A stretch of 59,553 bases of DNA, from the NCBI GenBank assembly GCA_021827145.1, contig JAKAXK010000003.1, positions 1 through 59,553 on the forward strand, written 5' to 3'. The position numbers were made by a program, and so were the translations under genes. Origin of the DNA: Pseudomonadota bacterium. GTDB lineage: Bacteria; Pseudomonadota; Gammaproteobacteria; Acidiferrobacterales; Acidiferrobacteraceae. Below the pieces are notes generated by a model. The model did no database searches. It was given only the letters and a program-made list of their open reading frames with translations, and was not told the DNA's origin. This document shows positions 1 to 59,553 of the stretch, piece by piece. The stretch's first letter is position 1; each line of letters opens with the position of its first letter.

Positions 1-65
1 AGCCTGTCCGCGACCGCGGCCCCCCGGTTTCGTGAAGCGTCCGGGCGTTACCCCGGCCTCGACGG

Positions 66-83
66 GCGCCCTTGTTGGGGCGC
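66..83 (-). terminator. Short hairpin downstream of copy 1
   Basis: A perfect 6-bp stem (GCGCCC/GGGCGC) with a TTGTTG loop lies 17 bases past the stop codon of the minus-strand gene. There is no T tract, so intrinsic termination here is only a possibility. Confidence 0.25.
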
Positions 84-100
84 TCGCCTGTTGGGGGCCA

Positions 101-1006
101 CTAATCCGCGGCAAACCCTTCGCGCTTGGCGTCTTGCTTCAGGTAGCGGTGGATGCCGGACGCATAGACCGTGCCCCATTGCGCAGCCAAGCCTGTATCG
201 ACGTTCTGATATTGGCTGGTGTGGCCGGCAACCAGGGGCTGGCCGTGTGCGAACCGCTTGCGCAGGCGCGCCATGGCTTGTTCCCCGGCCGGACTCAAGA
301 GGGCGCGCACGATGGCCGCGCGGACGTTTTTGGGGAGCTTGGCGCTGATCGAAAATCCCTGGTTGGGGAAGTGGCGACTGCGTCGCAGGACCGTCACTTT
401 CTCATGCTGGGGGTCCAGGTAATGGAGGCTAAGTTTCGGACCTATGCCGAGCATGCATTGGTGGTCAGCCACGGCCTTGAAAATCCGCTTCCATCCATGC
501 ATGTTATGGATATAGGGCTGGCGGGCGGGGTTCGGGAAAAGACCCGTCACCCAGAGCGTTCCAAAGTTGGGCACGGGCGGGGCGCACAGCACGGCGCCGG
601 TGGCCGCTTCCTTGAGACTTTTGACCGGCGAGCCCTTCCATGTATAGAGACGCCAGTCCTGCGGTTGCGGTACGCGTGGTCCAAGCGTCTGGTGGAGGTA
701 GTGCAGGCGCCACGAGATGAACTGCGGGCCGTCGAAGTAGATGTCGCCGCGATCCTTCCATATCCAGAGCTCGTAGGTGAGCCAGCCGTCCGGATGCCTG
801 TAGACCACTGGATGATGCAGGGCCTTGGTAAGGAAGGCGGCCACCGGCCCGTAGTCGCGTTGTCCCCGCGCCGCGGTTTCGCGCGGCGCCGCCACCAGCA
901 CATAAGGCTTGTCCGCCGCCACCCGGGCGCTGGCCGGAGAGGCCGCCGCCGATGCCACGGCCGCCATCAGCGCCGCCAGGATCCCCTGCAATTTCTTGTG
1001 TTTCAT
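101..1006 (-). CDS. PhnD-like periplasmic substrate-binding protein (copy 1)
   Basis: This 301-residue secreted protein has an N-terminal signal peptide (basic MKHKK followed by an Ala-rich hydrophobic stretch ending near ASA). The mature part resembles the phosphate/phosphonate (PhnD-like) ABC solute-binding family: an early beta strand YVLVAAPRET, then RDYGPVAAFL and a middle segment GDIYFDGPQF typical of the ligand-binding cleft. It is very similar along its whole length to the protein at 2465-3391. No permease or ATPase gene lies nearby, so it may serve a distant transporter or act as a sensor partner. ATG at 1006 was chosen because the next in-frame start upstream is a TTG and an AGGAG/AGAG stretch precedes this ATG. 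The ligand is unknown. Confidence 0.8.
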   Translation of the reverse strand: MKHKKLQGILAALMAAVASAAASPASARVAADKPYVLVAAPRETAARGQRDYGPVAAFLTKALHHPVVYRHPDGWLTYELWIWKDRGDIYFDGPQFISWRLHYLHQTLGPRVPQPQDWRLYTWKGSPVKSLKEAATGAVLCAPPVPNFGTLWVTGLFPNPARQPYIHNMHGWKRIFKAVADHQCMLGIGPKLSLHYLDPQHEKVTVLRRSRHFPNQGFSISAKLPKNVRAAIVRALLSPAGEQAMARLRKRFAHGQPLVAGHTSQYQNVDTGLAAQWGTVYASGIHRYLKQDAKREGFAAD

Positions 1007-1270
1007 CAACTCTTTGCTCCTATGCTGCCTTGATCGTCTTCAGGCGCCGAGTGGCCCAAATTGCTAACCTTAGCAGCTTTCGGCCGAAGAGCCAGGGCTG
1101 CCCCAGGGCTGCCCCAGGGCCGCATCACGCTTGCGGGCCGCGACTCTCGCGCCTCCAGAAAGCGGCCGCGCCCTCGCGCGTGTCCGGGGTCTTCGGAGGC
1201 CGTCCTCTGCTCTTGGACGCGCTACGGTACGGGCGGCCCGTAACCGTTTGTCTGGCGTAGCGTCCAGCCC

Positions 1271-1313
1271 ACAAAAAAGGCGCACGCGCCGAGGGAAACT
1301 CGGCTCGTGCGCC
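1271..1313 (-). terminator. Rho-independent terminator
   Basis: Read on the minus strand, a 15-bp stem with one mismatch (arms 1279-1293 and 1299-1313) and a 5-base loop is followed directly by a run of T (the A6 at 1273-1278 on the plus strand). It sits 40 bases after the stop of the ModA-like gene and ends its transcript. The rest of the 1007-1352 gap shows nothing recognisable. Confidence 0.8.
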
Positions 1314-1352
1314 CAAGCAGGATGGCGGCGCCGTCCTGCTTCCTAGAACCTC

Positions 1353-2435
1353 TTACGGACGGCGCAACCCGTCCTGGTTGAGGATGCGCGTGAAGATCGG
1401 AGACTCCAGGGTCTTGATGAAGTCCCGGCGTGCCGCACGCTGGCGGGCCGTGAAGTGCCCCTTGATCCGGATCAGGTACGTGGTATCGACCTCGTTGCCT
1501 GGAAGCGGCCGCGGATTGGACACGGTGCCTCCGAGCGGAACCAGCGTAAAGACGTGCGGGAACACGTTCTCCGTGTACTTGCCAAGCTGGTACATGATGA
1601 CCGCCACATCGGCCTTGCCGTAGGCCACCGACCATGGCTCATCGCGGTGGTGGATACGCGCGCCGATCAGCCATTTGTCCTTCACGCGGCTGTTGAAGAT
1701 CGCGTTGAACAGGCGGTTCGCGGTCCAGCCCTTCGGCGGATGCGGATCGTGTTTGGCGATTTCATAGATCGTCGTCGCGTAGTTCAGGAAGGCGCCTGGC
1801 TCGTTGTAGGGGTTGGGGGTCACGAGATGGACGTTCGGCCGGCCCAGATCCCACACGCTGTGGATATGCAGAGGGTTGCCATGCTTCACGAGCAGGACGT
1901 TGCCGCGGCTCTTCATGATCGCCATCGGTTTGCCAACCGTGAACCCGTGGACCTCGAGCTTATGGATGAGTCTTGGCGCCGCGATGGCGACCTCGGGGGC
2001 ACAATGCAGATAGAAGTTGCCGAAGCTCAGTTTATCGCGATGCATGAGCTGAGGGAACGCGACCGGCGGACTGGTCGTGTAATACCAACTGCGGATCGTC
2101 CTTCCATAGCGCGGCAGCAGCACCTTGTGCCAGAGGGTATTGAGCGCCATATGGTAGTTGCCCTCGGTGGACACCACCAAATCAACCTTGCGGCAGGCGC
2201 CCTTTTCGATGCTGCCATGCAGATCAAAAAGCAGGTCCGCGGTCGGATCGGTCAGGTCGGCTGCTGCGGGTCGGCTGTTACGCGGCCACATCAGCATCTT
2301 GGGCGCGTCGACCACGGGACGTCCGTGAATGGCGGGTGCCCCGGGGATATGCGGTATGCTCTTCGCAAAAGCACAAGTCGTTGCGGTGGTGAGAAGCACC
2401 CCTCCCAAGAGGGCTTTCCATTGGTTTGTTTTCAT
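1353..2435 (-). CDS. ModA-like extracellular solute-binding protein
   Basis: A 360-residue exported protein with a clear signal peptide (MKTNQWKALLGGVLL, cleavage near CAFA). The body resembles type 2 periplasmic binding proteins of the molybdate/sulfate (ModA) group: DLVVSTEGNYHMALN early, a central VLLVKHGNPLHIHSVWDL segment like the PLVLAVPKGNP region of ModA proteins, and KADVAVIMYQLGKY before the last lobe. It lies between two paralogous PhnD-like genes, all on the same strand, with 29 bases to the upstream gene, so the three may be co-expressed. An AAGGA ribosome site precedes the ATG. The family match is by motif only and the ligand is unknown. Confidence 0.72.
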   Translation of the reverse strand: MKTNQWKALLGGVLLTTATTCAFAKSIPHIPGAPAIHGRPVVDAPKMLMWPRNSRPAAADLTDPTADLLFDLHGSIEKGACRKVDLVVSTEGNYHMALNTLWHKVLLPRYGRTIRSWYYTTSPPVAFPQLMHRDKLSFGNFYLHCAPEVAIAAPRLIHKLEVHGFTVGKPMAIMKSRGNVLLVKHGNPLHIHSVWDLGRPNVHLVTPNPYNEPGAFLNYATTIYEIAKHDPHPPKGWTANRLFNAIFNSRVKDKWLIGARIHHRDEPWSVAYGKADVAVIMYQLGKYTENVFPHVFTLVPLGGTVSNPRPLPGNEVDTTYLIRIKGHFTARQRAARRDFIKTLESPIFTRILNQDGLRRP

Positions 2436-2464
2436 GCTCCGTCCTTATTATTAGTTTCCGTGTG

Positions 2465-3391
2465 TCAGGGAGCAACCTTTTGATCGGTCACGAACCCTTC
2501 GCGTTTAGCGTCTTGTTTGAGGTAACGACCGATGCCGGAGGCATAGATCGTTCCCCATTGCGCATCAAGACTCTGATCCACGTTTCGGTATTGGCGGACA
2601 TGCCCGGCGACCAGGCTACGACCATGCGCGAAACGTTTGCGCAATCGCATCATGGCCTGTTCTCCAGCCGGACTCAAGAGCGCATCGACGATGGCGCTGC
2701 GGGCGGCCTTCGGAAGTTTCCGACTGATGGTGAAGGCCTGGTTCGGGTAGTGGGGGCTACGCTTTAGGATGATCACCTTCTTGTTGTTCGGATCCAGGTA
2801 ATGAACGCTGAGGCGCGGGCCCACGCCGAGCGTGCATTGATGATCGGCCACCTCCTTGAAGATGCGCTTCCAGCCATGCACATTGCGAATATAGGGTTGG
2901 CGCGCGGGATTTGGGAAAAGGCTCGTCACCCAAAGAGTTGCGAAATTGGGCACGGGTGGGGCGCAAAGCACGGCGCCGGCGGCCGCGTCCTTGAGGGTTT
3001 TCACCGGCGACCCCTTCCAGGTATAGAGCCGCCAATCCTGCGGCTGGGGAATCCGTGGCCCTAGAGTCTGGTGCAGATGGTGGAGGCGCCAGGCGCCAAA
3101 TTGCGGGCCATCGAAATAAATATCGCCATGATCCTTCCATATCCAAAGCTCATAGGTAAGCCAGCCGTCCGGATGCTTGTAGACCACCTGATGATGAAGG
3201 ACTTTGGTGAGAAAGGCGGCGATGGGCCCATAGTCCCGCTGGCCGCGTGCGGTGGTCTCGCGCGGCGCCGCAACCAAAAGGTAAGGCTTGTTCGAAACGA
3301 CTGATGCCTGCGCGTTTGAGAACGCCGCGGGTATCACCCCGACTGCTCCGACGAGGGCGCACAGTGCTACCCACGATTTTCCGTGCTTCAT
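2465..3391 (-). CDS. PhnD-like periplasmic substrate-binding protein (copy 2)
   Basis: A 308-residue paralogue of the protein at 101-1006. The two share most residues over the mature chain, including long identical stretches such as DGWLTYELWIWKD and PQPQDWRLYTWKGSPVK. The signal peptide is a poorly conserved Ala-rich segment ending near NAQA. The C-terminus is a few residues longer (TDQKVAP). GGAG lies 8 bases before the ATG. It is the first gene of a three-gene minus-strand run (PhnD-like, ModA-like, PhnD-like). The similarity suggests duplication with the ModA-like gene caught between the copies. Function beyond ligand binding is unknown. Confidence 0.8.
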   Translation of the reverse strand: MKHGKSWVALCALVGAVGVIPAAFSNAQASVVSNKPYLLVAAPRETTARGQRDYGPIAAFLTKVLHHQVVYKHPDGWLTYELWIWKDHGDIYFDGPQFGAWRLHHLHQTLGPRIPQPQDWRLYTWKGSPVKTLKDAAAGAVLCAPPVPNFATLWVTSLFPNPARQPYIRNVHGWKRIFKEVADHQCTLGVGPRLSVHYLDPNNKKVIILKRSPHYPNQAFTISRKLPKAARSAIVDALLSPAGEQAMMRLRKRFAHGRSLVAGHVRQYRNVDQSLDAQWGTIYASGIGRYLKQDAKREGFVTDQKVAP

Positions 3392-4122
3392 GTTGCCATC
3401 TCCCTATATCTCAACATTGTGTGCGGCAAAATCCTTGTCGAGTAACTTTAGCAGGTCCTCGCCGAAGGGCCAGCCCGGTTTACCTGCGGTGCGTTGCCCC
3501 CTTTGGTACGCTTGGAACACTTTGATTGACAATGACCCGAACATGCATTGCGAGACCCGCGGCTTATGGTGGGATGGCGTGGAATACCAAGGATTTACCA
3601 GATGTTTGTCCCGCTTCTCGTAGCTTAGCGCGGGCCTCGCCGTTTCTCTCCGGCGCGATGGAGTGGACGGCGGGCAAGCGCCCATATTTTGAGGCCGTTC
3701 CAGATATTCCCGTATTCCAAGGATGGGTATTGGCCGGTCGCTTTGCCATCGCCGACCCAAATCCCGATCAGGAAGTACCGGCCCCTGATGCGACGGAGTG
3801 GTCGGTATCCATGACGCGGCCTTTCCGGAGCGGGCGTCGATGCGGGTTCACGAATGCGCCTGACGGGGCGCCGCGACGCACGGGACCCAACGCTTGATGT
3901 GCGGGTCGCGGGCCCGGCATCCAGGGGACGAACCGGCTGGGTGTCGGATCCGCCGGAAGGGCCGCCGGCCATGCGACGCGTGGTCGTGGCGTCGGCCCAT
4001 TTCGCTCATGTCATAGGCGGGGGCTGCGTCGGTTGCCTGTCGAGTGGGTTGGGGCACCTCGGTGGGCGATGCGGGTGGCCCAACCCCAGCCCGTGCCGGG
4101 GCGCCCCCGCCGTGTCCAGTCC
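3392..4122. other. Intergenic region with no recognised gene
   Basis: This stretch separates the divergent binding-protein genes and the biosynthetic cluster. Both strands contain open frames of 60-120 codons, but none has a plausible ribosome site plus a protein-like sequence; they are Arg/Pro-rich readings of GC-rich DNA. Promoters for the minus-strand binding proteins must lie here, but I could not pick one out. Confidence 0.5.
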
Positions 4123-4151
4123 TTTACCGTGTATGGACCGACCGCTATACT
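4123..4151 (+). promoter_or_regulatory. Candidate sigma-70 promoter of the biosynthetic cluster
   Basis: TTTACC at 4123-4128 and TATACT at 4146-4151 are separated by 17 bases, a good match to a housekeeping promoter. It lies about 95 bases ahead of the first gene of the cluster and points into it. No operator-like repeat is evident around it. Confidence 0.55.
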
Positions 4152-4246
4152 CGCTCCCAGGCTTCGCCAATTTTTGAAGTATTGGACGATCGCCGTTTGG
4201 GACCTCAGAGTACGAGCGCAGCGCAGGTTGCGGGACATCATCGATT

Positions 4247-5209
4247 ATGGCACCGTCGCAGGCCGCAAAACGCGTACTTGTCGTCTATTACTCGCAAACA
4301 GGCCAGTTGACGCGGGCCGTTCAGTCCTTTGTCGCCCCCCTGCGGGACTGCCCGGATATCGAGGTTGTGGATGCGGTTATCGCCCCGCGCGCGCCCTATA
4401 GGTTTCCGTGGAGATTTCTAGATTTTTTGGATGTTTTTCCGGAATCGGTCTATTTGGATCCACCGGAGATTGCGCCGGTCAGCTTCGATCCGGACGAGCC
4501 CTTCGATCTGATTATTCTGGCCTACCAGGTCTGGTTTCTGTCACCCTCCCTGCCGATTACGGGTTTTTTGCATTCGGACGCCGCCCGTGTGCTTACGGGG
4601 CGGCCGGTCATCACCCTCGTCGCCTGCCGGAATATGTGGCTCACCGCCGGGGCGAAGGTGCTTGCGCTGCTCGAACGACACGGCGCACGGCTCATCGATA
4701 ATGTGGTGCTGGTCGACCGAGGCGCACCCTGGACTACCTTTGTCACGACCCCGCGCTGGCTTCTGACCGGGCGCAAAGACGCGTTTTGGAAGATCTTTCC
4801 CGCCGCTGGCGTGAGTGCCGCCGACATCAAGGGGGCGGCGCGATTTGGACGCGCCTTGCGCGCTGCGCTCCCATCCCTGCAGGGGGCGCCTACGCATAGT
4901 CTGCTGCGCGGCCTAGGTGCTGTGCGTGTCGACCCTCGCTACATCGCGAGTGAACGCGTAGGTCACCGGAGCTTTCTGCTTTGGGGCCGACTCCTGCGGC
5001 GCATCGGCCCCCCGGGTTCGCGTCCACGGCGGGCGGTTTTGGTGTTTTACGCCATTTTTCTCGCGACCATGATTCTGACCGTGTTACCTGTGACCCTGAC
5101 GGCGGCATGGCTACTGCGACCCTTTCTTTCAGGGCGTCTGCGCGCAGCGGCGCAGCGTCTCGAAGCCCCTTCTGGCAGCAATTGCGATCGTTGTGGTGAA
5201 TTTTTGTGA
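4247..5209 (+). CDS. darA: DarA-like dialkylresorcinol condensing enzyme (flavodoxin-like fold)
   Basis: A 320-residue protein starting with a flavodoxin-type strand and phosphate loop (VVYYSQTGQLT, residues 13-22), the N-terminus seen in the DarA family. DarA works with DarB to join and cyclise two acyl chains into dialkylresorcinols such as those in flexirubins and 2-hexyl-5-propylresorcinol. A hydrophobic segment at about residues 263-294 suggests membrane attachment near the C-terminus, and the tail ends in CDRCGEFL. The stop overlaps the GTG start of the DarB-like gene. It is the first gene after the candidate promoter. Family assignment rests on the N-terminal motif plus the adjacent DarB-like gene; the catalytic mechanism cannot be read from sequence. 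Confidence 0.72.
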   Translation: MAPSQAAKRVLVVYYSQTGQLTRAVQSFVAPLRDCPDIEVVDAVIAPRAPYRFPWRFLDFLDVFPESVYLDPPEIAPVSFDPDEPFDLIILAYQVWFLSPSLPITGFLHSDAARVLTGRPVITLVACRNMWLTAGAKVLALLERHGARLIDNVVLVDRGAPWTTFVTTPRWLLTGRKDAFWKIFPAAGVSAADIKGAARFGRALRAALPSLQGAPTHSLLRGLGAVRVDPRYIASERVGHRSFLLWGRLLRRIGPPGSRPRRAVLVFYAIFLATMILTVLPVTLTAAWLLRPFLSGRLRAAAQRLEAPSGSNCDRCGEFL

Positions 5210-6363
5210 AAGAATCTGTGTTGCGACCCGTTTTTATCACCGGTCTGGGCGTCTTTTTTCCGAATGCGCCCGTCGAAAACGATACCATGGAAGCAGTGCT
5301 CGGCATGGCCGGTGGCCTGCCGTCCCGTGCCCGCAGGCTGGTTCTGGCGAGAAACGGCATCAAGCGCCGCTTCTACGCCATCGATCCGCAGACCCGTGCG
5401 CTCACCCATAGCAATGCCGATATGGCGGCTGAGGCAGTGCGGCTCGCGCTTACGCGCGCCGATGTGCCTCTCGGGCACGTGAACTGTCTGGCCTGTGGTA
5501 CGAGCAGCCCGGATCAGTTGAAGCCCGGCCATGCGCATATGGTGCAGGGGGCGCTCGCAGCGCCTCCCATGGAGGTGAGCTCCATCGCGGGCGTCTGCAC
5601 GGCGGGTGCCACCGCCCTCAAGTACGCGTATATGGCGGTCGCAGGCGGGGTCGCGAACGTGGCCGTGAGTACGGGTTCGGAGCTCGCCTCAAGTTTCATG
5701 CGCGCCGAGAATTTCGACGCCGAGCCCGACGCCGAGACGCTCGAGCGGCGACCGGTGGTGGCTTTCGAGCAGGATTTTCTGCGCTGGATGTTGTCGGACG
5801 GTGCGGGCGCCGCCGTCTTACGGGCCGTGCCCGCGACCGCCGGCCCATCCTTGCGCGTCGATTGGATCGATTGCCTATCCTATGCAGGCGAGCTCCCCGT
5901 GTGCATGTACAGTGGCGCGCACAAAGACCCGGACGGGCGCATGCGCGGGTGGCGGGAGGTGTCCCCCGCCGAAGCGAGTCGCGATCGTTACTTTACCGTC
6001 AAACAGGACACGCGCCTGCTGGATCAGCATATTATCGATGCGGCCGTCACCCGCCCCTTGGCGGCAATTGCGTCGCGGCGCGGGCTGGCGGCGCGCGATG
6101 TGGACTGGTTTCTGCCCCACTATTCCTCCGAGTACTTTCGGCCGCTCTTGAGTAAGGCCCTGGAGGCCGTCGGTTTTCCCATCCCCTACGAGAAATGGTT
6201 CAGCAATATGCCGCAGAAAGGCAATGTCGGTTCGGCCATGATGTATGTGATGCTCGAGGAGCTCTTGTACGCGGGCGTCCTCCAAAAGGGTCAGCGCCTC
6301 CTCTGTCTCGTGCCGGAGAGCGCGCGCTTCGCGACCTGCTATGCCCACCTCACGGTCGTCTGA
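5206..6363 (+). CDS. darB: DarB-like 3-oxoacyl-ACP synthase III family enzyme
   Basis: This 385-residue enzyme has the thiolase-fold layout of the KAS III group with a complete Cys-His-Asn triad: Cys131 in AGVCTAGATAL, His305 in WFLPHYSSEY and Asn340 in QKGNVGSAM. The N-terminal segment (FFPNAPVENDTMEAVLG, then ARNGIKRRFYAID) matches the DarB branch rather than ordinary FabH. DarB proteins condense acyl thioesters to make the dialkylresorcinol head. The GTG start overlaps the stop of darA (GTGA), so the two are translationally coupled. Confident as a KAS III homologue, fairly confident as DarB. Confidence 0.83.
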   Translation: MKESVLRPVFITGLGVFFPNAPVENDTMEAVLGMAGGLPSRARRLVLARNGIKRRFYAIDPQTRALTHSNADMAAEAVRLALTRADVPLGHVNCLACGTSSPDQLKPGHAHMVQGALAAPPMEVSSIAGVCTAGATALKYAYMAVAGGVANVAVSTGSELASSFMRAENFDAEPDAETLERRPVVAFEQDFLRWMLSDGAGAAVLRAVPATAGPSLRVDWIDCLSYAGELPVCMYSGAHKDPDGRMRGWREVSPAEASRDRYFTVKQDTRLLDQHIIDAAVTRPLAAIASRRGLAARDVDWFLPHYSSEYFRPLLSKALEAVGFPIPYEKWFSNMPQKGNVGSAMMYVMLEELLYAGVLQKGQRLLCLVPESARFATCYAHLTVV

Positions 6364-6378
6364 GCAAGGGCTTCGGGC

Positions 6379-6783
6379 ATGAAGGCCAACGAGGTCCCGC
6401 AAGACGATTCGATCCTCGAGGGACGGCGCCGTGCCTGTTACGCCCTGGACGCGCAGGGCCGTTATGTGGTGGTGGCGAGCCGCGGCTGGGAGGTGGAGCG
6501 CATAGTCAACGAGCACGCCCGAGAGGCCCTGCGGGTCGAATTGGAGGCAGTCCGCCTTCGGGTGCTGGCGGGGAAGGCGAGCGCTCTTGCCTATCACATG
6601 ACGGCCTGCCAAATGGATTGCCGGCTGCTTGCGGCCAACACAGGGCTGTCGCGCTTTCGCGTGCGGCGTCACCTGCGACCCAAGGTCTTCGCGCATCTCA
6701 CGCACGCTACGCTCGAGCGCTACGCCCATGCCTTTGGCCTATCGGTCGCGGAGTTGACGCGCCTGCCGGGGGTAGCGGTATGA
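6379..6783 (+). CDS. Small protein with a C-terminal HTH-like segment
   Basis: I do not recognise this 134-residue protein. Residues 1-60 are charged and end in an Arg/Glu-rich helix. Residues from about 68 to the end (LAYHMTACQMDCRLLAANTG, then LSRFRVRRHL and LERYAHAFGLSVAELTRL) have the spacing of an XRE-type helix-turn-helix: a variable first helix, an Ala/Gly turn, a basic recognition-like helix and the usual final helix. It starts 15 bases after darB and its stop overlaps the ATG of the BtrH-like gene, so it belongs to the operon. It may be a cluster-specific regulator or an accessory protein that merely borrows the fold. Confidence 0.65.
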   Translation: MKANEVPQDDSILEGRRRACYALDAQGRYVVVASRGWEVERIVNEHAREALRVELEAVRLRVLAGKASALAYHMTACQMDCRLLAANTGLSRFRVRRHLRPKVFAHLTHATLERYAHAFGLSVAELTRLPGVAV

Positions 6784-7784
6784 GTGTCCCGCGGGCATTC
6801 CCGCATCGGCATTCGGGGCACTGCGAAACGGGCACACTCGGGGCGCTGCTGCGTGACCGTGGGCTGGATCTGCCCGAGCCCTTGTGGTTCGGTATGGGCA
6901 GCGGCCTCTTTTTCCTGCATACGGGCTTATTGAAAGTCGGGGGGCTTCCGGTCACGGCCTATCGCGTAGCGCCGCTTGCCATCGTCCGTACCGCTACGCG
7001 TCGCCTTGGTATCCGCATGCGCTACGAGCGTTTCCGCGACGCCGGGGCCGCCACGCGACGGCTTGAGGAGTTGCTGTCCCAAGGGCTCGCCGTGGGCCTC
7101 CAGACCTGTGTTTACTGGTTGCCGTATTTCCCTTCGACCATGCGTTTCCAGTTCAACGGCCACAACCTCGTGGCCTTCGCGCGCGATGACGCCGGCTACT
7201 GGTTGAGCGACACAGTGTTCGAGGAGGTCGTTCATTGTGCGCCGGAGGCGCTCGCGCGTGCCCGTTTCGCCCGCGGCGCCTTTGCTCCACGCGGTCTTCT
7301 GTATTACCCGGAAGCAATACCCGACGATCCCGACATCGAAGGCGCCATACGCGCGGGCATCCGATCGACCTGTCGTCAGGTGCTCGATATCCCGCTCTTG
7401 CCCGTGGGTGTGCGGGGCATACGGGCGCTCGGGCGCGACATCGGCCGCTGGCCCGCGCGCCTTGGTGTCGACCGTGCCCGCGCGCAGGTCGCGCAGATCG
7501 TGCGCATGCAAGAGGAGATTGGGACCGGCGGGGCAGGGTTTCGCTTCCTGTTCGCCGCCTTTCTTGCCGAGGCGGGCCTGCGCCTCGATCTTCCCGGACT
7601 CCAGGATCTGTCTCGGGAGATGACCGCGATCGGGGATGAGTGGCGACAGTTTGCGCTGGTGGGCGCTCATATTTGCAAGGGCACCCGGACCGACGCGGGC
7701 GCCTATCAGGAACTCGCGGCGTTCTTGGTTGGACTGGCTGGACGCGAGGAAGGTCTGTTTCGGGCGTTGCGGGCGGCGATATGA
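6780..7784 (+). CDS. BtrH N-terminal domain protein (Cys-protease-fold acyltransferase-like)
   Basis: A 334-residue protein whose N-terminus HCETGTLGALLRDRG, followed by FGMGSGLFFL, fits the BtrH_N domain of butirosin BtrH, an acyltransferase that moves an acyl chain from an acyl carrier protein to an amine. The likely nucleophile is Cys15. The C-terminal half (EEIGTGGAGFRFLFAAFLAE and following) resembles the domain usually attached to BtrH_N. The start was fixed at 6780 by the ATGA overlap with the preceding gene; the frame stays open further upstream but that part is the shadow of darB. Within this cluster, with an ACP gene downstream, it may transfer or release an ACP-bound acyl chain. 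Confidence 0.75.
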   Translation: MSVPRAFPHRHSGHCETGTLGALLRDRGLDLPEPLWFGMGSGLFFLHTGLLKVGGLPVTAYRVAPLAIVRTATRRLGIRMRYERFRDAGAATRRLEELLSQGLAVGLQTCVYWLPYFPSTMRFQFNGHNLVAFARDDAGYWLSDTVFEEVVHCAPEALARARFARGAFAPRGLLYYPEAIPDDPDIEGAIRAGIRSTCRQVLDIPLLPVGVRGIRALGRDIGRWPARLGVDRARAQVAQIVRMQEEIGTGGAGFRFLFAAFLAEAGLRLDLPGLQDLSREMTAIGDEWRQFALVGAHICKGTRTDAGAYQELAAFLVGLAGREEGLFRALRAAI

Positions 7785-7904
7785 GTGAACCTTATCCTTC
7801 CCGCCGCTTAATCAGGGCCAACGGTGATGCCCGGACGCCCGCGCGGCGGGCCGTGCGGGCTTTTGCCTAGCCTTGCCTGGTGCAACACTGCTACCCTTTT
7901 GAAC

Positions 7905-8912
7905 ATGGCCGCATCGCTCCCCAGACCCGCTCCAGAGCCCCTTGCGCGGCCGCCCGTCGAGGCGGACCTCGCGGTCGATATCCAGGGCCTCTTCGGTCGC
8001 TATCGGCGCGCCGAGCGCGACAGCATAGAGGACGTGAGCCTGACCGTGAGAAAGGGCGCGCTCCTCGGCTTACTCGGGCCCAATGGGGCGGGTAAGACCA
8101 CCCTGCTCAGCATGCTCTGCGCGCTTATGCGTCCTCGCTCCGGCACCATTGCGGTGCATGGTTTGAGCTTCGCGGAGGCCCCCGATGCCTATAAAGACCT
8201 GATCGGGCTCGCCCCGCAGTCGCTGGCGCTTTATCCACGGCTCACCGCGCGCGAGAATCTCGAGACCTTCGGGCGACTGAGCGGGCTGTCCGGGGCTAGG
8301 CTACGCGCACGCGTGGCATTCGGCCTGGAGTTCGCGGGGCTCCAGGACCTAGCTCATCGGCGGGTGGAGACCTACTCCGGCGGCCAACAGCGACGACTGA
8401 ATCTCGCCACGACGCTTCTGCCCGATCCGCCGGTGCTCGTACTGGACGAACCCACGGTGGGTATTGATCCCCAATCGCGTCACGCTATTCATGAGAACCT
8501 GAGGGCCTTGAACCGTGCCGGCAAGACCATCATCTACACCTCGCATTATCTGGATGAGGTCGAGCAATTGTGCGACGAGATCGCGGTCCTTGATAACGGA
8601 CGCCTCATCGCCCAGGGCGCGCTCGGCGCACTGCTCGCGCGTTTCACCGGCAATCGCATCGAGTTGCGCTTCGACCCCCGGACCGTGGAGGCGGCGGCCG
8701 ATATCCTGCGGACCGTAGCCGGCGTCGAGGATGTGGCGGTCCAATCGCCGCTTCTCACGCTTGTCACGGACGATCCTTATCGGCGCCTGCCGGCGATCCT
8801 GAAGATGCTGGCGCATGTCCATATCCGGCCGCTCTCGGTGGCGGTCGGGGCGCGCGACCTGGAGCAGGCCTTCCTCGCGCTGACCGGCACGCAGTTGCGG
8901 GACGGGTCGTGA
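7905..8912 (+). CDS. ABC transporter ATP-binding protein
   Basis: The 335-residue ATPase has Walker A GPNGAGKTT, the signature YSGGQQRRL, Walker B VLVLDEPTVGID and the switch histidine in YTSHYLDE. It is the DrrA/CcmA type used by ABC-2 exporters. The ATG at 7905 was preferred to one at 7824 because the extra 27 residues look like an untranslated leader; neither has a strong ribosome site. It is coupled to the permease gene by a GTGA overlap. In this cluster it most likely powers export of the product or a lipid intermediate. Confidence 0.9.
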   Translation: MAASLPRPAPEPLARPPVEADLAVDIQGLFGRYRRAERDSIEDVSLTVRKGALLGLLGPNGAGKTTLLSMLCALMRPRSGTIAVHGLSFAEAPDAYKDLIGLAPQSLALYPRLTARENLETFGRLSGLSGARLRARVAFGLEFAGLQDLAHRRVETYSGGQQRRLNLATTLLPDPPVLVLDEPTVGIDPQSRHAIHENLRALNRAGKTIIYTSHYLDEVEQLCDEIAVLDNGRLIAQGALGALLARFTGNRIELRFDPRTVEAAADILRTVAGVEDVAVQSPLLTLVTDDPYRRLPAILKMLAHVHIRPLSVAVGARDLEQAFLALTGTQLRDGS

Positions 8913-10099
8913 GGCGCGCGTCGCAGTTGTGGGCGGCCTTGGTCAAGGAGACGCTCGGGCTTGTCCGCGACAAGGAGGCCCTGCTCATGCTGATCGTCAT
9001 GCCCGCGGTCTTCGTGCTCATCATGTCGCTCGCGCTGCAAGACACCTTCCGTCAGAATATTCCAAGGCCCATGCGGGTCATGTTCCTGGCGGGGCCGGGG
9101 GTGAGCACGGAACGGTTGCTTGCCGCCTTAAGACACGAGCACTCCCTGACGGTATCCGCGCGCATCACTCGGGACGATCGCGCCGAGCGCGCGCGCGTGC
9201 GCACCCTGGTGCGCGAGGGCCACGCCGCGCTGGCGGTGGTTTTGGCGGCCAGGCCCGGGAGCTCCCGGCCACGCACGGCGATTCTTTATGCGAACCCGGC
9301 GCTGCCAGCACAGATGCGTGCCCTCGGGATCTCGCTTGTGCGTCGCGCCTTCGCGCGTGTCGCCAGCAATAGGTTGGCGTCCATCGTGCGCCGTTTTGCG
9401 CCCCACGGCCCCGGTGTCCGGGCAGCGCCTCTGCGGCTTGTGGTGGCCAAGGGTGGCTTGGACGGCGCGCCCACGCCCACGTCCGCGCAGCAAAACGCCC
9501 CGGCCTGGGCCTTACTGGCGATGTTTTTCCTGACCGTGCCCTTGTCGGTGGCCGTGATCAAGGAGCGTCAGCAGGGCATCATCACTCGTCTGCGTGCGCT
9601 GCCCGTGCCTTCGTGGGTGCTGCTTGCCGGCAAGGTCCTGCCCTATTTTCTGATCAACAGCGTTCAGCTTCTCATGGTCCTGGGCGAGGCCATGTACGTG
9701 TTGCCGCTCCTTGGGGGTGACGCACTCACGATCGGTCATGCGCCGCTGGCCCTCGTGGTGGTGGCGGCGTCCGCCAATCTGGCGGCGATCGGTTATGGCC
9801 TGTTGCTTGCAACCTTGGTGCAAAGCCAGGAGCAGGCGACGAGTTTTGGCGCCGTGTCCGTCTTGATCATGGCCGCCATCGGCGGCATTTTGGTCCCGAA
9901 GATGGTGATGCCGGCGGCCATGCAAGAGTTTTCGGCGATCTCGCCCATGTCGTGGGGGCTGGATGGGTTCCAGGCGATCTTCGTGCGCGGCGACGGCCTG
10001 ACCGGTGTTCTCCCGGATACCTTGCGATTGCTAGGCTTTGGCGCGGCCTGCCTCCTCGTGGCGGCCGTACGATTTCACCGCGAGTTGCGGCCACAATAA
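8909..10099 (+). CDS. ABC-2 type transporter permease
   Basis: This 396-residue membrane protein has one N-terminal membrane segment (around ALLMLIVMPAVFVLIMSLAL), a soluble domain of about 170 residues, and then five or so further membrane segments including GAVSVLIMAAIGGILVP. That is the layout of ABC-2/DrrB-YhhJ permeases. The GTG start overlaps the stop of the ATPase gene. The pair forms a self-contained exporter inside the biosynthetic operon. The substrate is inferred from context only. Confidence 0.88.
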   Translation: MRRASQLWAALVKETLGLVRDKEALLMLIVMPAVFVLIMSLALQDTFRQNIPRPMRVMFLAGPGVSTERLLAALRHEHSLTVSARITRDDRAERARVRTLVREGHAALAVVLAARPGSSRPRTAILYANPALPAQMRALGISLVRRAFARVASNRLASIVRRFAPHGPGVRAAPLRLVVAKGGLDGAPTPTSAQQNAPAWALLAMFFLTVPLSVAVIKERQQGIITRLRALPVPSWVLLAGKVLPYFLINSVQLLMVLGEAMYVLPLLGGDALTIGHAPLALVVVAASANLAAIGYGLLLATLVQSQEQATSFGAVSVLIMAAIGGILVPKMVMPAAMQEFSAISPMSWGLDGFQAIFVRGDGLTGVLPDTLRLLGFGAACLLVAAVRFHRELRPQ

Positions 10100-10102
10100 T
10101 AG

Positions 10103-10405
10103 ATGGGGAAGGGTGGAGGGATGGGCGGAGCGACTGTCGGCGATCACGATGAGCTCGTGGTCGCGCTCAAGCAGCTGATCGTGACGGCCTGCAACCGGCC
10201 TGAGTCGGTTGAGGCCTTGGACGAGGACGCGCCGCTCCTGGGGCCCACGAGCCCCTGGGGCCTCGATTCCCTGGATGTGCTTCAGATCAGCTTGGCGCTG
10301 AGTCAGCATTACGCCATTCGTATCGAAGACAGCAAGGAAGCGCGCCGCGCGCTGGGCTCTGTGCGCACGCTGGCGCTCTATCTCCGGGCTGCCGGTGTCG
10401 CGTGA
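10103..10405 (+). CDS. Acyl carrier protein
   Basis: This small 100-residue protein carries the phosphopantetheine attachment motif GLDSLDVLQ with the serine at residue 56, in a helical context typical of ACPs. An ATG at 10121 (residue 7) is an equally possible start. It lies 3 bases after the permease gene, and its end overlaps the start of the ketosynthase. It should carry the growing acyl chain for the two ketosynthase-family proteins that follow and possibly for the BtrH-like protein. Confidence 0.88.
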   Translation: MGKGGGMGGATVGDHDELVVALKQLIVTACNRPESVEALDEDAPLLGPTSPWGLDSLDVLQISLALSQHYAIRIEDSKEARRALGSVRTLALYLRAAGVA

Positions 10406-11513
10406 TGTGAGGGTGGGTTTCGCGGCTTCGCACATGCGCACTCCCTTCGGGGCGGGGCAGGCGGAGCTCGTGCGCGCCTTGCGCGAAGGGAGGACTGCGC
10501 CGCGGCGTGGCCTGCCGGCGTTCCCAAGGCAGGACCGTGGGGACCTGACGGCGGCCATGGACAGCGTGGACTTCACGCCCAGCCCCAACGCTCTACGCGC
10601 GGCCCTCGCGGATGTCGCGCGTCCGGTGCACGCCGCGCTCTCCGCGCCGGACGCGTGGCTCGTCGTCGGGACCTCCGGCATCTTCTTTTTGGGCGAATAC
10701 ATGGGGCAGGGCTCCGAGTGGCTTGGATCATGCGGCGACATAGCCTGCGACCTCGCCCAGGACCTCGGGCTCGAACGTGCGCCGCTAACCTTGTCCACCG
10801 CCTGTTCGTCGAGCGCCAATGCCCTGTTGTTGGCCGCGCAGGCGATCGCGCGCGCGGAATGTCCCGCCGCGCTGGTAGTAGGCTTCGAGGCCTTGAGCCC
10901 GATCGCCTTGAACGGTTTCCGGTCGCTCTTGCTACTTGACCCACGCGGTTGTCGGCCCTTCGATCGCCATCGCGCCGGACTTCACTTGGGGGAAGGCTTG
11001 GCCGCCTTGTCCCTGCAGGCCTTGGCGCCTGATTTCCGGGGGGCGGGCGCCGTCATCCTCGGCGGGGCCCACGTCTGCGCCGCCATGGGGCCGGCTGGGC
11101 AGGCGCCGGATGCCGACGCTATGCACGCCGCCATGTCCGACGCCTTGCGCGCGGCCGCCTGCGAACCACGCGATATCGTGGCCATCAAGGCCCACGGTCT
11201 GGGCTCGGCCGATAGCGACGAGGCCGAGGCCATGGCTCTGCACAGACTTTATGGCGCCCCGCCGCCCGTGACCAGCCTCAAGGGCAGTTTCGGGCACACC
11301 TTGGGGGCGAGCGGCGCCCTTGAAACCGCGGCCTTTCTCGCCTGCCTCCAGGCGGGCTTCGTGCCGCCAGCCGCGGGCTTTGAGGAGGCCGATCCCGCGC
11401 TTGCCCTGGCGCCATTGCGAACGCCCCTGGCTGCCAGGCCGGGCCACTATCAGCTCAATTTCTTCGGCTTTGGAGCCAGCTACGTCTCCTTGGTCGTGGG
11501 CTTTGAACCATGA
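10395..11513 (+). CDS. 3-oxoacyl-ACP synthase (FabF-type ketosynthase)
   Basis: The 372-residue condensing enzyme keeps the full FabF-type triad: Cys137 in STACSSSANAL, His267 in IKAHGLGSADSDEAEA and His301 in KGSFGHTLGASGALETA. It is shorter than housekeeping FabF (about 410). The GTG start at 10395 lies inside the end of the ACP gene; GTG at 10407 is an alternative. Together with the Cys-less partner encoded next, this resembles the ketosynthase/chain-length-factor pairs of type II polyketide and aryl polyene systems. It probably builds one of the acyl chains used by DarA/DarB. Confidence 0.88.
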   Translation: MSRDVRVGFAASHMRTPFGAGQAELVRALREGRTAPRRGLPAFPRQDRGDLTAAMDSVDFTPSPNALRAALADVARPVHAALSAPDAWLVVGTSGIFFLGEYMGQGSEWLGSCGDIACDLAQDLGLERAPLTLSTACSSSANALLLAAQAIARAECPAALVVGFEALSPIALNGFRSLLLLDPRGCRPFDRHRAGLHLGEGLAALSLQALAPDFRGAGAVILGGAHVCAAMGPAGQAPDADAMHAAMSDALRAAACEPRDIVAIKAHGLGSADSDEAEAMALHRLYGAPPPVTSLKGSFGHTLGASGALETAAFLACLQAGFVPPAAGFEEADPALALAPLRTPLAARPGHYQLNFFGFGASYVSLVVGFEP

Positions 11514-12439
11514 GTCGCCCCATTTACTTTCATGCGCCCGCAACCTTCGCCCGCATGTGCGCATTTGACGACCACTCCGAGCGGGCGGCCTTTGATCAGG
11601 CGCTCGCCTTGCGCGTCCAGGATCTCTGCGGCCGATCCTTACGCCAGGCCTCACGCTTCATTCATCTGGCCGCCGTAGGCGCCCTCACTTCAGTCCGCGA
11701 GGCTGTGCCCCCTCCCTCCACCGGGGTGTATCTCGCCACGGGGCTCGGCGATCAAAGGACCCCGGCGCGGGTCTTCGCGCAGACACGCACTGACTTGGCC
11801 GCGGTCTCGCCATTCGATTTCGTCAATATGAACAGCAACACGGCGACCTACTACATAGCACGCCTTGCGGGCCTCGCCGGGCCCAACCTCACGATCAGCC
11901 AAGGGGTCTTGTCCTTCGAGTGGGCGCTGCATCAGGCCTGCATTGCCATCGAGGGGGGCCTCGACCACGCCTTGGTCGGAGGTGTAGACGAAGGTGCCCC
12001 CTCGCCCGCGGAGCTCGAACGCCGCTATGCCCTCCCTCCGGGTGAAAGCCCGGGGGAGGGGAGCGCGTGGTTCGTGTTGTCGACCGAGCCCACGCGCGCC
12101 GTGGGCCATCTCATCGACATGCATTGGCTCAGTGCCCCGCACACCGCCGATTGGCGGCGACTTTGCGACCATCTGCGGGATCTGGTCGAACAAGACCCCG
12201 TCCTCGTGTCATCGGCGGCGCGCGTGCCACGGTCCCTGGTCACTGAGATCATTGATCGACTGCCCCGCGCGATACCGCGCACCCCTCCGGCGGATTGCGG
12301 GGACTATCCCACGTGCTCTGCCTTGGCCGTCGTCCAGGGTCTGCGCGCCCCGTCGCCGCGCCCCGCCACCTTGCTCCACATATCAGCCGATGGCCGTGGA
12401 CGCTTCGTCACCATCCTCTGTCACATCGAGCGCGCGTAG
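11510..12439 (+). CDS. Ketosynthase-like protein without catalytic Cys (chain-length-factor-like)
   Basis: This 309-residue protein has the N-terminal half of a ketosynthase fold, but where active enzymes have the nucleophilic cysteine it reads TISQGVLSFE (residues 128-137), with no Cys. The HGT and GHT histidine motifs are also missing from the shortened C-terminal half. Its ATG overlaps the stop of the active ketosynthase gene (ATGA), the usual arrangement for a heterodimer partner. The likely role is a non-catalytic subunit that shapes chain length. It closes the co-directional run that starts with darA. Confidence 0.78.
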   Translation: MSRPIYFHAPATFARMCAFDDHSERAAFDQALALRVQDLCGRSLRQASRFIHLAAVGALTSVREAVPPPSTGVYLATGLGDQRTPARVFAQTRTDLAAVSPFDFVNMNSNTATYYIARLAGLAGPNLTISQGVLSFEWALHQACIAIEGGLDHALVGGVDEGAPSPAELERRYALPPGESPGEGSAWFVLSTEPTRAVGHLIDMHWLSAPHTADWRRLCDHLRDLVEQDPVLVSSAARVPRSLVTEIIDRLPRAIPRTPPADCGDYPTCSALAVVQGLRAPSPRPATLLHISADGRGRFVTILCHIERA

Positions 12440-12660
12440 TCATACGGGCGGCACCCTGAAGGCATCGCGACTCGTACCGAAACAGACACTCATATACGCG
12501 TAACGCCGATACCATTCGGTAGACCGAGATCAGAAATCCGAAGATCAAGGTCGCGAAACGATTCCCTACGTTCGTGTATCCACGGAATTACCGGAATCAT
12601 TGGCACAACCCCTATGACCTGCTACAGTCATTTGCTCAATATATAAAAAAGGGAGGATTT

Positions 12661-13071
12661 ATGAAGAAGTGGAAATTACTGGTATTCGTAGCCGTAGGCT
12701 CTTTGAGCGCCTGCGCAACACCGTCTGGTGGGGCGTCAGGCGGATCGGGGGGGCACCCGGCGGCCAAGGCGCATGCCAAGCACGCATTTTATCTGAATGG
12801 GAAGCCGCGTCCTGGCAGCAAGTTCGCCAAGCTCCGTTCCGGAATGAGCCGGCAAGAGGTCCAGGGCCTCATCGGGCCTCCGACGAGTACTACCGGTCAT
12901 ATCACAGGGAAGCAGTTCATACCTTTCTATTACGGTGGAGATACATATAGAAGCGATTGGTACTACAAAGGCGAGGGTGAATTAACCTTTTCACAACGTT
13001 ACTACCGTAGCTCCGCCGAGGGCCTTATCTACATTCGCGTGAACCCCAAGGAAAGCGGGTATCACAAGTAA
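12661..13071 (+). CDS. Small lipoprotein with SmpA/BamE-like domain
   Basis: The 136-residue protein starts with a lipoprotein signal peptide (MKKWKLLVFVAVGSLSAC, lipobox LSAC), then a Gly/Ser/Ala linker and a segment KLRSGMSRQEVQGLIGPPTS that matches the start of the SmpA/OmlA (BamE) fold. It probably sits in the outer membrane. GGGAGG lies a few bases before the ATG. The DNA upstream (12600-12655) is much more AT-rich than the cluster and may hold its own promoter. It could be a cell-envelope helper for the cluster or an unrelated neighbour. Confidence 0.8.
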   Translation: MKKWKLLVFVAVGSLSACATPSGGASGGSGGHPAAKAHAKHAFYLNGKPRPGSKFAKLRSGMSRQEVQGLIGPPTSTTGHITGKQFIPFYYGGDTYRSDWYYKGEGELTFSQRYYRSSAEGLIYIRVNPKESGYHK

Positions 13072-13086
13072 GCCATAATCAAGTCC

Positions 13087-13112
13087 CACGGGCGGCATAC
13101 CGCCGCTCCGTG
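13087..13112. terminator. Hairpin between convergent genes
   Basis: CACGG at 13087-13091 pairs with CCGTG at 13108-13112, with an inner GCGG/CCGC pairing. It lies between the convergent lipoprotein and halogenase-like genes and could stop transcripts from either side, although no T tract follows. Confidence 0.35.
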
Positions 13113-13138
13113 GCCCCTGCCGGGTGGCGGTGCGAGCG

Positions 13139-14452
13139 CTAGACGCGAATGCTGACGCGCCGTTTCTGCCAAGCCGCGATCGACCGCCATGGATTTCGCA
13201 CCTGATTCCAGTAATAGATGGCCTTGAATGCCGCGACCGAACGCCAGATAGGTGTGTCCCCGAATATGTCCCCTGCGAGCACCGATAACAGCGCCTCTTT
13301 GACCCGGAAGATATTGCGTGGCCCCATGAAGAGATCACGCATGGACGGGTGATTGATCCGGTAGATGAACCAGGACAGCTTTCGCAAGCCATCGCGCATC
13401 GCCTGTTCGTAACCCTTGAGCGCCGCCTGCGCCTCCGCGGGTTTCCGCAGGCCGGTATCCACCGCATCGGCGGCGGCGAAGGCGCTCTGCATGGCGAGCA
13501 AGACCCCCGACGAGAAGACGGGATCGATGAACGATAAGGCATCGCCCACAAGCACATAGTTCGGCCCGTAGGCGCGCTCGCAGAAGTAAGAGAAGTTCCC
13601 TGTCGCCTCCACAGGCGTCACCATCTCGGCCGAGGCGAGGCGGGCAGCGAGTTCCGGGGCTTGCGCGATAATGTCCCGAAAGAACGTTTCGACATCGGCG
13701 CGCCGCGTCTTCATGTAGTAGGGCCAGGTGACGGCCCCCACGCTCGTTGCGCCGTCAGGCAACGGAATGAACCAGAGCCAGCCGTGTTGGAACCAGAATA
13801 TGGAAATATCCCCCTCGGCCTCGCCCTCCTGCCGGATGGCCCCACGAAAGTGTGCGTACAGGGAGGCGCTGTTGTGACGCGGATTTCGATGCTTCATGTG
13901 CTCGCGGTTACCCATGAAGGTATCGCGTCCAGACGCGTCCATCACATAGCGCGCATGCCATGTTCGTCCCTTCGCCGACCCGTCGTCGGCGTGCACGAGC
14001 GAACCCGCATCGGCCGACGCGTTTTCGACGCTACGGACCCGACAACCCTCGATCACGGTGGCGCCCTGGCGCGCCGCGTTTTGCAAAAGGACCTCGTCGA
14101 ATTCGGAGCGCCGCACCTGATAGGCGTGGGGCATGGTCTTGTCCCAGGCGTCCTTGAAGGCGAATGTCTGGCTCGTGTTCTCGTGCCAGGGCGAGACGAA
14201 CTGGACCCCGCGTTTTATCATGCCGAGCGCACGTATCTCGTCGGCGATCCCGAGGCGCTCAAAAAGTGGGAGATTGGCCGGCAACAGCGACTCGCCGACA
14301 TGAAATCGCGGATGGTGGTCCTTTTCCGCCACCACAACTCGATGCCCTTGTTGGGCGAGAAGCGCAGCGGCTGTCGAACCTGCCGGCCCTCCGCCGATAA
14401 TGAGGACATCACACTCCTCCACGCCATCTTTGGACTCAGTCAGACCCGCCAT
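13139..14452 (-). CDS. Flavin-dependent halogenase-family oxidoreductase
   Basis: This 437-residue FAD enzyme shows the dinucleotide loop GGGPAGS near residue 21, then GESLLP (53-58), the halogenase motif WLWFIP (WxWxIP, residues 225-230) and the second FAD motif VLVGDALSFIDP (300-311). Lys80 falls where tryptophan and phenol halogenases have their catalytic lysine (Lys79 in PrnA). Halogenases of this group act on aromatic or phenolic substrates, so a resorcinol ring made by DarA/DarB is a plausible target. GGAGG precedes the ATG. It is transcribed against the main operon. An alternative is a geranylgeranyl-reductase-like FAD oxidoreductase without halogenase activity. Confidence 0.78.
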   Translation of the reverse strand: MAGLTESKDGVEECDVLIIGGGPAGSTAAALLAQQGHRVVVAEKDHHPRFHVGESLLPANLPLFERLGIADEIRALGMIKRGVQFVSPWHENTSQTFAFKDAWDKTMPHAYQVRRSEFDEVLLQNAARQGATVIEGCRVRSVENASADAGSLVHADDGSAKGRTWHARYVMDASGRDTFMGNREHMKHRNPRHNSASLYAHFRGAIRQEGEAEGDISIFWFQHGWLWFIPLPDGATSVGAVTWPYYMKTRRADVETFFRDIIAQAPELAARLASAEMVTPVEATGNFSYFCERAYGPNYVLVGDALSFIDPVFSSGVLLAMQSAFAAADAVDTGLRKPAEAQAALKGYEQAMRDGLRKLSWFIYRINHPSMRDLFMGPRNIFRVKEALLSVLAGDIFGDTPIWRSVAAFKAIYYWNQVRNPWRSIAAWQKRRVSIRV

Positions 14453-15083
14453 CCCATCCTCCCGTTCTTAGAAGGGCAGCTATCCCTTCGCGCTTATAGG
14501 GCCGGCCCCCTGGCGCATTGGCCGCCACGTCATACCCCCACCGCTGAGTGCCGTTGTGGGCTTCCTCGAGGCGCGGTCATCGGCCGTATACGCCTACGCG
14601 TTTTCGCGTGTGGCGACGGCCCGCTTAGAGGCCCGTGTCGGCCGCGATCCCCGCCGCTGACGCACCCCGTCACGTCGGCCCAGCCGACACATGTCATGAG
14701 CATGGCATCTCACCGTGCTTCTGACTTGATATCGCTCAAGGAGGGGGCGTGGGTGCCAACACGGGCCTTCTGGGCTGTCTGGGCCGTGGCCTCGCTGAAT
14801 ACCTGATGTGATCAAGGCTCACGATGGACGGGGGCCCGGCGGGACGGCGAATAGCGTTTCCTCTTCGTTTCGACCTTTGGCATACTGTCGAGGCTGCTTG
14901 GACGCACCACAAGGGCATGGGCTGCGTGACATGCATCCTCCGTGCCGGTGTCGACAAGGGGGTTTCAGTCCGGAGGCCCACTTAAAGCAATTTATGGCGG
15001 GGCCTGCACGGCGCCGCACGCAGGGAGATGGACCCCAGGTTGTTTCGGCCTGGGGCAAGCGAAGCGAAGGGAAGGGAAGGGGT
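14453..15083. other. Intergenic region with no recognised gene
   Basis: This stretch separates the divergent halogenase-like and methyltransferase genes. An open frame continues upstream of the methyltransferase start to 14808, but its extra 92 residues are Cys/Arg-rich and unlike protein. Promoters for both genes should lie here. Confidence 0.45.
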
Positions 15084-15830
15084 GTGCCGAAGGTGATGAT
15101 GGACGAGTTGATCGACGCGGCGGCGGCCCCTTATCGGAACGCCGGCCGGTTCTCCTGGCATTTTGCGCGCAGCAAGTTGGCGCGCGACCCCATTTTCGCC
15201 GAACTCCTGACACGCGGGCTTATACCCGACGACGCGCATATCCTTGATCTCGGCTGTGGCCTGGGCCTCCTTTTCTCGTGGCTCACGGCCGCGCAAGACC
15301 TTTGGAAACGCGCCGCGTGGCCCGCCGCGTGGCCCAAACCACCGCGCTTCGCCTCTTATCGCGGGATCGAGCGGGCTGGCCGCGACGCAGCGCGCGCCCG
15401 TGAGGCGCTGATGGTCGGTAGCGTCACATGCGGCGACATACGCACGAGCGATTTTGGGGTCGCGAATGTCGTCGCCATTTTCGATGTACTGCACTACATC
15501 GACTGTGCGTCCCAGGACGGGGTCCTGGAGCGTGTACGCGAGGCCCTGACGCCACGCGGGGGACTTCTGCTCTTACGCATAGGGGACGCCGCCGCCGGCT
15601 GGCGTTTTCATGTCACGCGCTTGGTCGATGTCGTCATGACATCCCTTCGCGGGGCGCGTCGGCAGCGATTGCACTGTCGTCCGCTCGCATCCTGGCTTGC
15701 GCGCCTCGATGCCCTCGGCTTCGATGTCACGGCGCTCCCCATGAGTCGCGGCACGCTGTTCGCCAATGTGCTGCTCGTCGCGCGCCTTCCCGCCGTGGCC
15801 GAGACCGATGTGGCATCATCGAGCGCCTGA
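15084..15830 (+). CDS. Class I SAM-dependent methyltransferase
   Basis: About 248 residues with a Rossmann methyltransferase core: motif I HILDLGCGLGLLFSWL near the N-terminus and a later strand VANVVAIFDVLHYIDC, followed by PRGGLLLLRIGD. This is the small-molecule class I family. GTG at 15084 is preferred because a repeated GAAGG ribosome site lies just upstream; ATG at 15096 is possible. It follows the halogenase-like gene divergently and probably decorates the same product, for example by O-methylation, but its position outside the main operon leaves room for doubt. Confidence 0.75.
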   Translation: MPKVMMDELIDAAAAPYRNAGRFSWHFARSKLARDPIFAELLTRGLIPDDAHILDLGCGLGLLFSWLTAAQDLWKRAAWPAAWPKPPRFASYRGIERAGRDAARAREALMVGSVTCGDIRTSDFGVANVVAIFDVLHYIDCASQDGVLERVREALTPRGGLLLLRIGDAAAGWRFHVTRLVDVVMTSLRGARRQRLHCRPLASWLARLDALGFDVTALPMSRGTLFANVLLVARLPAVAETDVASSSA

Positions 15831-15875
15831 CACCCACCGTCCCAGGTCCGACATCCGCGCGTGCGCGTAACGCAT

Positions 15876-16098
15876 CGCATCGGAAAGCAAAATCACCGCA
15901 TGTATAGAGCGCGGGCTATTGTGTAGATATTCGGTGCCATGCGGCGCCACCCACAAATATTGTTGACTCTTCAGTATGTTAGGATCGCCCGCCTTGTAAC
16001 ACTTTACGCCGATGCAGGCCGACCTCTCCCGACATCGTGCGTGATTGTGTAACAACCCAGGCCATTCTCGTCACTGGGAAAGCGAGCGCCGTACGATG
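15876..16098. repeat. About 220 bp imperfect direct repeat, copy A
   Basis: This sequence aligns with 17111-17329 along its length, with shared blocks such as ATCGGAA, GCAAAAT, TGTATA and ACTTTAC.CCGA.GCA, ending in TAACAACC.GGGCCATTCTC. Copy B starts inside the tRNA-derived att sequence. Copy A lacks a clear tRNA fragment upstream but begins at the same ATCGGAA. It probably marks the outer end of an older mini-island. Confidence 0.7.
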
Positions 16099-16112
16099 AT
16101 CGACGTCCTCGA

Positions 16113-16141
16113 CACAGTATGCCACTTAGTGGCATACTGTG
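16113..16141. promoter_or_regulatory. Perfect palindromic operator of the RelE/XRE module
   Basis: Two perfect 13-base arms (CACAGTATGCCAC and its complement) flank a 3-base spacer, ending 3 bases before the original toxin ATG at 16145. This is the form and place of an autoregulatory operator for a toxin-antitoxin pair and is likely bound by the XRE antitoxin at 16511-16834. Confidence 0.75.
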
Positions 16142-16144
16142 CTC

Positions 16145-16527
16145 ATGAATGGGGTGTTCAAACCCGCCACTTCAGTCGTTGGGCGCGCAAGGTAAGGCTG
16201 TCTGACCGGGCGCTGTGCCAAGCGGTGGAAGAAATGATTCGAGGACTGATCGACGCTGATTTGGGCGGCAGCATCGTCAAGAAGCGGATCGGGCTCGCTG
16301 GCTGAGGCAAACGCGGTGGAGCGCGAACCCTCATTGCGACGAATAAGGGCAACCGGTGGTTTTTCGTCTTCGGTTTCGAGAAGAACGAGCGCGCCAACAT
16401 CGACTCGGAAGAACTGGGTGCCCTTCAAGATCTTGCTGCTGATTTGCTGGTTAGAACGGCTCGGCAGCTCAGTGAGGCGGCCGAAGACGGTTCGCTACAG
16501 GAGATTTGTCATGACAACCAAACCTAA
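16145..16527 (+). pseudogene. Decayed RelE/HigB-type toxin gene
   Basis: Translation of both frames rebuilds a COG4737-like RelE-family toxin: MNGVFK, then HFSRWARKVRLSD, DLGGSIVKKR, GGARTLIATNKGNRWFFVFG and KNERANIDSEEL. Two lesions break it. A one-base loss in the A run at 16160-16162 shifts the frame after FK. An in-frame TGA at 16303-16305 stands where related proteins have a residue between Gly and GK. It overlaps the antitoxin gene by 17 bases. Neither lesion alone leaves a full toxin, so this half of the module looks dead while the antitoxin and operator remain intact. Confidence 0.82.
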
Positions 16528-16834
16528 GGCGCGAAGTCGAATTTTCGAGGCCGTTTATGAGACGGCAAGCGACCTGCATCGTCTCGGGTTCATCGACAAG
16601 CGCACAATGCAGAAATATGACATGTTGTGTATGGAGCCCGTCCCGGAATACGACGCGGACAGGATTCGCGCATTGCGAAAGAATCTCCACCTGAGCCAGA
16701 CCGTGTTGGCCGCTGTGTTGAATACCAGCGTGTCGACTGTGCGTAAGTGGGAGGTCGGCGACAAAAAGCCGAGCGGCCCGTCATCGAAGCTTCTTTGCCT
16801 GATTGAACGCAAAGGGCTCGAAGCCGTTTGCTAG
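16511..16834 (+). CDS. XRE-family antitoxin
   Basis: A 107-residue DNA-binding antitoxin. The C-terminal half contains a helix-turn-helix: RIRALRKNLHLSQTVLAAVL followed by NTSVSTVRKWEVGDKKPSG, the standard form of antitoxins that follow COG4737 toxins (toxin first, antitoxin second). The N-terminal helix pair likely wrapped the toxin. The ATG lies inside the end of the toxin pseudogene. The gene is intact and probably still binds the palindrome at 16113-16141. Confidence 0.85.
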   Translation: MTTKPKARSRIFEAVYETASDLHRLGFIDKRTMQKYDMLCMEPVPEYDADRIRALRKNLHLSQTVLAAVLNTSVSTVRKWEVGDKKPSGPSSKLLCLIERKGLEAVC

Positions 16835-17061
16835 CGCAGACAGGGAAGGGCAAGCGGGGGTCCCATTCGGACGAGCTTGCTCGAGCGCCACGGCCCACTG
16901 AGGCACCCCATGACTCGGGTAGCGGATGGCCTCTCGGCTAGCGCTCATATGAAACGTGCCACCTGGGATGGCCTTGGCCCCAGTTAGGTGCTCGGAGGGT
17001 GCCCGGGCACGCGCTCTGACCCAAACCGAGCAGTCACCCGACCTTGTCATAAATTGATGCT

Positions 17062-17118
17062 ATTTCAAGGAGTTGGTACGCCCTAGAGGATTCGAACCTC
17101 TGACCTTTGGAATCGGAA
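17062..17118. repeat. att-like duplicate of the tRNA-Arg 3' end
   Basis: These 57 bases match 18611-18667 with one difference (position 17078). They reproduce the 3' part of the tRNA-Arg gene from its CCA end back to the anticodon region plus 12 bases beyond. It is a partial tRNA copy and cannot make a tRNA. It marks the distal end of the mini-island next to the tRNA. Confidence 0.88.
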
Positions 17119-17329
17119 GGCAAAATAACTGCGTGTATATTGCACGGGTTATTATGTAGTTAGTCGGCGCCATCCGGCGCAGGATGCCCATCTGTCTTGT
17201 GATTCAGGAGGTTGAGTTCAGTCTATTGGCGCCACTTTACACCGACGCACGCCGGCTACTCTCCCATCGCATCCTGTGTCGTAACAACCTGGGCCATTCT
17301 CACAACGGGAAGAAGTGAGTACCGCACGA
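17111..17329. repeat. About 220 bp imperfect direct repeat, copy B
   Basis: The counterpart of copy A (15876-16098). Its first 8 bases are the last 8 of the att-like tRNA fragment, so the repeat forms the end of the mini-island that abuts its attachment site. The following stretch, 17330-17765, shows no gene I can recognise. Confidence 0.7.
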
Positions 17330-17777
17330 CGGTCGCGGCGGGGAGTTCGTATCGGCGACAAAGCCCTGCCCCGTTGTCCGTGGCGCAAAGAAGCGATCTC
17401 ACCGTCGAGGCGGGATTGGCCACCGCATCGGGCTTCATGTCGCGCTTCCCCGGATAATGGCGGGCCAGAGCGTTTATCAGGATTTGGGTCCGTGGTTTGG
17501 CATAACGCCGAGATCTTGTACTTCCGCGGCCGGCCGGCGGCGTGGACCGGAATGTCGCGGGTTACGACGTGCGCGAAGCCCGGCGGAAAGGAGCGTGCAG
17601 CGCAGCCTCTCGACTGGATACCGAACTGCCCTTACTCACAATGACTTCGGCCTCTTTGCGGGATTGTCCCCACGATGTCACCTGTCATAGCAAGTGTTAT
17701 ATTTGGCTGGCTGCTCTATCCACCGATAGTCCTAGTACGCAAGGACCAGACAATAAAGTTGTATTGGAGGCTAAACG

Positions 17778-18068
17778 ATGAACAGACGACGCGTCCTCGA
17801 GCTGCTGAGCCGCAGTAAGCCCGAGCTGCGGGCCCGTTTCGGCGTGGTTCGCCTGGCTTTGTTCGGCTCGACCGCCCGCGATGAGGCGACCGCCGACAGC
17901 GATGTCGATGTGCTGGTGGCCTTCGACGGCCCAGCCACCTCCAAGCAGTATTTCGGCGTGCAGTTCTACCTCGAGGACCTACTTGGTCGCCCGGTTGATC
18001 TGGTGGCGGAAAAGGCGCTCCGTCCGGAGCTTCGCCCTTACATTGATCGGGAGCGGGTCAATGTCTGA
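17778..18068 (+). CDS. mntA: MntA-type nucleotidyltransferase antitoxin
   Basis: The 96-residue protein has the minimal nucleotidyltransferase core: Gly30-Ser31 in ALFGSTARDEA and Asp42-x-Asp44 in DSDVDVLVAF. In MntA/HepT pairs this enzyme adds AMP groups to HepT and blocks its RNase activity. GGAGG lies 7 bases before the ATG. The gene ends 8 bases inside the HepT gene. All key catalytic residues are present. Confidence 0.9.
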   Translation: MNRRRVLELLSRSKPELRARFGVVRLALFGSTARDEATADSDVDVLVAFDGPATSKQYFGVQFYLEDLLGRPVDLVAEKALRPELRPYIDRERVNV

Positions 18069-18411
18069 TTCTAATCGGCGCGAATGGCGTTTCTACATCG
18101 ATGATATGGTCGATTTCGCAGGAAAGGTGCTCTCCTATACTGAAGGATTCGACCAGGCAGGTTTCGTAGCGAGTGAAATCACCTATGATGCCGCACTGCG
18201 CAATTTGGAATTGATAGGCGAGGCCGCTACTCACATCCCGGATGCCATCCGCGCCGCCTATTCTGAAATCCCCTGGCGAATGATCATCGCCACCCGCAAC
18301 CGTCTCATTCACGGTTATCTCGGCATCGATGACGATACTCTCTGGAGCATCATCCGCGACGACATGCCTGAATTGCTGCGGCAGCTCCAGGCGGTGAAGA
18401 ACGAGGCGTAG
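18061..18411 (+). CDS. hepT: HepT-type HEPN ribonuclease toxin
   Basis: A 116-residue helical protein of the DUF86/HepT family. The HEPN active site RX4H is intact as Arg79...His84 in RNRLIHGY, with Tyr86, the residue AMPylated by MntA, two positions after the histidine. It overlaps the mntA stop by 8 bases, the usual antitoxin-first order of this family. It is an RNase (tRNA or mRNA) when free of modification. It sits inside the tRNA-Arg mini-island. Confidence 0.9.
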   Translation: MSDSNRREWRFYIDDMVDFAGKVLSYTEGFDQAGFVASEITYDAALRNLELIGEAATHIPDAIRAAYSEIPWRMIIATRNRLIHGYLGIDDDTLWSIIRDDMPELLRQLQAVKNEA

Positions 18412-18622
18412 CCATAAAATGGCGGGATGGGCCTCGCGGCCTCGAGGGTCCCGGCGCCCGGTGGCACCATCCGGGCACCCGCCCTAACCCGGCCACATTG
18501 AGGGTTTCGGACCGACGTTCAGGAGCGTTGGTCTCGCGACTGGCGGTCTGTGAGAGTTGGCCTATGAGGCCCACGGTTGGCGGTCGATGTAAGGAAAAGA
18601 AATAATTGCAATTTCAAGGAGT

Positions 18623-18699
18623 TGGTGCGCCCTAGAGGATTCGAACCTCTGACCTTTGGAATCGGAATCCAACGCTCTATCCAACTGAGCTAAGGGCGC
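18623..18699 (-). tRNA. tRNA-Arg (anticodon CCG)
   Basis: Read on the minus strand the 77-base cloverleaf starts GCGCCCUUAGCUCAG, has the anticodon stem-loop UUGGA-UUCCGAU-UCCAA with anticodon CCG, a T-arm with GGUUCGAAUCC, and a genomically encoded CCA end. It reads the Arg codon CGG. Its 3' part is duplicated at 17062-17118, making it the integration target of the neighbouring mini-island. Confidence 0.95.
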
Positions 18700-18771
18700 A
18701 GGGCGCCTAGGATAGCGCGAAGCGCGCGCACGGTCCATGCCGAGACGTGGACTTCCCCGGCAGGCTGGCCC

Positions 18772-19044
18772 CTAGGGGATGACCGGGGGTTTTTCTGGGG
18801 TCGCAGCGGTTGGACCGCTCCTGGCCTCAAGCTCCGCGACCTGGCGCTCAAGGCGCTCGACCATGTCGCGGGTCCGCTGCAGGACGGCCTGTTGCACCTC
18901 AAATTCCTCGCGCGTTACGAGCCGTAGTCTCTGGAAGGTGCTATCCAGGACGGCACGTACGTTTTTTTCCACATCCTGTCCGAACTCCGGGGGGACGGCG
19001 GCGCGGGCGGTCGAAGCGATTTGATCAAGGATTCGTGTCAGCAT
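18772..19044 (-). CDS. ubiK: UbiK, ubiquinone biosynthesis accessory factor
   Basis: A 90-residue protein matching the UbiK/YqiC (BMFP) family: an N-terminal amphipathic part LTRILDQIASTARAAVPPEF, then FQRLRLVTREEFEVQQAVL and a heptad-like coiled coil (RTRDMVERLERQVAELEA). UbiK supports the ubiquinone biosynthetic Ubi complex by binding membranes and UbiJ. The start at 19044 gives the normal length; a frame extension to 19074 is possible but would add a non-conserved decapeptide. It is followed downstream by the tRNA-Arg. Confidence 0.88.
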   Translation of the reverse strand: MLTRILDQIASTARAAVPPEFGQDVEKNVRAVLDSTFQRLRLVTREEFEVQQAVLQRTRDMVERLERQVAELEARSGPTAATPEKPPVIP

Positions 19045-19121
19045 GGGGCCAGTATAAGCCTTTCCCACCCTCACGCGAAGGGGTCAAAGTCGGGAGGGCT
19101 GGCGGCCGGGCTCGACTACTA

Positions 19122-19127
19122 TATAAT
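19122..19127 (+). promoter_or_regulatory. Perfect -10 element ahead of the porin gene
   Basis: TATAAT lies 25 bases before the ATG at 19152. Transcription from it would begin close to the in-frame GTG at 19134, so either a very short leader or a leaderless message is expected. No good -35 box is visible. Confidence 0.5.
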
Positions 19128-19151
19128 GCGCTCGTGCGTATTTTGACCCAC

Positions 19152-19772
19152 ATGAGATCGGCTCTGGCCTTGACCGCCTTATTGGCGTTTCCCGCCCATG
19201 GGGAGGGTGTGAGTGGTCAGGTCTCGCTTTTGAGTAATTACGTCTGGCGCGGTATCTCCGAATCGAACCGCAATCCGGCGCTTCAGGGATCGGTGACGGC
19301 CGTTGGGCCGGTCGGCCTCTACGCCCAAGGGTTCATCTCGAGCCTCGATTACCGGGGCGCCCACGAGCGGGCGGACTTCACGGGCGGCATCCGTGACATG
19401 ACACCGGTAGGGCTTGGGTTCAACGTCGGCGCTACCGCCTACCGCTTCGACGCGAGCTCCCTGAATTTCGAGGAGACCTTCCTTAGGCTGCGGTTCGGGC
19501 CGTTGCTGGGCGGCATCTATCATGATTGGCAGCATGGGAACACCTACCTCGAGGCAGGCTACAAGGTTGGTCTCGGGAGCGGGCTGCGCCTCCTGCTCCA
19601 CGCTGGACACACGAGCGGCCGCACGGTCGCGTCCTACGACGACTATGGCCTTGGCGTGACCAAGTCTTGGGGCGGCTTCACAGCTGGCGTCTTTGTGACC
19701 GCTATCGACCATCACGCCCTTTCGGGCATGCATAACGCGACGGTGGCCTTGGCGCTGACACAGGCCTGGTAG
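19152..19772 (+). CDS. TorF-family putative porin
   Basis: A 206-residue outer membrane protein with a signal peptide (MRSALALTALLAFPAHG) followed directly by the family hallmark SLLSNYVWRGISESNRNPALQG. Alternating hydrophobic beta strands with aromatic girdle residues follow, ending in LALTQAW with a terminal aromatic residue as expected for a beta barrel. This fits the TorF/TIGR02001 family found widely in proteobacteria; its substrate is unknown. GTG at 19134 is an alternative start adding six residues. Confidence 0.82.
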   Translation: MRSALALTALLAFPAHGEGVSGQVSLLSNYVWRGISESNRNPALQGSVTAVGPVGLYAQGFISSLDYRGAHERADFTGGIRDMTPVGLGFNVGATAYRFDASSLNFEETFLRLRFGPLLGGIYHDWQHGNTYLEAGYKVGLGSGLRLLLHAGHTSGRTVASYDDYGLGVTKSWGGFTAGVFVTAIDHHALSGMHNATVALALTQAW

Positions 19773-19796
19773 CGCGGTGGGGCGCGCGCCCGTGGA

Positions 19797-19811
19797 GGCA
19801 AGCCCCTTGCC
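19797..19811. terminator. Hairpin between convergent porin and DoxDA genes
   Basis: GGCAAG and CTTGCC form a perfect 6-bp stem with a CCC loop in the 47-base gap between two convergent genes. There is no T tract, so it is a candidate only. Confidence 0.35.
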
Positions 19812-19819
19812 CGTGCCGC

Positions 19820-20878
19820 TCAGGGTCTCGTGGCTTCGGTGTCGAATCTCTTGCCGTTGATGTTTTCAAATACGGCAGTGTAGCGCCCGCCGCCGATAGA
19901 CGCGGCTGTGGTCGGCTTCAGTGTAATCCACGCCTTGGCGCCCATCTTGGCCTTGAGACCGAAGAGACCAGGCTTGAACTTGTTGTAGTGGTAGATGTTC
20001 TTGATGTGTCTTTTGGCCGCTTCCTCGAGGGCTTTACCCTTCCAGCTCTCTACGACCCCGTGCGGTCCTTTGACGATCACTGCGACAACATGCGAAGGGA
20101 CAGCCGGTGTGCCGCCGTCCAAGTAAGCAAGCACCGTCACGCCACCGTCTTTGTGTAATATCGCTTGGCTCAGGCTTATGTGATGTTTGCCCGGGCTCAC
20201 GGGCCCGCCGTGGAATTTCGTGTAGATGGAACCCCGGTAGTAGTTGTAGGAGACCAGAGTAAAGACCGCGGCGATGATAGCGAGACCCTTGCCCCAACCC
20301 TCGGTCTCACGGGCTGTGAAGGGGGCACTGCCCAACCAGTGGAACCAAGCAGCATCCGCAAGATGCGGATTACGACGCACGAGCCAACTGTCTATGGCCC
20401 AGCTGCCGCTGCCCGCCACGAAGACGGTGCAGCCCATGGCGAAGGTGGATGCGGCCATAGTCCATTCATCTATGCAGGTCGCCCCCTGCCATCCGAAGAC
20501 CAGCATGAGGGATACACTTAAGGCGATACTGAGGCCAGCGCAGGCGCGCGTGAGGACACCCAGGATGAGCCCGAGCCCACTTACGAGTTCGGCTGCGCTC
20601 ACAAGCACGAGTAGCCAGTAGACGAGTGCGGGGTGTTGGAGGATGTGGCTTAGGACATGATTCAGGCCGAAGAGCGCCCCCGGCATGCCGCCTTGGAGCT
20701 TATTGGCCATCCAGCTGTGGGCGTGCGGGTCAAGTTTTTTGGGGGCGTAGATGAAGCGGCGTGTCCCTCCGCCCCAATATATCCAGCCGAGAATGAGGCG
20801 CACCGCAAGCACCGCCGCGCCCGTCATCCGGAATACTGTCGGCTGGTCGTAGGTCTGTTCCAGTGTGTATCGGCCCAT
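19820..20878 (-). CDS. doxDA: Thiosulfate:quinone oxidoreductase, fused DoxD-DoxA
   Basis: This 352-residue protein joins a DoxD membrane part (RLILGWIYWGGGTRRFIYAP, then KLDPHAHSWMANKLQGGMPG, and four to five membrane helices to about residue 205) to a DoxA-like soluble C-terminal domain (SIYTKFHGGPVSPGKHHISL onwards). The enzyme oxidises thiosulfate to tetrathionate and passes electrons to quinone. In Acidianus the two parts are separate proteins; the fused form is known from sulfur-oxidising acidophilic bacteria. The ATG at 20878 is preceded by AAGGA; the frame stays open upstream but without protein-like sequence. It is the clearest metabolic marker in the window. Confidence 0.88.
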   Translation of the reverse strand: MGRYTLEQTYDQPTVFRMTGAAVLAVRLILGWIYWGGGTRRFIYAPKKLDPHAHSWMANKLQGGMPGALFGLNHVLSHILQHPALVYWLLVLVSAAELVSGLGLILGVLTRACAGLSIALSVSLMLVFGWQGATCIDEWTMAASTFAMGCTVFVAGSGSWAIDSWLVRRNPHLADAAWFHWLGSAPFTARETEGWGKGLAIIAAVFTLVSYNYYRGSIYTKFHGGPVSPGKHHISLSQAILHKDGGVTVLAYLDGGTPAVPSHVVAVIVKGPHGVVESWKGKALEEAAKRHIKNIYHYNKFKPGLFGLKAKMGAKAWITLKPTTAASIGGGRYTAVFENINGKRFDTEATRP

Positions 20879-21090
20879 GGCTTCCTTGAGGCTCCTTGAT
20901 CTGTCCCTGTCCTTTCTTTGTGGTGTCCGCGCAAACGTTTCCCACAGTAAGCCGCGGAGCTTCTCGTCAGCAAGAGACCACGGGCGCACCCACGGAGCTG
21001 ACCGCGGAATGACAGCCGGAGTTCCCAAGCGCCACGTCTCCCCGGTGGCGCTGATCGTGTATTCGTTGCCGGGGGCGGCGTTATTCTTAC

Positions 21091-22287
21091 TTAGGCGCTT
21101 TGTGTCACTTCGTTGTGTCGGTCGCTTTGCGAATACCAGGCGTCGCGGGTCATGCGCAGCCCCTCGAGCGAGCGAGCAAGCTGGATATGGAAAACCACGA
21201 GGTCGCCTACCGCAAATGCGGCTTCGCAGGCCGCGAGATAGAACTCCCACATCCGCGCGAAGCGTTCGTCCAGGCGTCCAACGACCTCGTTCCTGTGGCT
21301 CTGGAAGCGTCTCTGCCACTCGCGGAGCGTGTACTGATAGTGGAATTTCAGGACTTCGAGGTCGGCGATCTTGAGGCCGGCCTTTTCGATCGGCGGAAGG
21401 ACTTCGGACAGGGCCGGGTTGTAGCCACCAGGAAAAATGTAGCGACGGATCCAGGGATTCGTTTGGCCGGGAGGGCCACTGCGGCCGATGTGGTGGACGA
21501 GGGCAAGGCCAGCGGGCGCGAGCCGCTCCCGAATCTTGGCGAAGAAGGTTTCGTAGTGGGGGATACCCACGTGCTCGAACATTCCCACGCTCACTACGCG
21601 ATCATAGAGTCCGCGATGCTCCCGGTAATCCTCCAGCCGGAATTGGACGCGGTCAGAGAGGCCGGCCTCGCGCGCGCGGGCGGCGGCCACGCGCAGCTGT
21701 TCCTTGGATAGCGTGATGCCCGTCACCTCGATGTCGGCCATGCGGGCGAGATGGAGCGCAAGCCCTCCCCAGCCGCAACCGACGTCCAGCACGCGCATTC
21801 CGGGTTTCATCTCGAGCTTACGTCGTATGAGCTCGCATTTGGCAATCTGCGCTTCCTCAAGGCTCATATCGGGCCGTGCGAAGTAGCCGCAGGAGTAGTG
21901 CATCTCGCGGTCGAGGAACAGCCGAAACAAGGCCTCGTCCAGGTCGTAATGGTGGGCCACATGGCGGCGGCTTGCGCCAAGTCCGTTGCTTTGTTCGAGA
22001 TAGCGTCGGAGGTTCGAAAGAAGGGACGAGGGAGGTTCGTCCGGGAGGTTGCGAAAGAAGACTTCAATCAGCGCGGCGAGCCCCTTGGGCGCGTCCCATC
22101 GCCCCTCCATGTAGGTCTCGCCCAGTTCGAGCCAGGGGTTACGGATGAGGCGACGGATGGCCGAGCGGTCATTTATGACCCACTCAGCATCCGGTGAGCC
22201 CTCGCCGTAGCGTCCGACGACTCCTGTTGGGTAGCGCACTGTCAGGCGGCCGGCCGTTATGGCATCGGCCAAAAGTCTTTCCAGCAT
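21091..22287 (-). CDS. cfa: Cyclopropane-fatty-acyl-phospholipid synthase
   Basis: A 398-residue SAM-dependent enzyme that adds a methylene bridge to unsaturated phospholipid acyl chains. It shows RRHVAHHYDLDEALFRLFLD, the bicarbonate/active-site cysteine Cys133 in HYSCGYF, motif I RVLDVGCGWGGLALHL (166-181), VGMFEHVG, the HHIG segment and the C-terminal YTLREWQRRF. All match E. coli Cfa. GGAGG precedes the ATG at 22287; an upstream start at 22353 would add an Arg-rich non-conserved tail. Cyclopropane lipids lower proton leakage, in line with an acidic habitat. Confidence 0.93.
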   Translation of the reverse strand: MLERLLADAITAGRLTVRYPTGVVGRYGEGSPDAEWVINDRSAIRRLIRNPWLELGETYMEGRWDAPKGLAALIEVFFRNLPDEPPSSLLSNLRRYLEQSNGLGASRRHVAHHYDLDEALFRLFLDREMHYSCGYFARPDMSLEEAQIAKCELIRRKLEMKPGMRVLDVGCGWGGLALHLARMADIEVTGITLSKEQLRVAAARAREAGLSDRVQFRLEDYREHRGLYDRVVSVGMFEHVGIPHYETFFAKIRERLAPAGLALVHHIGRSGPPGQTNPWIRRYIFPGGYNPALSEVLPPIEKAGLKIADLEVLKFHYQYTLREWQRRFQSHRNEVVGRLDERFARMWEFYLAACEAAFAVGDLVVFHIQLARSLEGLRMTRDAWYSQSDRHNEVTQSA

Positions 22288-22659
22288 AAGCGTCCTCCGG
22301 TAGCGACGTTGCGCGTATGGCCCCTTAGTCCCTGGAGCCGCCGCCCTTGTCATGCCTGCTCATACGGATTCTAGCACCGAGCGGCCTTGGGTTTGCTACG
22401 ACCCCTCCATTTATGCGCGCGGCCTTCCGCGCGTACGAGAGGGAGGCGCGCAGCGGGCGCGCCCTGCGCCCGGTTTTCTCAAGGTTACCCGGCCTTTCGG
22501 CGCCATTTGCGCGAGTTCCGCCTTGCAGGTCCCAGCAAGACCGGGTCCCTGTCCAAGACCCGAGCCGTCCTCACCCGTCCGCCGGGGTTTCCCGGACCCA
22601 AGGCCCGCGGGTGGCGCTCGAGATTCAAAGGTACAACATAAGTTCGCTTCCGCGCTACG
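22288..22659. other. Intergenic region with no recognised gene
   Basis: This contains the cfa promoter region on the minus strand and possibly the lost first codons of the HNH nuclease pseudogene near its right end. I see no other structure in it. Confidence 0.4.
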
Positions 22660-23457
22660 ATGAATTCTCGTTTCCAGGCCGATCACGAGCATTGCGGGCG
22701 CGGCGCTCATTATGTCGGTCCGCAGGGGATATTCAAACCCAAGCTCATCAATCTGCCCCTTTCGATCACAACGATACCGAACGGTCCTTACGATGACGGC
22801 TTTTCGGAGGACGGCAGGCTTTCGTATCGCTATCATGGAAACGACCCGAGCCATGGCGATAATGCCGGATTACACGCGGCCATGAGTCGGCGGGTTCCTC
22901 TCAACTATTTTCATCCGATTGTCTCAGGCAAGTACTTCGCGGCCTGGCCCGTATTCATCGTCGAAGATGACCCGTCCCGCCATACGTTCAGCGTGGAGGT
23001 CGATGATGCGCGCTTCGGGGGCTGGCTTGGGGGGGTTGCAAGAAGCGGTTACGGGCGACGGCGTGGCGCAGGCGCGCCGATCCTATATTACGACCACCGT
23101 TGGGCAACGCATCCATCAACGCCCCTTCCGCGAGCGCGTGTTACGGGCGTATCGCCAACAGTGCGCGCCCTGTACGTTGCGCCACGAGGAGTTACTGGAG
23201 GCCGCGCATATCATCCCCGACGGCGAGTCTGTGGTCACGAGCGGGCTGGCTCTATGTAAGCTGCGCCACGCCGCATTTGACGGGCGGTTCCTGGCGATTC
23301 GTCCGGATTACGTGATAGAGCTGCGCCGGGACATTCTTGGAGAGGGGGATGGCCCCATGCTGTTCATGGTCGCAAGGGTATGCATAAGACACGCCTGACG
23401 GTGCCGAGGTCCGCGCACGACGTACCCGAATCGGGAATTTCTTGGGCGACACCATGA
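22660..23457 (+). pseudogene. Frameshifted HNH endonuclease gene
   Basis: Three frame pieces together rebuild an HNH nuclease of the kind found as solitary restriction-like proteins. Piece 1 has VGPQGIFKPK, LSITT and VPLNYFHPIVSGKYFAAWPV. Piece 2 has RERVLRAYRQQCAPC, LLEAAHIIPD and LCKLRHAAFDGRFLAIRPD, the HNH core with its Cys and His residues. Piece 3 reads HGRKGMHKTRLTVPR to the stop at 23457. Shifts occur near 23005-23035 (next to a G run) and near 23360. The beginning of the protein may also be lost. Either a dead gene or indel errors in the assembly. Confidence 0.78.
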
Positions 23458-23514
23458 GCAATTCAGGCGGCTTGAGGCATCGATGCCGAGATAGGCCCCG
23501 AGCGGGACCCTGAA

Positions 23515-24822
23515 TCACCAGTTCAGGCGTAGGGCGCGGGTGATTTCCGCTGTGCGTACGGGGTCGACGCCCGCCTCGCGAGCCATATCCGGCCACGTGG
23601 CGACGGCGTCGACGACCTCCTCCAGGATGCGGTCCGGTCGCGCGATACCAAGCGACGCACCCACGGTCTGGAGGTCCGCGCGCGTGAAGTGATCACGCTT
23701 CCCGTTGATCGTCATTTGGTGCTGGTAAGTCCAGCGGCCCCCGGGGTTGTGGGCATAAATGAGGTCAAATGCCGGCGCCAGGCGCCATTTTCCGTCGGGC
23801 CCCATCAAGAAGCCGATGTTCTTGGTGTGGTCATCCTGGTTGCGGGCGACCACGTTGAAGATCAGGCGTCGGTACAGTTGGATCGCGTCGGCCTTAGGCA
23901 GGCGCAGGCGACGCATGACATCGAAGACCTGTTCGTAGCCATAGGCGCCGGCGGCGTTGTAATCGTAATGGGCGATGCCGCATAGGGACTGCATATGGAG
24001 CTTTTCGCGGCCCACACGATCGAATCGCTTCGTCAAAAAGTGGGCGCGGCCGTTTTCATGCAGCAGCCGGCATTCGCTCATCGTGATCCCTGCCGCGTGC
24101 GCCATGCGTGAGTAAGCGTACTCGATGCGCCCGTATCCCTGCGTGCCCCCGAGTTCGAGATCCATTACGCCATCGAATTTGAGCAGCCAATAGTCGTAGC
24201 CCGAGGGAACTGGACCCTGGCCCGAGAGCACGTGGCCTTGGTCGTCGAGCGCGATCACGGCCTTGGCGCGGGCCCCGCCGGCCGAGGTGCCAACCCGCAG
24301 GATGTCGCGCAGGGCCGCTTCGTCCGGACCGTTCCCGACGCCAAGACGGGTATCGAGACGGCCACGTTCCGTCGTCGTCATGCGAGCGAGCTCCACGAGT
24401 TCCGCGATCTCGACGGGAACGGCAGCGCGTCCGAGGTGCTGATTCATGGCCGGCTCGAACTCGAGGGCGCCCATACCGCGTTCACCCGTGTAGCACAGCC
24501 GTTCGACGGGATTGAAGTCGCTCGCCGCGCGTCCTTGGCGCGCAAGCCAAGCATCGATCAATGCGTTCCCAAACTTGTCGGGGAGGGCGTCGGCCAAAAG
24601 TCCCGGCAGACCCATGAAGGTGTCGCGCGGTAAGTGGGGGAAGCTAAAGATCTGACCCGACGCTTGGGCCACGGGCATCGTCAGCGGCGCGACGTCACGC
24701 CCCGATCTCAAGAACGCGGGCTCAAACTCAAACGCCGCCAGGGCCCGATCGGCAAGCCAGGCGACGGCGCCTACGGGTTCGCCCCAGAGCCGCACAAGGG
24801 CGGCCGTGACTGCCCCTACCAT
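23515..24822 (-). CDS. hipA: HipA-family serine/threonine kinase toxin
   Basis: The 435-residue kinase has the HipA N-terminal barrel (ALVRLWGEPVGAVAW), a Gly-rich nucleotide loop VGTSAGGARAKAVIA (177-191), the catalytic loop NQDDHTKN (328-335) and the metal-binding AFDL motif (351-354). HipA kinases phosphorylate translation factors such as GltX and induce dormancy unless held by HipB. Its ATG overlaps the stop of hipB by 7 bases. All catalytic residues are intact. Confidence 0.92.
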   Translation of the reverse strand: MVGAVTAALVRLWGEPVGAVAWLADRALAAFEFEPAFLRSGRDVAPLTMPVAQASGQIFSFPHLPRDTFMGLPGLLADALPDKFGNALIDAWLARQGRAASDFNPVERLCYTGERGMGALEFEPAMNQHLGRAAVPVEIAELVELARMTTTERGRLDTRLGVGNGPDEAALRDILRVGTSAGGARAKAVIALDDQGHVLSGQGPVPSGYDYWLLKFDGVMDLELGGTQGYGRIEYAYSRMAHAAGITMSECRLLHENGRAHFLTKRFDRVGREKLHMQSLCGIAHYDYNAAGAYGYEQVFDVMRRLRLPKADAIQLYRRLIFNVVARNQDDHTKNIGFLMGPDGKWRLAPAFDLIYAHNPGGRWTYQHQMTINGKRDHFTRADLQTVGASLGIARPDRILEEVVDAVATWPDMAREAGVDPVRTAEITRALRLNW

Positions 24823-25157
24823 GCGGAGCCCTTGTCCGCCGCGGGGGTGCCCGCCTTCCCCGAGGCGCGCCGCCGCATGCGGCCTTGCCTGCGGGCCAAC
24901 TCCAGGGGGCTCGGGGGCGGCTCCGGAAGGAAGCCGTCCAGGCCGTCGAGCGCGTCCAATTCGCGCAAAAGGGTGATGAGGCTCCCTAGCTTGCCGCGGC
25001 CGGCCTCGAGCGCCTTTACGGTGCCTACGCTGATCGCGGCGCTCTTGGCGAGGTCTTCCTGGGTGCGGTTTCGGCGCAGCCGCAAGGCCCTCAGCCGCTC
25101 GCCCATACGGCGTGCGATTTCTGGGTCGGAAAGGGCGCGATAATCGGTGTTGGCCAT
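24816..25157 (-). CDS. hipB: HipB-like XRE antitoxin
   Basis: A 113-residue antitoxin with an XRE helix-turn-helix (MGERLRALRLRRNRTQEDLA, then KSAAISVGTVKALEAGRGK). The C-terminal 30 residues are basic and Pro/Ala-rich, as in antitoxins with a flexible tail. It precedes and overlaps hipA, the normal order. The operator candidate at 25224-25244 lies about 70 bases upstream. Confidence 0.88.
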   Translation of the reverse strand: MANTDYRALSDPEIARRMGERLRALRLRRNRTQEDLAKSAAISVGTVKALEAGRGKLGSLITLLRELDALDGLDGFLPEPPPSPLELARRQGRMRRRASGKAGTPAADKGSAW

Positions 25158-25223
25158 GGATGATGCCCCGCTCTTAGAACACTATGGTAGCGCAGACTCA
25201 AAGGCTGCGCCAAGAGCCATAAA

Positions 25224-25244
25224 TATATCCCTTCAGAGGATATA
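25224..25244. promoter_or_regulatory. HipB operator candidate
   Basis: TATATCC and GGATATA form a perfect 7-base inverted repeat around a 7-base spacer. The half-sites equal the TATCC/GGATA half-sites of the E. coli HipB operator, whose spacing is 8. It lies just upstream of hipB on the minus strand, so it should mediate autoregulation. Confidence 0.72.
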
Positions 25245-25257
25245 CTCTCTATAACAG

Positions 25258-25544
25258 CCAGTAATAGCGCTCTTATGGATGCTATACCGGGATTGGCCGC
25301 CGCGCAGGGATGGGGGAGGGGTCATCCTTCCAGACTTATGGCGGTTTTAAGGGCAGCGACCCGGCGCAGTGGGGATATTAAGGGTCCGGCGGCAAGGCGT
25401 CATTGACGGGAGGCTGGGGCCCAAGATCCCATCCGCCCATTGACTCCGGACGCGGCCGAGGTTAGCCTCCCACGGCCGCCGCCATGAGCGCGCTGTCGGC
25501 GCCGTTTTGCCCTCCAACCCCTTATTCGCTATGGGCGCGTGCCC
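25258..25544. other. Upstream region of metE
   Basis: No gene is recognised here. I looked for a cobalamin riboswitch, which often precedes metE, and found neither the GCCACTG box nor its usual partners. The metE promoter and any MetR site remain unidentified. Confidence 0.4.
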
Positions 25545-25557
25545 CGGAGAGTCGATT

Positions 25558-27837
25558 TTGAGCCTTGCACACATCCTTGGTTTTCCCCGTCTCGGCCCCG
25601 ATCGGGAGTTTAAGAAGGCCCTTGAGGCCTACTGGAAAGGGAGTCTGACCCAGGAGGCCCTTCGCGACGTCGGGAAGGACCTGCGCATGCGTGCCTGGAG
25701 CGCCCAGAAGGCGGCTGGCCTCGACCTCGTGACGGCCGGCGATTTCGCCTGGTATGACCACGTCCTCGAGACGAGCGCGCTGCTCGGCGTTGTGCCCCCG
25801 CGCTTCGAGTGGCAGGGGCCTGAGGTGGACCTCGACACCTTTTTCCGCATGGCGCGTGGCGTGGCCCCCACTGGCAAAGCCACCTACGCTTGCGAGATGA
25901 CGAAGTGGTTTGATACCAACTACCACTATATCGTCCCCGAATTTCAGAAGGGCCAGCGTTTCGCGGTGTCATCGCCGCGGCTCTTCGAGGATGTGGCCCA
26001 GGCCCGCGCCGCCGGCTTCCCGGTCAAGGCGGTCCTCCTCGGGCCCCTCACGTATCTGTGGCTCGGTAAGGCCAAGGGCGAGGACTTCGATCGCCTCTCG
26101 CTGCTGCCCGACCTGTTGCCCGTCTACCAGCAGATCCTGAAGCGGCTCGCCGATCAGGGTGTCGAGTGGGTGCAGATCGACGAGCCAGCCCTGGTCCTCG
26201 ACCTCCCGAAGGCGTGGACTGACGCCTATCCAAAGGCCTATGAGAAGCTGTCCTCGGCCGGACCCAAGCTGATGCTGGCGACCTATTTCGAGAGCCTGGG
26301 CGCGAACCTCGAGCTTGCGTGCAAGCTCCCGACCGCGGGCCTCCATGTCGACCTCGTGCGTGCCCCGGAGCAGTTGCCGGCGGTCCTGAAGGCCGTCCCG
26401 GCCGATAAGCTCTTATCGCTCGGCGTCGTCGACGGCCGCAACATCTGGCGCGCCGATCTCGACGCGGCCCTCAAGGTGCTGCGCGGCGCCCAAGGCCACA
26501 AGGGCGGGATCGCGGTCGCGAGCAGTTGCTCGCTTCTGCATGTGCCGGTCGACCTGATGCGTGAGCAGAGATTGGACGCTGAGATTCGCAGCTGGCTTGC
26601 CTTCGCCACGCAGAAGATGGCGGAGGTGGGGGTCCTGAAGCGCGGCCTCGATGAGGGTGATGGCGCTATTGCCCAGGCCCTCGAGGAGAGCCGTCGTGTG
26701 GCGCAGGACCGCAAGTCCTCGGCCCGTATTCATGACCGCGCCGTCAAGGCCCGGGTCGCCGCTGTGAGCCCGCAGGATGCCACAAGGAAACAGCCGTTCG
26801 CCCAACGCCGGCCGCTGCAGCGCGCGCACCTGAATTTGCCGATGTTCCCGACCACGACTATCGGTTCCTTCCCGCAGACGAACGAGATTCGGACCGCCCG
26901 GCGCGACTTCAAGGCCGGCCGCATCGATGCCGCCGAATATGAGGAGCGGATGCGCGCCGAGATCGCGCTTGCCGTGCGTAAGCAGGAAGAGATCGGTCTC
27001 GATGTCCTTGTACACGGCGAGGCCGAGCGCAACGACATGGTGGAATACTTCGGCGAGCAGCTCCAGGGCTTTGCGTTCACGGACTATGGTTGGGTGCAGA
27101 GCTATGGCTCGCGGGCCGTGAAGCCGCCGATCATCTATGGTGACGTCTCGCGCCCGACCCCCATGACCGTCGAGTGGGCCCGCTATGCCCAGTCGCTCAC
27201 CAAGCGCCCCATGAAGGGCATGCTGACCGGACCTGTGACCATCCTGCAGTGGTCGTTCGTGCGTAACGATCAGCCGCGCGCCGATACCACCCTCCAGATC
27301 GCGTTCGCGATACGCGACGAGGTCTGTGATTTGGAGAAGGCCGGCATACGCGTGATTCAGATTGATGAACCCGCGGTGCGCGAGGGCCTGCCCCTGCGAC
27401 GCGAGGATCACAAGGCCTATCTTGCTTGGGCCGTGCGCGCCTTCCGGGTGTCCTCGGGTGGTGTCGGAGACGAGACCCAGATCCATACTCATATGTGCTA
27501 CGCCGAGTTCAACGACATCATCGAGGCGGTGGCCGAGATGGATGCGGATGTCATCACCATCGAGACATCGCGCTCCGATATGGAACTCCTCGACGCTTTT
27601 GTGAACTTCCGTTATCCCAACGAGATCGGTCCGGGCGTGTACGACATCCACTCGCCTCGGGTGCCAAGCACCCAGGAGATGGTGCGACTCATGCAGAAAG
27701 CCGAAAAGGTGCTGCCGCGCGAGAACCTGTGGGTCAATCCGGATTGCGGTCTAAAAACCCGCAACTGGCCCGAGACCGAGAGCGCGCTGCGCAACATGGT
27801 CGAGGCCGCGGTGTCGCTCCGAAATTCCGGGGCCTAA
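25558..27837 (+). CDS. metE: Cobalamin-independent methionine synthase
   Basis: A 759-residue enzyme that transfers a methyl group from 5-methyltetrahydropteroyltriglutamate to homocysteine. It has the two-barrel MetE layout: the N-terminal half starts [19 protein letters not shown] and the C-terminal half starts [16 protein letters not shown]. The zinc ligands are all there: His and Cys in [10 protein letters not shown], Glu in ITIETSRSD and Cys in [13 protein letters not shown] start at 25558, preceded by GGAGAG at the right distance, gives the family length; an in-frame ATG at 25531 has no ribosome site. E. coli MetE has 753 residues. Confidence 0.93.
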
Positions 27838-29897
<2,060 letters not shown>

Positions 29898-29922
29898 AAG
29901 ATCTCCTCACCCCCAGGGTGTT

Positions 29923-29949
29923 ACGGGCCTCACGGGGCCCGTTTTTTTT
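29923..29949 (+). terminator. Rho-independent terminator after amtB
   Basis: ACGGGCC and GGCCCGT form a 7-bp GC-rich stem with a 6-base loop followed by eight T residues, 25 bases after the amtB stop. Confidence 0.92.
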
Positions 29950-30075
29950 GGGCGTTCGCCGCACATGAAGGGCGTGCTGGCCTTGACCTCGCGCACCCCG
30001 TCCCTAGAAACCCCGTCTTGCCCTATACTCTGCATGTGGGCTATTTCATCCCCATTGCGTATACAAGGAGCTTTC

Positions 30076-30468
30076 ATGCCTACCATCCGCGCCGCGCTAC
30101 TCGGCGCCCTGCTCATCACAGCGCCGATTGCTTCGTCGCACGCCACGGCACTTCCCGCGCCGCACTCCACGCCGGGCCTTACCGCGCCCCCGCCCCCGCA
30201 GGCGGTCTCCGTCCTGAATGCGCCCCCGCGCGCGCCGGCGACCTCCGCGGATCGCGCGCGGCTGCGTCAGCTCGCCGCAGAGGCGCGCAGCCTCAAGCGC
30301 CGGATGTGGCGATTGCGTATGCGCCGACGTCAGTTTCGGGCGCAAGGCATGTCCGCACATGCCCATCGCGCCCATAAGCGCTTCATCGCGCTCGGATGGC
30401 GCTTGCGCCGCGTGCAGACGGCCGAGCGGGCCTTGAGGCCGCACGCAACCATGTCTCGAAGGAGATAG
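30076..30468 (+). CDS. Small secreted Arg/Ala/Pro-rich protein
   Basis: I do not recognise this 130-residue protein. It has a signal peptide (MPTIRAALLGALLITAPIAS, cleavage near SHA), a Pro-rich linker (residues 28-55) and a very basic helical part (RLRQLAAEARSLKRRMWRLR and following) rich in Arg. It could be a periplasmic nucleic-acid or polyanion-binding protein, but that is guesswork. AAGGAG precedes the ATG, and a TATACT lies at 30024-30029. Confidence 0.6.
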   Translation: MPTIRAALLGALLITAPIASSHATALPAPHSTPGLTAPPPPQAVSVLNAPPRAPATSADRARLRQLAAEARSLKRRMWRLRMRRRQFRAQGMSAHAHRAHKRFIALGWRLRRVQTAERALRPHATMSRRR

Positions 30469-30548
30469 CCCGGGGCCGCCGTAACTATGTTAGCATCTGG
30501 TAATGCACGGTTCGGATTTCTTGTTCAGAGAGCGTGAGAGGGGTCGAT

Positions 30549-30908
30549 ATGAAGCAGATCGTGAAGGGTTTGGCGGTTGCCGCGGCTTTGGTCTTGCCGG
30601 GCCTTGCGTTGGCTAATGGCAGTCCGCAGGTGAAGGCGGCCATGACGAGTGCCGGCTGCTTTGCTTGCCACGCCGTAAACCACAAGGTCGTGGGACCGGC
30701 CTACAGCTGGGTCGCCTATGTGTTCGCCCACAAGGCGGGCGCCAAGGTGACGCTGGCCCATAAGATCATCAATGGCGGTGCCGGCCGCTGGAACGCTTGG
30801 ACTGGCGGTATCCCCATGGTCGCTCATCCGGGCATGAGTCTCGCGCAGGCCGAACAAATGGCCGCTTGGGTCCTGGCGCAAAAGCCGGTCGCCCCGCCCA
30901 AGCCCTGA
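30549..30908 (+). CDS. Periplasmic cytochrome c (class I, c-551/c5-like)
   Basis: A 119-residue mono-haem cytochrome with a signal peptide (MKQIVKGLAVAAALVLPGLA), the haem site Cys37-x-x-Cys40-His41 (CFACH) and the sixth-ligand region GGIPM with Met90. It is a small soluble electron carrier, probably linking quinol oxidation to a terminal oxidase or reductase. GAGAGG lies before the ATG at 30549; an in-frame start at 30534 is less likely. It stands alone between the secreted basic protein and the convergent rhodanese gene. Confidence 0.88.
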   Translation: MKQIVKGLAVAAALVLPGLALANGSPQVKAAMTSAGCFACHAVNHKVVGPAYSWVAYVFAHKAGAKVTLAHKIINGGAGRWNAWTGGIPMVAHPGMSLAQAEQMAAWVLAQKPVAPPKP

Positions 30909-30951
30909 GGTCTTCCCTGGGCCGTGGCGGCGTCTGCCGCGGCCCAGCCCC

Positions 30952-31395
30952 TTATTCCGCCAGATCCCGCCACGCGCGCACGCCGCCTGTAACCGAGTAG
31001 GCGCGTTCGTAGCCCATCGACCGCAGTAATTGCGCCGCATGTAGGCTGCGCTTTCCCGAGTTGCAAAGACAGAGTAGGACGTTGCCCTTCTGGTAGTGAT
31101 GTTTATTGATGATCGACAGGAACAGCCGTGCGTCGCGCGCGGTCGGCAGATCACAGTCGAGCATCTCCTGCTCATCTTCGGTAAGCTTGTGACCTAGGAG
31201 CTTCTTCAGGTCGAAGAGTGGCACCGATTCGGCCTCGGCTACTTCCCCTTCGAGCTCGTGCTCTACGGGCTGACGAACATCGATCAGGGTCGCGATCTTG
31301 AGCCGGATCAGCTCAAACGCGATTTCCGGTTTGATCTCGAGCGGCGGCTCTTGTGTCGGTATTGCGGCGGCCATGAAGGCGTCCTCCCGAGACAT
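30952..31395 (-). CDS. Rhodanese-domain sulfurtransferase
   Basis: A 147-residue protein with one rhodanese domain: KIATLIDVRQPVEHELEGEV, and the active-site loop CNSGKRS with nucleophile Cys111. Such domains carry a persulfide and move sulfane sulfur, sensible in a sulfur oxidiser. An insertion (residues 58-90) holds an acidic stretch LTEDEQEMLDCD. It lacks a signal peptide, so it is cytoplasmic. ATG at 31395 was chosen for length and the absence of protein-like sequence further upstream; TATACT lies about 10 bases before it. Confidence 0.85.
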   Translation of the reverse strand: MSREDAFMAAAIPTQEPPLEIKPEIAFELIRLKIATLIDVRQPVEHELEGEVAEAESVPLFDLKKLLGHKLTEDEQEMLDCDLPTARDARLFLSIINKHHYQKGNVLLCLCNSGKRSLHAAQLLRSMGYERAYSVTGGVRAWRDLAE

Positions 31396-31614
31396 GGTGA
31401 GTTCAGTATAGCCCTTCGCGTCTCCGGAGAAAGCCCGCCCCGCCCAACTTTGATCGGGGGGCCGTCCGCACCAGAATGGCGCGCCTCGCCCCGTATTCGA
31501 CCATGCCCCGGGGCCCAGGTCATGATTTTCCCCGATTTGCATCAGAATCCCCCCTTTCGTGCTGTGCACGAAAGTCGCTGTAGGCCGGGGACACGCTGCC
31601 TTTCGGGAGATTGT

Positions 31615-33068
31615 ATGCGCAGATTCTCGGCCCTCATGCAAAGCGGCGACTGGCGGTCGCTTGTCGCCAGTTTTCTGTATTTCGATACCGGCTTCACGGT
31701 GTGGCTCTTGTTCGGGCCGCTCGCCCCGTACATCGGCCGACCCCTCCATCTCAGCCCCGCCGCAGCGGGCCTTCTGATCGCGGTTCCGTGCTGTGCGGCG
31801 CCCTTTTACGCGTGCCGCTCGGGCATCTTTACCAGGCCCTCGACGGGCGCCGCATTGTGCTCATGGGCATCCTCTTGTCGGCCGTGACGCCGCTTTCCCT
31901 CCCGCTCATGCCCGCCACACCAAACTTCTCTACCTTGCTCGTGCTAGGCATGTTCCTTGGCGTCGGTGGCGCCAGTTTTGCCGTCGCGCTTCCCATGGCC
32001 GGGAGCGCTTACCCGCCGCGCGTGCAAGGCCTGGTATTGGGGCTTGCCGCCGCCGGCAACATCGGCGCGGTCCTGGATGGCATCCTGTTTCCCCCGCTTG
32101 CGCGGTACTACGGCTGGCAGACGGCCATGATCGCGGTCCTGCCGTTTTTGGCGCTGGCCGCCTTGACCATCCGATTCTGGGGGCGCGACTACGCACCCAA
32201 GTCCGGATCGGTGGCGCGGGCCCTTGCGGGTTTCCTCGGGAGCCTCGTCTTTCTCGTTGTTCTGGTCACGGCCGCCTACGCGGGACTGCTGGGAGTGAGC
32301 GGCCATCCGACCGTGCTCCTGCTGCCGGTCTTGGGCCTGACCTTTGTACTCATGGTCTTGCCGCGGGACCATCGTCGCGTCCTCCGTGAAGGCGATACCT
32401 GGGCGTTCTCTCTTGTCTATGCCGTGACCTTCGGTGGCTTTGTCGGCATGTCGGCCTACACGAGTCTGCTCTTGATCGCCCTCTACCATGTCCCCAAGGT
32501 CGAGGCCGGGCTGTTCATGGCCGCGCTTGCCTTTACAGGCGCCACGGTACGCCCTTTGGGGGGCTACCTCGCGGATCGCGTCGGCGGTCCCCGCGCACTG
32601 CGCTACGGCCTTTCCGGGATCGCCATCGTCGATCTCGTGTTCGCTCTGCTCTCGCCTTTGAAGTCCGAGGGTCTCCCGGCCTTGTTCGTGCTCTACGTCT
32701 GCTTCGGCCTCGGCAACGGCGCCACATTTCAAATCGTACCGCTGCGTTGGTCCGAACGCCGCGGACTGATGACAGGCCTGATAGGGGCGGCGGGCGGCAT
32801 AGGCGGTTTCTATCTTCCTGTGGTCCTCGGCATAGCCAAGCAGGCCACATCCAGCTATCACGGGGGATTCGCCCTTTTTGCGGGGCTTGCGGTGGCGGCT
32901 GCCACCCTGGTCCACAACCGCGCGCGGCGGTGGATGGCCGCCACGGAGACTGCTTGTGTACGCCCCGCCCTTCAGGAGGTGGCAATGGGCGGCGATTGGG
33001 CGCTAAGAGCGTCATGCAGGGCTTCTCATACTGCCAGGGGGAAGGGAGGCTCGCCATGCGGGATCTAA
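31615..33068 (+). pseudogene. NarK/NasA-type nitrate transporter, one frameshift
   Basis: The gene encodes a major-facilitator nitrate/nitrite transporter: WLLFGPLAPYI in the first membrane segment and the NNP signature GNGATFQIVPLRW then GAAGGIGGFYLPVVLG near the end. The first 58 codons (from MRRFSALMQ) are in one frame and the rest, resuming at VLCGALLRVPLGHLY, in another; a single base is missing at about 31785-31790 (CCGTG where CCGGTG would restore the frame). It ends 6 bases before the nitrate reductase gene. Either the transporter is dead or the base was lost in sequencing. Confidence 0.85.
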
Positions 33069-33074
33069 GGAGCG

Positions 33075-35835
33075 ATGATGATGGAAATGGTTACGGCCGG
33101 GGCGGGGTACCAGGAGACGCGTTCGGTGTGTCCCTATTGTGGGACCGGTTGTGGCGTGATCCTCGAACATGACGAGAAGCGCGTCTTTGCGGTGCGCGGC
33201 GATCCGGCGCACCCGGCCAACTGCGGCGCTTTATACACCAAAGGCCGCGCACTTGCTCAAACCGTGGATGGGGAGCGCCTGGCCAGTCCCTTGCGCCGCG
33301 CGCGGCGGGGTGCGGTGTCTGACGGGTCTCGTGGTGCGCGGCCCTGGGCGAGGCCGCCGCGCGCTTTGCCGCGGCTATTGAGGCCCACGGTCCGGAGGCC
33401 TGCGCGTTCTATGTCTCGGGGCAGTTGAGCACCGAGGACTATTACGTCGTCAACAAGCTTGCCCGAGGCTTGATCCGGACCAACCACATCGACACCAACT
33501 CGCGGCTGTGCATGGTCTCGACCGTGAGCGCCTATAAGGCGAGTTTCGGGCAGGACTCGGTACCCGGCTGCTACGAGGATCTGGAGCGGGCCGACCTCAT
33601 TCTCATCGCCGGCGCCAACCCGACGTTCGCCCATCCCATCCTCTTTCGGCGCATCGAGGCGGCGCGTCAGCGCAATCCGGATCTCTTTCTCATCACAATC
33701 GATCCACGTCGCACCCCGACCACCGCGGCGAGTGACCTTCATGTGGCGCTCGCCCCAGGCACTGATGTGGCTTTCTTCCACGGCCTCGTCCATATCCTGA
33801 TGCGCGACGGCCGCCTGGATCGCGATTTTATCCGCGAGCGCACCGAGGGCTTCGAAGCCTTGCGTGAGATCGCCTATGACTATCCACCCAGGCGTGTCGC
33901 CGATATCTGCCATATCCCGATCGAGGTCCTGGAGCGGACCGCAGCGGTGTGGGGCAAGGCGCGCGCCGCCACCTCGCTTTGGTGTCAGGGTCTCAACCAA
34001 TCGAGTTGCGGTACCGACAAGAATCGCGCGCTTATCAACCTGCATTTAGTGACCGGCCACATCGGCCGCCCTGGCGCCGGACCATTGAGTCTCACGGGGC
34101 AACCCAATGCCATGGGGGGCCGCGAGGTGGGCGGCATGCCCAGCTCCTTCCGGGACACAGGGAAGTCGCTAATGAAGCGCACCGTGCCGAGATCGCGGCC
34201 CTCTGGGGAGTCCCGGACCTGAATCCCACGCCGGACCTTACCGCGGTCCCGCTTTTTCAAGCGCTTGCAGAGGGGCGCATCAAGGCCCTGTGGATCGCGT
34301 GCACCAATCCCGTCGTGAGTCTGCCCGAGACGCGTCTCGTGGATGCGGCCTTGCGTGCCGCCGACTATGTTGTCGTGCAAGAGGCCTATTACCCGACCGA
34401 GACGACCGCCTACGCGGATCTGCTCTTACCGGCGGCAAGCTTCGCCGAGCGCGCGGGGGTGGTGACCAATTCGGAGCGCCGCATAAGCCTCATGGGCAAG
34501 GCCGTACACCCCCCGGGTGAGGCGCGACCGGACTGGGAGATCTTTCGGGACTTCGCCCACACCTTAGGCGTCGCGCTCGACGCCACCCGCGTGCCCCGGG
34601 TCGCGGGCGAGGCCCATGCCTTGCACGCGCGGCGCCTGTTCGCGTTTGCCACGCACAGTGCCGTGTTCGATGAGTACAAGGCCTGCACGGAGGGCCGCGA
34701 TCTCGATATCACGGGTCTCGGTTGGACACAGCTCGAGACTGCTCCCCGGCAATGGCCTTATCCGCGCGGGGCGACCGAGGGCCGCGCGCGCCTCTACACC
34801 GACCATGTCTTTGCCACGCCCAGCGGCCGCGCACGTCTTTCGGCGGCCCCTTACCAGGCGGTCGCGGAACCCGTGTCGCCGACCTACCCGCTCCATCTCA
34901 CCACCGGGCGCTTGCGCGACCAATGGCACACGATGAGCCGCACGGGCCTGAGCGCGGGGCTTTTTGCTCACGATCCCGAGGCCTTGCTCTCGATCCACCC
35001 CGTCGATGCCGTAGGTCTCGGCCTCCAGGATGGCGACCTCGTGACGGTGGAAAGTCGGCGGGGGGCGGTCACGGTGCGGGCGCGTGCGCACGAGGAGGTG
35101 GCCCCTGGGACTGTGTTCCTGCCCATGCACTTCGGCGCGCGGTTTAGTGCCCGCGGTGCCGTCAATGTCCTCACCGAGGCCGCCGCGCGCGACCCCGTCT
35201 CGAATCAGCCCGAGCTGAAGCATGCCGCCGTGGCGGTGCGCAAGGCGACATTTGCCTGGGCGGGGCGGGTGGTGCGGCGTCTGGAGCTTGGGCTATGGGA
35301 GGCGGCGCGCGCGCTATTGCCCGAGCTGCCTTATGGCGCCCTCGCGCGCCATGCCTGCGGATCCGCCGAGGCCCTGGTGTTGCGCTTCGCCTTTCCCGAG
35401 CCGCCCGACGAGGCCTGGGCGGGTCGCCTCGCCGCATCGTTCGCGTTACGCGACGGCGTGCTTGTCGGTTATCAGGACAGTCGTGGAGTCCGCAAGCACG
35501 TCCTGCTGCGCGACGAGCGGCTCTGGGGATTCTGTCTCTTGGGTGACGATGCGACCGGGGCGTGGCTACAGGACCTGCTCCTCACGGAAGCCGATGTCGG
35601 CGCGTGGCGTCATGCGCTCGTTGCGCCCACCATTCCGGCGGACGCTGTCTCGGCGCCGAGTCGTCTGGTTTGCCAATGCCGGGGCGTGGCCGAGGCGGTC
35701 ATCCGTCAATCAATCGAGGACGGGGCGCGCACCGTGGCCGCCGTGAAAGCGCACTGCGGGGCGGGCGCCGATTGCGGATCGTGCCCACCCGAAATCGCAG
35801 CCTTGTTGGGTGCGCAACCTCCCTTGCCACCATAA
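33075..35835 (+). pseudogene. nasA: Assimilatory nitrate reductase catalytic subunit, two frameshifts
   Basis: A NasA-type molybdoenzyme of about 920 residues that reduces nitrate to nitrite. The N-terminus binds 4Fe-4S through C19PYC22GTGC26 and Cys50. The Mo-bis-MGD region has NSRLCMVS with the ligand Cys, then LIAGANPTFAHP. A C-terminal BFD-like 2Fe-2S domain has CQCRGVAEAVIRQSIEDGAR and CGAGADCGSCPPE. The frame changes near 33318-33325 (before VSWCAALGEA) and near 34136-34142 (before LLPGHREVANEAHR); both fit loss of one base. AAGGAG precedes three in-frame ATGs at 33075-33081. No nitrite reductase gene is in the window. Confidence 0.87.
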
Positions 35836-36201
35836 AGCGCTCGCGCCCACGCTCATGACGATGCGTACCCCTCCGGGCCGAGGCCCCTGACCTTTCCGTG
35901 CCTACCGCGAGAGGACAGGGTCCATAACGCGGGCCGCCAGTATGCGTGGTGATGGATGCCTCACCCCCATGGCCGGCCGTGTAACCAGCCACGAGCACGC
36001 CAGCGTCGTTTAGCCATCTCGACGGGGCGGAAACGGTTCACCGAAGCGCCTCATCGTTCCGTTGAACTCTCGCGCTGCATCAGTACACTGGTGACGCTTA
36101 TGTTGGCGGCCGCGGAAGACGCCTGTGTCAGCGGCCAAGGGTGATTCCATCCCCGTTGGGTAGGATGCGGTCCGTAGAAGCGGGCGCACACGAGAGGTCG
36201 A
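35836..36201. other. Intergenic region with no recognised gene
   Basis: The gap between the nitrate reductase and mobA genes. I see no RNA gene, repeat or convincing open frame. The mobA promoter should be here. Confidence 0.4.
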
Positions 36202-36762
36202 ATGGGTGAGGCCGTCTTACCGATAACCGGAGTCGTGCTCGCGGGCGGCGCCGGCCGACGCATGGGGGGCCAGGACAAGGGTTTCGTGCCGTGGTCGGGC
36301 GCGCCCTTGATCCACAACGCCTTGCAGCGTATCGCGGGTCTGCCGCAGATTCTGATCAGCGCCAATCGCTCGATCGAGCGTTATCGCGCATTGGGCCACG
36401 AAGTTGTGACCGATGAGGATGACGGTTTTGCCGGGCCGCTTGCGGGCCTGCGCGCGGCCTGCCGATGCGCCCGCTACCCATGGGTGTTGTCGGTGCCGGT
36501 CGACACGCCCTGTCTGCCGTCCGACCTTGTCGTGGCCCTATGGCGTTTGCGTGTCGCAGGTGGCGTGGTGGTCGCGAGGAGCCCATCGGGCCCCGAACCG
36601 CTGGTGTTCCTGGCGGATGCGTGTTTACGCGAACGCCTGGATGTCTACTGGCAAGGCGGCGGCCGGCGGGCCCAGGAGTGGTTTGCGGGCGTGGAAACGG
36701 CGTGGCTTGATTTAACCGCGGCCGAGGCCGCCAACTGCAATACGCCGGATGATCTCCGTTGA
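36202..36762 (+). CDS. mobA: Molybdenum cofactor guanylyltransferase
   Basis: The 186-residue enzyme attaches GMP to molybdopterin to make the MGD form used by nitrate reductases. The nucleotide-binding loop GVVLAGGAGRRMGGQDKG lies at residues 10-27, and VVTDEDDGFAGPLAGLRAA and VPVDTPCLP follow as in the family. Length is normal (E. coli MobA 194). GAGAGG precedes the ATG. It lies between nasA and the convergent moeA group and should supply NasA with cofactor. Confidence 0.93.
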   Translation: MGEAVLPITGVVLAGGAGRRMGGQDKGFVPWSGAPLIHNALQRIAGLPQILISANRSIERYRALGHEVVTDEDDGFAGPLAGLRAACRCARYPWVLSVPVDTPCLPSDLVVALWRLRVAGGVVVARSPSGPEPLVFLADACLRERLDVYWQGGGRRAQEWFAGVETAWLDLTAAEAANCNTPDDLR

Positions 36763-36775
36763 TACCCGCGGGTTC

Positions 36776-38002
36776 TTAGATCAGCACACCCTCGAAAGGG
36801 AGGAAGGGGACCGTATCGCCTTCCGCCACGCATCGCCCGGCGGCGATGTCGATGAGACCCTCGGCCCACACGGTCGAGGATAGCACCCCCGAGCTCTGTC
36901 GCGGATGTGCTTGGGCCCACAGGGTGCCGTCATCCCGGCTTACCAGCCGCGCGCGCACGAATTCGCGGCGGTTGTCCGGCGTCTCGCGCACGAAGCCCGC
37001 GTGCACCGGGAAGGCCCGCAGCTCTGTCGGTGTCGCGCCCATGATGGCCTTCAGGAACGGCTGCACGAACAGCACGAAGGTCACGAATGCCGATACCGGA
37101 TTACCGGGCAGCCCCAGGAAATGGGTGCCACCCACGCGCCCGAAGGCGAGCGGTTTACCGGGTTTGATGGCCACCCGCCAAAGCGAGAGTGTACCCTCGG
37201 CCTCCACGGCCGCCTTCACATGGTCTTCCTCACCCACCGAGACGCCGCCTGTGGTGACGATGACATCGGCTGTCTGGGCGGCCTCACGCAAGGCTTGGCG
37301 GGTGCGGGTGAGGTCGTCGCCGAGCGCCCCGGCCGCATGGACTTCGCACCCAAGCCGCCCAAGCAAGGCGTGCAGCATGGGGCGGTTACTGTCGTAGATC
37401 TGTCCTTCGACCAAAGGTCCGGATCCGGCTGGTCGCAGCTCGTCGCCCGTGGACAAAACCGCGACCCGTAGGCGGCGGCGCACCAGGACCTCGGTGAACC
37501 CGCAGGACGCGGCAAGCCCTATGGCCTGGGGAGTCAGGGCCTGGCCCTCGGTCAGGATCAGGTCGCCCGCGCGTATATCTTCGCCCGCGCGGCGGATGTT
37601 GGCATGCGGCGTCCATTGCTCAGGGAGGATCAAAGTGTCGCCGCGTCGTTCGCAGCGCTCCTGAATGACCACCGTGTCGGCGCCGGAAGGTAGCGGCGCC
37701 CCCGTGAATATCCGGCAGGCGGTGCCGGGCACGAGGGCCCCGGGCTTGTCGCCCGCCGCGACCCGCAGGCTCAAGGGGAGTTCGCGCGCGCCGTGTGCAT
37801 CCGCCGCACGGAAGGCGTAGCCGTCCATGGCGCTATTGTCGAAGCCCGGCACGGTGATGGGTGCGCGCACGTCTTGCGCGAGCACGCGCGCCAGCGCCTG
37901 CGCGAGCGTCACCATTTCGCAATCGGCCACGGGGGTGGCCTCCTTGCGCATAAGCGCCCAGACCTCTTCCGCAGACAGCAAGGGCGCGTGCCCGTTCTTC
38001 AT
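36776..38002 (-). CDS. moeA: Molybdopterin molybdenumtransferase
   Basis: A 408-residue enzyme that inserts molybdenum into adenylylated molybdopterin. It has [15 protein letters not shown] near the N-terminus, [22 protein letters not shown], the MoCF-binding motif [14 protein letters not shown] and [13 protein letters not shown]. The ATG at 38002 sits within the overlap with moaB (TCAT on the plus strand). It converges with mobA 13 bases away. All motifs are intact. Confidence 0.93.
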
Positions 38003-38517
38003 GATGCCGACTCCGTGAAGCGCGGCAGAAGCTCGACGAAGTTGCAGGGCTTGTGGCGGCGGTCCAGCTGTTCCTCCAGGATCTTGGTCCACGCCGTACG
38101 GCACGCCCCGGTCGAGCCCGGCAGGCAGAAGATCACCGTGCCGTTGGCTAGGCCCGCGAGTGCGCGCGATTGCAGGGTCGAGGTCCCGATCTCATCGTAG
38201 GAGATTAACCGAAAGAGCTCCCCGAACCCCTCGATCTCTTTGTCGAACAATGGCCTCAGCGCCTCGGGCGTGATGTCTCGACCGGTAAGCCCGGTACCGC
38301 CGGTGGTGATCACAACCTGGATCTTCGGGTCCGCGATCCAGCGCGAAACGGTGGCGCGCAGGATATAGCGATCATCGCGTACCAGGGCCCGCTCAGCCAG
38401 GACATGTCCGGCGCGCGTGAGCTGATCAACCAAGGCCTGGCCTGATGTGTCGGTTTCCAGGGTCCGGCTATCGGAGACGGTCAGGATGGCGATCGCAAGC
38501 GAGACGAAGTCGGTCAT
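37999..38517 (-). CDS. moaB: Molybdenum cofactor biosynthesis protein B
   Basis: A 172-residue MoaB/MogA-family protein that adenylylates molybdopterin before MoeA acts. Its molybdopterin-binding loop is [20 protein letters not shown], with [19 protein letters not shown] and [14 protein letters not shown] after it. Its end overlaps the moeA start by 4 bases (ATGA), so the two are coupled. ATG at 38517 gives normal length; the open frame continues to 38595 but without conserved residues. Confidence 0.92.
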
Positions 38518-38645
38518 GGGTATGGCGTCCGGAAGGCTGAAGTTGAGAGAAACGCAAGCGCGGTCCACGTTACACAAGCCGCATGGGGGGCGCAAGCCGA
38601 TTGCCGATTGCGCCCGCGCTCTCGCAACCGACCTCGCCGTCTGTC

Positions 38646-39344
38646 TCAGGGGTCCAGATCGAGCAGGGCGCGCAAGATTGGCGTGGCCGGCCGTTGCCTC
38701 AGTTCGGCCCAGCCGCCTTGTTGGACCACGCGCCCTTCCTCCATGGCGATCACGCGCGGACAGAGCCCCTCCAGGACCAGCGGGTCGTGATCCACCGCGA
38801 GCAGGATGAATCCCAGGCGTTCCTGCCAGTCCTTCAGGATGCGCGCGAGCGCGCGCGCGAGGGGGCGGTCGAGGCCGGCGAAGGGTTCATCCAGGAGCAC
38901 CAGCCGGGGGCGGCGACAGAGCGTGCGGGCGAGAGCCACGCGCCGCGCCTGTCCACCCGACAAGTGATGGGGTCGGGTGTGCCATAGGGCGCCGAGATCC
39001 AGGCGTTCCCGCATCTCGGTGATCCAGGCCCGCTCCCGCGCTCGCGTGGCGGCATCCAGGGAAAACTGCACGTTTTCCGCGACCGAGAGGTGCGGAAATA
39101 GGGGCTCGCGTTGTCGCAGGTAACCGACCGAGCGGTAGTGCAGGGCAAGCGGCGGGGGAAACCAGGTCTCATGGCCGCACTGGATATGGCCCGCGTCCGG
39201 CGTCTCCAGACCCGCGAGACACGAGAGCACCGTGCTCTTGCCGCTGCCCGAGGGCCCGAAGAGCGCCACGCGCTCGCCGCCGGCAAGGATGTCGACCGTT
39301 ACTTCGTAGGCGCGCCGTGCCTTTTGAATACGGCAATCAAGCAT
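38646..39344 (-). CDS. modC: Molybdate/tungstate-type ABC transporter ATPase
   Basis: This 232-residue ATPase has Walker [10 protein letters not shown], the signature [12 protein letters not shown], Walker [13 protein letters not shown] and the switch AVDHD. It ends soon after the ATPase core, so it lacks the C-terminal TOBE molybdate-sensing domain of standard ModC (about 350 residues). Its ATG lies inside the end of the permease gene. Its place beside moaB and moeA supports molybdate or tungstate as substrate; sulfate is the main alternative. Confidence 0.8.
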
Positions 39345-40095
39345 AGTCGCGTGTGCCGGCGAGAAGACGCAACGCCCAGGGCAGGGGCAAGGCCGTGAGC
39401 AGGAACACGACCAGTAAGGGCAAGACCGCCGGCAGACCCTGATCCTGCAGGTCCACCCACAACTGCACCGGAATTCCATGCGGATAGTACGCGGTCACCA
39501 TAATGGCCCCGAACTCCCCGAGTGCGCGCACCCACGCAAGACTCAAGGCCGCCGCGAGCCCGAGCCGCGCGAGCGGCAGCGTGATCCGCCACAAGACTTT
39601 GCGGGGCGCAAGTCCGAGCAGGGCTGCGCTCTGCTCGAGTTCGCGCGGCACCGCCTCGAGGGCCGCCCGCGCCCCGAGCAGATAGTAACCGAGGCTTGCG
39701 TAGACCTGGGTTGCAACGAAGGCCGCCGAATCGTTGCTGGTTGGGATCCCAAGACGCAGGAGTAGGCCCCCGAGGGCGGTGGCGGGACCGAAGGCGAGCG
39801 CGAGCAAGAGTCCGAGGGCGAGCGGCGGCATGAGCACCGACAGGAGTACCACGGCCTCGAAGGCTACGCGCGTCGAGCGCGCGGCCCCGCGCAACGAGAA
39901 CGCGAGCGGTGTGCCGATTGCTACCACGATGGCGAGCGCCACCCCGGTCAGACCGAAGGATGTGGCGAGCGCCGATGGGAGGCCCGATGTGTCCCAGCGC
40001 CAAGGCCCTACGGGCGATGCGAGGCCCCAGAGCGGGTAGAGCAAGAACAGTGCCGTGAGACAAAGCGCAAGGGTGCGCGGCAGATTCTTGGGCAC
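39337..40095 (-). CDS. modB: Molybdate/tungstate-type ABC transporter permease
   Basis: A 252-residue membrane protein with about six membrane segments and the EAA loop EQSAALLGLAPRKVLWRITL that contacts the ATPase, then LAWVRALGEFGAIMVTAYYP, all typical of ModB/WtpB/CysT permeases. It overlaps the ATPase gene by 8 bases and starts 7 bases after the AIM24-like gene. No binding-protein gene accompanies the pair; the nearest ModA-like gene in the window is at 1353-2435, far away. Confidence 0.82.
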   Translation of the reverse strand: MPKNLPRTLALCLTALFLLYPLWGLASPVGPWRWDTSGLPSALATSFGLTGVALAIVVAIGTPLAFSLRGAARSTRVAFEAVVLLSVLMPPLALGLLLALAFGPATALGGLLLRLGIPTSNDSAAFVATQVYASLGYYLLGARAALEAVPRELEQSAALLGLAPRKVLWRITLPLARLGLAAALSLAWVRALGEFGAIMVTAYYPHGIPVQLWVDLQDQGLPAVLPLLVVFLLTALPLPWALRLLAGTRDYA

Positions 40096-40102
40096 GCCGG
40101 GC

Positions 40103-40801
40103 TCAGGTTTCGACGGCGAGCGTCGGCACGTACATGGATTGAATGCCTACACGGCCCGGTCCCGTGAACCGGTTCCAGAAGAACGAGGCCGTGCTCCCGA
40201 AGAATCCCGAGCTCAGGCTCTGGGTGACGGTCTTGATGGCGACCGATGGGTCCTTGTAGAGCCAGCCACCGGGTTCCAGGTCGATCGATTCGCCCGCACC
40301 GAGCGTTACCTCGAACACATTGCCAAAGCCGTGCAGCCATACGATGCCGGGCGCCGTCTCGGCGCGGAATTGGTCGACTATCAGGGTATTGCCACCGAAT
40401 ACCCAGTTCATGATGCCCTTGATGCGGGCGATCGAATAAGCCACCTGGTCGGTGGCCGCCAGATACTGGTGTTCGCGCACGTCGATCGCTTGGCCCGGGG
40501 CCAGGTGTATGGGCACGATCTGGCCCGCGCCATCGCGGCTGAACGCTACCGTCCCAGGCCCTGCGGCCGATGCCAGCAGGATGGGCATGCCGCTGATCGC
40601 GCGTCGCAGTAGTCCCTTCACCGCCTTCACGCCGATACGCGTCGAGGGGCTCTTCCAGAGAAGGACGTGGTGTTCGAAAAAGATTGGCGTGGCGTCGAGG
40701 ATGATCTGCAGGACCGGAACCATCTCGCCTTCGATGTGGTAGGTGACGCCCGCGAAGCGCTCGTCGCGCACCAGCGTTTTCTTTAATACCGGCTCCGGCA
40801 T
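40103..40801 (-). CDS. AIM24 family protein (TIGR00266 type)
   Basis: The 232-residue protein belongs to the AIM24/TIGR00266 family: a beta-rich fold with YHIEGEMVPVLQIIL at the start, then GMPILLASAAGPGTVAFSRD, a central HQYLAATDQVAYSI and VWLHGFGNVFEVTLGAGESI. Family members are widespread, with no agreed function. It begins the run AIM24-modB-modC with 7-base spacing, so it may be tied to metal-oxyanion uptake here. No signal peptide. Confidence 0.82.
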   Translation of the reverse strand: MPEPVLKKTLVRDERFAGVTYHIEGEMVPVLQIILDATPIFFEHHVLLWKSPSTRIGVKAVKGLLRRAISGMPILLASAAGPGTVAFSRDGAGQIVPIHLAPGQAIDVREHQYLAATDQVAYSIARIKGIMNWVFGGNTLIVDQFRAETAPGIVWLHGFGNVFEVTLGAGESIDLEPGGWLYKDPSVAIKTVTQSLSSGFFGSTASFFWNRFTGPGRVGIQSMYVPTLAVET

Positions 40802-40909
40802 ATGTCATCCTCCCACGGTTTTCGCTGATCATAGGCTGACAGCAGCTTTTGCGGAAGATACCGTGCTGAGAGTGGCCCGGGGAGAGGGCCCCGGGCCGCG
40901 GCATGTCTA

Positions 40910-41518
40910 CTACTTCAGAAGCCCTTCGCTTTTGAGTGTCTTCTGGACCGCCGGGCGTGCGGTGACGCGAGCCGCGTGCTCGCCGAGTCGTGGCCAGGGC
41001 TTCGCGTCGATCTGCAAGTATCCGAGCCATCCAAATACGGTGAAGAGGTAGGCGTCAGGCGCCGTGAATTCCTGGCCCCCGAGATAAGGATGTCGCGCGA
41101 GGGTCTCCGAGACATAATCGAACCGTCGACCAAGGAGCTTCAGTTGCGCCTCCTTGATCTGCTCGGGTGTGTCCGGTCGAAAAAGGGGCGAGAACTGTTT
41201 GTGGAGCTCGGTGGAAATGAAAGACAGCCACTCCATCTGCCGATAACGTTCGAGCGTGCCGGCCGCGGCCATGAGCCGCCGATCCGGGGCCTGGTCGCAC
41301 AGGTATTGCAGTACCACCCCGACCTCGGTCAGGAGCTCGCCGCTGTCGAGGGCCAGGGCCGGGACATAGCCTTTGGGGTTGATTCGTGTGTAATCGTCCC
41401 CGTGTTCGGTCTTGTGGGTTGCGAGATCAACCTTCTCCAGCGTGTGCGCTAGGCCCGCCTCCTCGATCACGATGTGGGCCGCCAAAGAACAGGCACCCGG
41501 TGCGAAAAACAGTTTCAT
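40910..41518 (-). CDS. Glutathione S-transferase (beta-class-like)
   Basis: A 202-residue GST with the thioredoxin-fold N-terminal domain (MKLFFAPGACSLAAHIVIEE) and helical C-terminal domain. Cys10 in GACSL is the beta-class catalytic residue. INPKGYVPALALDSGELLTE contains the cis-proline and glutathione-binding stretch, and FTAPDAYLFTVFGWL the conserved N-capping Asp. It is monocistronic. The likely role is detoxification or protection from oxidative stress. Confidence 0.92.
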   Translation of the reverse strand: MKLFFAPGACSLAAHIVIEEAGLAHTLEKVDLATHKTEHGDDYTRINPKGYVPALALDSGELLTEVGVVLQYLCDQAPDRRLMAAAGTLERYRQMEWLSFISTELHKQFSPLFRPDTPEQIKEAQLKLLGRRFDYVSETLARHPYLGGQEFTAPDAYLFTVFGWLGYLQIDAKPWPRLGEHAARVTARPAVQKTLKSEGLLK

Positions 41519-41762
41519 TGCGTCAACCTCCGGTCCGTGGGAGGGGCTATTGTGGCGGATTTCCTCGTCGGATAGCCATAGCGTCGCGCGCCCCGGCATG
41601 GTGGGCCCAGACCATGGCGCGCATCCGCGGGTCGTCCATCGGCATGACGGCGATGACGGGGCGCGACCACTTTGTTTTTTGAGCAGGGTAGAGGACTCCG
41701 GGGCGGGATCAGTATTTTCCAATCCCAAGATGAGCCTGGAGAGTGAGAGTCAGGGGCCACCC

Positions 41763-42703
41763 TCAGCCGGATTTGAGATTCTGTTCGCGTAGGGTGTGGA
41801 AGAGTTTCTGGCGGGCCTTCTGTAGACGGTCCGCCGCCTGGTTGTCGCTGAGGGCATAAGCGATCTGGTCGAGTATCGCAAAGCTCAAGCCCGGCTTCAA
41901 ATAGGCCTCCGCCCCGGGGAGCGATTTCAGCTTGTCATAGGGGGTCATCATCGCCTCGTAGCGGTAGCGGTTACGTTGCCTCCCCTTGGCATCTGTGTGG
42001 GTCTCCGGAAAGAAGCAGGGGCGGTGGTAATTCACGTAGGGATTCAAGACCTCCTGGTTGAAGAGATGGATCCGTTGGGCGAAGCGACTGGGGATGTGGC
42101 TATAGCCAAAGATCTTGCGCACCACGGACCCATTCTTGCTCTCGGCCAAGGCATTGTCATGCGATTGCCGGGAGCAGGATTTGGTGGACAACCCCCGTTT
42201 CGTGGGGGTGAACTCGATGAGGGGTTTGTCTAGCGGCGCGGCGACCCGTTTGTTGGTGTACTCCGAGCCGTTGTCCGAGTGAAAGCCCAGCACGCGAAAA
42301 GGAAACGCTTCCAGCAACTGCTCGAGGATCGGGATCAGATAATATTCGCTGATCTTCTCGACGGTTCCCGCGGGACCGCAAGGCGAACAAAGGGCTGGAC
42401 TTCGTGTAAAGCCCGCCACGGTCCTCTGGCGGCGTCTGAGCGTGCCGGTCTTGCGGTACTGGGCGATCAAGCGCGTGATCTGCTGCCGGGAATAGCCGCT
42501 GACCCTGATGAGCACACGGATCACGACCCCCTGATCGGCCCGGGAGAGGGTGGATACTGGAATCGGACGAGGGTCTTTTGTACCCACTCATAGCGGGCTT
42601 CGGGGCTACCCAATACCGAAAAGGCTACCGTCCGGGTGCCCGCCAAAAACTCGGCCAGCTGGTCAATGGAACTCAGGTTATCGAGGTTCATAAGGGTCTG
42701 CAT
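41763..42703 (-). pseudogene. Deleted IS transposase (DDE integrase core)
   Basis: Two frame pieces form the remains of a transposase. The N-terminal piece (from 42703) reads MNLDNLSSIDQLAEFLAG and ends VRFQYP; the frame then shifts near 42550 to LSRADQGVVIRVLIRVSGYS, a Mu/IS-type HTH. After VAGFTR an internal deletion joins straight to EKISEYYLIPILEQLLEAF and FHSDNGSEYTN (second catalytic Asp), and DNALAESKNGSVVRK holds the last Glu. The stretch with the first catalytic Asp is missing. I could not identify terminal inverted repeats. It lies between the GST and efflux genes. Confidence 0.8.
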
Positions 42704-42803
42704 CTCCCCATCATGAACAAAACCCGATCCGGCTTCAGACTCTCGTATTGGAAGGGACTGGGGCTTGCGTCCCCGTAAGGCCCACTGTTAATCTATTTAG
42801 CAG

Positions 42804-42824
42804 GCTAATAATAATCTCATTAGC
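42804..42824. promoter_or_regulatory. Inverted repeat upstream of the RND operon
   Basis: GCTAAT (42804-42809) and ATTAGC (42819-42824) lie in an AT-rich patch about 70 bases before the operon start. This is a candidate operator for a repressor encoded elsewhere. Confidence 0.4.
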
Positions 42825-42893
42825 TTTACGGTCGTCGGTCACGCCCACAGGGCGTGTCGCCTATCGCGCGGCCTTCGAGGGGTCAGAATCGCC

Positions 42894-44429
42894 ATGCATA
42901 CCGAACGTCGCAGCCACGGAAGGGCTCTGACCGGACCATTCGTCGCCGTCCTTCTGGCCGCCTTGGCGGGCTGTGGGATTGGGCCGCGCTACAGGGCCCC
43001 CAGTGCGCCCCCGGTGGGCCGCTACACACAGCGGCCCATGCCCGCGGCCACCCTGGCGACCCATGGTTCGGCCGGGGGTGCGCAGCGCTTCCATTATGGT
43101 GTATCGCCGCACGTCCGCTGGTGGCGGGCGTTCCGCTCACGGCCCCTCGACCGCCTCGTCGCTCTCGCCTTGAAGCACAATAACGCCCTGGCTGCCGACC
43201 GGGCGCGGCTCTTGAGGGCGCGCGCGGTCGTGGTCGCGGATGAAGGCATTTTCTATCCGCAGCTCAACGCCAATCTTGGCGCTCTGCGCGCAAAATCGCC
43301 GGCCCACGGAGGTCTGCCCGGTATCTATTCGCTCTACACGGGTGGGCTTTCCGTGAGCTATTACCCCGATGTCTTCGGGGTCAACAAGCTTTTATATAAT
43401 TCTGCCGAGGCGCAAGCGCGGCTCGTGCGCGACCAGCTACGGGCCGCCGCGCTTGCGCTTGCGGGCAATGTCGCCATCGCCGCGGTTCAGGCGGCCAGTG
43501 ACCGCGCGCAGGTTCGCGCCACGCGGCGCATCATTGCCCAAGAGACCGAGCTGCTGCGTCTGACCAAGCTGCAGTATCAAACTGGCGCCGTGCCCTACCT
43601 CTCGGTCGTCAACCAGGAGAGTCAGCTTGCGACCAGCAAGGCGGCCTTGCCCGCGCTCTTGCAGCAATTGGCCCTGGAGCGTTATGCCCTCGCCACGCTT
43701 ATCGGGAGTTTCCCGGCGCAATGGCACCCTGTCCATTTGCGTCTGTCGAGTCTGCATCTGCCGCGCAACCTGCCGGTGAGTCTGCCGTCGGTGTTGGCGC
43801 GCAGCCGACCGGATATCCGTGCCGCGACCGAGCAGATGCGTTATGCGAATGCCCAGGTCGGCATCGCTGATGCGCAGTTTTATCCGGTTGTGCAGCTTAC
43901 GGGAAGCATAGGTCAGGAGAGTCTCACCGCCGGCCATTTCTTTGACGCCGCGAGCAGCGTATGGAGCGTGGGGGCAAGCCTGCTTGCGCCCTTGTTCCAT
44001 GGCGGGACTTTGCGTGCCCAGCGGCGCGAGGCGCTGGAGTTCTACGCCGAGGCGCGCGCCACCTATCAAGAAACCGTGCTCGGGGCCTTCCGGCAAGTGG
44101 CTGGAAGTCTTCGCGCCCTGGATCATGACGCGCAGGCCTTGCGCGACGAGGGCGATGCCTATGCTGCTTCGCAGGAGGCCCTGCGGCTTGCCCGCGAGAG
44201 CTATCGGGCCGGTGCCATCGATTCCTTGTCGCTCCTGACGACCGAGGCCCTCTATAGCCAAGCGCGTATTGCCTATGTGCGCGCCGAGGGGCAACGTTAT
44301 CTCGATACGGTCGCCCTCTACACCGCCTTGGGCGGGGGGCCCCTGCCGAGCCGGCGGCACAAGGACGCACCGGCGCCAAATGCCGTCAAGCGTGTCTCGA
44401 CCGCTCCATCGCCAAAGGAATCCCGATGA
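42894..44429 (+). CDS. RND efflux outer membrane factor (NodT/OprM family)
   Basis: A 511-residue TolC-like channel lipoprotein. The signal peptide ends at LAALAGC, giving an acylated Cys, followed by GPRYRAPSAPP typical of the family. The two repeat halves with HVRWWRAFRSRPLDRLVALA and long helices (SVLARSRPDIRAATEQMRYA) are present. It opens a three-gene efflux operon and overlaps the next gene by ATGA. The outer membrane factor coming first differs from the common mexAB-oprM order. Confidence 0.9.
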   Translation: MHTERRSHGRALTGPFVAVLLAALAGCGIGPRYRAPSAPPVGRYTQRPMPAATLATHGSAGGAQRFHYGVSPHVRWWRAFRSRPLDRLVALALKHNNALAADRARLLRARAVVVADEGIFYPQLNANLGALRAKSPAHGGLPGIYSLYTGGLSVSYYPDVFGVNKLLYNSAEAQARLVRDQLRAAALALAGNVAIAAVQAASDRAQVRATRRIIAQETELLRLTKLQYQTGAVPYLSVVNQESQLATSKAALPALLQQLALERYALATLIGSFPAQWHPVHLRLSSLHLPRNLPVSLPSVLARSRPDIRAATEQMRYANAQVGIADAQFYPVVQLTGSIGQESLTAGHFFDAASSVWSVGASLLAPLFHGGTLRAQRREALEFYAEARATYQETVLGAFRQVAGSLRALDHDAQALRDEGDAYAASQEALRLARESYRAGAIDSLSLLTTEALYSQARIAYVRAEGQRYLDTVALYTALGGGPLPSRRHKDAPAPNAVKRVSTAPSPKESR

Positions 44430-45517
44430 AAAAACGCATGATTCTGGTCGCCCTCATCCTCGCGCTCGTGTTTGCGGGAATTTTCGGCTGGAAGGCGTTC
44501 GTCAACCACAAGATCCATGAATTCATGGCCGCGCGTGGCATGCCCGTGGTGACGGTCTCGACGGCACGCGCGAAACAAACCAAATGGCGCGACCACATTC
44601 GCAGTGTCGGCAGCCTCACCGCCATCCAGGGTGTGACGCTGACCGCGCAACTTCCCGGCATCGTCACGGCGATCGATTTCCGTTCCGGCGCCACCGTGCG
44701 CGCCGGAGCCTTGCTCGTCCAGGTCAACGATGAACCGCAGCGCGCGAAACTTGCCTATGACCAAACGCAGACCCGGCTCGCCTTCGCGAACCTCCGCCGC
44801 ACCCGCCTGCTGTTCAAGGAGAAGGCCGCGAGTCGCGCGCAGCTAGATAGCGCCATCGCGAGCTATCACGGTTCTCAAGCGAACGTCGCGGGCGATCTCG
44901 CGGCCATCCATGAGCTGGCTTTGCGCGCACCTTTTAGTGGTGTCTTGGGTATTCGCCAAGTCAATCTCGGTCAGTACCTGGCCCCCGGGGCACCGATCGT
45001 CGATCTTCAGTCGAGCGGCTCGCTCTATGTAAACTTCACCGTACCGCAGGTTGACATCGCGCGCGTGCGGGTCGGCCAGAAGATCGAGGTCAGTGTCGAC
45101 GCCTTCGGGCATCGGCGGTTCGAGGGGCGAGTGCATGCCATAGACGCCACGGTGAACCCGGCGACGCGCAATGTCCTCGTGCAGGCCATCGTGCCCAACC
45201 CGAGGTCGGAGTTACGCCCAGGCATGTTTGGGCGGGTCCGTCTCTTCGGGATGCATGCCCGCCGTGTCGTTGTCATCCCGGTCGCGGCGCTGGCCTACAA
45301 CACTTATGGTGACACCGTCTATGTCGTCGTCCATGGCACGGTCAAGGGTCATCCGCACCTCGTCGCCCGGCAAACGGTCGTGGCGGTGGGTCACGAACGC
45401 CACGGCCTGGTCGTGGTGACGCACGGACTTAAGGCCGGACAGACCGTGGTGACGGCCGGACAGGTCAAGTTGCGCAGCGGAATGCCGGTTGCGATCAATA
45501 ACGCGGTACAGCCCTAG
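44426..45517 (+). CDS. RND efflux periplasmic adaptor
   Basis: A 363-residue membrane fusion protein anchored by an N-terminal membrane segment (MILVALILALVFAGIFGW). The lipoyl halves TAQLPGIVTAIDFRSGATVR and LRAPFSGVLGIRQVNLGQYL surround a helical hairpin; RPGMFGRVRL marks the barrel. It resembles the MexH/MdtA type adaptors. It is coupled to the channel gene by a 4-base overlap and followed 9 bases later by the pump. Confidence 0.92.
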   Translation: MKKRMILVALILALVFAGIFGWKAFVNHKIHEFMAARGMPVVTVSTARAKQTKWRDHIRSVGSLTAIQGVTLTAQLPGIVTAIDFRSGATVRAGALLVQVNDEPQRAKLAYDQTQTRLAFANLRRTRLLFKEKAASRAQLDSAIASYHGSQANVAGDLAAIHELALRAPFSGVLGIRQVNLGQYLAPGAPIVDLQSSGSLYVNFTVPQVDIARVRVGQKIEVSVDAFGHRRFEGRVHAIDATVNPATRNVLVQAIVPNPRSELRPGMFGRVRLFGMHARRVVVIPVAALAYNTYGDTVYVVVHGTVKGHPHLVARQTVVAVGHERHGLVVVTHGLKAGQTVVTAGQVKLRSGMPVAINNAVQP

Positions 45518-45526
45518 GGTGGTGGC

Positions 45527-48500
45527 ATGACCTTCACCGATTTCTTCATCCGGCGTCCGGTTCTCGCCACGGCGTTGACCCTTGTTATCTTTCTGCTGGG
45601 CGTGCGCGCTTATCTTGGCATGACCGTGCGTCAGTACCCGAAGATGACCAATACCACCGTGGTCGTCAGTACCGCCTACCCAGGCGCCAGCCCAGAGACC
45701 GTCCAAGGCTTCCTGACGACGCCACTGGAGCGCGTCATAGCCGCCTCCCCCGGCATCGACTATATGACGTCGAACAGCGCCGAAGGTGTGTCGACCATCA
45801 CCATCTACATGAAGCTGAATTACAGCCCCAATGCCGCGGTGGCGAATATTCAGTCAAAGATCCAGCAGGTGGTGAACAAGCTTCCGGCCGGCAGTCAGCT
45901 TCCAGTCATCAATGTGACGGTCGGCGATTCGACCGATCTCATGTATATCGCTTTCTACAGCCACCACATGAGTCAGCAGCAGATCACGGACTACCTGCTG
46001 CGCGTCGTGCAACCGAGTTTCGTCTCGGTGCCCGGGGTGAGTCAGGCGCAGATCGTGCCGGCTGGCACCGGTGCTGGCAATACCTTCGCCATGCGTGTCT
46101 GGCTAAACCCCACGAAGATGGCCGCGTTCCATGTCGCGCCCGCGCAGGTCGCGGCGGCGCTTGCGGCTAACGACTACATATCGGCGGTCGGTCGTACGCG
46201 CAGCGCCACGAGGGGTGTGGTCATACGCGCGACCACCAGTCTTTCGAGCGTCCGTGGTTTTCGCAACCTCATTATCGCGAAGAACGGGCCAACGGTGGTG
46301 CGGCTGAAAGATGTGGCCCATGTGGTGCTCGGCGCGGAGTCCTATACGACTCAGGCCTTTTTCAACGGCACAACCGCTGCCTATATCGGCATCCAGCCCA
46401 CGCCCCAGGCCAATTCGCTCACCGTCGCGCGCGGGGTGCGCGACGAGCTTGCGCGCCTGAAGACCCAATTCCCGCCGGCACTGCACGCCCGGGTGCCTTA
46501 CGATGCGAGCACTTACATAACGGCCGCCCTCCACGAGATCCTAACGACCATTGGTATTACGCTTATCGTGGTCATAGCCGTCATCCTGCTCTTTCTAGGA
46601 TCGCTGCGCGCGGCCTTGATCCCGGCCGTTGCCATACCGCTATCCATCATAGGCGGCGGGCTGCTCATGTGGATGATGCACTTCACGATCAACCTCTTGA
46701 CCCTGCTCGCCATCGTATTGGCCATAGGTCTCGTGGTCGACGATGCCATCGTGGTGGTCGAGAACATTCATCGTCATATCGAGGAAGGCAAGAGCCCCGT
46801 CGACGCCGCCTTACTCTCGGGGCGTGAACTCTTGGCGCCCATCATCGTCATGTCGACCACGCTCGTGGCGGTCTTCGCCCCCGTCGGCTTCATGGGCGGG
46901 CTTACCGGGAGTCTGTTTTCGGAATTCGCCTTCACTCTGGTGGCGGCGGTACTGGTTTCCATGGTGGTAGCGCTTACGTTCTCGCCCATGCTGAGTGCTC
47001 GGGTCCTGACCAAGAATCCCCCGCACGGTGTCGCCCGATTCATAGACGAGCGTTTCGAGGCCTTGCGCGCGCGCTATGACCGGGTTCTGCACGGTAGCCT
47101 CGACTATCAGCCGGCCACACTCCTGTTTGCGGTTGTGATGCTCGCGAGCGTCTATTTTCTTTTTACGTCGACCAAGCAAGAACTCGCACCCCAGGAGGAT
47201 CAGGGCATAATCTTCGTTGCGGGCGTGGCGCCGCCTACCGCGACCCCGCGCTATCTGCGCACGTACGGGATGCAGATCATCCACGATTTTAAGAGCTTCA
47301 AGGTTTACGACAAGAGCTTCATGATCACCGGATTCTCGCCCGCGGGTGCCGGCACCAACCAGATGGTGGCTGGCATGCACCTTGTGCCCTGGAACAAGCG
47401 GTCGATCAGCACCATGAAACTTCAGCCCTTGGTGCAGCAAAAGGTTTCCCACATCGCGGGTTTGCAGCTCGCCGTCTTCCAGAGGCCCTCACTCCCGGGT
47501 TCAGCGGGCGGCCCGCCCGTGCAATTCGTTATCCAGGGGAACGCCGGCTACAAGAAGATCGATGCGGTCGCCGATCACCTCATCGGCATCGCTCAGCGTA
47601 GCGGGCTCTTCGCCTATGTCGCCAAGGACCTTCGCTACGACGACCCGCAGATCGTGTTGCATATCCACAGGAGTATGGCGGCCGCCCTTGGCCTCAATAT
47701 GCAGACCATCGCCGCCAATCTGCAGCCGTTATTGAGCGGCAATTACATCAATCGTTTCGATTTGAAGGGTCGCAGTTACGAGGTGATACCGCAGGTCTCC
47801 GACCGCTTCCGGGCTGATGCGGACCTTTTGAAGAGCTTCTATCTGCAGGCCAGGGGCCACATGGTTCCTTTGTCGACCATCGTCTCGATGACGACGGACG
47901 TGGAGCCGCAGTTCCTTCCACAGTTCAACCAGCTGAATTCGGCCACTATCCAAGCCGTGCCCATGCCCGGGGTCACGATGGGACAAGCCTTGTCCTACCT
48001 GCGGGTTCAGGCCCACAAGATCTTCCCGACGGGCTTCACGGTCAACTATGCGAGTGAGTCGCGCCAGTTCATGCACACACGCAATGGTCTACTCGTGACG
48101 TTCTTTCTTGCGATCCTGCTCATCTACCTGTTGCTCGCCGCGCAGTTCGAGAGCTTCCGTGACCCGCTCATCGTCATGGTTACGGTACCCATGTCGATCA
48201 GTGGCGCTTTGATCTTTCTGAGCATCGGTCTGGGGACTATCAATATCTACACCGAGGTCGGTCTGATAACCTTGATCGGCCTGATCACAAAGCAGGGGAT
48301 ATTGATCGTCCAATTCGCGAACGAGGCGCAGCGGCGCGAGGGCTTGAGCAAGCGCGCGGCGGTGGAAAAGGCCTCCTCCATTCGTCTGCGGCCGATCCTG
48401 ATGACCACGGCGGCCATGGTCATAGGCGTGGTGCCGCTGTTGCTCGCGACCGGTCCCGGGGCCGCTGCCCGGTTTGCCTTGGGCCTCGTGATCTTTACGG

Positions 48501-48634
48501 GGCTGGCTCTTGGTTCCTTATTTTCCCTATTCGTGGTACCGGCGATGTATATGCTGCTCGGTAAGGACCATAGCCATGATCGTGGCGATCAAGGCGGACT
48601 CGGTGGCGACGAGGGATCTCCCATCCGCTCTTGA
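45527..48634 (+). CDS. RND multidrug efflux pump, inner membrane
   Basis: A 1035-residue proton-driven exporter of the HAE-1/MexB-like type, twelve membrane segments with two large periplasmic loops. The N-terminus TDFFIRRPVLATALTL and the proton-relay aspartates in GLVVDDAIVVVENIHRH are intact, as is GLITKQGILIVQFANE in the second half. The last 20 or so codons (after LLGKDHS) lie in a repeat shared with 51107-51180, so the natural tail may have been replaced. With its adaptor and channel it forms a complete tripartite pump. Confidence 0.94.
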   Translation: MTFTDFFIRRPVLATALTLVIFLLGVRAYLGMTVRQYPKMTNTTVVVSTAYPGASPETVQGFLTTPLERVIAASPGIDYMTSNSAEGVSTITIYMKLNYSPNAAVANIQSKIQQVVNKLPAGSQLPVINVTVGDSTDLMYIAFYSHHMSQQQITDYLLRVVQPSFVSVPGVSQAQIVPAGTGAGNTFAMRVWLNPTKMAAFHVAPAQVAAALAANDYISAVGRTRSATRGVVIRATTSLSSVRGFRNLIIAKNGPTVVRLKDVAHVVLGAESYTTQAFFNGTTAAYIGIQPTPQANSLTVARGVRDELARLKTQFPPALHARVPYDASTYITAALHEILTTIGITLIVVIAVILLFLGSLRAALIPAVAIPLSIIGGGLLMWMMHFTINLLTLLAIVLAIGLVVDDAIVVVENIHRHIEEGKSPVDAALLSGRELLAPIIVMSTTLVAVFAPVGFMGGLTGSLFSEFAFTLVAAVLVSMVVALTFSPMLSARVLTKNPPHGVARFIDERFEALRARYDRVLHGSLDYQPATLLFAVVMLASVYFLFTSTKQELAPQEDQGIIFVAGVAPPTATPRYLRTYGMQIIHDFKSFKVYDKSFMITGFSPAGAGTNQMVAGMHLVPWNKRSISTMKLQPLVQQKVSHIAGLQLAVFQRPSLPGSAGGPPVQFVIQGNAGYKKIDAVADHLIGIAQRSGLFAYVAKDLRYDDPQIVLHIHRSMAAALGLNMQTIAANLQPLLSGNYINRFDLKGRSYEVIPQVSDRFRADADLLKSFYLQARGHMVPLSTIVSMTTDVEPQFLPQFNQLNSATIQAVPMPGVTMGQALSYLRVQAHKIFPTGFTVNYASESRQFMHTRNGLLVTFFLAILLIYLLLAAQFESFRDPLIVMVTVPMSISGALIFLSIGLGTINIYTEVGLITLIGLITKQGILIVQFANEAQRREGLSKRAAVEKASSIRLRPILMTTAAMVIGVVPLLLATGPGAAARFALGLVIFTGLALGSLFSLFVVPAMYMLLGKDHSHDRGDQGGLGGDEGSPIRS

Positions 48635-48635
48635 T
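48559..48635. repeat. Imperfect direct repeat flanking the defence region, left copy
   Basis: It shares TCGGTAAGGACCATAGCCAT and the next two bases exactly with the copy at 51107-51180, then a variable middle and GGCGAC..GGGATCTCCC.TCCGCTC. It includes the 3' end of the RND pump gene. The two copies flank the TnpB remnant and the GmrSD-family gene. Confidence 0.7.
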
Positions 48636-48744
48636 ATCCTCCGCCACCTCATAGGTCATTCGGCCTATAGTGAACCGGAGACACCTACGGCGCTCGGGCG
48701 GTAACCGCCTGAGTCGCTTCAGCAGGTTTTTCTTTCACTGAGCG

Positions 48745-48975
48745 GTTTCACGGCACCGGCCCTTCGTGGGCCAAAACGCGATACTCTCGCGCGAGAATAG
48801 TGATCGCGCCGACCAGATCGGCGTGTTTTTCGGAGCCGCATGGCCACAAGCGCGTTTTGCCTGTGTCTGGCGATTTCGCAGATGGGACCTGAGCGTGCCT
48901 TGGGGAACGTCGCCGGCGCGGAACACCCCGACCGTCGTGATCGCAGACCACGGTAGTGTAGCGGCGCACGGGGCC
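48745..48975 (-). pseudogene. TnpB (IS200/IS605) C-terminal remnant
   Basis: The minus-strand frame running from a start at 48969 to its stop at 48748 contains RRYTTVVCDHDGRGV and ADLVGAITILAREYRVLA, matching the zinc-ribbon end of TnpB proteins (YTSxxCxxCG ... ADxNAAxNILA). The cysteine pattern is damaged and other frames carry further pieces (RNRQTQAK). It is a decayed relic with no transposase function. The rest of 48636-49169 holds nothing I recognise. Confidence 0.6.
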
Positions 48976-49169
48976 TGCTTTTCCGGCTCGGGCTCGATAT
49001 CCTCAAGACGGATGTAAGTCCAGCCCCGAGGCCAATCGTTGCGACGCCCATTGCGTAGTTGCGCAGCCCGCTTTATGCGGGGCGTTTCCCTATGCCCTAA
49101 ACCGGCCCCATCCATCCGACGACCGAAGGTTTGTAAGCCGGGTACGGCGTCCATTGGCTTGTGTGCTCC

Positions 49170-50885
49170 TCAGCTCAGTTGGGCGATGCGCCAGACGGTG
49201 TTGGCTTGCGTCGCCATCCAGTGCTGCACGGCAGCGATCCGGTCCGGTTTCCACTCAGCGTTGTCATTACCCAACTTCCGCGTGGTGGCGAAACCGCTCT
49301 GCTGATACACCGCGCGCTTCTGGTCGTACTCCACCGTGCTCAGGTCCCGATTGGCGCTGGATTGAAGCAGGGTCATATTGCCCAGCCGGTAGACTAGGGC
49401 ATCAGCCTCATCGTTACTAAACCCGCCCCAACCATCTGGCGCGTTCTGCGGGAGCACATGCTCGATGTTGAAGGCGTCGCTGACAAAGTCGTGGGCCTGA
49501 CCCGATAGGTGTTTTTCGAGCGCGCACAGGATGAAGCGCACCACGCGATTGTTGCGCGCATCCGTGGTCTTGATCGATTTTTCGGCGAAGGCGGCGCGGA
49601 ATGTAGTATCGTCGGGGTACACGCTACGCAAGGCATGCAACACGGCCCCGAGCTTGTTCAGCTCCTTCTTGGCAACGCGCTCGGCCACCTCGTTGTATTT
49701 CCGCTCCTGCTCGGCGGCGCTGTACGAGCAGATGACGTTGAAGCGCATGGAAATCACCACCACCGCGCGCAGGAGCCCGGTGAAGTCGGGTGCGTCCAGC
49801 GTTCGTTTGGCCGACAGGAGCAGGGGAAAGGGTTGTCGCACTCGGAAGGTTTTCAAAGTGCCCGCCTGCTGCCTATCCTCCTGCGGCCATTCGGACGCCT
49901 CGGGCGAGGATAACGCCAGATAGGTGTCGAGGTCTTCTTCCATGTCGCGCAACAACTGGAACACCGTCTCCGATGTGTTCACGTGCGCTCGGATGGTCTT
50001 GAAGAGGTCAGCCTGACGGGCGAAGCTGCGGCGGCTGTTCCAGTGGACGCGAAGAAAATCCGGGAAGTTTTCCGACTGGAGCCGGCCGACGATGGCCTCC
50101 CATCGGTCTTCGAGGTTGCGTAGCTCGTGGTCGGTCTCGCCCCCACGGTCGAGCACGGAGAACAGGTAGTTCTTGAGCAGGTCGGTTGCCGAGAGACGCA
50201 CGCCTCGGGCGTTGAGCGTCTCGAAGACCTTGTATGCATTGAGCTCGTCGGTGACGGTGATCACCGTGAAGAACAGGCGATCACTGACGTCTTCGGTCAG
50301 TTTGGCCAGCCGCATGCCCTCGTCACCCGTGCTGGCCTTCAGGTAGGTGGCAACCTGCCGGTCGAACCACTCAAATGCCTTACGCAACTGGTGTTCGGAA
50401 GCACGGAAGCCACGCTGCGGGAGGTGCCCCAGCGGCACCAGGTACGTCTGGAAATAGTTGTTGTTGTTGCGGTTGAGTGTCAGCTTGGGGCGTGCGACCA
50501 GCGTCACCGGGTCCAAGTAGCCGACGTAGGTTTGGCGAATCTGGTCCGCGCGACGCTTGTTCTGCTCGGCATCATTGCCGGTGTCGATCAGCCGCTGGAT
50601 GTTCTTAAGGACGGCGAGCACGATGATGCTGATGGTCGTCAGCCGTTGCTGGCCATCGATGACATCGAACGTCTTGTCATCAGCCGACTGTAAAACGAGG
50701 TAGCCCATGTAGTGTGCGCTCTCGCCGCCCTCCTGGAGCGTTCCCAGAAGATCCATCCACAGGTCTTCCCATTCCTCATTGGTCCAACTGTAGTCGCGCT
50801 GGAATCGAGGAATGCGATAGGTCAGACCATTACCGATGAGCTTTCTGAAGGTGTTGTTCTCGGTCTTGAAATTGGTTGCTGCCAT
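49170..50885 (-). CDS. GmrSD-family defence protein (DUF262 + DUF1524)
   Basis: A 571-residue protein of the type IV restriction family typified by GmrSD. The N-terminal DUF262 domain has YRIPRFQRDYSW and the nucleotide-site motif VIDGQQRLTT (DGQQR at 77-81). The C-terminal DUF1524 nuclease-like domain has FNIEHVLPQN and LGNMTLLQSSANRDLS, an HNH-like signature. The start at 50885 follows GAGGGG; an in-frame ATG at 50945 would add residues that instead look like an HsdM tail. Homologues cut modified phage DNA or sit inside type I restriction loci. Confidence 0.85.
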   Translation of the reverse strand: MAATNFKTENNTFRKLIGNGLTYRIPRFQRDYSWTNEEWEDLWMDLLGTLQEGGESAHYMGYLVLQSADDKTFDVIDGQQRLTTISIIVLAVLKNIQRLIDTGNDAEQNKRRADQIRQTYVGYLDPVTLVARPKLTLNRNNNNYFQTYLVPLGHLPQRGFRASEHQLRKAFEWFDRQVATYLKASTGDEGMRLAKLTEDVSDRLFFTVITVTDELNAYKVFETLNARGVRLSATDLLKNYLFSVLDRGGETDHELRNLEDRWEAIVGRLQSENFPDFLRVHWNSRRSFARQADLFKTIRAHVNTSETVFQLLRDMEEDLDTYLALSSPEASEWPQEDRQQAGTLKTFRVRQPFPLLLSAKRTLDAPDFTGLLRAVVVISMRFNVICSYSAAEQERKYNEVAERVAKKELNKLGAVLHALRSVYPDDTTFRAAFAEKSIKTTDARNNRVVRFILCALEKHLSGQAHDFVSDAFNIEHVLPQNAPDGWGGFSNDEADALVYRLGNMTLLQSSANRDLSTVEYDQKRAVYQQSGFATTRKLGNDNAEWKPDRIAAVQHWMATQANTVWRIAQLS

Positions 50886-51059
50886 GATTTTCTGCCCCTC
50901 TTGCTCGGTAATCTCGCCCAGCAACGCCACGATCCCCGTTTTCATCTATTCGAGTTCCGCATCGATCTCTTCAAGATTGCGTGGCGCTTTGTACTCGGGG
51001 CAAGAGCGGTTGAGGTGAATCTCGTAGCCGACGCCCCATCTCGAAGCCCTTTTCGTCAC
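50886..51059 (-). pseudogene. Remnant of an HsdM C-terminus
   Basis: Just upstream of the GmrSD-family gene the frame reads GVGYEIHLNRSCPEYKAPRN, then LEEIDAELE, a TAG at 50946-50948, and MKTGIVALLGEIT. This matches the tail of type I restriction DNA methyltransferases (GYxIxxNRYF...PRPLEEIDAELxxLExxIxxLLGE). Everything before it is missing and a stop interrupts it. It suggests the neighbouring gene came from a type I restriction locus. Confidence 0.55.
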
Positions 51060-51106
51060 GATAGTATAACGCGGTCTTGCGAGCTGTTCGCGAAGGCGTG
51101 CATCGG

Positions 51107-51180
51107 TAAGGACCATAGCCATGACCGCGTCGGTGGAGGCCGTCCCGGCGGCGACACGGGATCTCCCGTCCGCTCGTAGA
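51107..51180. repeat. Imperfect direct repeat flanking the defence region, right copy
   Basis: The partner of 48559-48635, starting with the same 22 bases. It is intergenic, just upstream (on the minus strand) of the HsdM remnant. The repeat may be a transposon end or a duplicated tail of the pump gene. Confidence 0.7.
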
Positions 51181-51227
51181 CGCCGCGAACGTTCTGGCGA
51201 AAGGGCTTGGATCGACGGCCGCTATGG

Positions 51228-51253
51228 CGCCCGCCCGGGGTGGTGGGCGGGCG
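51228..51253 (-). terminator. Perfect 9-bp GC hairpin
   Basis: CGCCCGCCC and GGGCGGGCG pair perfectly around an 8-base loop, 45 bases beyond the stop of the peptidoglycan-binding protein gene. Without a T tract it may stall rather than terminate transcription. Confidence 0.45.
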
Positions 51254-51297
51254 GTTTGGCTGCGCGGGCCGAAGCCTTGGGGTGCGGGCGGGGTGAC

Positions 51298-51669
51298 CTA
51301 GAGGCCGAGAGCCTTCTTGGTGGCCTGATTGACGCGGCCGGTAGGCTTCATACCATGCATCTTCTGGAACCGCTTGAGGGCTGCTTGCGTTTGCCGATCC
51401 ATCCGTCCGTCGACCGCGAGATGCGCGTGCTCCGCGCGGTTCAAGCTGGCTTGTAGGGATTTGATTCTGGGATTCCCGCCGGGTTCGGCGGCGCCCGTCA
51501 TGGGGCCCGTGCCGGGTTTCTGGTGCTGGCCCATGGGGCCGTTGATGGCGCTGGTCACGGACGCGGATCTGGAAGTGGCGCTAGCCGCGAAGGCCACGGC
51601 CGGCAGGGCGCTTGCGAGCGCGACGCTAGCGAGGATGCGCTTTGGTAACCAAAAGAAAGAACGGGCCAT
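51298..51669 (-). CDS. Secreted peptidoglycan-binding domain protein (copy 1)
   Basis: A 123-residue exported protein: signal peptide to about AFAA, a Ser/Gly/Pro-rich linker, then a PG_binding_1 domain (NPRIKSLQASLNRAEHAHLA, VDGRMDRQTQAALKRFQKMH). This three-helix domain binds cell wall. GGAG lies before the ATG. It is a paralogue of the gene at 51840-52226 and shares the same layout, so the two arose by duplication. Confidence 0.85.
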   Translation of the reverse strand: MARSFFWLPKRILASVALASALPAVAFAASATSRSASVTSAINGPMGQHQKPGTGPMTGAAEPGGNPRIKSLQASLNRAEHAHLAVDGRMDRQTQAALKRFQKMHGMKPTGRVNQATKKALGL

Positions 51670-51839
51670 AGGGTCTACTCCGGGAAAGAGGGGCTGGTGC
51701 GTCGGGGCGCGCGGTATCCGGCGCTAGCTCGACGCGATGCCGGGTCGATGAACAGGGAAATGGGACATTCGGACAAATCAGGGGGCCCGCGACTCGCAGC
51801 GGCGAAATCGCAGGCCCCAGCGCGGGCGCGCCCTTGACG

Positions 51840-52226
51840 CTACATACCAAGGGCCTTCTCGGTGGCCTTGGTGGGGCGGCCGCTCGGCTTGATGCCATGC
51901 GTCTTCTGGAATTTCTCGAGCGCCGTCCGCGTCTGCCGGCCCATCAAGCCATCGACCGCCAGGTGCGCGTGTTCCTTACGATTCAGGGCGGCCTGGATCG
52001 ACTTGACCCGCGGGTTTCCAGTGGGCTGCGCCTTCATGGAGGTCGAACTCGTGTGTTTCGCAGTACCCATAGACGCATTCCCTGTCATGGAATGCGAACC
52101 CCCGGTCTGCGCGGATGATGAGGGGGAGTTGCTGGCCTGGGCAAAGGCCGCGACAGGGAACGCGCTCGCCAGCGCGATGGCAAGAAGGGTGCGTTTCGAA
52201 AATAAAGGCATGCTCAATCGGGACAT
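51840..52226 (-). CDS. Secreted peptidoglycan-binding domain protein (copy 2)
   Basis: A 128-residue paralogue of the preceding gene: signal peptide RTLLAIALASAFPVAAFAQA, a linker rich in Ser/Thr/Met/His, and a C-terminal PG_binding_1 domain (NPRVKSIQAALNRKEHAHLA, VDGLMGRQTRTALEKFQKTH). AAGGAG precedes ATG 52226, preferred over a start at 52262. There is no catalytic domain, so the role is likely structural or regulatory at the cell wall. Confidence 0.85.
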   Translation of the reverse strand: MSRLSMPLFSKRTLLAIALASAFPVAAFAQASNSPSSSAQTGGSHSMTGNASMGTAKHTSSTSMKAQPTGNPRVKSIQAALNRKEHAHLAVDGLMGRQTRTALEKFQKTHGIKPSGRPTKATEKALGM

Positions 52227-52464
52227 AAGGTTTCTCCTTGTGAGGCCCCCCGCCGGAAGCAAATCGCGGAGACAATGAAGCCCGACGCTCGACCGGGGGA
52301 GTTATCAAGCGCCGGATACCGGGCAAGACTACGAGGGCGGGCGGCGTGGCGCATCCCCACAAAGGCCCCCCGGTTGCGCGCGCCCAGGATGGGGAGCGGG
52401 GCGGGCACTCCATCGCGACCCCCGCGTCGCCTCGTGGCGCCGCTTGTGCGATAATCCACAACTA

Positions 52465-52476
52465 GACTATCTCTAT
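52465..52476. promoter_or_regulatory. Motif shared with the yceI promoter (site 1)
   Basis: GACTATCTCTAT lies 23 bases before the marR ATG and matches 11 of 12 bases at 53051-53062. It is a candidate operator half for the MarR protein, which usually controls itself and its neighbours. Confidence 0.5.
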
Positions 52477-52498
52477 CAGGATTATCGGAGGCCCTGGC

Positions 52499-52993
52499 AT
52501 GCCGAAGCAGGTTTCGGAGGAATCGAGCGCATCAATCTCCTTTGTGGGCGCTCCGTCGGCGTCGGTTCACGAGCCCTTTCTTGCCGTGTTGCGCGAGCTG
52601 GCGGAGGCCTACCATGCCTTTTCGGCCTACTCCGCCACGCATGTCCGCGCCATGGGCCTCACCCCGGCGCAGTTTGATGTCATCGCGACCCTCGGCAATA
52701 CCGGTGGCCTGTCCTTGAGTGAGATCGCCCGTAAGACTCTGATCACCAAAGGGACTCTGACCGGAATCGTCGATCGGCTGGAGGCCAAGGGGCTGCTATT
52801 CCGGCGCGTCCCGGCGGCCGACCGACGCAGCTTTCACGCGGTTCTGACCCCCGCGGGCGAGATGCTTTTCACGCAGGCCTTCCCGCAGCACATCGAATAC
52901 CTGAAGCGCGCCTTCCTTCTTCTGGCGGCGGAGGAATTGGAGCAGACCCGCGCCCATCTGCGCCGCCTCCGTGAGTGTTTCCTCGAACGCTAA
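52499..52993 (+). CDS. MarR-family transcriptional regulator
   Basis: A 164-residue winged-helix regulator. The dimer helices flank the DNA-binding core: LTPAQFDVIATLGNTGGLSL, EIARKTLITKGTLTGIVDRL (recognition helix) and EAKGLLFRRVPAADRRSFHA, the wing with the conserved DRR. GGAGG precedes the ATG. It probably represses itself and the adjacent yceI through the shared motif. The inducing ligand is unknown. Confidence 0.92.
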   Translation: MPKQVSEESSASISFVGAPSASVHEPFLAVLRELAEAYHAFSAYSATHVRAMGLTPAQFDVIATLGNTGGLSLSEIARKTLITKGTLTGIVDRLEAKGLLFRRVPAADRRSFHAVLTPAGEMLFTQAFPQHIEYLKRAFLLLAAEELEQTRAHLRRLRECFLER

Positions 52994-53012
52994 CACCCTA
53001 TCCGCGCGGCCG

Positions 53013-53041
53013 TTGACAGGGCCGCCGTGAGCTTATATAGT
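53013..53041 (+). promoter_or_regulatory. Strong sigma-70 promoter of yceI
   Basis: TTGACA at 53013-53018, a 17-base spacer and TATAGT at 53036-53041 give a near-consensus promoter. The motif GACTATCTGTAT at 53051-53062 overlaps the expected transcription start, where a bound repressor would block initiation. Confidence 0.82.
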
Positions 53042-53050
53042 TTGTATAGC

Positions 53051-53062
53051 GACTATCTGTAT
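53051..53062. promoter_or_regulatory. Motif shared with the marR promoter (site 2)
   Basis: GACTATCTGTAT begins about 10 bases after the -10 box of the yceI promoter. The wider region holds an ATAGT/ACTAT inverted repeat (53037-53056). It pairs with site 1 ahead of marR and is a candidate MarR operator. Confidence 0.5.
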
Positions 53063-53168
53063 ACGGAATGATGTCGCGTTTGTGCCGGCACCGCACGGTT
53101 ATGCGACCCCAAGCGTCTTGTCGCAGGCCTGTGCCTGAGGTGCGCCACCCACACTAGGAGATATCACT

Positions 53169-53813
53169 ATGAAGTCCCATCGCATGGCTCGTCTGTTCCG
53201 CTTGGCCCTGGTCTCATGCGCCGCTTCCGGCGCGCTCGCGCCTCTCGCGCAGGCGACTCCTTACCATCATTTGACAGCTAGCCCCAACGGGACCTACCGC
53301 ATCGATCCCGCCCATTCCTTGGCCTGGTTTACCATCGGACACGCCGGCGTGGCGGTGGTCGTCGGACGCTTCGACACAATGTCCGGTTCCTACACCTTCA
53401 ATGCCACCCAGCCTACGCGTGACCGGGTTGCTATCCGCATTGCCACGTCGAGCATAGACACGAACTTCGCCATGCGCGATCACGATCTGCGGGGTCCGGA
53501 TTTCTTTAACGCGCGGGAATTCCCCACCATCCGTTTCCAGAGCACGAGTTACCGACCCCAGGGGGCCCACGCAGGCTTGCTTTACGGGCGACTCACTTTG
53601 CATGGCGTCACGCATCCGGTCGTTTTCCGGGTACGCGAGATCGGCGCGGGGCTCGTCGCCGCGCTCCCCAAGCCTTGGGGCGGCTATTTGTCGGGCTATG
53701 AGGCGACGACTACCATCCGACGCAGCGCCTTCGGCATGAAGGCCTATCTCGGCATGATAGGCGACCGCGTGCATCTGCACGTCAACATCGAGGGCGTGCG
53801 CACAGCGCGCTAG
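53169..53813 (+). CDS. yceI: YceI-family periplasmic lipid-binding protein
   Basis: A 214-residue exported protein: signal peptide ending near AQA, then the YceI lipocalin-like fold with YRIDPAHSLAWFTIGHAGVA, GRFDTMSGSYTF and DHDLRGPDFFNAREFPTIRF. YceI proteins bind polyisoprenoids such as ubiquinone-8 and are induced by base or stress. AGGAG precedes the ATG. It has a strong promoter with a candidate MarR site and is followed 37 bases later by a membrane protein gene. Confidence 0.92.
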   Translation: MKSHRMARLFRLALVSCAASGALAPLAQATPYHHLTASPNGTYRIDPAHSLAWFTIGHAGVAVVVGRFDTMSGSYTFNATQPTRDRVAIRIATSSIDTNFAMRDHDLRGPDFFNAREFPTIRFQSTSYRPQGAHAGLLYGRLTLHGVTHPVVFRVREIGAGLVAALPKPWGGYLSGYEATTTIRRSAFGMKAYLGMIGDRVHLHVNIEGVRTAR

Positions 53814-53850
53814 TTGGGGCCAGGTCGAACCGCGGGGAAGGGAGCAGTCC

Positions 53851-54723
53851 ATGTGGGCGCTACTACGTTCATCGTTCGTGCAAGCCGAATTCGCCCATGC
53901 CGTGCTGGCGCCGGCAGCAGCCGCGATGTCGGTGGCCGGCTTGGGCGCGGTCTTGGTGTCCCGGGCCCCTCGTCTTGGACGCCGCTTGGCCGTTCTCGCG
54001 ATCCCCGCGGGTTTTCTTGCCGGATATTTCGAGACATACCGCAACTTTACGTTTCCGCCGGCCACGGTGTTGTCATGGTTGCCGTGGTTTATCTTGGCGA
54101 TCGTGGCCATCGACTCTCTGCCCGACACCATGAAGAGGGGGGTGATGGCGCAGCTTGCCCGCGCGTTTGTCTCGGCCGCCGCCGCCGCGCTGTTGCTCCG
54201 GCCTTTATTGCGTCACGAGGCGTGGTCCGTGGCGCTCGCGACAGGCTTCAGTGTCACAGTCTCATGGGCATTTCCTTGGGCTGCCGCCGGATCCGCGCGG
54301 GTCGCGCGCCTGCCCTTAGCATCGGCCCTATGTGTGAGCGCGCTGGCGCTGGCCCTTGCGGCTCCGCTGTCGGGTAGTGTTGTGTTGGGTCAGATGGCGG
54401 CATCCCTGGTTACCGCCTTGGGTGGATCGATCCTCGTGGCGCGCCTGTCGCGCACGACCGAATTGCTCGAAGGGGCTCCGGCCGCGATCTTTATCCTGGG
54501 TGTCTTGGGGGTGGATCTGCGCTGGTACGCGGGTGCCGCGGAGGGGGTGGTCGCAGGCCTTCTCGTCTCGGTCGTGGCGGCCCTTGCCGGAAGCGTGGCC
54601 GTCCACCGCTACGGCCTCAAAGGCTGGCGAGGCGTGGCGGCCGCCGTCCTGGCCGCCCTAACCCCCGCAACTTTTGCGATCATGACCGCCTTCAGGCTCT
54701 CTCAGGTAGCTGGTGGCTATTGA
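53851..54723 (+). CDS. Uncharacterised multi-pass membrane protein
   Basis: I do not recognise this 290-residue protein. Eight or so hydrophobic segments can be seen, for example FAHAVLAPAAAAMSVAGLGA, LSWLPWFILAIVAI, AAAAALLLRPLL, PLASALCVSALALALAAPL and GVVAGLLVSVVAALAGSVAV, with few charges between them. A polar stretch RAPRLGRR follows the first. It is probably transcribed with yceI. Possible roles (carrier, channel or enzyme for an isoprenoid substrate bound by YceI) are only guesses. Confidence 0.72.
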   Translation: MWALLRSSFVQAEFAHAVLAPAAAAMSVAGLGAVLVSRAPRLGRRLAVLAIPAGFLAGYFETYRNFTFPPATVLSWLPWFILAIVAIDSLPDTMKRGVMAQLARAFVSAAAAALLLRPLLRHEAWSVALATGFSVTVSWAFPWAAAGSARVARLPLASALCVSALALALAAPLSGSVVLGQMAASLVTALGGSILVARLSRTTELLEGAPAAIFILGVLGVDLRWYAGAAEGVVAGLLVSVVAALAGSVAVHRYGLKGWRGVAAAVLAALTPATFAIMTAFRLSQVAGGY

Positions 54724-54839
54724 ACGCGTCGATGGCTGAGCGCCCGCAAGACCTAGGCCATCTTCGTGGGCGTGCGGTGACGGGGCGCGAGCCTCAGCAG
54801 AAGTCGGGGGTGCGCTAGCGTCCCGGATGAGACGCGCGC

Positions 54840-55895
54840 TCAATCCCAGGATAGGCCGCCCCCGGTGCGGTACTCCGTTACGCGGGTCTCGAAGAAGTTC
54901 TTTTCCTTCTTCAGGTCCAGCATCTCGCTCATCCACGGGAAGGGGTTGGATATGCCCGGCTCGATCTCCGGTAGCCCAAGCTGCGCGCAACGACGGTTGG
55001 CGATATAGACGACGTACTGATGCATCTGGTGGGCGTTGAGCCCCAGCACCCCCCGCGGCATGGTGTCGGTGGCATAGGCGCACTCGAGGTCCACAGCGGT
55101 ACGCATGAGCGCGAGGATCTCAGCCTGAAAACCTGGGGTCCAGAGATCCGGGTTTTCGATCTTGATCTGGTTTGCGAGATCGATGCCAAAGTTGCAATGC
55201 ATGGATTCATCGCGCAGGATGTATTGATATTGTTCGGCGGCGCCCACCATCTTGTTTTGGCGTCCGAGGGCCAGGATCTGCGCGAAACCCACGTAGAAAA
55301 AAAGCCCCTCCATCATGGCGGCAAAGACGATGAGCGAACGGAGGAGGGCGGCGTCGGTTTCGGGTGTGCCCGTCTGAAACCTGGGCGCGGCCAACACCTC
55401 GATATGGGGAAGCAGAAAGGCGTCTTTGTCGCGGATCGACGGGATCTCGCGATAGGCATTGAAGACCTCGCCCTCGTCCAGCCCCAGGGATTCGACGATG
55501 TATTGGTAAGAGTGCGTGTGGATCGCCTCCTCGAAGGCCTGCCGGATAAGGTATTGCCGGCACTCCGGCGCGCGTATGTGCCGGTAGGTCCCAAGGACGA
55601 TATTGTTCGCGGCCAGCGAATCGGCGGTCGTGAAGAAGCCGAGATTGCGCTTGACGATGCGACGCTCATCCTCGGAAAGCCCATAGCGCTGCTTCCAGAG
55701 GGCGATATCGCGCTCCATGCTGATTTCCTGCGGCATCCAGTGATTGGCGCAGGCGTCCAGGTACTTCTGCCACGCCCACGGGTAACGATGGGGGCTCCCC
55801 GGTTCGGGTCGTTCCGGTGCGGTCAGGATGGTGTAGGGCGGTGCGCCCAGCGGGCCCTGAAGCGTGGTAACGGAAGGCAAGCTCATCGCGATCAT
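54840..55895 (-). CDS. nrdB: Ribonucleotide reductase beta subunit (class I)
   Basis: A 351-residue R2 protein that holds the di-iron tyrosyl-radical centre. Ligand and radical residues are visible: Asp92 in TADSLAANN, and Glu123, His126 and radical Tyr130 in [10 protein letters not shown]. Further ligands lie in [11 protein letters not shown] and RDESMHCNF. The C-terminal tail [18 protein letters not shown] is the alpha-subunit docking segment. GGGAG precedes ATG 55895. The partner nrdA is not adjacent within the window. It has a divergent relative in the fragment at 58324-58563. Confidence 0.94.
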
Positions 55896-56351
55896 CGACT
55901 CCCGGTTCGTTATCTGACAGGAAGGCGCCCGCTCTCAGGGGCGGGTAGACGTCTGTGGTTCGCGCATCAGGCACGAACCGACTCGGCGCGGCCTTCAACT
56001 CTAAAGTAAAACCGCTCGCGCGGTCTCGCGTGTTGCGATAGATCAAGAGGCCCTGGCCCCTTGCGTGCTCCACAATGCGCACGCGCGCATATTCCTGGGT
56101 CTTTGGGGGGCATGGCCCGTTGCTTGCGTGCCCATCGTTGCGCCTTACATTCTTGTCGGCCACCATCCGCTAAACCTTGGCCGAGGGCAAGTCTTTCCAT
56201 GCGCCAGAGGGCCGTCATGAGCTGAGTGCAGCATCCGCGCGCTTTTATGTCGCTCAGGCCTGGGCTACCATTGAAACCATACGCGCCTCCTCAGGGCGCG
56301 GCCGGATTGCGTGCCTTGTGGTGTGGCCGACATCGATAGGGGGATGCGTTC
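55896..56351. other. Intergenic region with no recognised gene
   Basis: The divergent region between nrdB and the transglutaminase-like gene. I looked for paired NrdR boxes and did not find convincing ones. No RNA gene or repeat is apparent. Confidence 0.4.
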
Positions 56352-57104
56352 GTGGGACAGGATGTGCCGGATAAGGCCTTTCTCTGCATGGACACGGTGG
56401 TCGACGGGGACAATCCGCGCGTCAGCTGGCTCGCCGAGCAGATTAGTCGAGAAGACCCCGTTGCCACCGCCGAGCGCTGCTTTACCTTCGTGCGTGACGA
56501 GATTCTGCACAGCGTGGATTTCAAGCGCGAGGAGATGCCGGTTGCGGCCTCCGCGGTCCTCGATGCCGGCAGCGGCCTCTGTCTGGCGAAGAGCCACCTG
56601 TTGGTCGCCTTGTGGCGGGCCTGTGGTCTTCCCGCGGGCTTTTGTTATCAGCGCCTCGTGTTCGACGCTGACCGCGGCCTCTACGTGACGCATGGACTGG
56701 CTGCGGTCTGCTTGCCCGAATTCGGCTGGTATCGTTGCGACGCCCGCGGTAACACCAAGGCTGGCATCGACTGCGTCTTTACGCCCGACACGGAGAGCCT
56801 TGCCTATACCCCGGTCGACCACGGCGAATACGATTTCCCGTATATCTGGGCCGAGCCTTGGCCCGAGGTTGTAGCGGGTCTCAGGGGCCTTGCGAGTCTG
56901 TCCGCCTATCTTGCCCGGCCTATCGACGCCGTGCCACCCAAGGGTGATGTTATGCGCGAGTCGGTACGCGCAGCGCATCGCGACACCATCGTCCACGAGG
57001 ACTCTTCTAACCGGGCGGGCCCGCCGAATGAGGCGCGTTCCAAGCGGGCCACCACATCTTCGTCGACAGGGCGACAGGATCCGCATTCCGGGCAAAGACA
57101 CTGA
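56352..57104 (+). CDS. Transglutaminase-like cysteine protein
   Basis: A 250-residue protein with a transglutaminase-like core: Cys77 in GSGLCLAKSHLLVALWRACG, His114 in YVTHGLAAVC and Asp130 in WYRCDARGN form the papain-type triad. Such bacterial proteins act as peptidases or amide hydrolases, often of unknown substrate. The last 50 residues are polar, Arg/Ser-rich and probably disordered. The start is a GTG preceded by a GGGGG run. No signal peptide is apparent. Confidence 0.85.
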   Translation: MGQDVPDKAFLCMDTVVDGDNPRVSWLAEQISREDPVATAERCFTFVRDEILHSVDFKREEMPVAASAVLDAGSGLCLAKSHLLVALWRACGLPAGFCYQRLVFDADRGLYVTHGLAAVCLPEFGWYRCDARGNTKAGIDCVFTPDTESLAYTPVDHGEYDFPYIWAEPWPEVVAGLRGLASLSAYLARPIDAVPPKGDVMRESVRAAHRDTIVHEDSSNRAGPPNEARSKRATTSSSTGRQDPHSGQRH

Positions 57105-57401
57105 CTGCGACGCGTTTCAGTAAGCGTGCGGCCCCAACGACCGGCCGGTTTCGACAAACATCCTGATCAAGGGGGGGCTTCTGGTGCCCCGCGTTCTCGG
57201 TACACGCTCGAGAAGCCACGTTCGCGGACGATCAGTGCGTATTGCGACTAGGGTTGCGGATTTTTGGGCCACCTGTCCGGCGTGGCTGTTTGCCGACGAA
57301 GTTCCCCTTGGGGCGTGTTGAGGGTTGCGCCCCGCGCGGCGATGAATTATCACACACCTCATCGCATCGCAGCTTCAAAAAACATGACACAGAGGTGTGG
57401 T

Positions 57402-57660
57402 GTGGCAAAAGACGACCCAAGGGCTGGCGTGCGCGTGGGTGCTCATGGACGGCCTGCCATTCCCGCGCCCTTACGTCGCGCCTTGAATCTGATGCCCGGA
57501 GAGCAGCTCGTGGCGCGCCAGGCGGGGGAGGGTCTCCTTCTGGAGCGTCGAGCGACGCCTTCAGGAGCGCTTCCGGTGTGTGCCAGCGGGCGTGAGCCTG
57601 GTCGAGGAACTGATAAGAGAGCGCAGGACCGAAGCGGCCCAGGAAGACGTCAAGGCATGA
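57402..57660 (+). pseudogene. vapB: VapB-type antitoxin gene, one frameshift
   Basis: The first frame gives an AbrB/SpoVT swapped-hairpin domain (VRVGAHGRPAIPAPLRRALN, then LMPGEQLVARQ), the second frame the toxin-binding tail (RLQERFRCVPAGVSLVEELI, RERRTEAAQEDVKA). The change falls near 57545-57550. A GTG at 57402 with AGAGG upstream is the likely start. The TGA overlaps the vapC ATG (ATGA), so the original coupling is still visible. Either the antitoxin has lost its tail or a base error is present. Confidence 0.75.
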
Positions 57661-58010
57661 AGCATGTCCTGGAGGCCTCGGCGTTGCTCGTGTTTCTGAA
57701 CGGGGAGCCCGGGGCCCATGTCGTGCGCCCGCTTCTGGATGGGGCAGGCGTCTCCGCTGTGAACTGGGCGGAGATCTTACAAAAGGCTCTGCATCGGAAC
57801 GTCGACGTGGACCGTATGGCGGCGGACTTGGCGGATATGGGCACAACTATACTGCCATTTACGGAAGAGCATGCCGATGTCGCCGCGCGGCTTTGGTTCG
57901 ACATCCGGCCCAAGGGCCTATCGTTGGCCGACCGCGCATGCTTGGCGCTTGCGGCCGCCCACGCGGTTCCTGTTTGGACCGCCGATAGGGTCTGGGGGCG
58001 CTTTCCATAG
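57657..58010 (+). CDS. vapC: VapC-type PIN-domain toxin
   Basis: A 117-residue PIN ribonuclease. Acidic metal ligands are Glu39 (NWAEIL), Asp92 (LSLADRACLALA) and Asp110 (VWTADRVW). The first ligand, normally Asp in VLDAS, is Glu6 here (VLEAS), which may weaken activity. It overlaps the damaged vapB by 4 bases. Toxin without a complete antitoxin would be lethal if fully active, so the Glu6 change and the vapB shift may be linked. Confidence 0.85.
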   Translation: MKHVLEASALLVFLNGEPGAHVVRPLLDGAGVSAVNWAEILQKALHRNVDVDRMAADLADMGTTILPFTEEHADVAARLWFDIRPKGLSLADRACLALAAAHAVPVWTADRVWGRFP

Positions 58011-58323
58011 GGATCGACATTCGCGTGATACGCTGAGGCGGGGGCATTGAACGCCTAGACATGCCACAAGTAAGCGAAACCATCACCGTACCGCCGGCCT
58101 AGCCCCTTGTGGGGCGGCGCCGGAATGAATAGCCCGCGCCGGGTGCAAGCCCTGGAAAGGCGTAGTAGCCCGGACACGGGCCACCGACCGGATTCGTCTG
58201 GCCGCCGTTGTCTTGCCGAAGCACGGAATCAAGCGCCGCAGGACGTGTGTGCGGGCTCCCTGGGCACGCGCATGAACCGTGTGACTCGACAAGAAGCTTA
58301 CCCGCTCTAGCGGGTTGAGAGCG
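58011..58323. other. Intergenic region with no recognised gene
   Basis: The stretch between vapC and the nrdB fragment. No open frame with protein-like sequence, repeat or RNA gene was found. Confidence 0.4.
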
Positions 58324-58563
58324 TCACTCCCAGGACAGCGCTCCACCGGTCTGGTATTCGGTCACGCGCGTCTCGAAGAAGTTCTTTTCCTTCTTCAGAT
58401 CGAGGACCTCGCTCATCCACGGGAACGGATTAGTCGCACCCGCGTACTGGACGGGCAGCCCGATCTGCTGGCAACGCCTGTTCGCGATGAACTTCAGGTA
58501 GTCATCGAACATCGCGGCGTTGAGCCTGAGCACACCGCGCGGCACGGCATCGACCGCGTAGCG
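58324..58563 (-). pseudogene. 3' fragment of a second nrdB gene
   Basis: The minus-strand frame reads YAVDAVPRGVLRLNAAMFDD, then [32 protein letters not shown] and ETRVTEYQTGGALSWE to a stop at 58324. This is the last 76 or so residues of a ribonucleotide reductase beta subunit. It is clearly related to nrdB at 54840 but differs at many residues, so it comes from a separate gene. A stop codon lies just upstream (near 58566) and the metal-binding part is absent. Confidence 0.85.
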
Positions 58564-58679
58564 CTAGAGCAGTTTGGGCATGCGCAGATGTACCGGACGC
58601 GAGTCCTTTGGGGGGCTTTATGAGGCGTCCATGACAGGGCGTTGAGTAGGGTAGGACACGTCGTGGCGTGCACCAAACC

Positions 58680-58759
58680 GGAAAAAACTCCCATAATCGC
58701 GTGGCAAAAAGGGAAAACAGCCCCATAATAAGGCCGTGGACCCGGGAAAAAGTCCCATA
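58680..58759. promoter_or_regulatory. Three direct repeats upstream of the Fic-like gene
   Basis: Copies at 58680-58695, 58711-58727 and 58744-58759 share the form GGGAAAA, a few bases, CCCATA (for example GGGAAAAAGTCCCATA). They are spaced 31-33 bases apart, close to three helical turns, so a protein could bind them on one face of the DNA. They end 15 bases before the ATG and suggest autoregulation by the AbiEi-like N-terminal domain. Confidence 0.6.
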
Positions 58760-58773
58760 CGGGGGGTGTTGTC

Positions 58774-59553
58774 ATGTTGGTATTCCGGAATGAAACCAAC
58801 CGCAAGATGCTCGAGAATCACGAAAAAGCGGGACGCCTGCGGCGACTCTCGAACGGCATTTACTCATCGGACCTGGAGACGGATCCGGCGGTCCAGATCC
58901 GTCAGAATGTGGTCCGGGTGTTAGCCTATCTGCGCCCTGGCGCTGTGATTTCCCACCGCAGCGCGATTCTCCCCGATTTTGGGGCTTCCGAGGGCCTGGT
59001 AGTCGTTACAGACTCCGCCCTCTCCGAGAATTATATCCATAACGTGCCTGGCTTGGTGGTTGTTGCGACGCCCGGACCTGCTCCCCTCGCCAGCGATGCG
59101 GATCTGGGCGGCATTTATACTGCGTCCCCGTGGCGGGCTGTTCTGGAAAATCTGGAACCGCGTCGAGTCATTCGGGCCATTGGCCGGTCAAAGCAGGCGG
59201 ATCTCGCTGCCATCGAGGCTTTTCTGGCGCGCAATTCCGCCACCCAAGCAGTGGCAGACGGTTTCCTACAAGGGGTGGGGCTTGTCGTTGCCGCCGCCGG
59301 GAAATGGACCCGTGAACAGCAGTCCGTTACACGTCTCATGCAGAAAAAGCGTGCCGAGGTGGCGCGTCAGCCACTCTTCCTGTCGCCTTTGATCGATCAC
59401 GAACGGGTGGTGCTGTTCGAGGGTTTGGCACAGCAATTGCGCCGCGGCATTCATGGCAACGAAACCCTCTGGGGTGACGGATTGCCCAACTTTCCGGCGC
59501 GCCCTGTGATAGGGGACAATCGTTTTTTCAATCTTGCTTTTTATGAGTCGTAT
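58774..59553 (+). CDS. Fic-family protein with AbiEi-like N-terminal domain (partial)
   Basis: The first 260 codons of a gene that continues past the window end. Residues 1-65 (RLRRLSNGIYSSDLETDPAV, then YLRPGAVISHRSAI) match the winged-helix antitoxin fold of AbiEi-type regulators. Residues near 245-260 (DNRFFNLAFYESY) look like the start of a Fic N-terminal segment, which normally continues with an IEG motif. Fic enzymes transfer AMP to proteins. A G-rich sequence lies before the ATG. Calling it Fic rests on a short stretch, so the second half is tentative. Confidence 0.6.
   Translation, partial: MLVFRNETNRKMLENHEKAGRLRRLSNGIYSSDLETDPAVQIRQNVVRVLAYLRPGAVISHRSAILPDFGASEGLVVVTDSALSENYIHNVPGLVVVATPGPAPLASDADLGGIYTASPWRAVLENLEPRRVIRAIGRSKQADLAAIEAFLARNSATQAVADGFLQGVGLVVAAAGKWTREQQSVTRLMQKKRAEVARQPLFLSPLIDHERVVLFEGLAQQLRRGIHGNETLWGDGLPNFPARPVIGDNRFFNLAFYESY

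Follow-up and report, generated by a model that had tools for sequence, protein, structure and literature searches.

The dar cluster of Azoarcus sp. BH72 runs in the order darA, B, D, E, F, G/H, I, C, J, K (PMC3949708 Table 1), and its genes have been labelled as a dialkylresorcinol (DAR)-aromatase (darA), a DAR-cyclase (darB), a conserved hypothetical protein (darD), a BtrH-like protein (darE), an ABC ATPase (darF), an antitoxin-/PilT-like pair (darG/darH), an ABC permease (darI), an acyl carrier protein (ACP; darC), a ketosynthase (darJ) and a hypothetical protein (darK) (PMC3949708). Heterologous expression of the Azoarcus Dar proteins gave a resorcinol, and mass spectrometry combined with feeding identified the pigment as a polyene-DAR hybrid (PMC3949708). 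This yellow pigment, arcuflavin, is an ester of the resorcinol with a methylated, non-brominated aryl heptaene; homologous DarA and DarB make dialkylresorcinol in E. coli. The flexirubin clusters of Chitinophaga and Flavobacterium likewise pair darA/darB with an aryl-polyene pathway and yield a polyene-DAR ester (PMC3992019), but their polyene starter comes from tyrosine (4-coumarate), as opposed to the 3-hydroxybenzoate proposed below, and a ligase-like protein, FlxW, has been put forward for the ester bond. The Xanthomonas xanthomonadin cluster has an XanB2-type chorismatase and polyene genes in common with the genome described here, yet lacks the resorcinol part.

We analysed a 59,553-nucleotide stretch of DNA from a Pseudomonadota bacterium (GCA_021827145.1 JAKAXK010000003.1:1-59553; hereafter the window, with positions counted from its first letter). 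The source genome amounts to 2.81 Mb in 221 contigs, is 93% complete and has an estimated contamination of 1.8%. We conclude with high confidence that positions 4247-12439 encode the part of an arcuflavin-type (aryl polyene-dialkylresorcinol) pigment pathway that makes the dialkylresorcinol, and that the host is an Acidiferrobacter-like gammaproteobacterium; the most likely product is a xanthomonadin-like aryl polyene in ester linkage with a dialkylresorcinol, located in the envelope. The cluster type is already described and occurs here in a further, Acidiferrobacter-like lineage.

Gene content and order of the dar operon

The genes of the operon and its neighbours are as follows.

4247-5209, plus strand: darA, flavodoxin-like DAR-aromatase/condensing protein, 320 aa (synteny and alignment)
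5206-6363, plus strand: darB, StlD/DarB-type ketosynthase III, 385 aa (NF005293, 532 bits)
6379-6783, plus strand: darD, conserved small protein, 134 aa, with a predicted C-terminal helix-turn-helix domain (homologues in dar loci)
6780-7784, plus strand: darE (NCBIfam name DarH), BtrH-type acyltransferase, 334 aa (NF053550, 391.8 bits)
7824-8912, start probably 7905, plus strand: darF, ABC transporter ATP-binding protein (PF00005, 112 bits; conserved position)
8909-10099, plus strand: darI, ABC-2 permease (PF12698 and PF01061; conserved position)
10103-10405, plus strand: darC, acyl carrier protein (PP-binding, E=8e-4; DSLD Ser56)
10395-11513, plus strand: darJ, beta-ketoacyl-ACP synthase, Cys137 (PF00109 and PF02801)
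11510-12439, plus strand: darK, chain-length-factor-like ketosynthase partner without the active-site Cys (PF00109 partial, 26 bits)
12574-13071: lipoprotein-like ORF between the dar operon and the halogenase-like gene
13139-14452, minus strand: second ArcA-like flavoenzyme (halogenase family), neighbour of the operon (identity to flavoenzymes beside the chorismatase gene; motifs)
15096-15830, start approximately 15096, plus strand: ArcM-like methyltransferase, neighbour of the operon (identity to methyltransferases near arc genes)

The nine dar genes lie on one strand in an operon-like arrangement and overlap, or nearly so, throughout, except before the ABC ATPase gene, where the gap is about 40-120 bases (the start of this gene is uncertain). 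The BtrH gene starts at 6780, as against 6195 for its open reading frame, and overlaps darD by ATGA. Because the lipoprotein-like ORF and the minus-strand halogenase-like gene separate the methyltransferase from the operon, we regard these two enzymes as neighbours rather than members. An earlier note on this DNA had placed them beside the dar genes, as is indeed the case, and the genes that it named are all open and correctly typed, with domain searches backing every label except DarA; it overlooked darD between darB and the BtrH gene. Its dialkylresorcinol-type assignment is supported, as is its suggestion of an acidophile-like source, with an Acidiferrobacter sp. MAG among the nearest relatives.

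A scan of bacterial genomes with the window DarB returned 67 good relatives (L007-L073). The usual order, A-B-D-E-F-I-C-J, recurs in Variovorax, Dechloromonas, Zoogloea, Methylibium and Simiduia (loci including L011, L019, L024-L034 and L043), and DarB and BtrH of the Variovorax, Dechloromonas, Zoogloea and Simiduia clusters are 49-54% and 45-47% identical to those of the window, respectively. In other Proteobacteria the gene set is unchanged but F-I-C-J-K runs in the opposite direction, and Bacteroidales commonly show A-B-D-E. Since the nine genes keep one order in distantly related genomes, the cluster is not a chance assembly. In L008 and L010, two close relatives whose contigs are long enough, the operon is kept whole together with its halogenase and methyltransferase neighbours.

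Compared by published annotation, the window and Azoarcus sp. BH72 have the identical nine genes in the identical order, A-B-D-E-F-I-C-J-K. Azoarcus carries the toxin-antitoxin-like darG/darH pair between F and I, which the window lacks, and its arcA (halogenase-type) and arcM (methyltransferase) lie in arc loci, whereas the ArcA-like and ArcM-like genes of the window adjoin the dar operon. The earlier note had taken the combination of a BtrH gene with a dedicated exporter for an undescribed system, and had itself said that finding this gene set in a cluster described before would refute it. Azoarcus sp. BH72 has just such a cluster, listed in 2014 (PMC3949708 Table 1), so the claim falls; an undescribed gene combination is ruled out by that table together with the synteny across many genomes. 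One candidate undescribed system is thus removed, the BtrH gene and exporter being standard parts of dialkylresorcinol-polyene clusters, and arcuflavin-type pigment genes are now extended to an Acidiferrobacter-like lineage.

The aryl-polyene genes and the halogenase-like neighbour

Genes for the partner pathway lie on other contigs of the same genome. One (C169) encodes a polysaccharide deacetylase, a chorismatase of the FkbO/Hyg5/XanB2 type, the outer-membrane protein MipA and an acyltransferase of the lipid-A type, as well as the start of an exporter; another (C28) encodes an exporter and an aryl-polyene ketosynthase paired with a ketosynthase-like protein; and a third (C158) encodes the other ArcA-like flavoenzyme of the genome, together with a glycosyltransferase, an SDR reductase and an AMP ligase. 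By domain, these genes match Azoarcus arc N, B, C, an acyltransferase, P, K/J, A, E, H and T. The chorismatase scores 117 bits against PF21168 and is also present in the four nearest relatives, and the aryl-polyene ketosynthase passes NF006618 with 419.5 bits (cut-off 407); KS and Ketoacyl-synt_2 genes stand side by side in a close relative. Across the 221 contigs, a search covering arc functions other than the dehydratase, LolA and the arc ACP found many of the ArcA-ArcX counterparts. As these genes sit on separate, mostly short contigs of a fragmented genome with slight contamination, their membership in it rests on binning. Some DarB genomes with the same operon gave no FkbO/Hyg5-type chorismatase match, so the dar operon alone is no proof of the polyene type. 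In the pathway that we propose, the XanB2-type chorismatase would supply 3-hydroxybenzoate, from which the arc genes would build the aryl polyene.

The two neighbours of the operon resemble, by sequence, ArcA and ArcM of this partner pathway. The flavoenzyme (Trp_halogenase, 119 bits) shares 59-60% identity with the enzyme encoded directly next to the chorismatase in Dechloromonas and in Zoogloea, and 65% with its own-genome paralogue on C158 (6091-7353). In a tree, the two own copies group as a duplication within the ArcA group (support 95/96; other forks are weak), and this lineage carries two ArcA copies. The methyltransferase gives a weak Methyltransf_23 match (29 bits) and is 44-48% identical to those on the Zoogloea ArcA/ArcB contig and, in Variovorax paradoxus, at about 4 kb from ArcB; it probably O-methylates the aryl polyene.

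That one of the two ArcA copies halogenates the pigment, on the aryl ring or on the resorcinol, would be a refinement of the arcuflavin-type reading rather than an exclusive alternative, and one that we consider possible but doubtful. The window flavoenzyme has the motifs of flavin-dependent halogenases, namely GxGxxG (GGGPAG), WxWxIP (WLWFIP), FxxPxxSxG (FIDPVFSSG) and the family/catalytic Lys, the roles of which have been described (PMC10377541). The Lys, WxWxIP and FxxPxxSxG occur in both ArcA-type enzymes, and chlorinated flexirubins and brominated xanthomonadins are known from the literature. These motifs are, however, no proof of halogenation, and the protein is best described as a predicted halogenase-family enzyme; because the arcA-bearing Azoarcus makes a non-brominated pigment, the window flavoenzyme may or may not halogenate. 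In this protein and its orthologues an Arg directly follows the conserved Lys (MxKRGVQF), in place of the Trp (or Phe/Tyr) of most others (MxKWGAEF), which may indicate a changed role. The orthologous gene of one close relative (G001:C126:5261-6571, L103, in the genome of L007) contains one in-frame TAG, reflecting either a pseudogene or an assembly error.

Far less probable is the proposal of the earlier note, a free, halogenated and/or methylated resorcinol lipid secreted by the dedicated ABC exporter. Free dialkylresorcinols are known elsewhere in the literature, and a motif-bearing halogenase-family enzyme and a methyltransferase do adjoin the operon, also in L008 and L010; but in other bacteria, enzymes related to both are encoded next to aryl-polyene genes, so that their decorating a free resorcinol is judged unlikely. 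The genome also has the polyene pathway, the BtrH gene and exporter are usual components of DAR-hybrid clusters, and the arcuflavin of arcA-bearing Azoarcus is reported to carry no bromine.

Proposed resorcinol formation and chain supply

DarB passes the NCBIfam StlD/DarB subfamily model NF005293 (cut-off 450) but falls short of the narrower NF053539 (type 'exception'; 442.6 bits against a cut-off of 550); by sequence, its subfamily membership stands and the narrow name does not. Its Cys131, His305 and Asn340 are invariant in an alignment of 67 sequences. Although the closest solved structure is StlD (5gk0, E=2.5e-121) and the narrow DarB model is not passed, a DarB product of the cyclohexanedione or stilbene type, as with StlD, is highly improbable in place of a dialkylresorcinol, since a gene for a DarA homologue immediately precedes darB and the DAR-hybrid gene set is complete.

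DarA had no match among Pfam or NCBIfam models and no significant match in the PDB, and its label therefore rests on synteny and on alignment with the homologues of relatives. A DarA homologue lies directly 5' of darB in most of them, at 47-57% identity (Variovorax, Dechloromonas, Thiohalomonas and others); many residues are invariant among 54 aligned sequences, and a flavodoxin-like P-loop, VVYYSQTGQL, can be read directly in the sequence. By analogy with homologues for which these steps have been shown, DarB would condense two thioesters head to head, one beta-ketoacyl and the other unsaturated acyl, and DarA would aromatise the resulting cyclohexanedione to the resorcinol.

The fatty thioester would be built or primed by DarJ and DarK with the ACP DarC. 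The PP-binding match of DarC is just below the gathering score, and Ser56 of its DSLD motif is invariant in 33 sequences. DarJ has the motif STACSSS, with Cys137 in 98% and Lys296 and His301 in all of 46 sequences. DarK is assigned as lacking the active-site Cys because LTISQGVLSF replaces the ketosynthase LTLSTACSSS. A DarK homologue without the ACS motif adjoins darJ in other Proteobacteria and in Bacteroidetes, and in several dar clusters (the Variovorax/Dechloromonas/Zoogloea/Simiduia group) this partner has diverged or was not recognised. A further contig of the genome (C60, 3,087 bases; L090) holds a second darI-darC-darJ-darK piece, about 90% identical, which is more probably due to a sister strain binned with this genome than to a duplication.

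DarD, which had no Pfam match, has homologues adjoining darB or the BtrH gene in more than 50 loci. Its AlphaFold2 model (pLDDT 86) gave weak Foldseek matches to XRE/HTH proteins (E 0.006-0.08), suggesting an HTH-like C-terminal domain and a possible role as regulator of the dar operon.

DarE and its possible role in the ester bond

DarE matches PF14399 (125 bits) and DUF4872 (178 bits) and passes the NCBIfam equivalog NF053550 (cut-off 300). That model is named DarH and corresponds to DarE of PMC3949708, where darH is a PilT-like gene. A BtrH gene is present in 61 of the 67 DarB loci, and 61 sequences all have Cys15, His128 and Asp144. A sequence search of the PDB gave no match for DarE, and its matches there come by predicted fold: the model (folded with 31 sequences, pLDDT 93) best matches AziU3, CtaG and CcbD (Foldseek E 3e-10 to 1e-6), BtrH-like acyltransferases whose structures have been solved.

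The predicted fold and the Cys-His-Asp triad that DarE has in common with these enzymes make it a candidate for the esterifying enzyme. Both would fit carrier-protein-dependent acyl transfer, for which a polyene-resorcinol ester is the obvious candidate product; DarE would then probably move the polyene from its carrier protein to a resorcinol hydroxyl by means of the triad. Identity to the three enzymes is only 11-17%, and CtaG and CcbD act on amines, whereas the acceptor proposed for DarE is a phenol. We offer as a tentative suggestion that DarE links aryl polyene and resorcinol, using a CtaG/CcbD-like triad with a phenol as acceptor, and that the ArcA copy next to the dar operon, with Arg in place of Trp beside the conserved Lys, may have turned to the resorcinol ring. 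If true, this role of DarE would answer the question of how the ester bond of flexirubin- and arcuflavin-type hybrids is made, a step so far proposed for FlxW in flexirubin, and DarE is a directly testable candidate for it. We envision that DarF/DarI and the arc-type exporter would deliver the pigment to the envelope, and that it would probably give protection against oxidation there.

Elsewhere in the window, a DoxD/DoxA thiosulfate:quinone oxidoreductase-like gene (19820-21319) fits a sulfur-oxidising acidophile, and a HipA-type kinase gene (23515-24822) and a GmrSD-type restriction endonuclease gene (49170-50945) both lie on the minus strand.

Follow-up and report, generated by a model that had tools for sequence, protein, structure and literature searches.

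Helix-phased direct repeats ahead of genes that appear to join a distant AbiEi-like region to a Fic enzyme

The stretch of DNA analyzed here (the window; 59,553 nucleotides) is the whole of contig C85 of its genome, the assembly of which comprises 2.8 Mb in 221 contigs. Its last ORF is the first part of a gene that appears to fuse an AbiEi-like N-terminal region to a Fic enzyme, and the contig ends just ahead of the expected inhibitory and Fic motifs. Upstream of this ORF lie three related sites in the same orientation, accompanied by two CATAAT hexamers (Table 1). An earlier note on this sequence had described a triple GGGAAAA-CCCATA site at a spacing of 31-33 bases; we found such a trio, with the form GGRAAAA..CCCATA, and both intervals are 32 bp. 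The ATG at 58774 is located 31 bases past the start of the third copy (58743).

Table 1. Positions of the fusion gene, its candidate operator copies and neighboring features in the window
Feature	Position	Strand	Remark
AbiEi-like/Fic fusion gene	58774..59553	+	first 260 of about 492 residues (length taken from L009)
AbiEi-like N-terminal region, residues 1-129	58774..59160	+	
Candidate operator copy O1, 20-bp family register	58673..58692	+	core CGGAAAAAACTCCCATA, 58679-58695
Candidate operator copy O2, 20-bp family register	58705..58724	+	core GGGAAAACAGCCCCATA, 58711-58727
Candidate operator copy O3, 20-bp family register	58737..58756	+	core CGGGAAAAAGTCCCATA, 58743-58759
CATAAT, -10-like hexamer	58724..58729	+	first base is the last base of O2; putative promoter element
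Second CATAAT, after O1	58692-58697	+	
Ribonucleotide reductase small chain, C-terminal fragment	58327-58545	-	73 codons
Ribonucleotide reductase small chain, full-length-looking	54843-55895	-	about 2.4 kb from the fragment; 72% DNA identity over 224 bp
Intergenic stretch with copies elsewhere in the genome	58162-58328		
ORF with a PIN domain in its second half	57264-58010	+	PIN, E 3.3e-10

Just upstream of the fusion gene is a fragment encoding the C-terminal end of a ribonucleotide reductase small chain, and a full-length-looking gene for such a chain lies farther away on the same strand. The intergenic stretch listed in Table 1 has an 88% identical copy on contig C126 and a 91% identical 90-bp piece on C177, with short pieces also on C137, C158 and C30 of the same genome, and is perhaps a small repeat element. 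The frame of the PIN-domain ORF looks AbrB-like by eye ahead of the PIN domain, with no profile match there, and possibly represents a VapBC pair.

The array in front of the fusion gene is not a chance arrangement. A degenerate pattern built from the three sites had no other match in the 59.5-kb window with up to two mismatches, and three matches were reached in none of 100 shuffles (mean, 0.30). The three-copy ladder score of the window was 34, a value that dinucleotide shuffling of the promoter region did not reach in 4000 trials (maximum, 32), and the array ranked first among 1485 sliding windows on the + strand, where the runner-up array scored 31. A general repeat finder run on the window did not list the three sites, because the copies differ from one another. 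In the whole genome, the pattern was matched six times with at most one mismatch, two of these matches being in the Fic locus; the four located elsewhere, as compared with two for the reversed pattern, make a small regulon conceivable.

A full gene closely related to that of the window was found in a Proteobacteria MAG (locus L009, JAJYHM010000009.1). It encodes 492 residues, 92% identical to the window's product over the shared part, and comparison of the two genes (DNA identity, 92.4%; dN/dS, 0.17) showed that the window's copy is under purifying selection. The L009 protein matches Pfam Fic (E 6.3e-12), contains the Fic motif HPFLDGNGR and has SNYIEG, an S/TxxxEG class II inhibitory motif, right past the point at which the window ends. 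The Fic core HPFxxGNGR that the earlier note expected is therefore present in this relative, while the window's own Fic part lies beyond the contig end. An AlphaFold2 model of the L009 protein (mean pLDDT, 69; 63 in an earlier model) matched FICD (4u0u_A) with a Z of 23.8 and an rmsd of 2.6 over 232 residues, and FicTA and VbhTA chains were among the other matches of the fold search, in which Fic chains took up the matches and the N-terminal domain was hardly sampled. The active-site motif HPFx[DE]GN[GK]R was found in 37 of the 38 full-length members (the exception being L135), and the inhibitory pattern [ST]xxxE[GN]T, located N-terminal to the Fic core in the same chain, likewise in 37 of 38 (the exception being L036). 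Thus, the motif of the Fic/Fido AMP-transferases was seen in the relatives only and the Fic fold in L009, and the relatives carry in the same chain the inhibitory [S/T]xxxE[G/N] helix of class II Fic proteins. A search of the window's own assembly with the full protein returned the window locus and one weak match to another Fic stretch (31%, E 6.8e-4).

The trio of candidate operator copies is kept in all three orthologues, with substitutions at several positions that include the closing ATA. In the same-genus genome G008, the orthologue is split into three ORFs and its Fic motif reads RPFLDGNGR; the same genome has a 57% identical paralogue, the frame of which runs into a gene that we take to be transposase-like. 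The broken G008 orthologue, together with the conservation of the active-site and inhibitory motifs in the family, would suit a protein that is a whole toxin-antitoxin system in itself, the Fic part halting growth of the host if repression and self-inhibition both fail. However, any unused gene would look decayed likewise, and for many class II Fic proteins no harm to the host is known. A protein of the required kind is CccR of Yersinia pseudotuberculosis, which has a Fic domain and a C-terminal HTH; its Fic activity arrests E. coli, and by binding close to -35 and -10 the protein represses the promoter of its own gene (PMC9755527). We regard a toxin-antitoxin system in one protein as possible, though somewhat less than probable. 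As a hypothesis, the single-gene toxin-antitoxin design put forward in the earlier note would more likely place the antitoxin-like role in the SNYIEG motif than in the AbiEi-like domain.

The window's own 260 residues had no family match in Pfam. When a 42-sequence alignment of the N-terminal region was compared with PADLOC families, 20 of the 22 families matched were AbiEi (best E 2.9e-7), and the most frequent family was matched by 13 of the 42 members. Alignment with hhalign against two sets of six AbiEi-profile-matching proteins gave 90% over 123 columns and 39% over 54 columns, as compared with 0.1% and 0.7% for reversed controls. The L009 protein stayed below the curated cut-offs, scoring 13.9 bits for AbiEi_4 (cut-off, 25) and 18 bits for NCBIfam TAA_AbiEi (cut-off, 150), and AbiEi_4 was matched at E<=1 by 6 of the 42 members (best E 1.1e-4). 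When the N-terminal alignment was used as a profile against the PDB, no AbiEi appeared, and seven coiled-coil matches with E values of 0.23-1 were obtained; the two matches at E<=0.001 in a viral library were a Fic protein and a shrimp-virus protein. The N-terminal alignment (A3) was made without L049 and L139. In the L009 model, the N-terminus is predicted to form a helix at residues 7-18, strands at 23-26 and 29-31, and helices at 38-44 and 46-53, with pLDDT values of 70-85 in blocks of the first 60 residues. The matches to AbiEi profiles start late, suggesting that the winged helix may be shortened in its N-terminal half. These data are consistent with the antitoxin-like N-terminus proposed in the earlier note, in the sense of a distant relative of AbiEi that shows remote homology and falls outside the curated AbiEi family. 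A genuine AbiEi antitoxin gene (AbiEi_3_N, E 1.3e-31) is encoded at 5120-5539 (+) of the L009 contig; its start lies some 0.75 kb downstream of the fusion gene, and the contig ends before the gene does.

The arrangement of repeats was then compared among homologous loci. A total of 47 upstream regions were extracted, and removal of L041 (24 bp upstream only) and eight DNA-redundant regions left 38; start codons were assigned by script, and self-similar words were sought with no sequence presumed. The spectrum of direct-repeat spacings over the 38 loci peaked at 31 bp (Z 12.3), 41 bp (Z 6.8) and 72 bp (Z 6.1), with further peaks at 73 bp (Z 5.8), 32 bp (Z 4.8) and 61-62 bp (Z 3.5 and 3.3), all close to multiples of 10.3 bp. 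Individually, 19 of the 38 loci showed z>2.5 at 30-32 bp (16 with other shuffles), as compared with 1 of 68 neighbor ORFs, none of 37 window ORFs, 1 of 36 stretches farther upstream and none of 38 stretches inside the gene, the last two controls being taken from the same loci. Spacings of 31 or 41 bp gave Z values from -1.8 to 0.8 throughout these controls. The inside-gene stretches (+100 to +263) of the family loci gave separate peaks at 51 bp (Z 4.7) and 72 bp (Z 3.0), both multiples of 3.

We found a three-copy ladder of words in the same direction, with steps of three or four helical turns, at p<=0.05 in 31 of the 38 loci, Pseudomonadota and Bacteroidota being among their hosts. The steps were often 31 and then 41-42 bp, and ladders shifted by half a turn passed in only 3 of the 38 loci. 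The ladder test, in which a revised start of L025 replaced the earlier one used for the spacing spectrum, was not significant in seven loci (L027, L036, L127, L131, L132, L139 and L025, the nearest paralogue of the window's gene). The earlier note would have taken a lack of conservation of the repeats in front of homologues as a refutation; the arrangement is conserved in most loci, L025 being without a significant ladder, and the sequence of the words is not. The 38 loci are not independent, 17 of them falling into one group at 50% N-terminal identity; at this level the 36 aligned loci form 16 groups, 14 of which contain a ladder locus. All six later-found loci had ladders with steps of 31 and then 41 or 42 bp (p 0.003-0.017). 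They were drawn from 25 loci of a pattern scan, the other 19 being on the same contigs, near-identical, devoid of the N-terminus or without a family match. Among the six, L169 (49% to its best relative) is the one clearly independent locus; L164, L167 and L168 have a 12-mer overlap of 0.41-0.78 with earlier loci, and the N-terminal protein sequences of L165 and L171 are 75% and 83% identical to those of L042 and L044, with neighbor ORFs in common. One of the longest arrays lies upstream of the start codon of the homologue L050, with four exact copies of TTAACAAAAGTTTGCA and one variant.

Phased A-tracts bend DNA, and runs of A occur in many of the copies, so that the ladder might be read as curved promoter DNA with no specific binding protein. 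With A or T runs of at least 3 masked, the 31-bp peak kept a Z of 7.7 (41 bp, 5.0), and with A/T runs of at least 4 masked, a Z of 4.1 (41 loci in both cases), although the 41-bp peak dropped to Z 1.9 under the stricter mask. Curvature as the sole cause is weakened by these results. In addition, the ends of the motif outside the A-run are conserved, and A-runs are absent from loci such as L137, whose word is GCTGGAGTTCGC. We consider this explanation highly improbable.

When the 31 ladder loci were aligned with one shift per locus, leaving out the seven loci named above, an asymmetric 20-bp motif, CTTAAwnnnCnAAAAnTYnC, was obtained. Its information content was 8.06 bits, in comparison with 3.50-3.78 bits in eight permuted controls (12 starts each for the real data and the controls). 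The commonest copy starts relative to the start codon were -77, -46 and -4 (10, 9 and 8 copies exactly). In 15 of the 31 loci a copy, starting at -6 to -2, extends across the start codon, which would place part of the operator in the first codons of the gene. The window has a variant of the commonest family layout, with copies at -101, -69 and -37 (32 and 32 bp) and none across its start codon. Eighteen loci have a copy at -48 to -43, and in 8 of them (44%) a -10-like hexamer (at least 5 of 6 positions) came directly after it, as compared with 4% at control offsets. The window is outside these 18 loci; it scores 4 of 6, as its CATAAT starts one base before the tested range. Palindromy within the copies was 8.24, near the level of shuffled copies (7.88), and the inverted-repeat spectrum reached a maximum Z of 3.4, in contrast to 12.3 for direct repeats. 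A palindromic or inverted operator was rejected on these grounds, and the inverted repeats of AbiE-type operators were not found.

Similarity of the operators was correlated with how alike the proteins are in their N-terminal DNA-binding segment (Mantel r, 0.34; p 0.003; partial r, 0.25) and, to a lesser extent, with identity of the linker (Mantel r 0.24, p 0.036; partial r 0.01), in 30 loci (L049 being outside the alignment) that share ancestry; the partial correlations carry no p-value. The words thus track the N-terminal segment more than the linker, which points to the gene's own product as their likely reader, with a weight limited by the shared ancestry. The repeats might instead be operators of another regulator, given that binding by the own product is a prediction from sequence. 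Against this, the arrangement travels with the protein family across hosts and gene neighborhoods, and the words co-vary with the N-terminal segment of the protein, an observation that supports its role as reader, short of proof in view of common descent. A foreign regulator seems to us quite improbable.

Plasmids from Alpha-, Beta- and Gammaproteobacteria and from Bacteroidota were found to carry homologues that share the domain make-up, usually annotated there as 'Fic family protein'. Among prokaryote genomes, homologues at E<=1e-30 were detected in at least 8 of 368 other genomes in the window's class, at least 14 of 385 in the class of genome G416 and at least 4 of 397 other genomes of the phylum, all being lower bounds, as 3-5 candidates were scored per genome. 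Full-length members are present in viral-contig collections (IMG/VR), and relatives may therefore be carried by viruses or prophages; in the phage record collection, one record matched, in the Fic core only. No flanking ORF within 1.5 kb was common to more than 2 of 41 loci, some of whose flanks end at contig ends, and no recurring partner gene was thus seen within this distance. AbiEii was annotated in none of six annotated plasmid loci, as judged by annotation in incomplete tables rather than by profile search, and the adjacent AbiEii nucleotidyltransferase toxin of a type IV AbiE system was not found. Seven plasmid stretches, one of them lacking annotation, contained no annotated secretion gene.

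The toxin-antitoxin pairs FicT/FicA, VbhT/VbhA and Doc/Phd have the Fic core and the inhibitory-glutamate principle in common with the present family, the inhibition coming from a separate antitoxin. Unlike these pairs, the present family has the inhibitory motif in the same chain and no recurring neighbor gene. Partner antitoxins of Fic/Doc proteins are listed in PMC2701414, from which the term 'AbiE' is absent. In type IV AbiE systems, which have a distantly related winged-helix region, AbiEi monomers repress their own promoter from single sites, two or four per promoter; the 23-bp sites form inverted pairs 3 bp apart in AbiEi and 13 bp apart in Rv2827c (PMC7319586). There, AbiEi and the toxin AbiEii are encoded by two paired genes, whereas the domain is here fused to Fic and the sites are direct. 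CccR resembles the present family in joining Fic and a DNA-binding domain in one protein; it is described as type VI-secreted and as binding, in the form of a dimer, one inverted pair of 10-bp boxes 26 bp apart (PMC9755527). The family differs from it in the N-terminal position and AbiEi-like nature of the domain and in direct, non-palindromic copies at 31 or 41 bp. The position of the copies would be right for autorepression of the CccR type. CbFic2 of Coxiella burnetii is likewise a class II Fic protein with a DNA-binding domain (DUF4172-Fic-HTH, inhibitory TSAIEG), and it differs in the order of its domains and in the kind of domain that contacts DNA; no operator array is mentioned in the accessible part of its report (PMC10628234). 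In the literature searched, which did not extend to preprints and most subscription papers, we found neither an AbiEi-Fic fusion nor a phased direct-repeat operator of a Fic gene. Precedents for autorepression thus exist in a Fic-HTH protein (CccR) and in AbiEi, and the fusion and the helix-phased direct ladder with changing words are the parts for which no print precedent was found.

Taken together, we consider it probable that the family consists of stand-alone, self-inhibited Fic enzymes that repress their own genes from phased, head-to-tail sites; the presence of the direct, phased arrangement before most relatives in different bacteria makes autorepression probable. The product would be a class II Fic AMP-transferase, the AbiEi-like N-terminal domain of which may bind asymmetric sites of about 20 bp in its own promoter. 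Monomers would align head to tail along a single face of the helix, 31-32 bp (three turns) or 41-42 bp (four turns) apart, and the array would cover the core promoter, in about half of the ladder loci also the start codon, and thereby repress the gene. The S/TxxxEG helix of the same chain would keep the Fic part off, and repression would presumably lift when the protein is depleted or titrated.

An alternative hypothesis is that the DNA-bound state mainly controls the enzyme rather than transcription, with phased sites in the own promoter or in incoming DNA switching the Fic activity. In CbFic2, DNA binding alters AMPylation and deAMPylation (PMC10628234), and phased sites in one direction would fit the need of a head-to-tail protein array. 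On the other hand, a repressor would require copies at just such places, at the probable core promoter and over the start codon, the latter being covered in 15 of 31 loci. We consider this alternative unlikely as the main function, and it is compatible with autorepression. A more far-reaching version, to which we assign an equally low probability, would be a widespread family of one-gene systems: AbiEi-like/Fic proteins would form a head-to-tail polymer along the three-step ladder, whose sites reach from the upstream side of the promoter as far as the start codon, and this one DNA-bound array would at once shut down the gene and control the activity of its enzyme. Were the replicon lost or invaded, such an array would fall apart and set the Fic enzyme free.

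On the preferred reading, autorepression by a self-inhibited Fic enzyme, the near-fixed geometry of the ladder and its changing words would give this stand-alone Fic family an operator code that can be tested, from which protein-DNA recognition might be legible in genomes alone. The AbiEi and Fic worlds of toxin-antitoxin systems would be joined in one chain, and the family may offer a clean system for studying how arrays of phased direct sites are read.

Repeats at 31 bp were also seen in front of some other Fic genes. In a control set of 54 such genes (from the 69 loci L052-L120, near-identical ones having been removed by hand), 11 showed z>2.5 at 30-32 bp (10 with other shuffles), with a combined Z of 3.5; the Z values at 41, 62 and 72 bp were -0.3, 0.4 and -0.7. 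The geometry is therefore not unique to the AbiEi-like/Fic family, and phasing at 31 bp may extend to Fic genes more widely; what sets the family apart is its longer ladder, built from asymmetric copies in direct orientation. Palindrome-like words 31 bp apart precede Fic ORFs of 385-422 aa at L094, L104, L096, L109, L112 and L113, the clearest pair being that of L104, GGAACGCCGACGTTCC. We presume that the Fic proteins of these six loci are of the DUF4172-Fic-HTH kind. Phased operators may thus be common to Fic proteins with DNA-binding domains, and if this were general, the arrangement would be a rule rather than a curiosity. At L088, four direct words containing AAAAAGTG were found before a Fic ORF of 489 aa with a different N-terminus.
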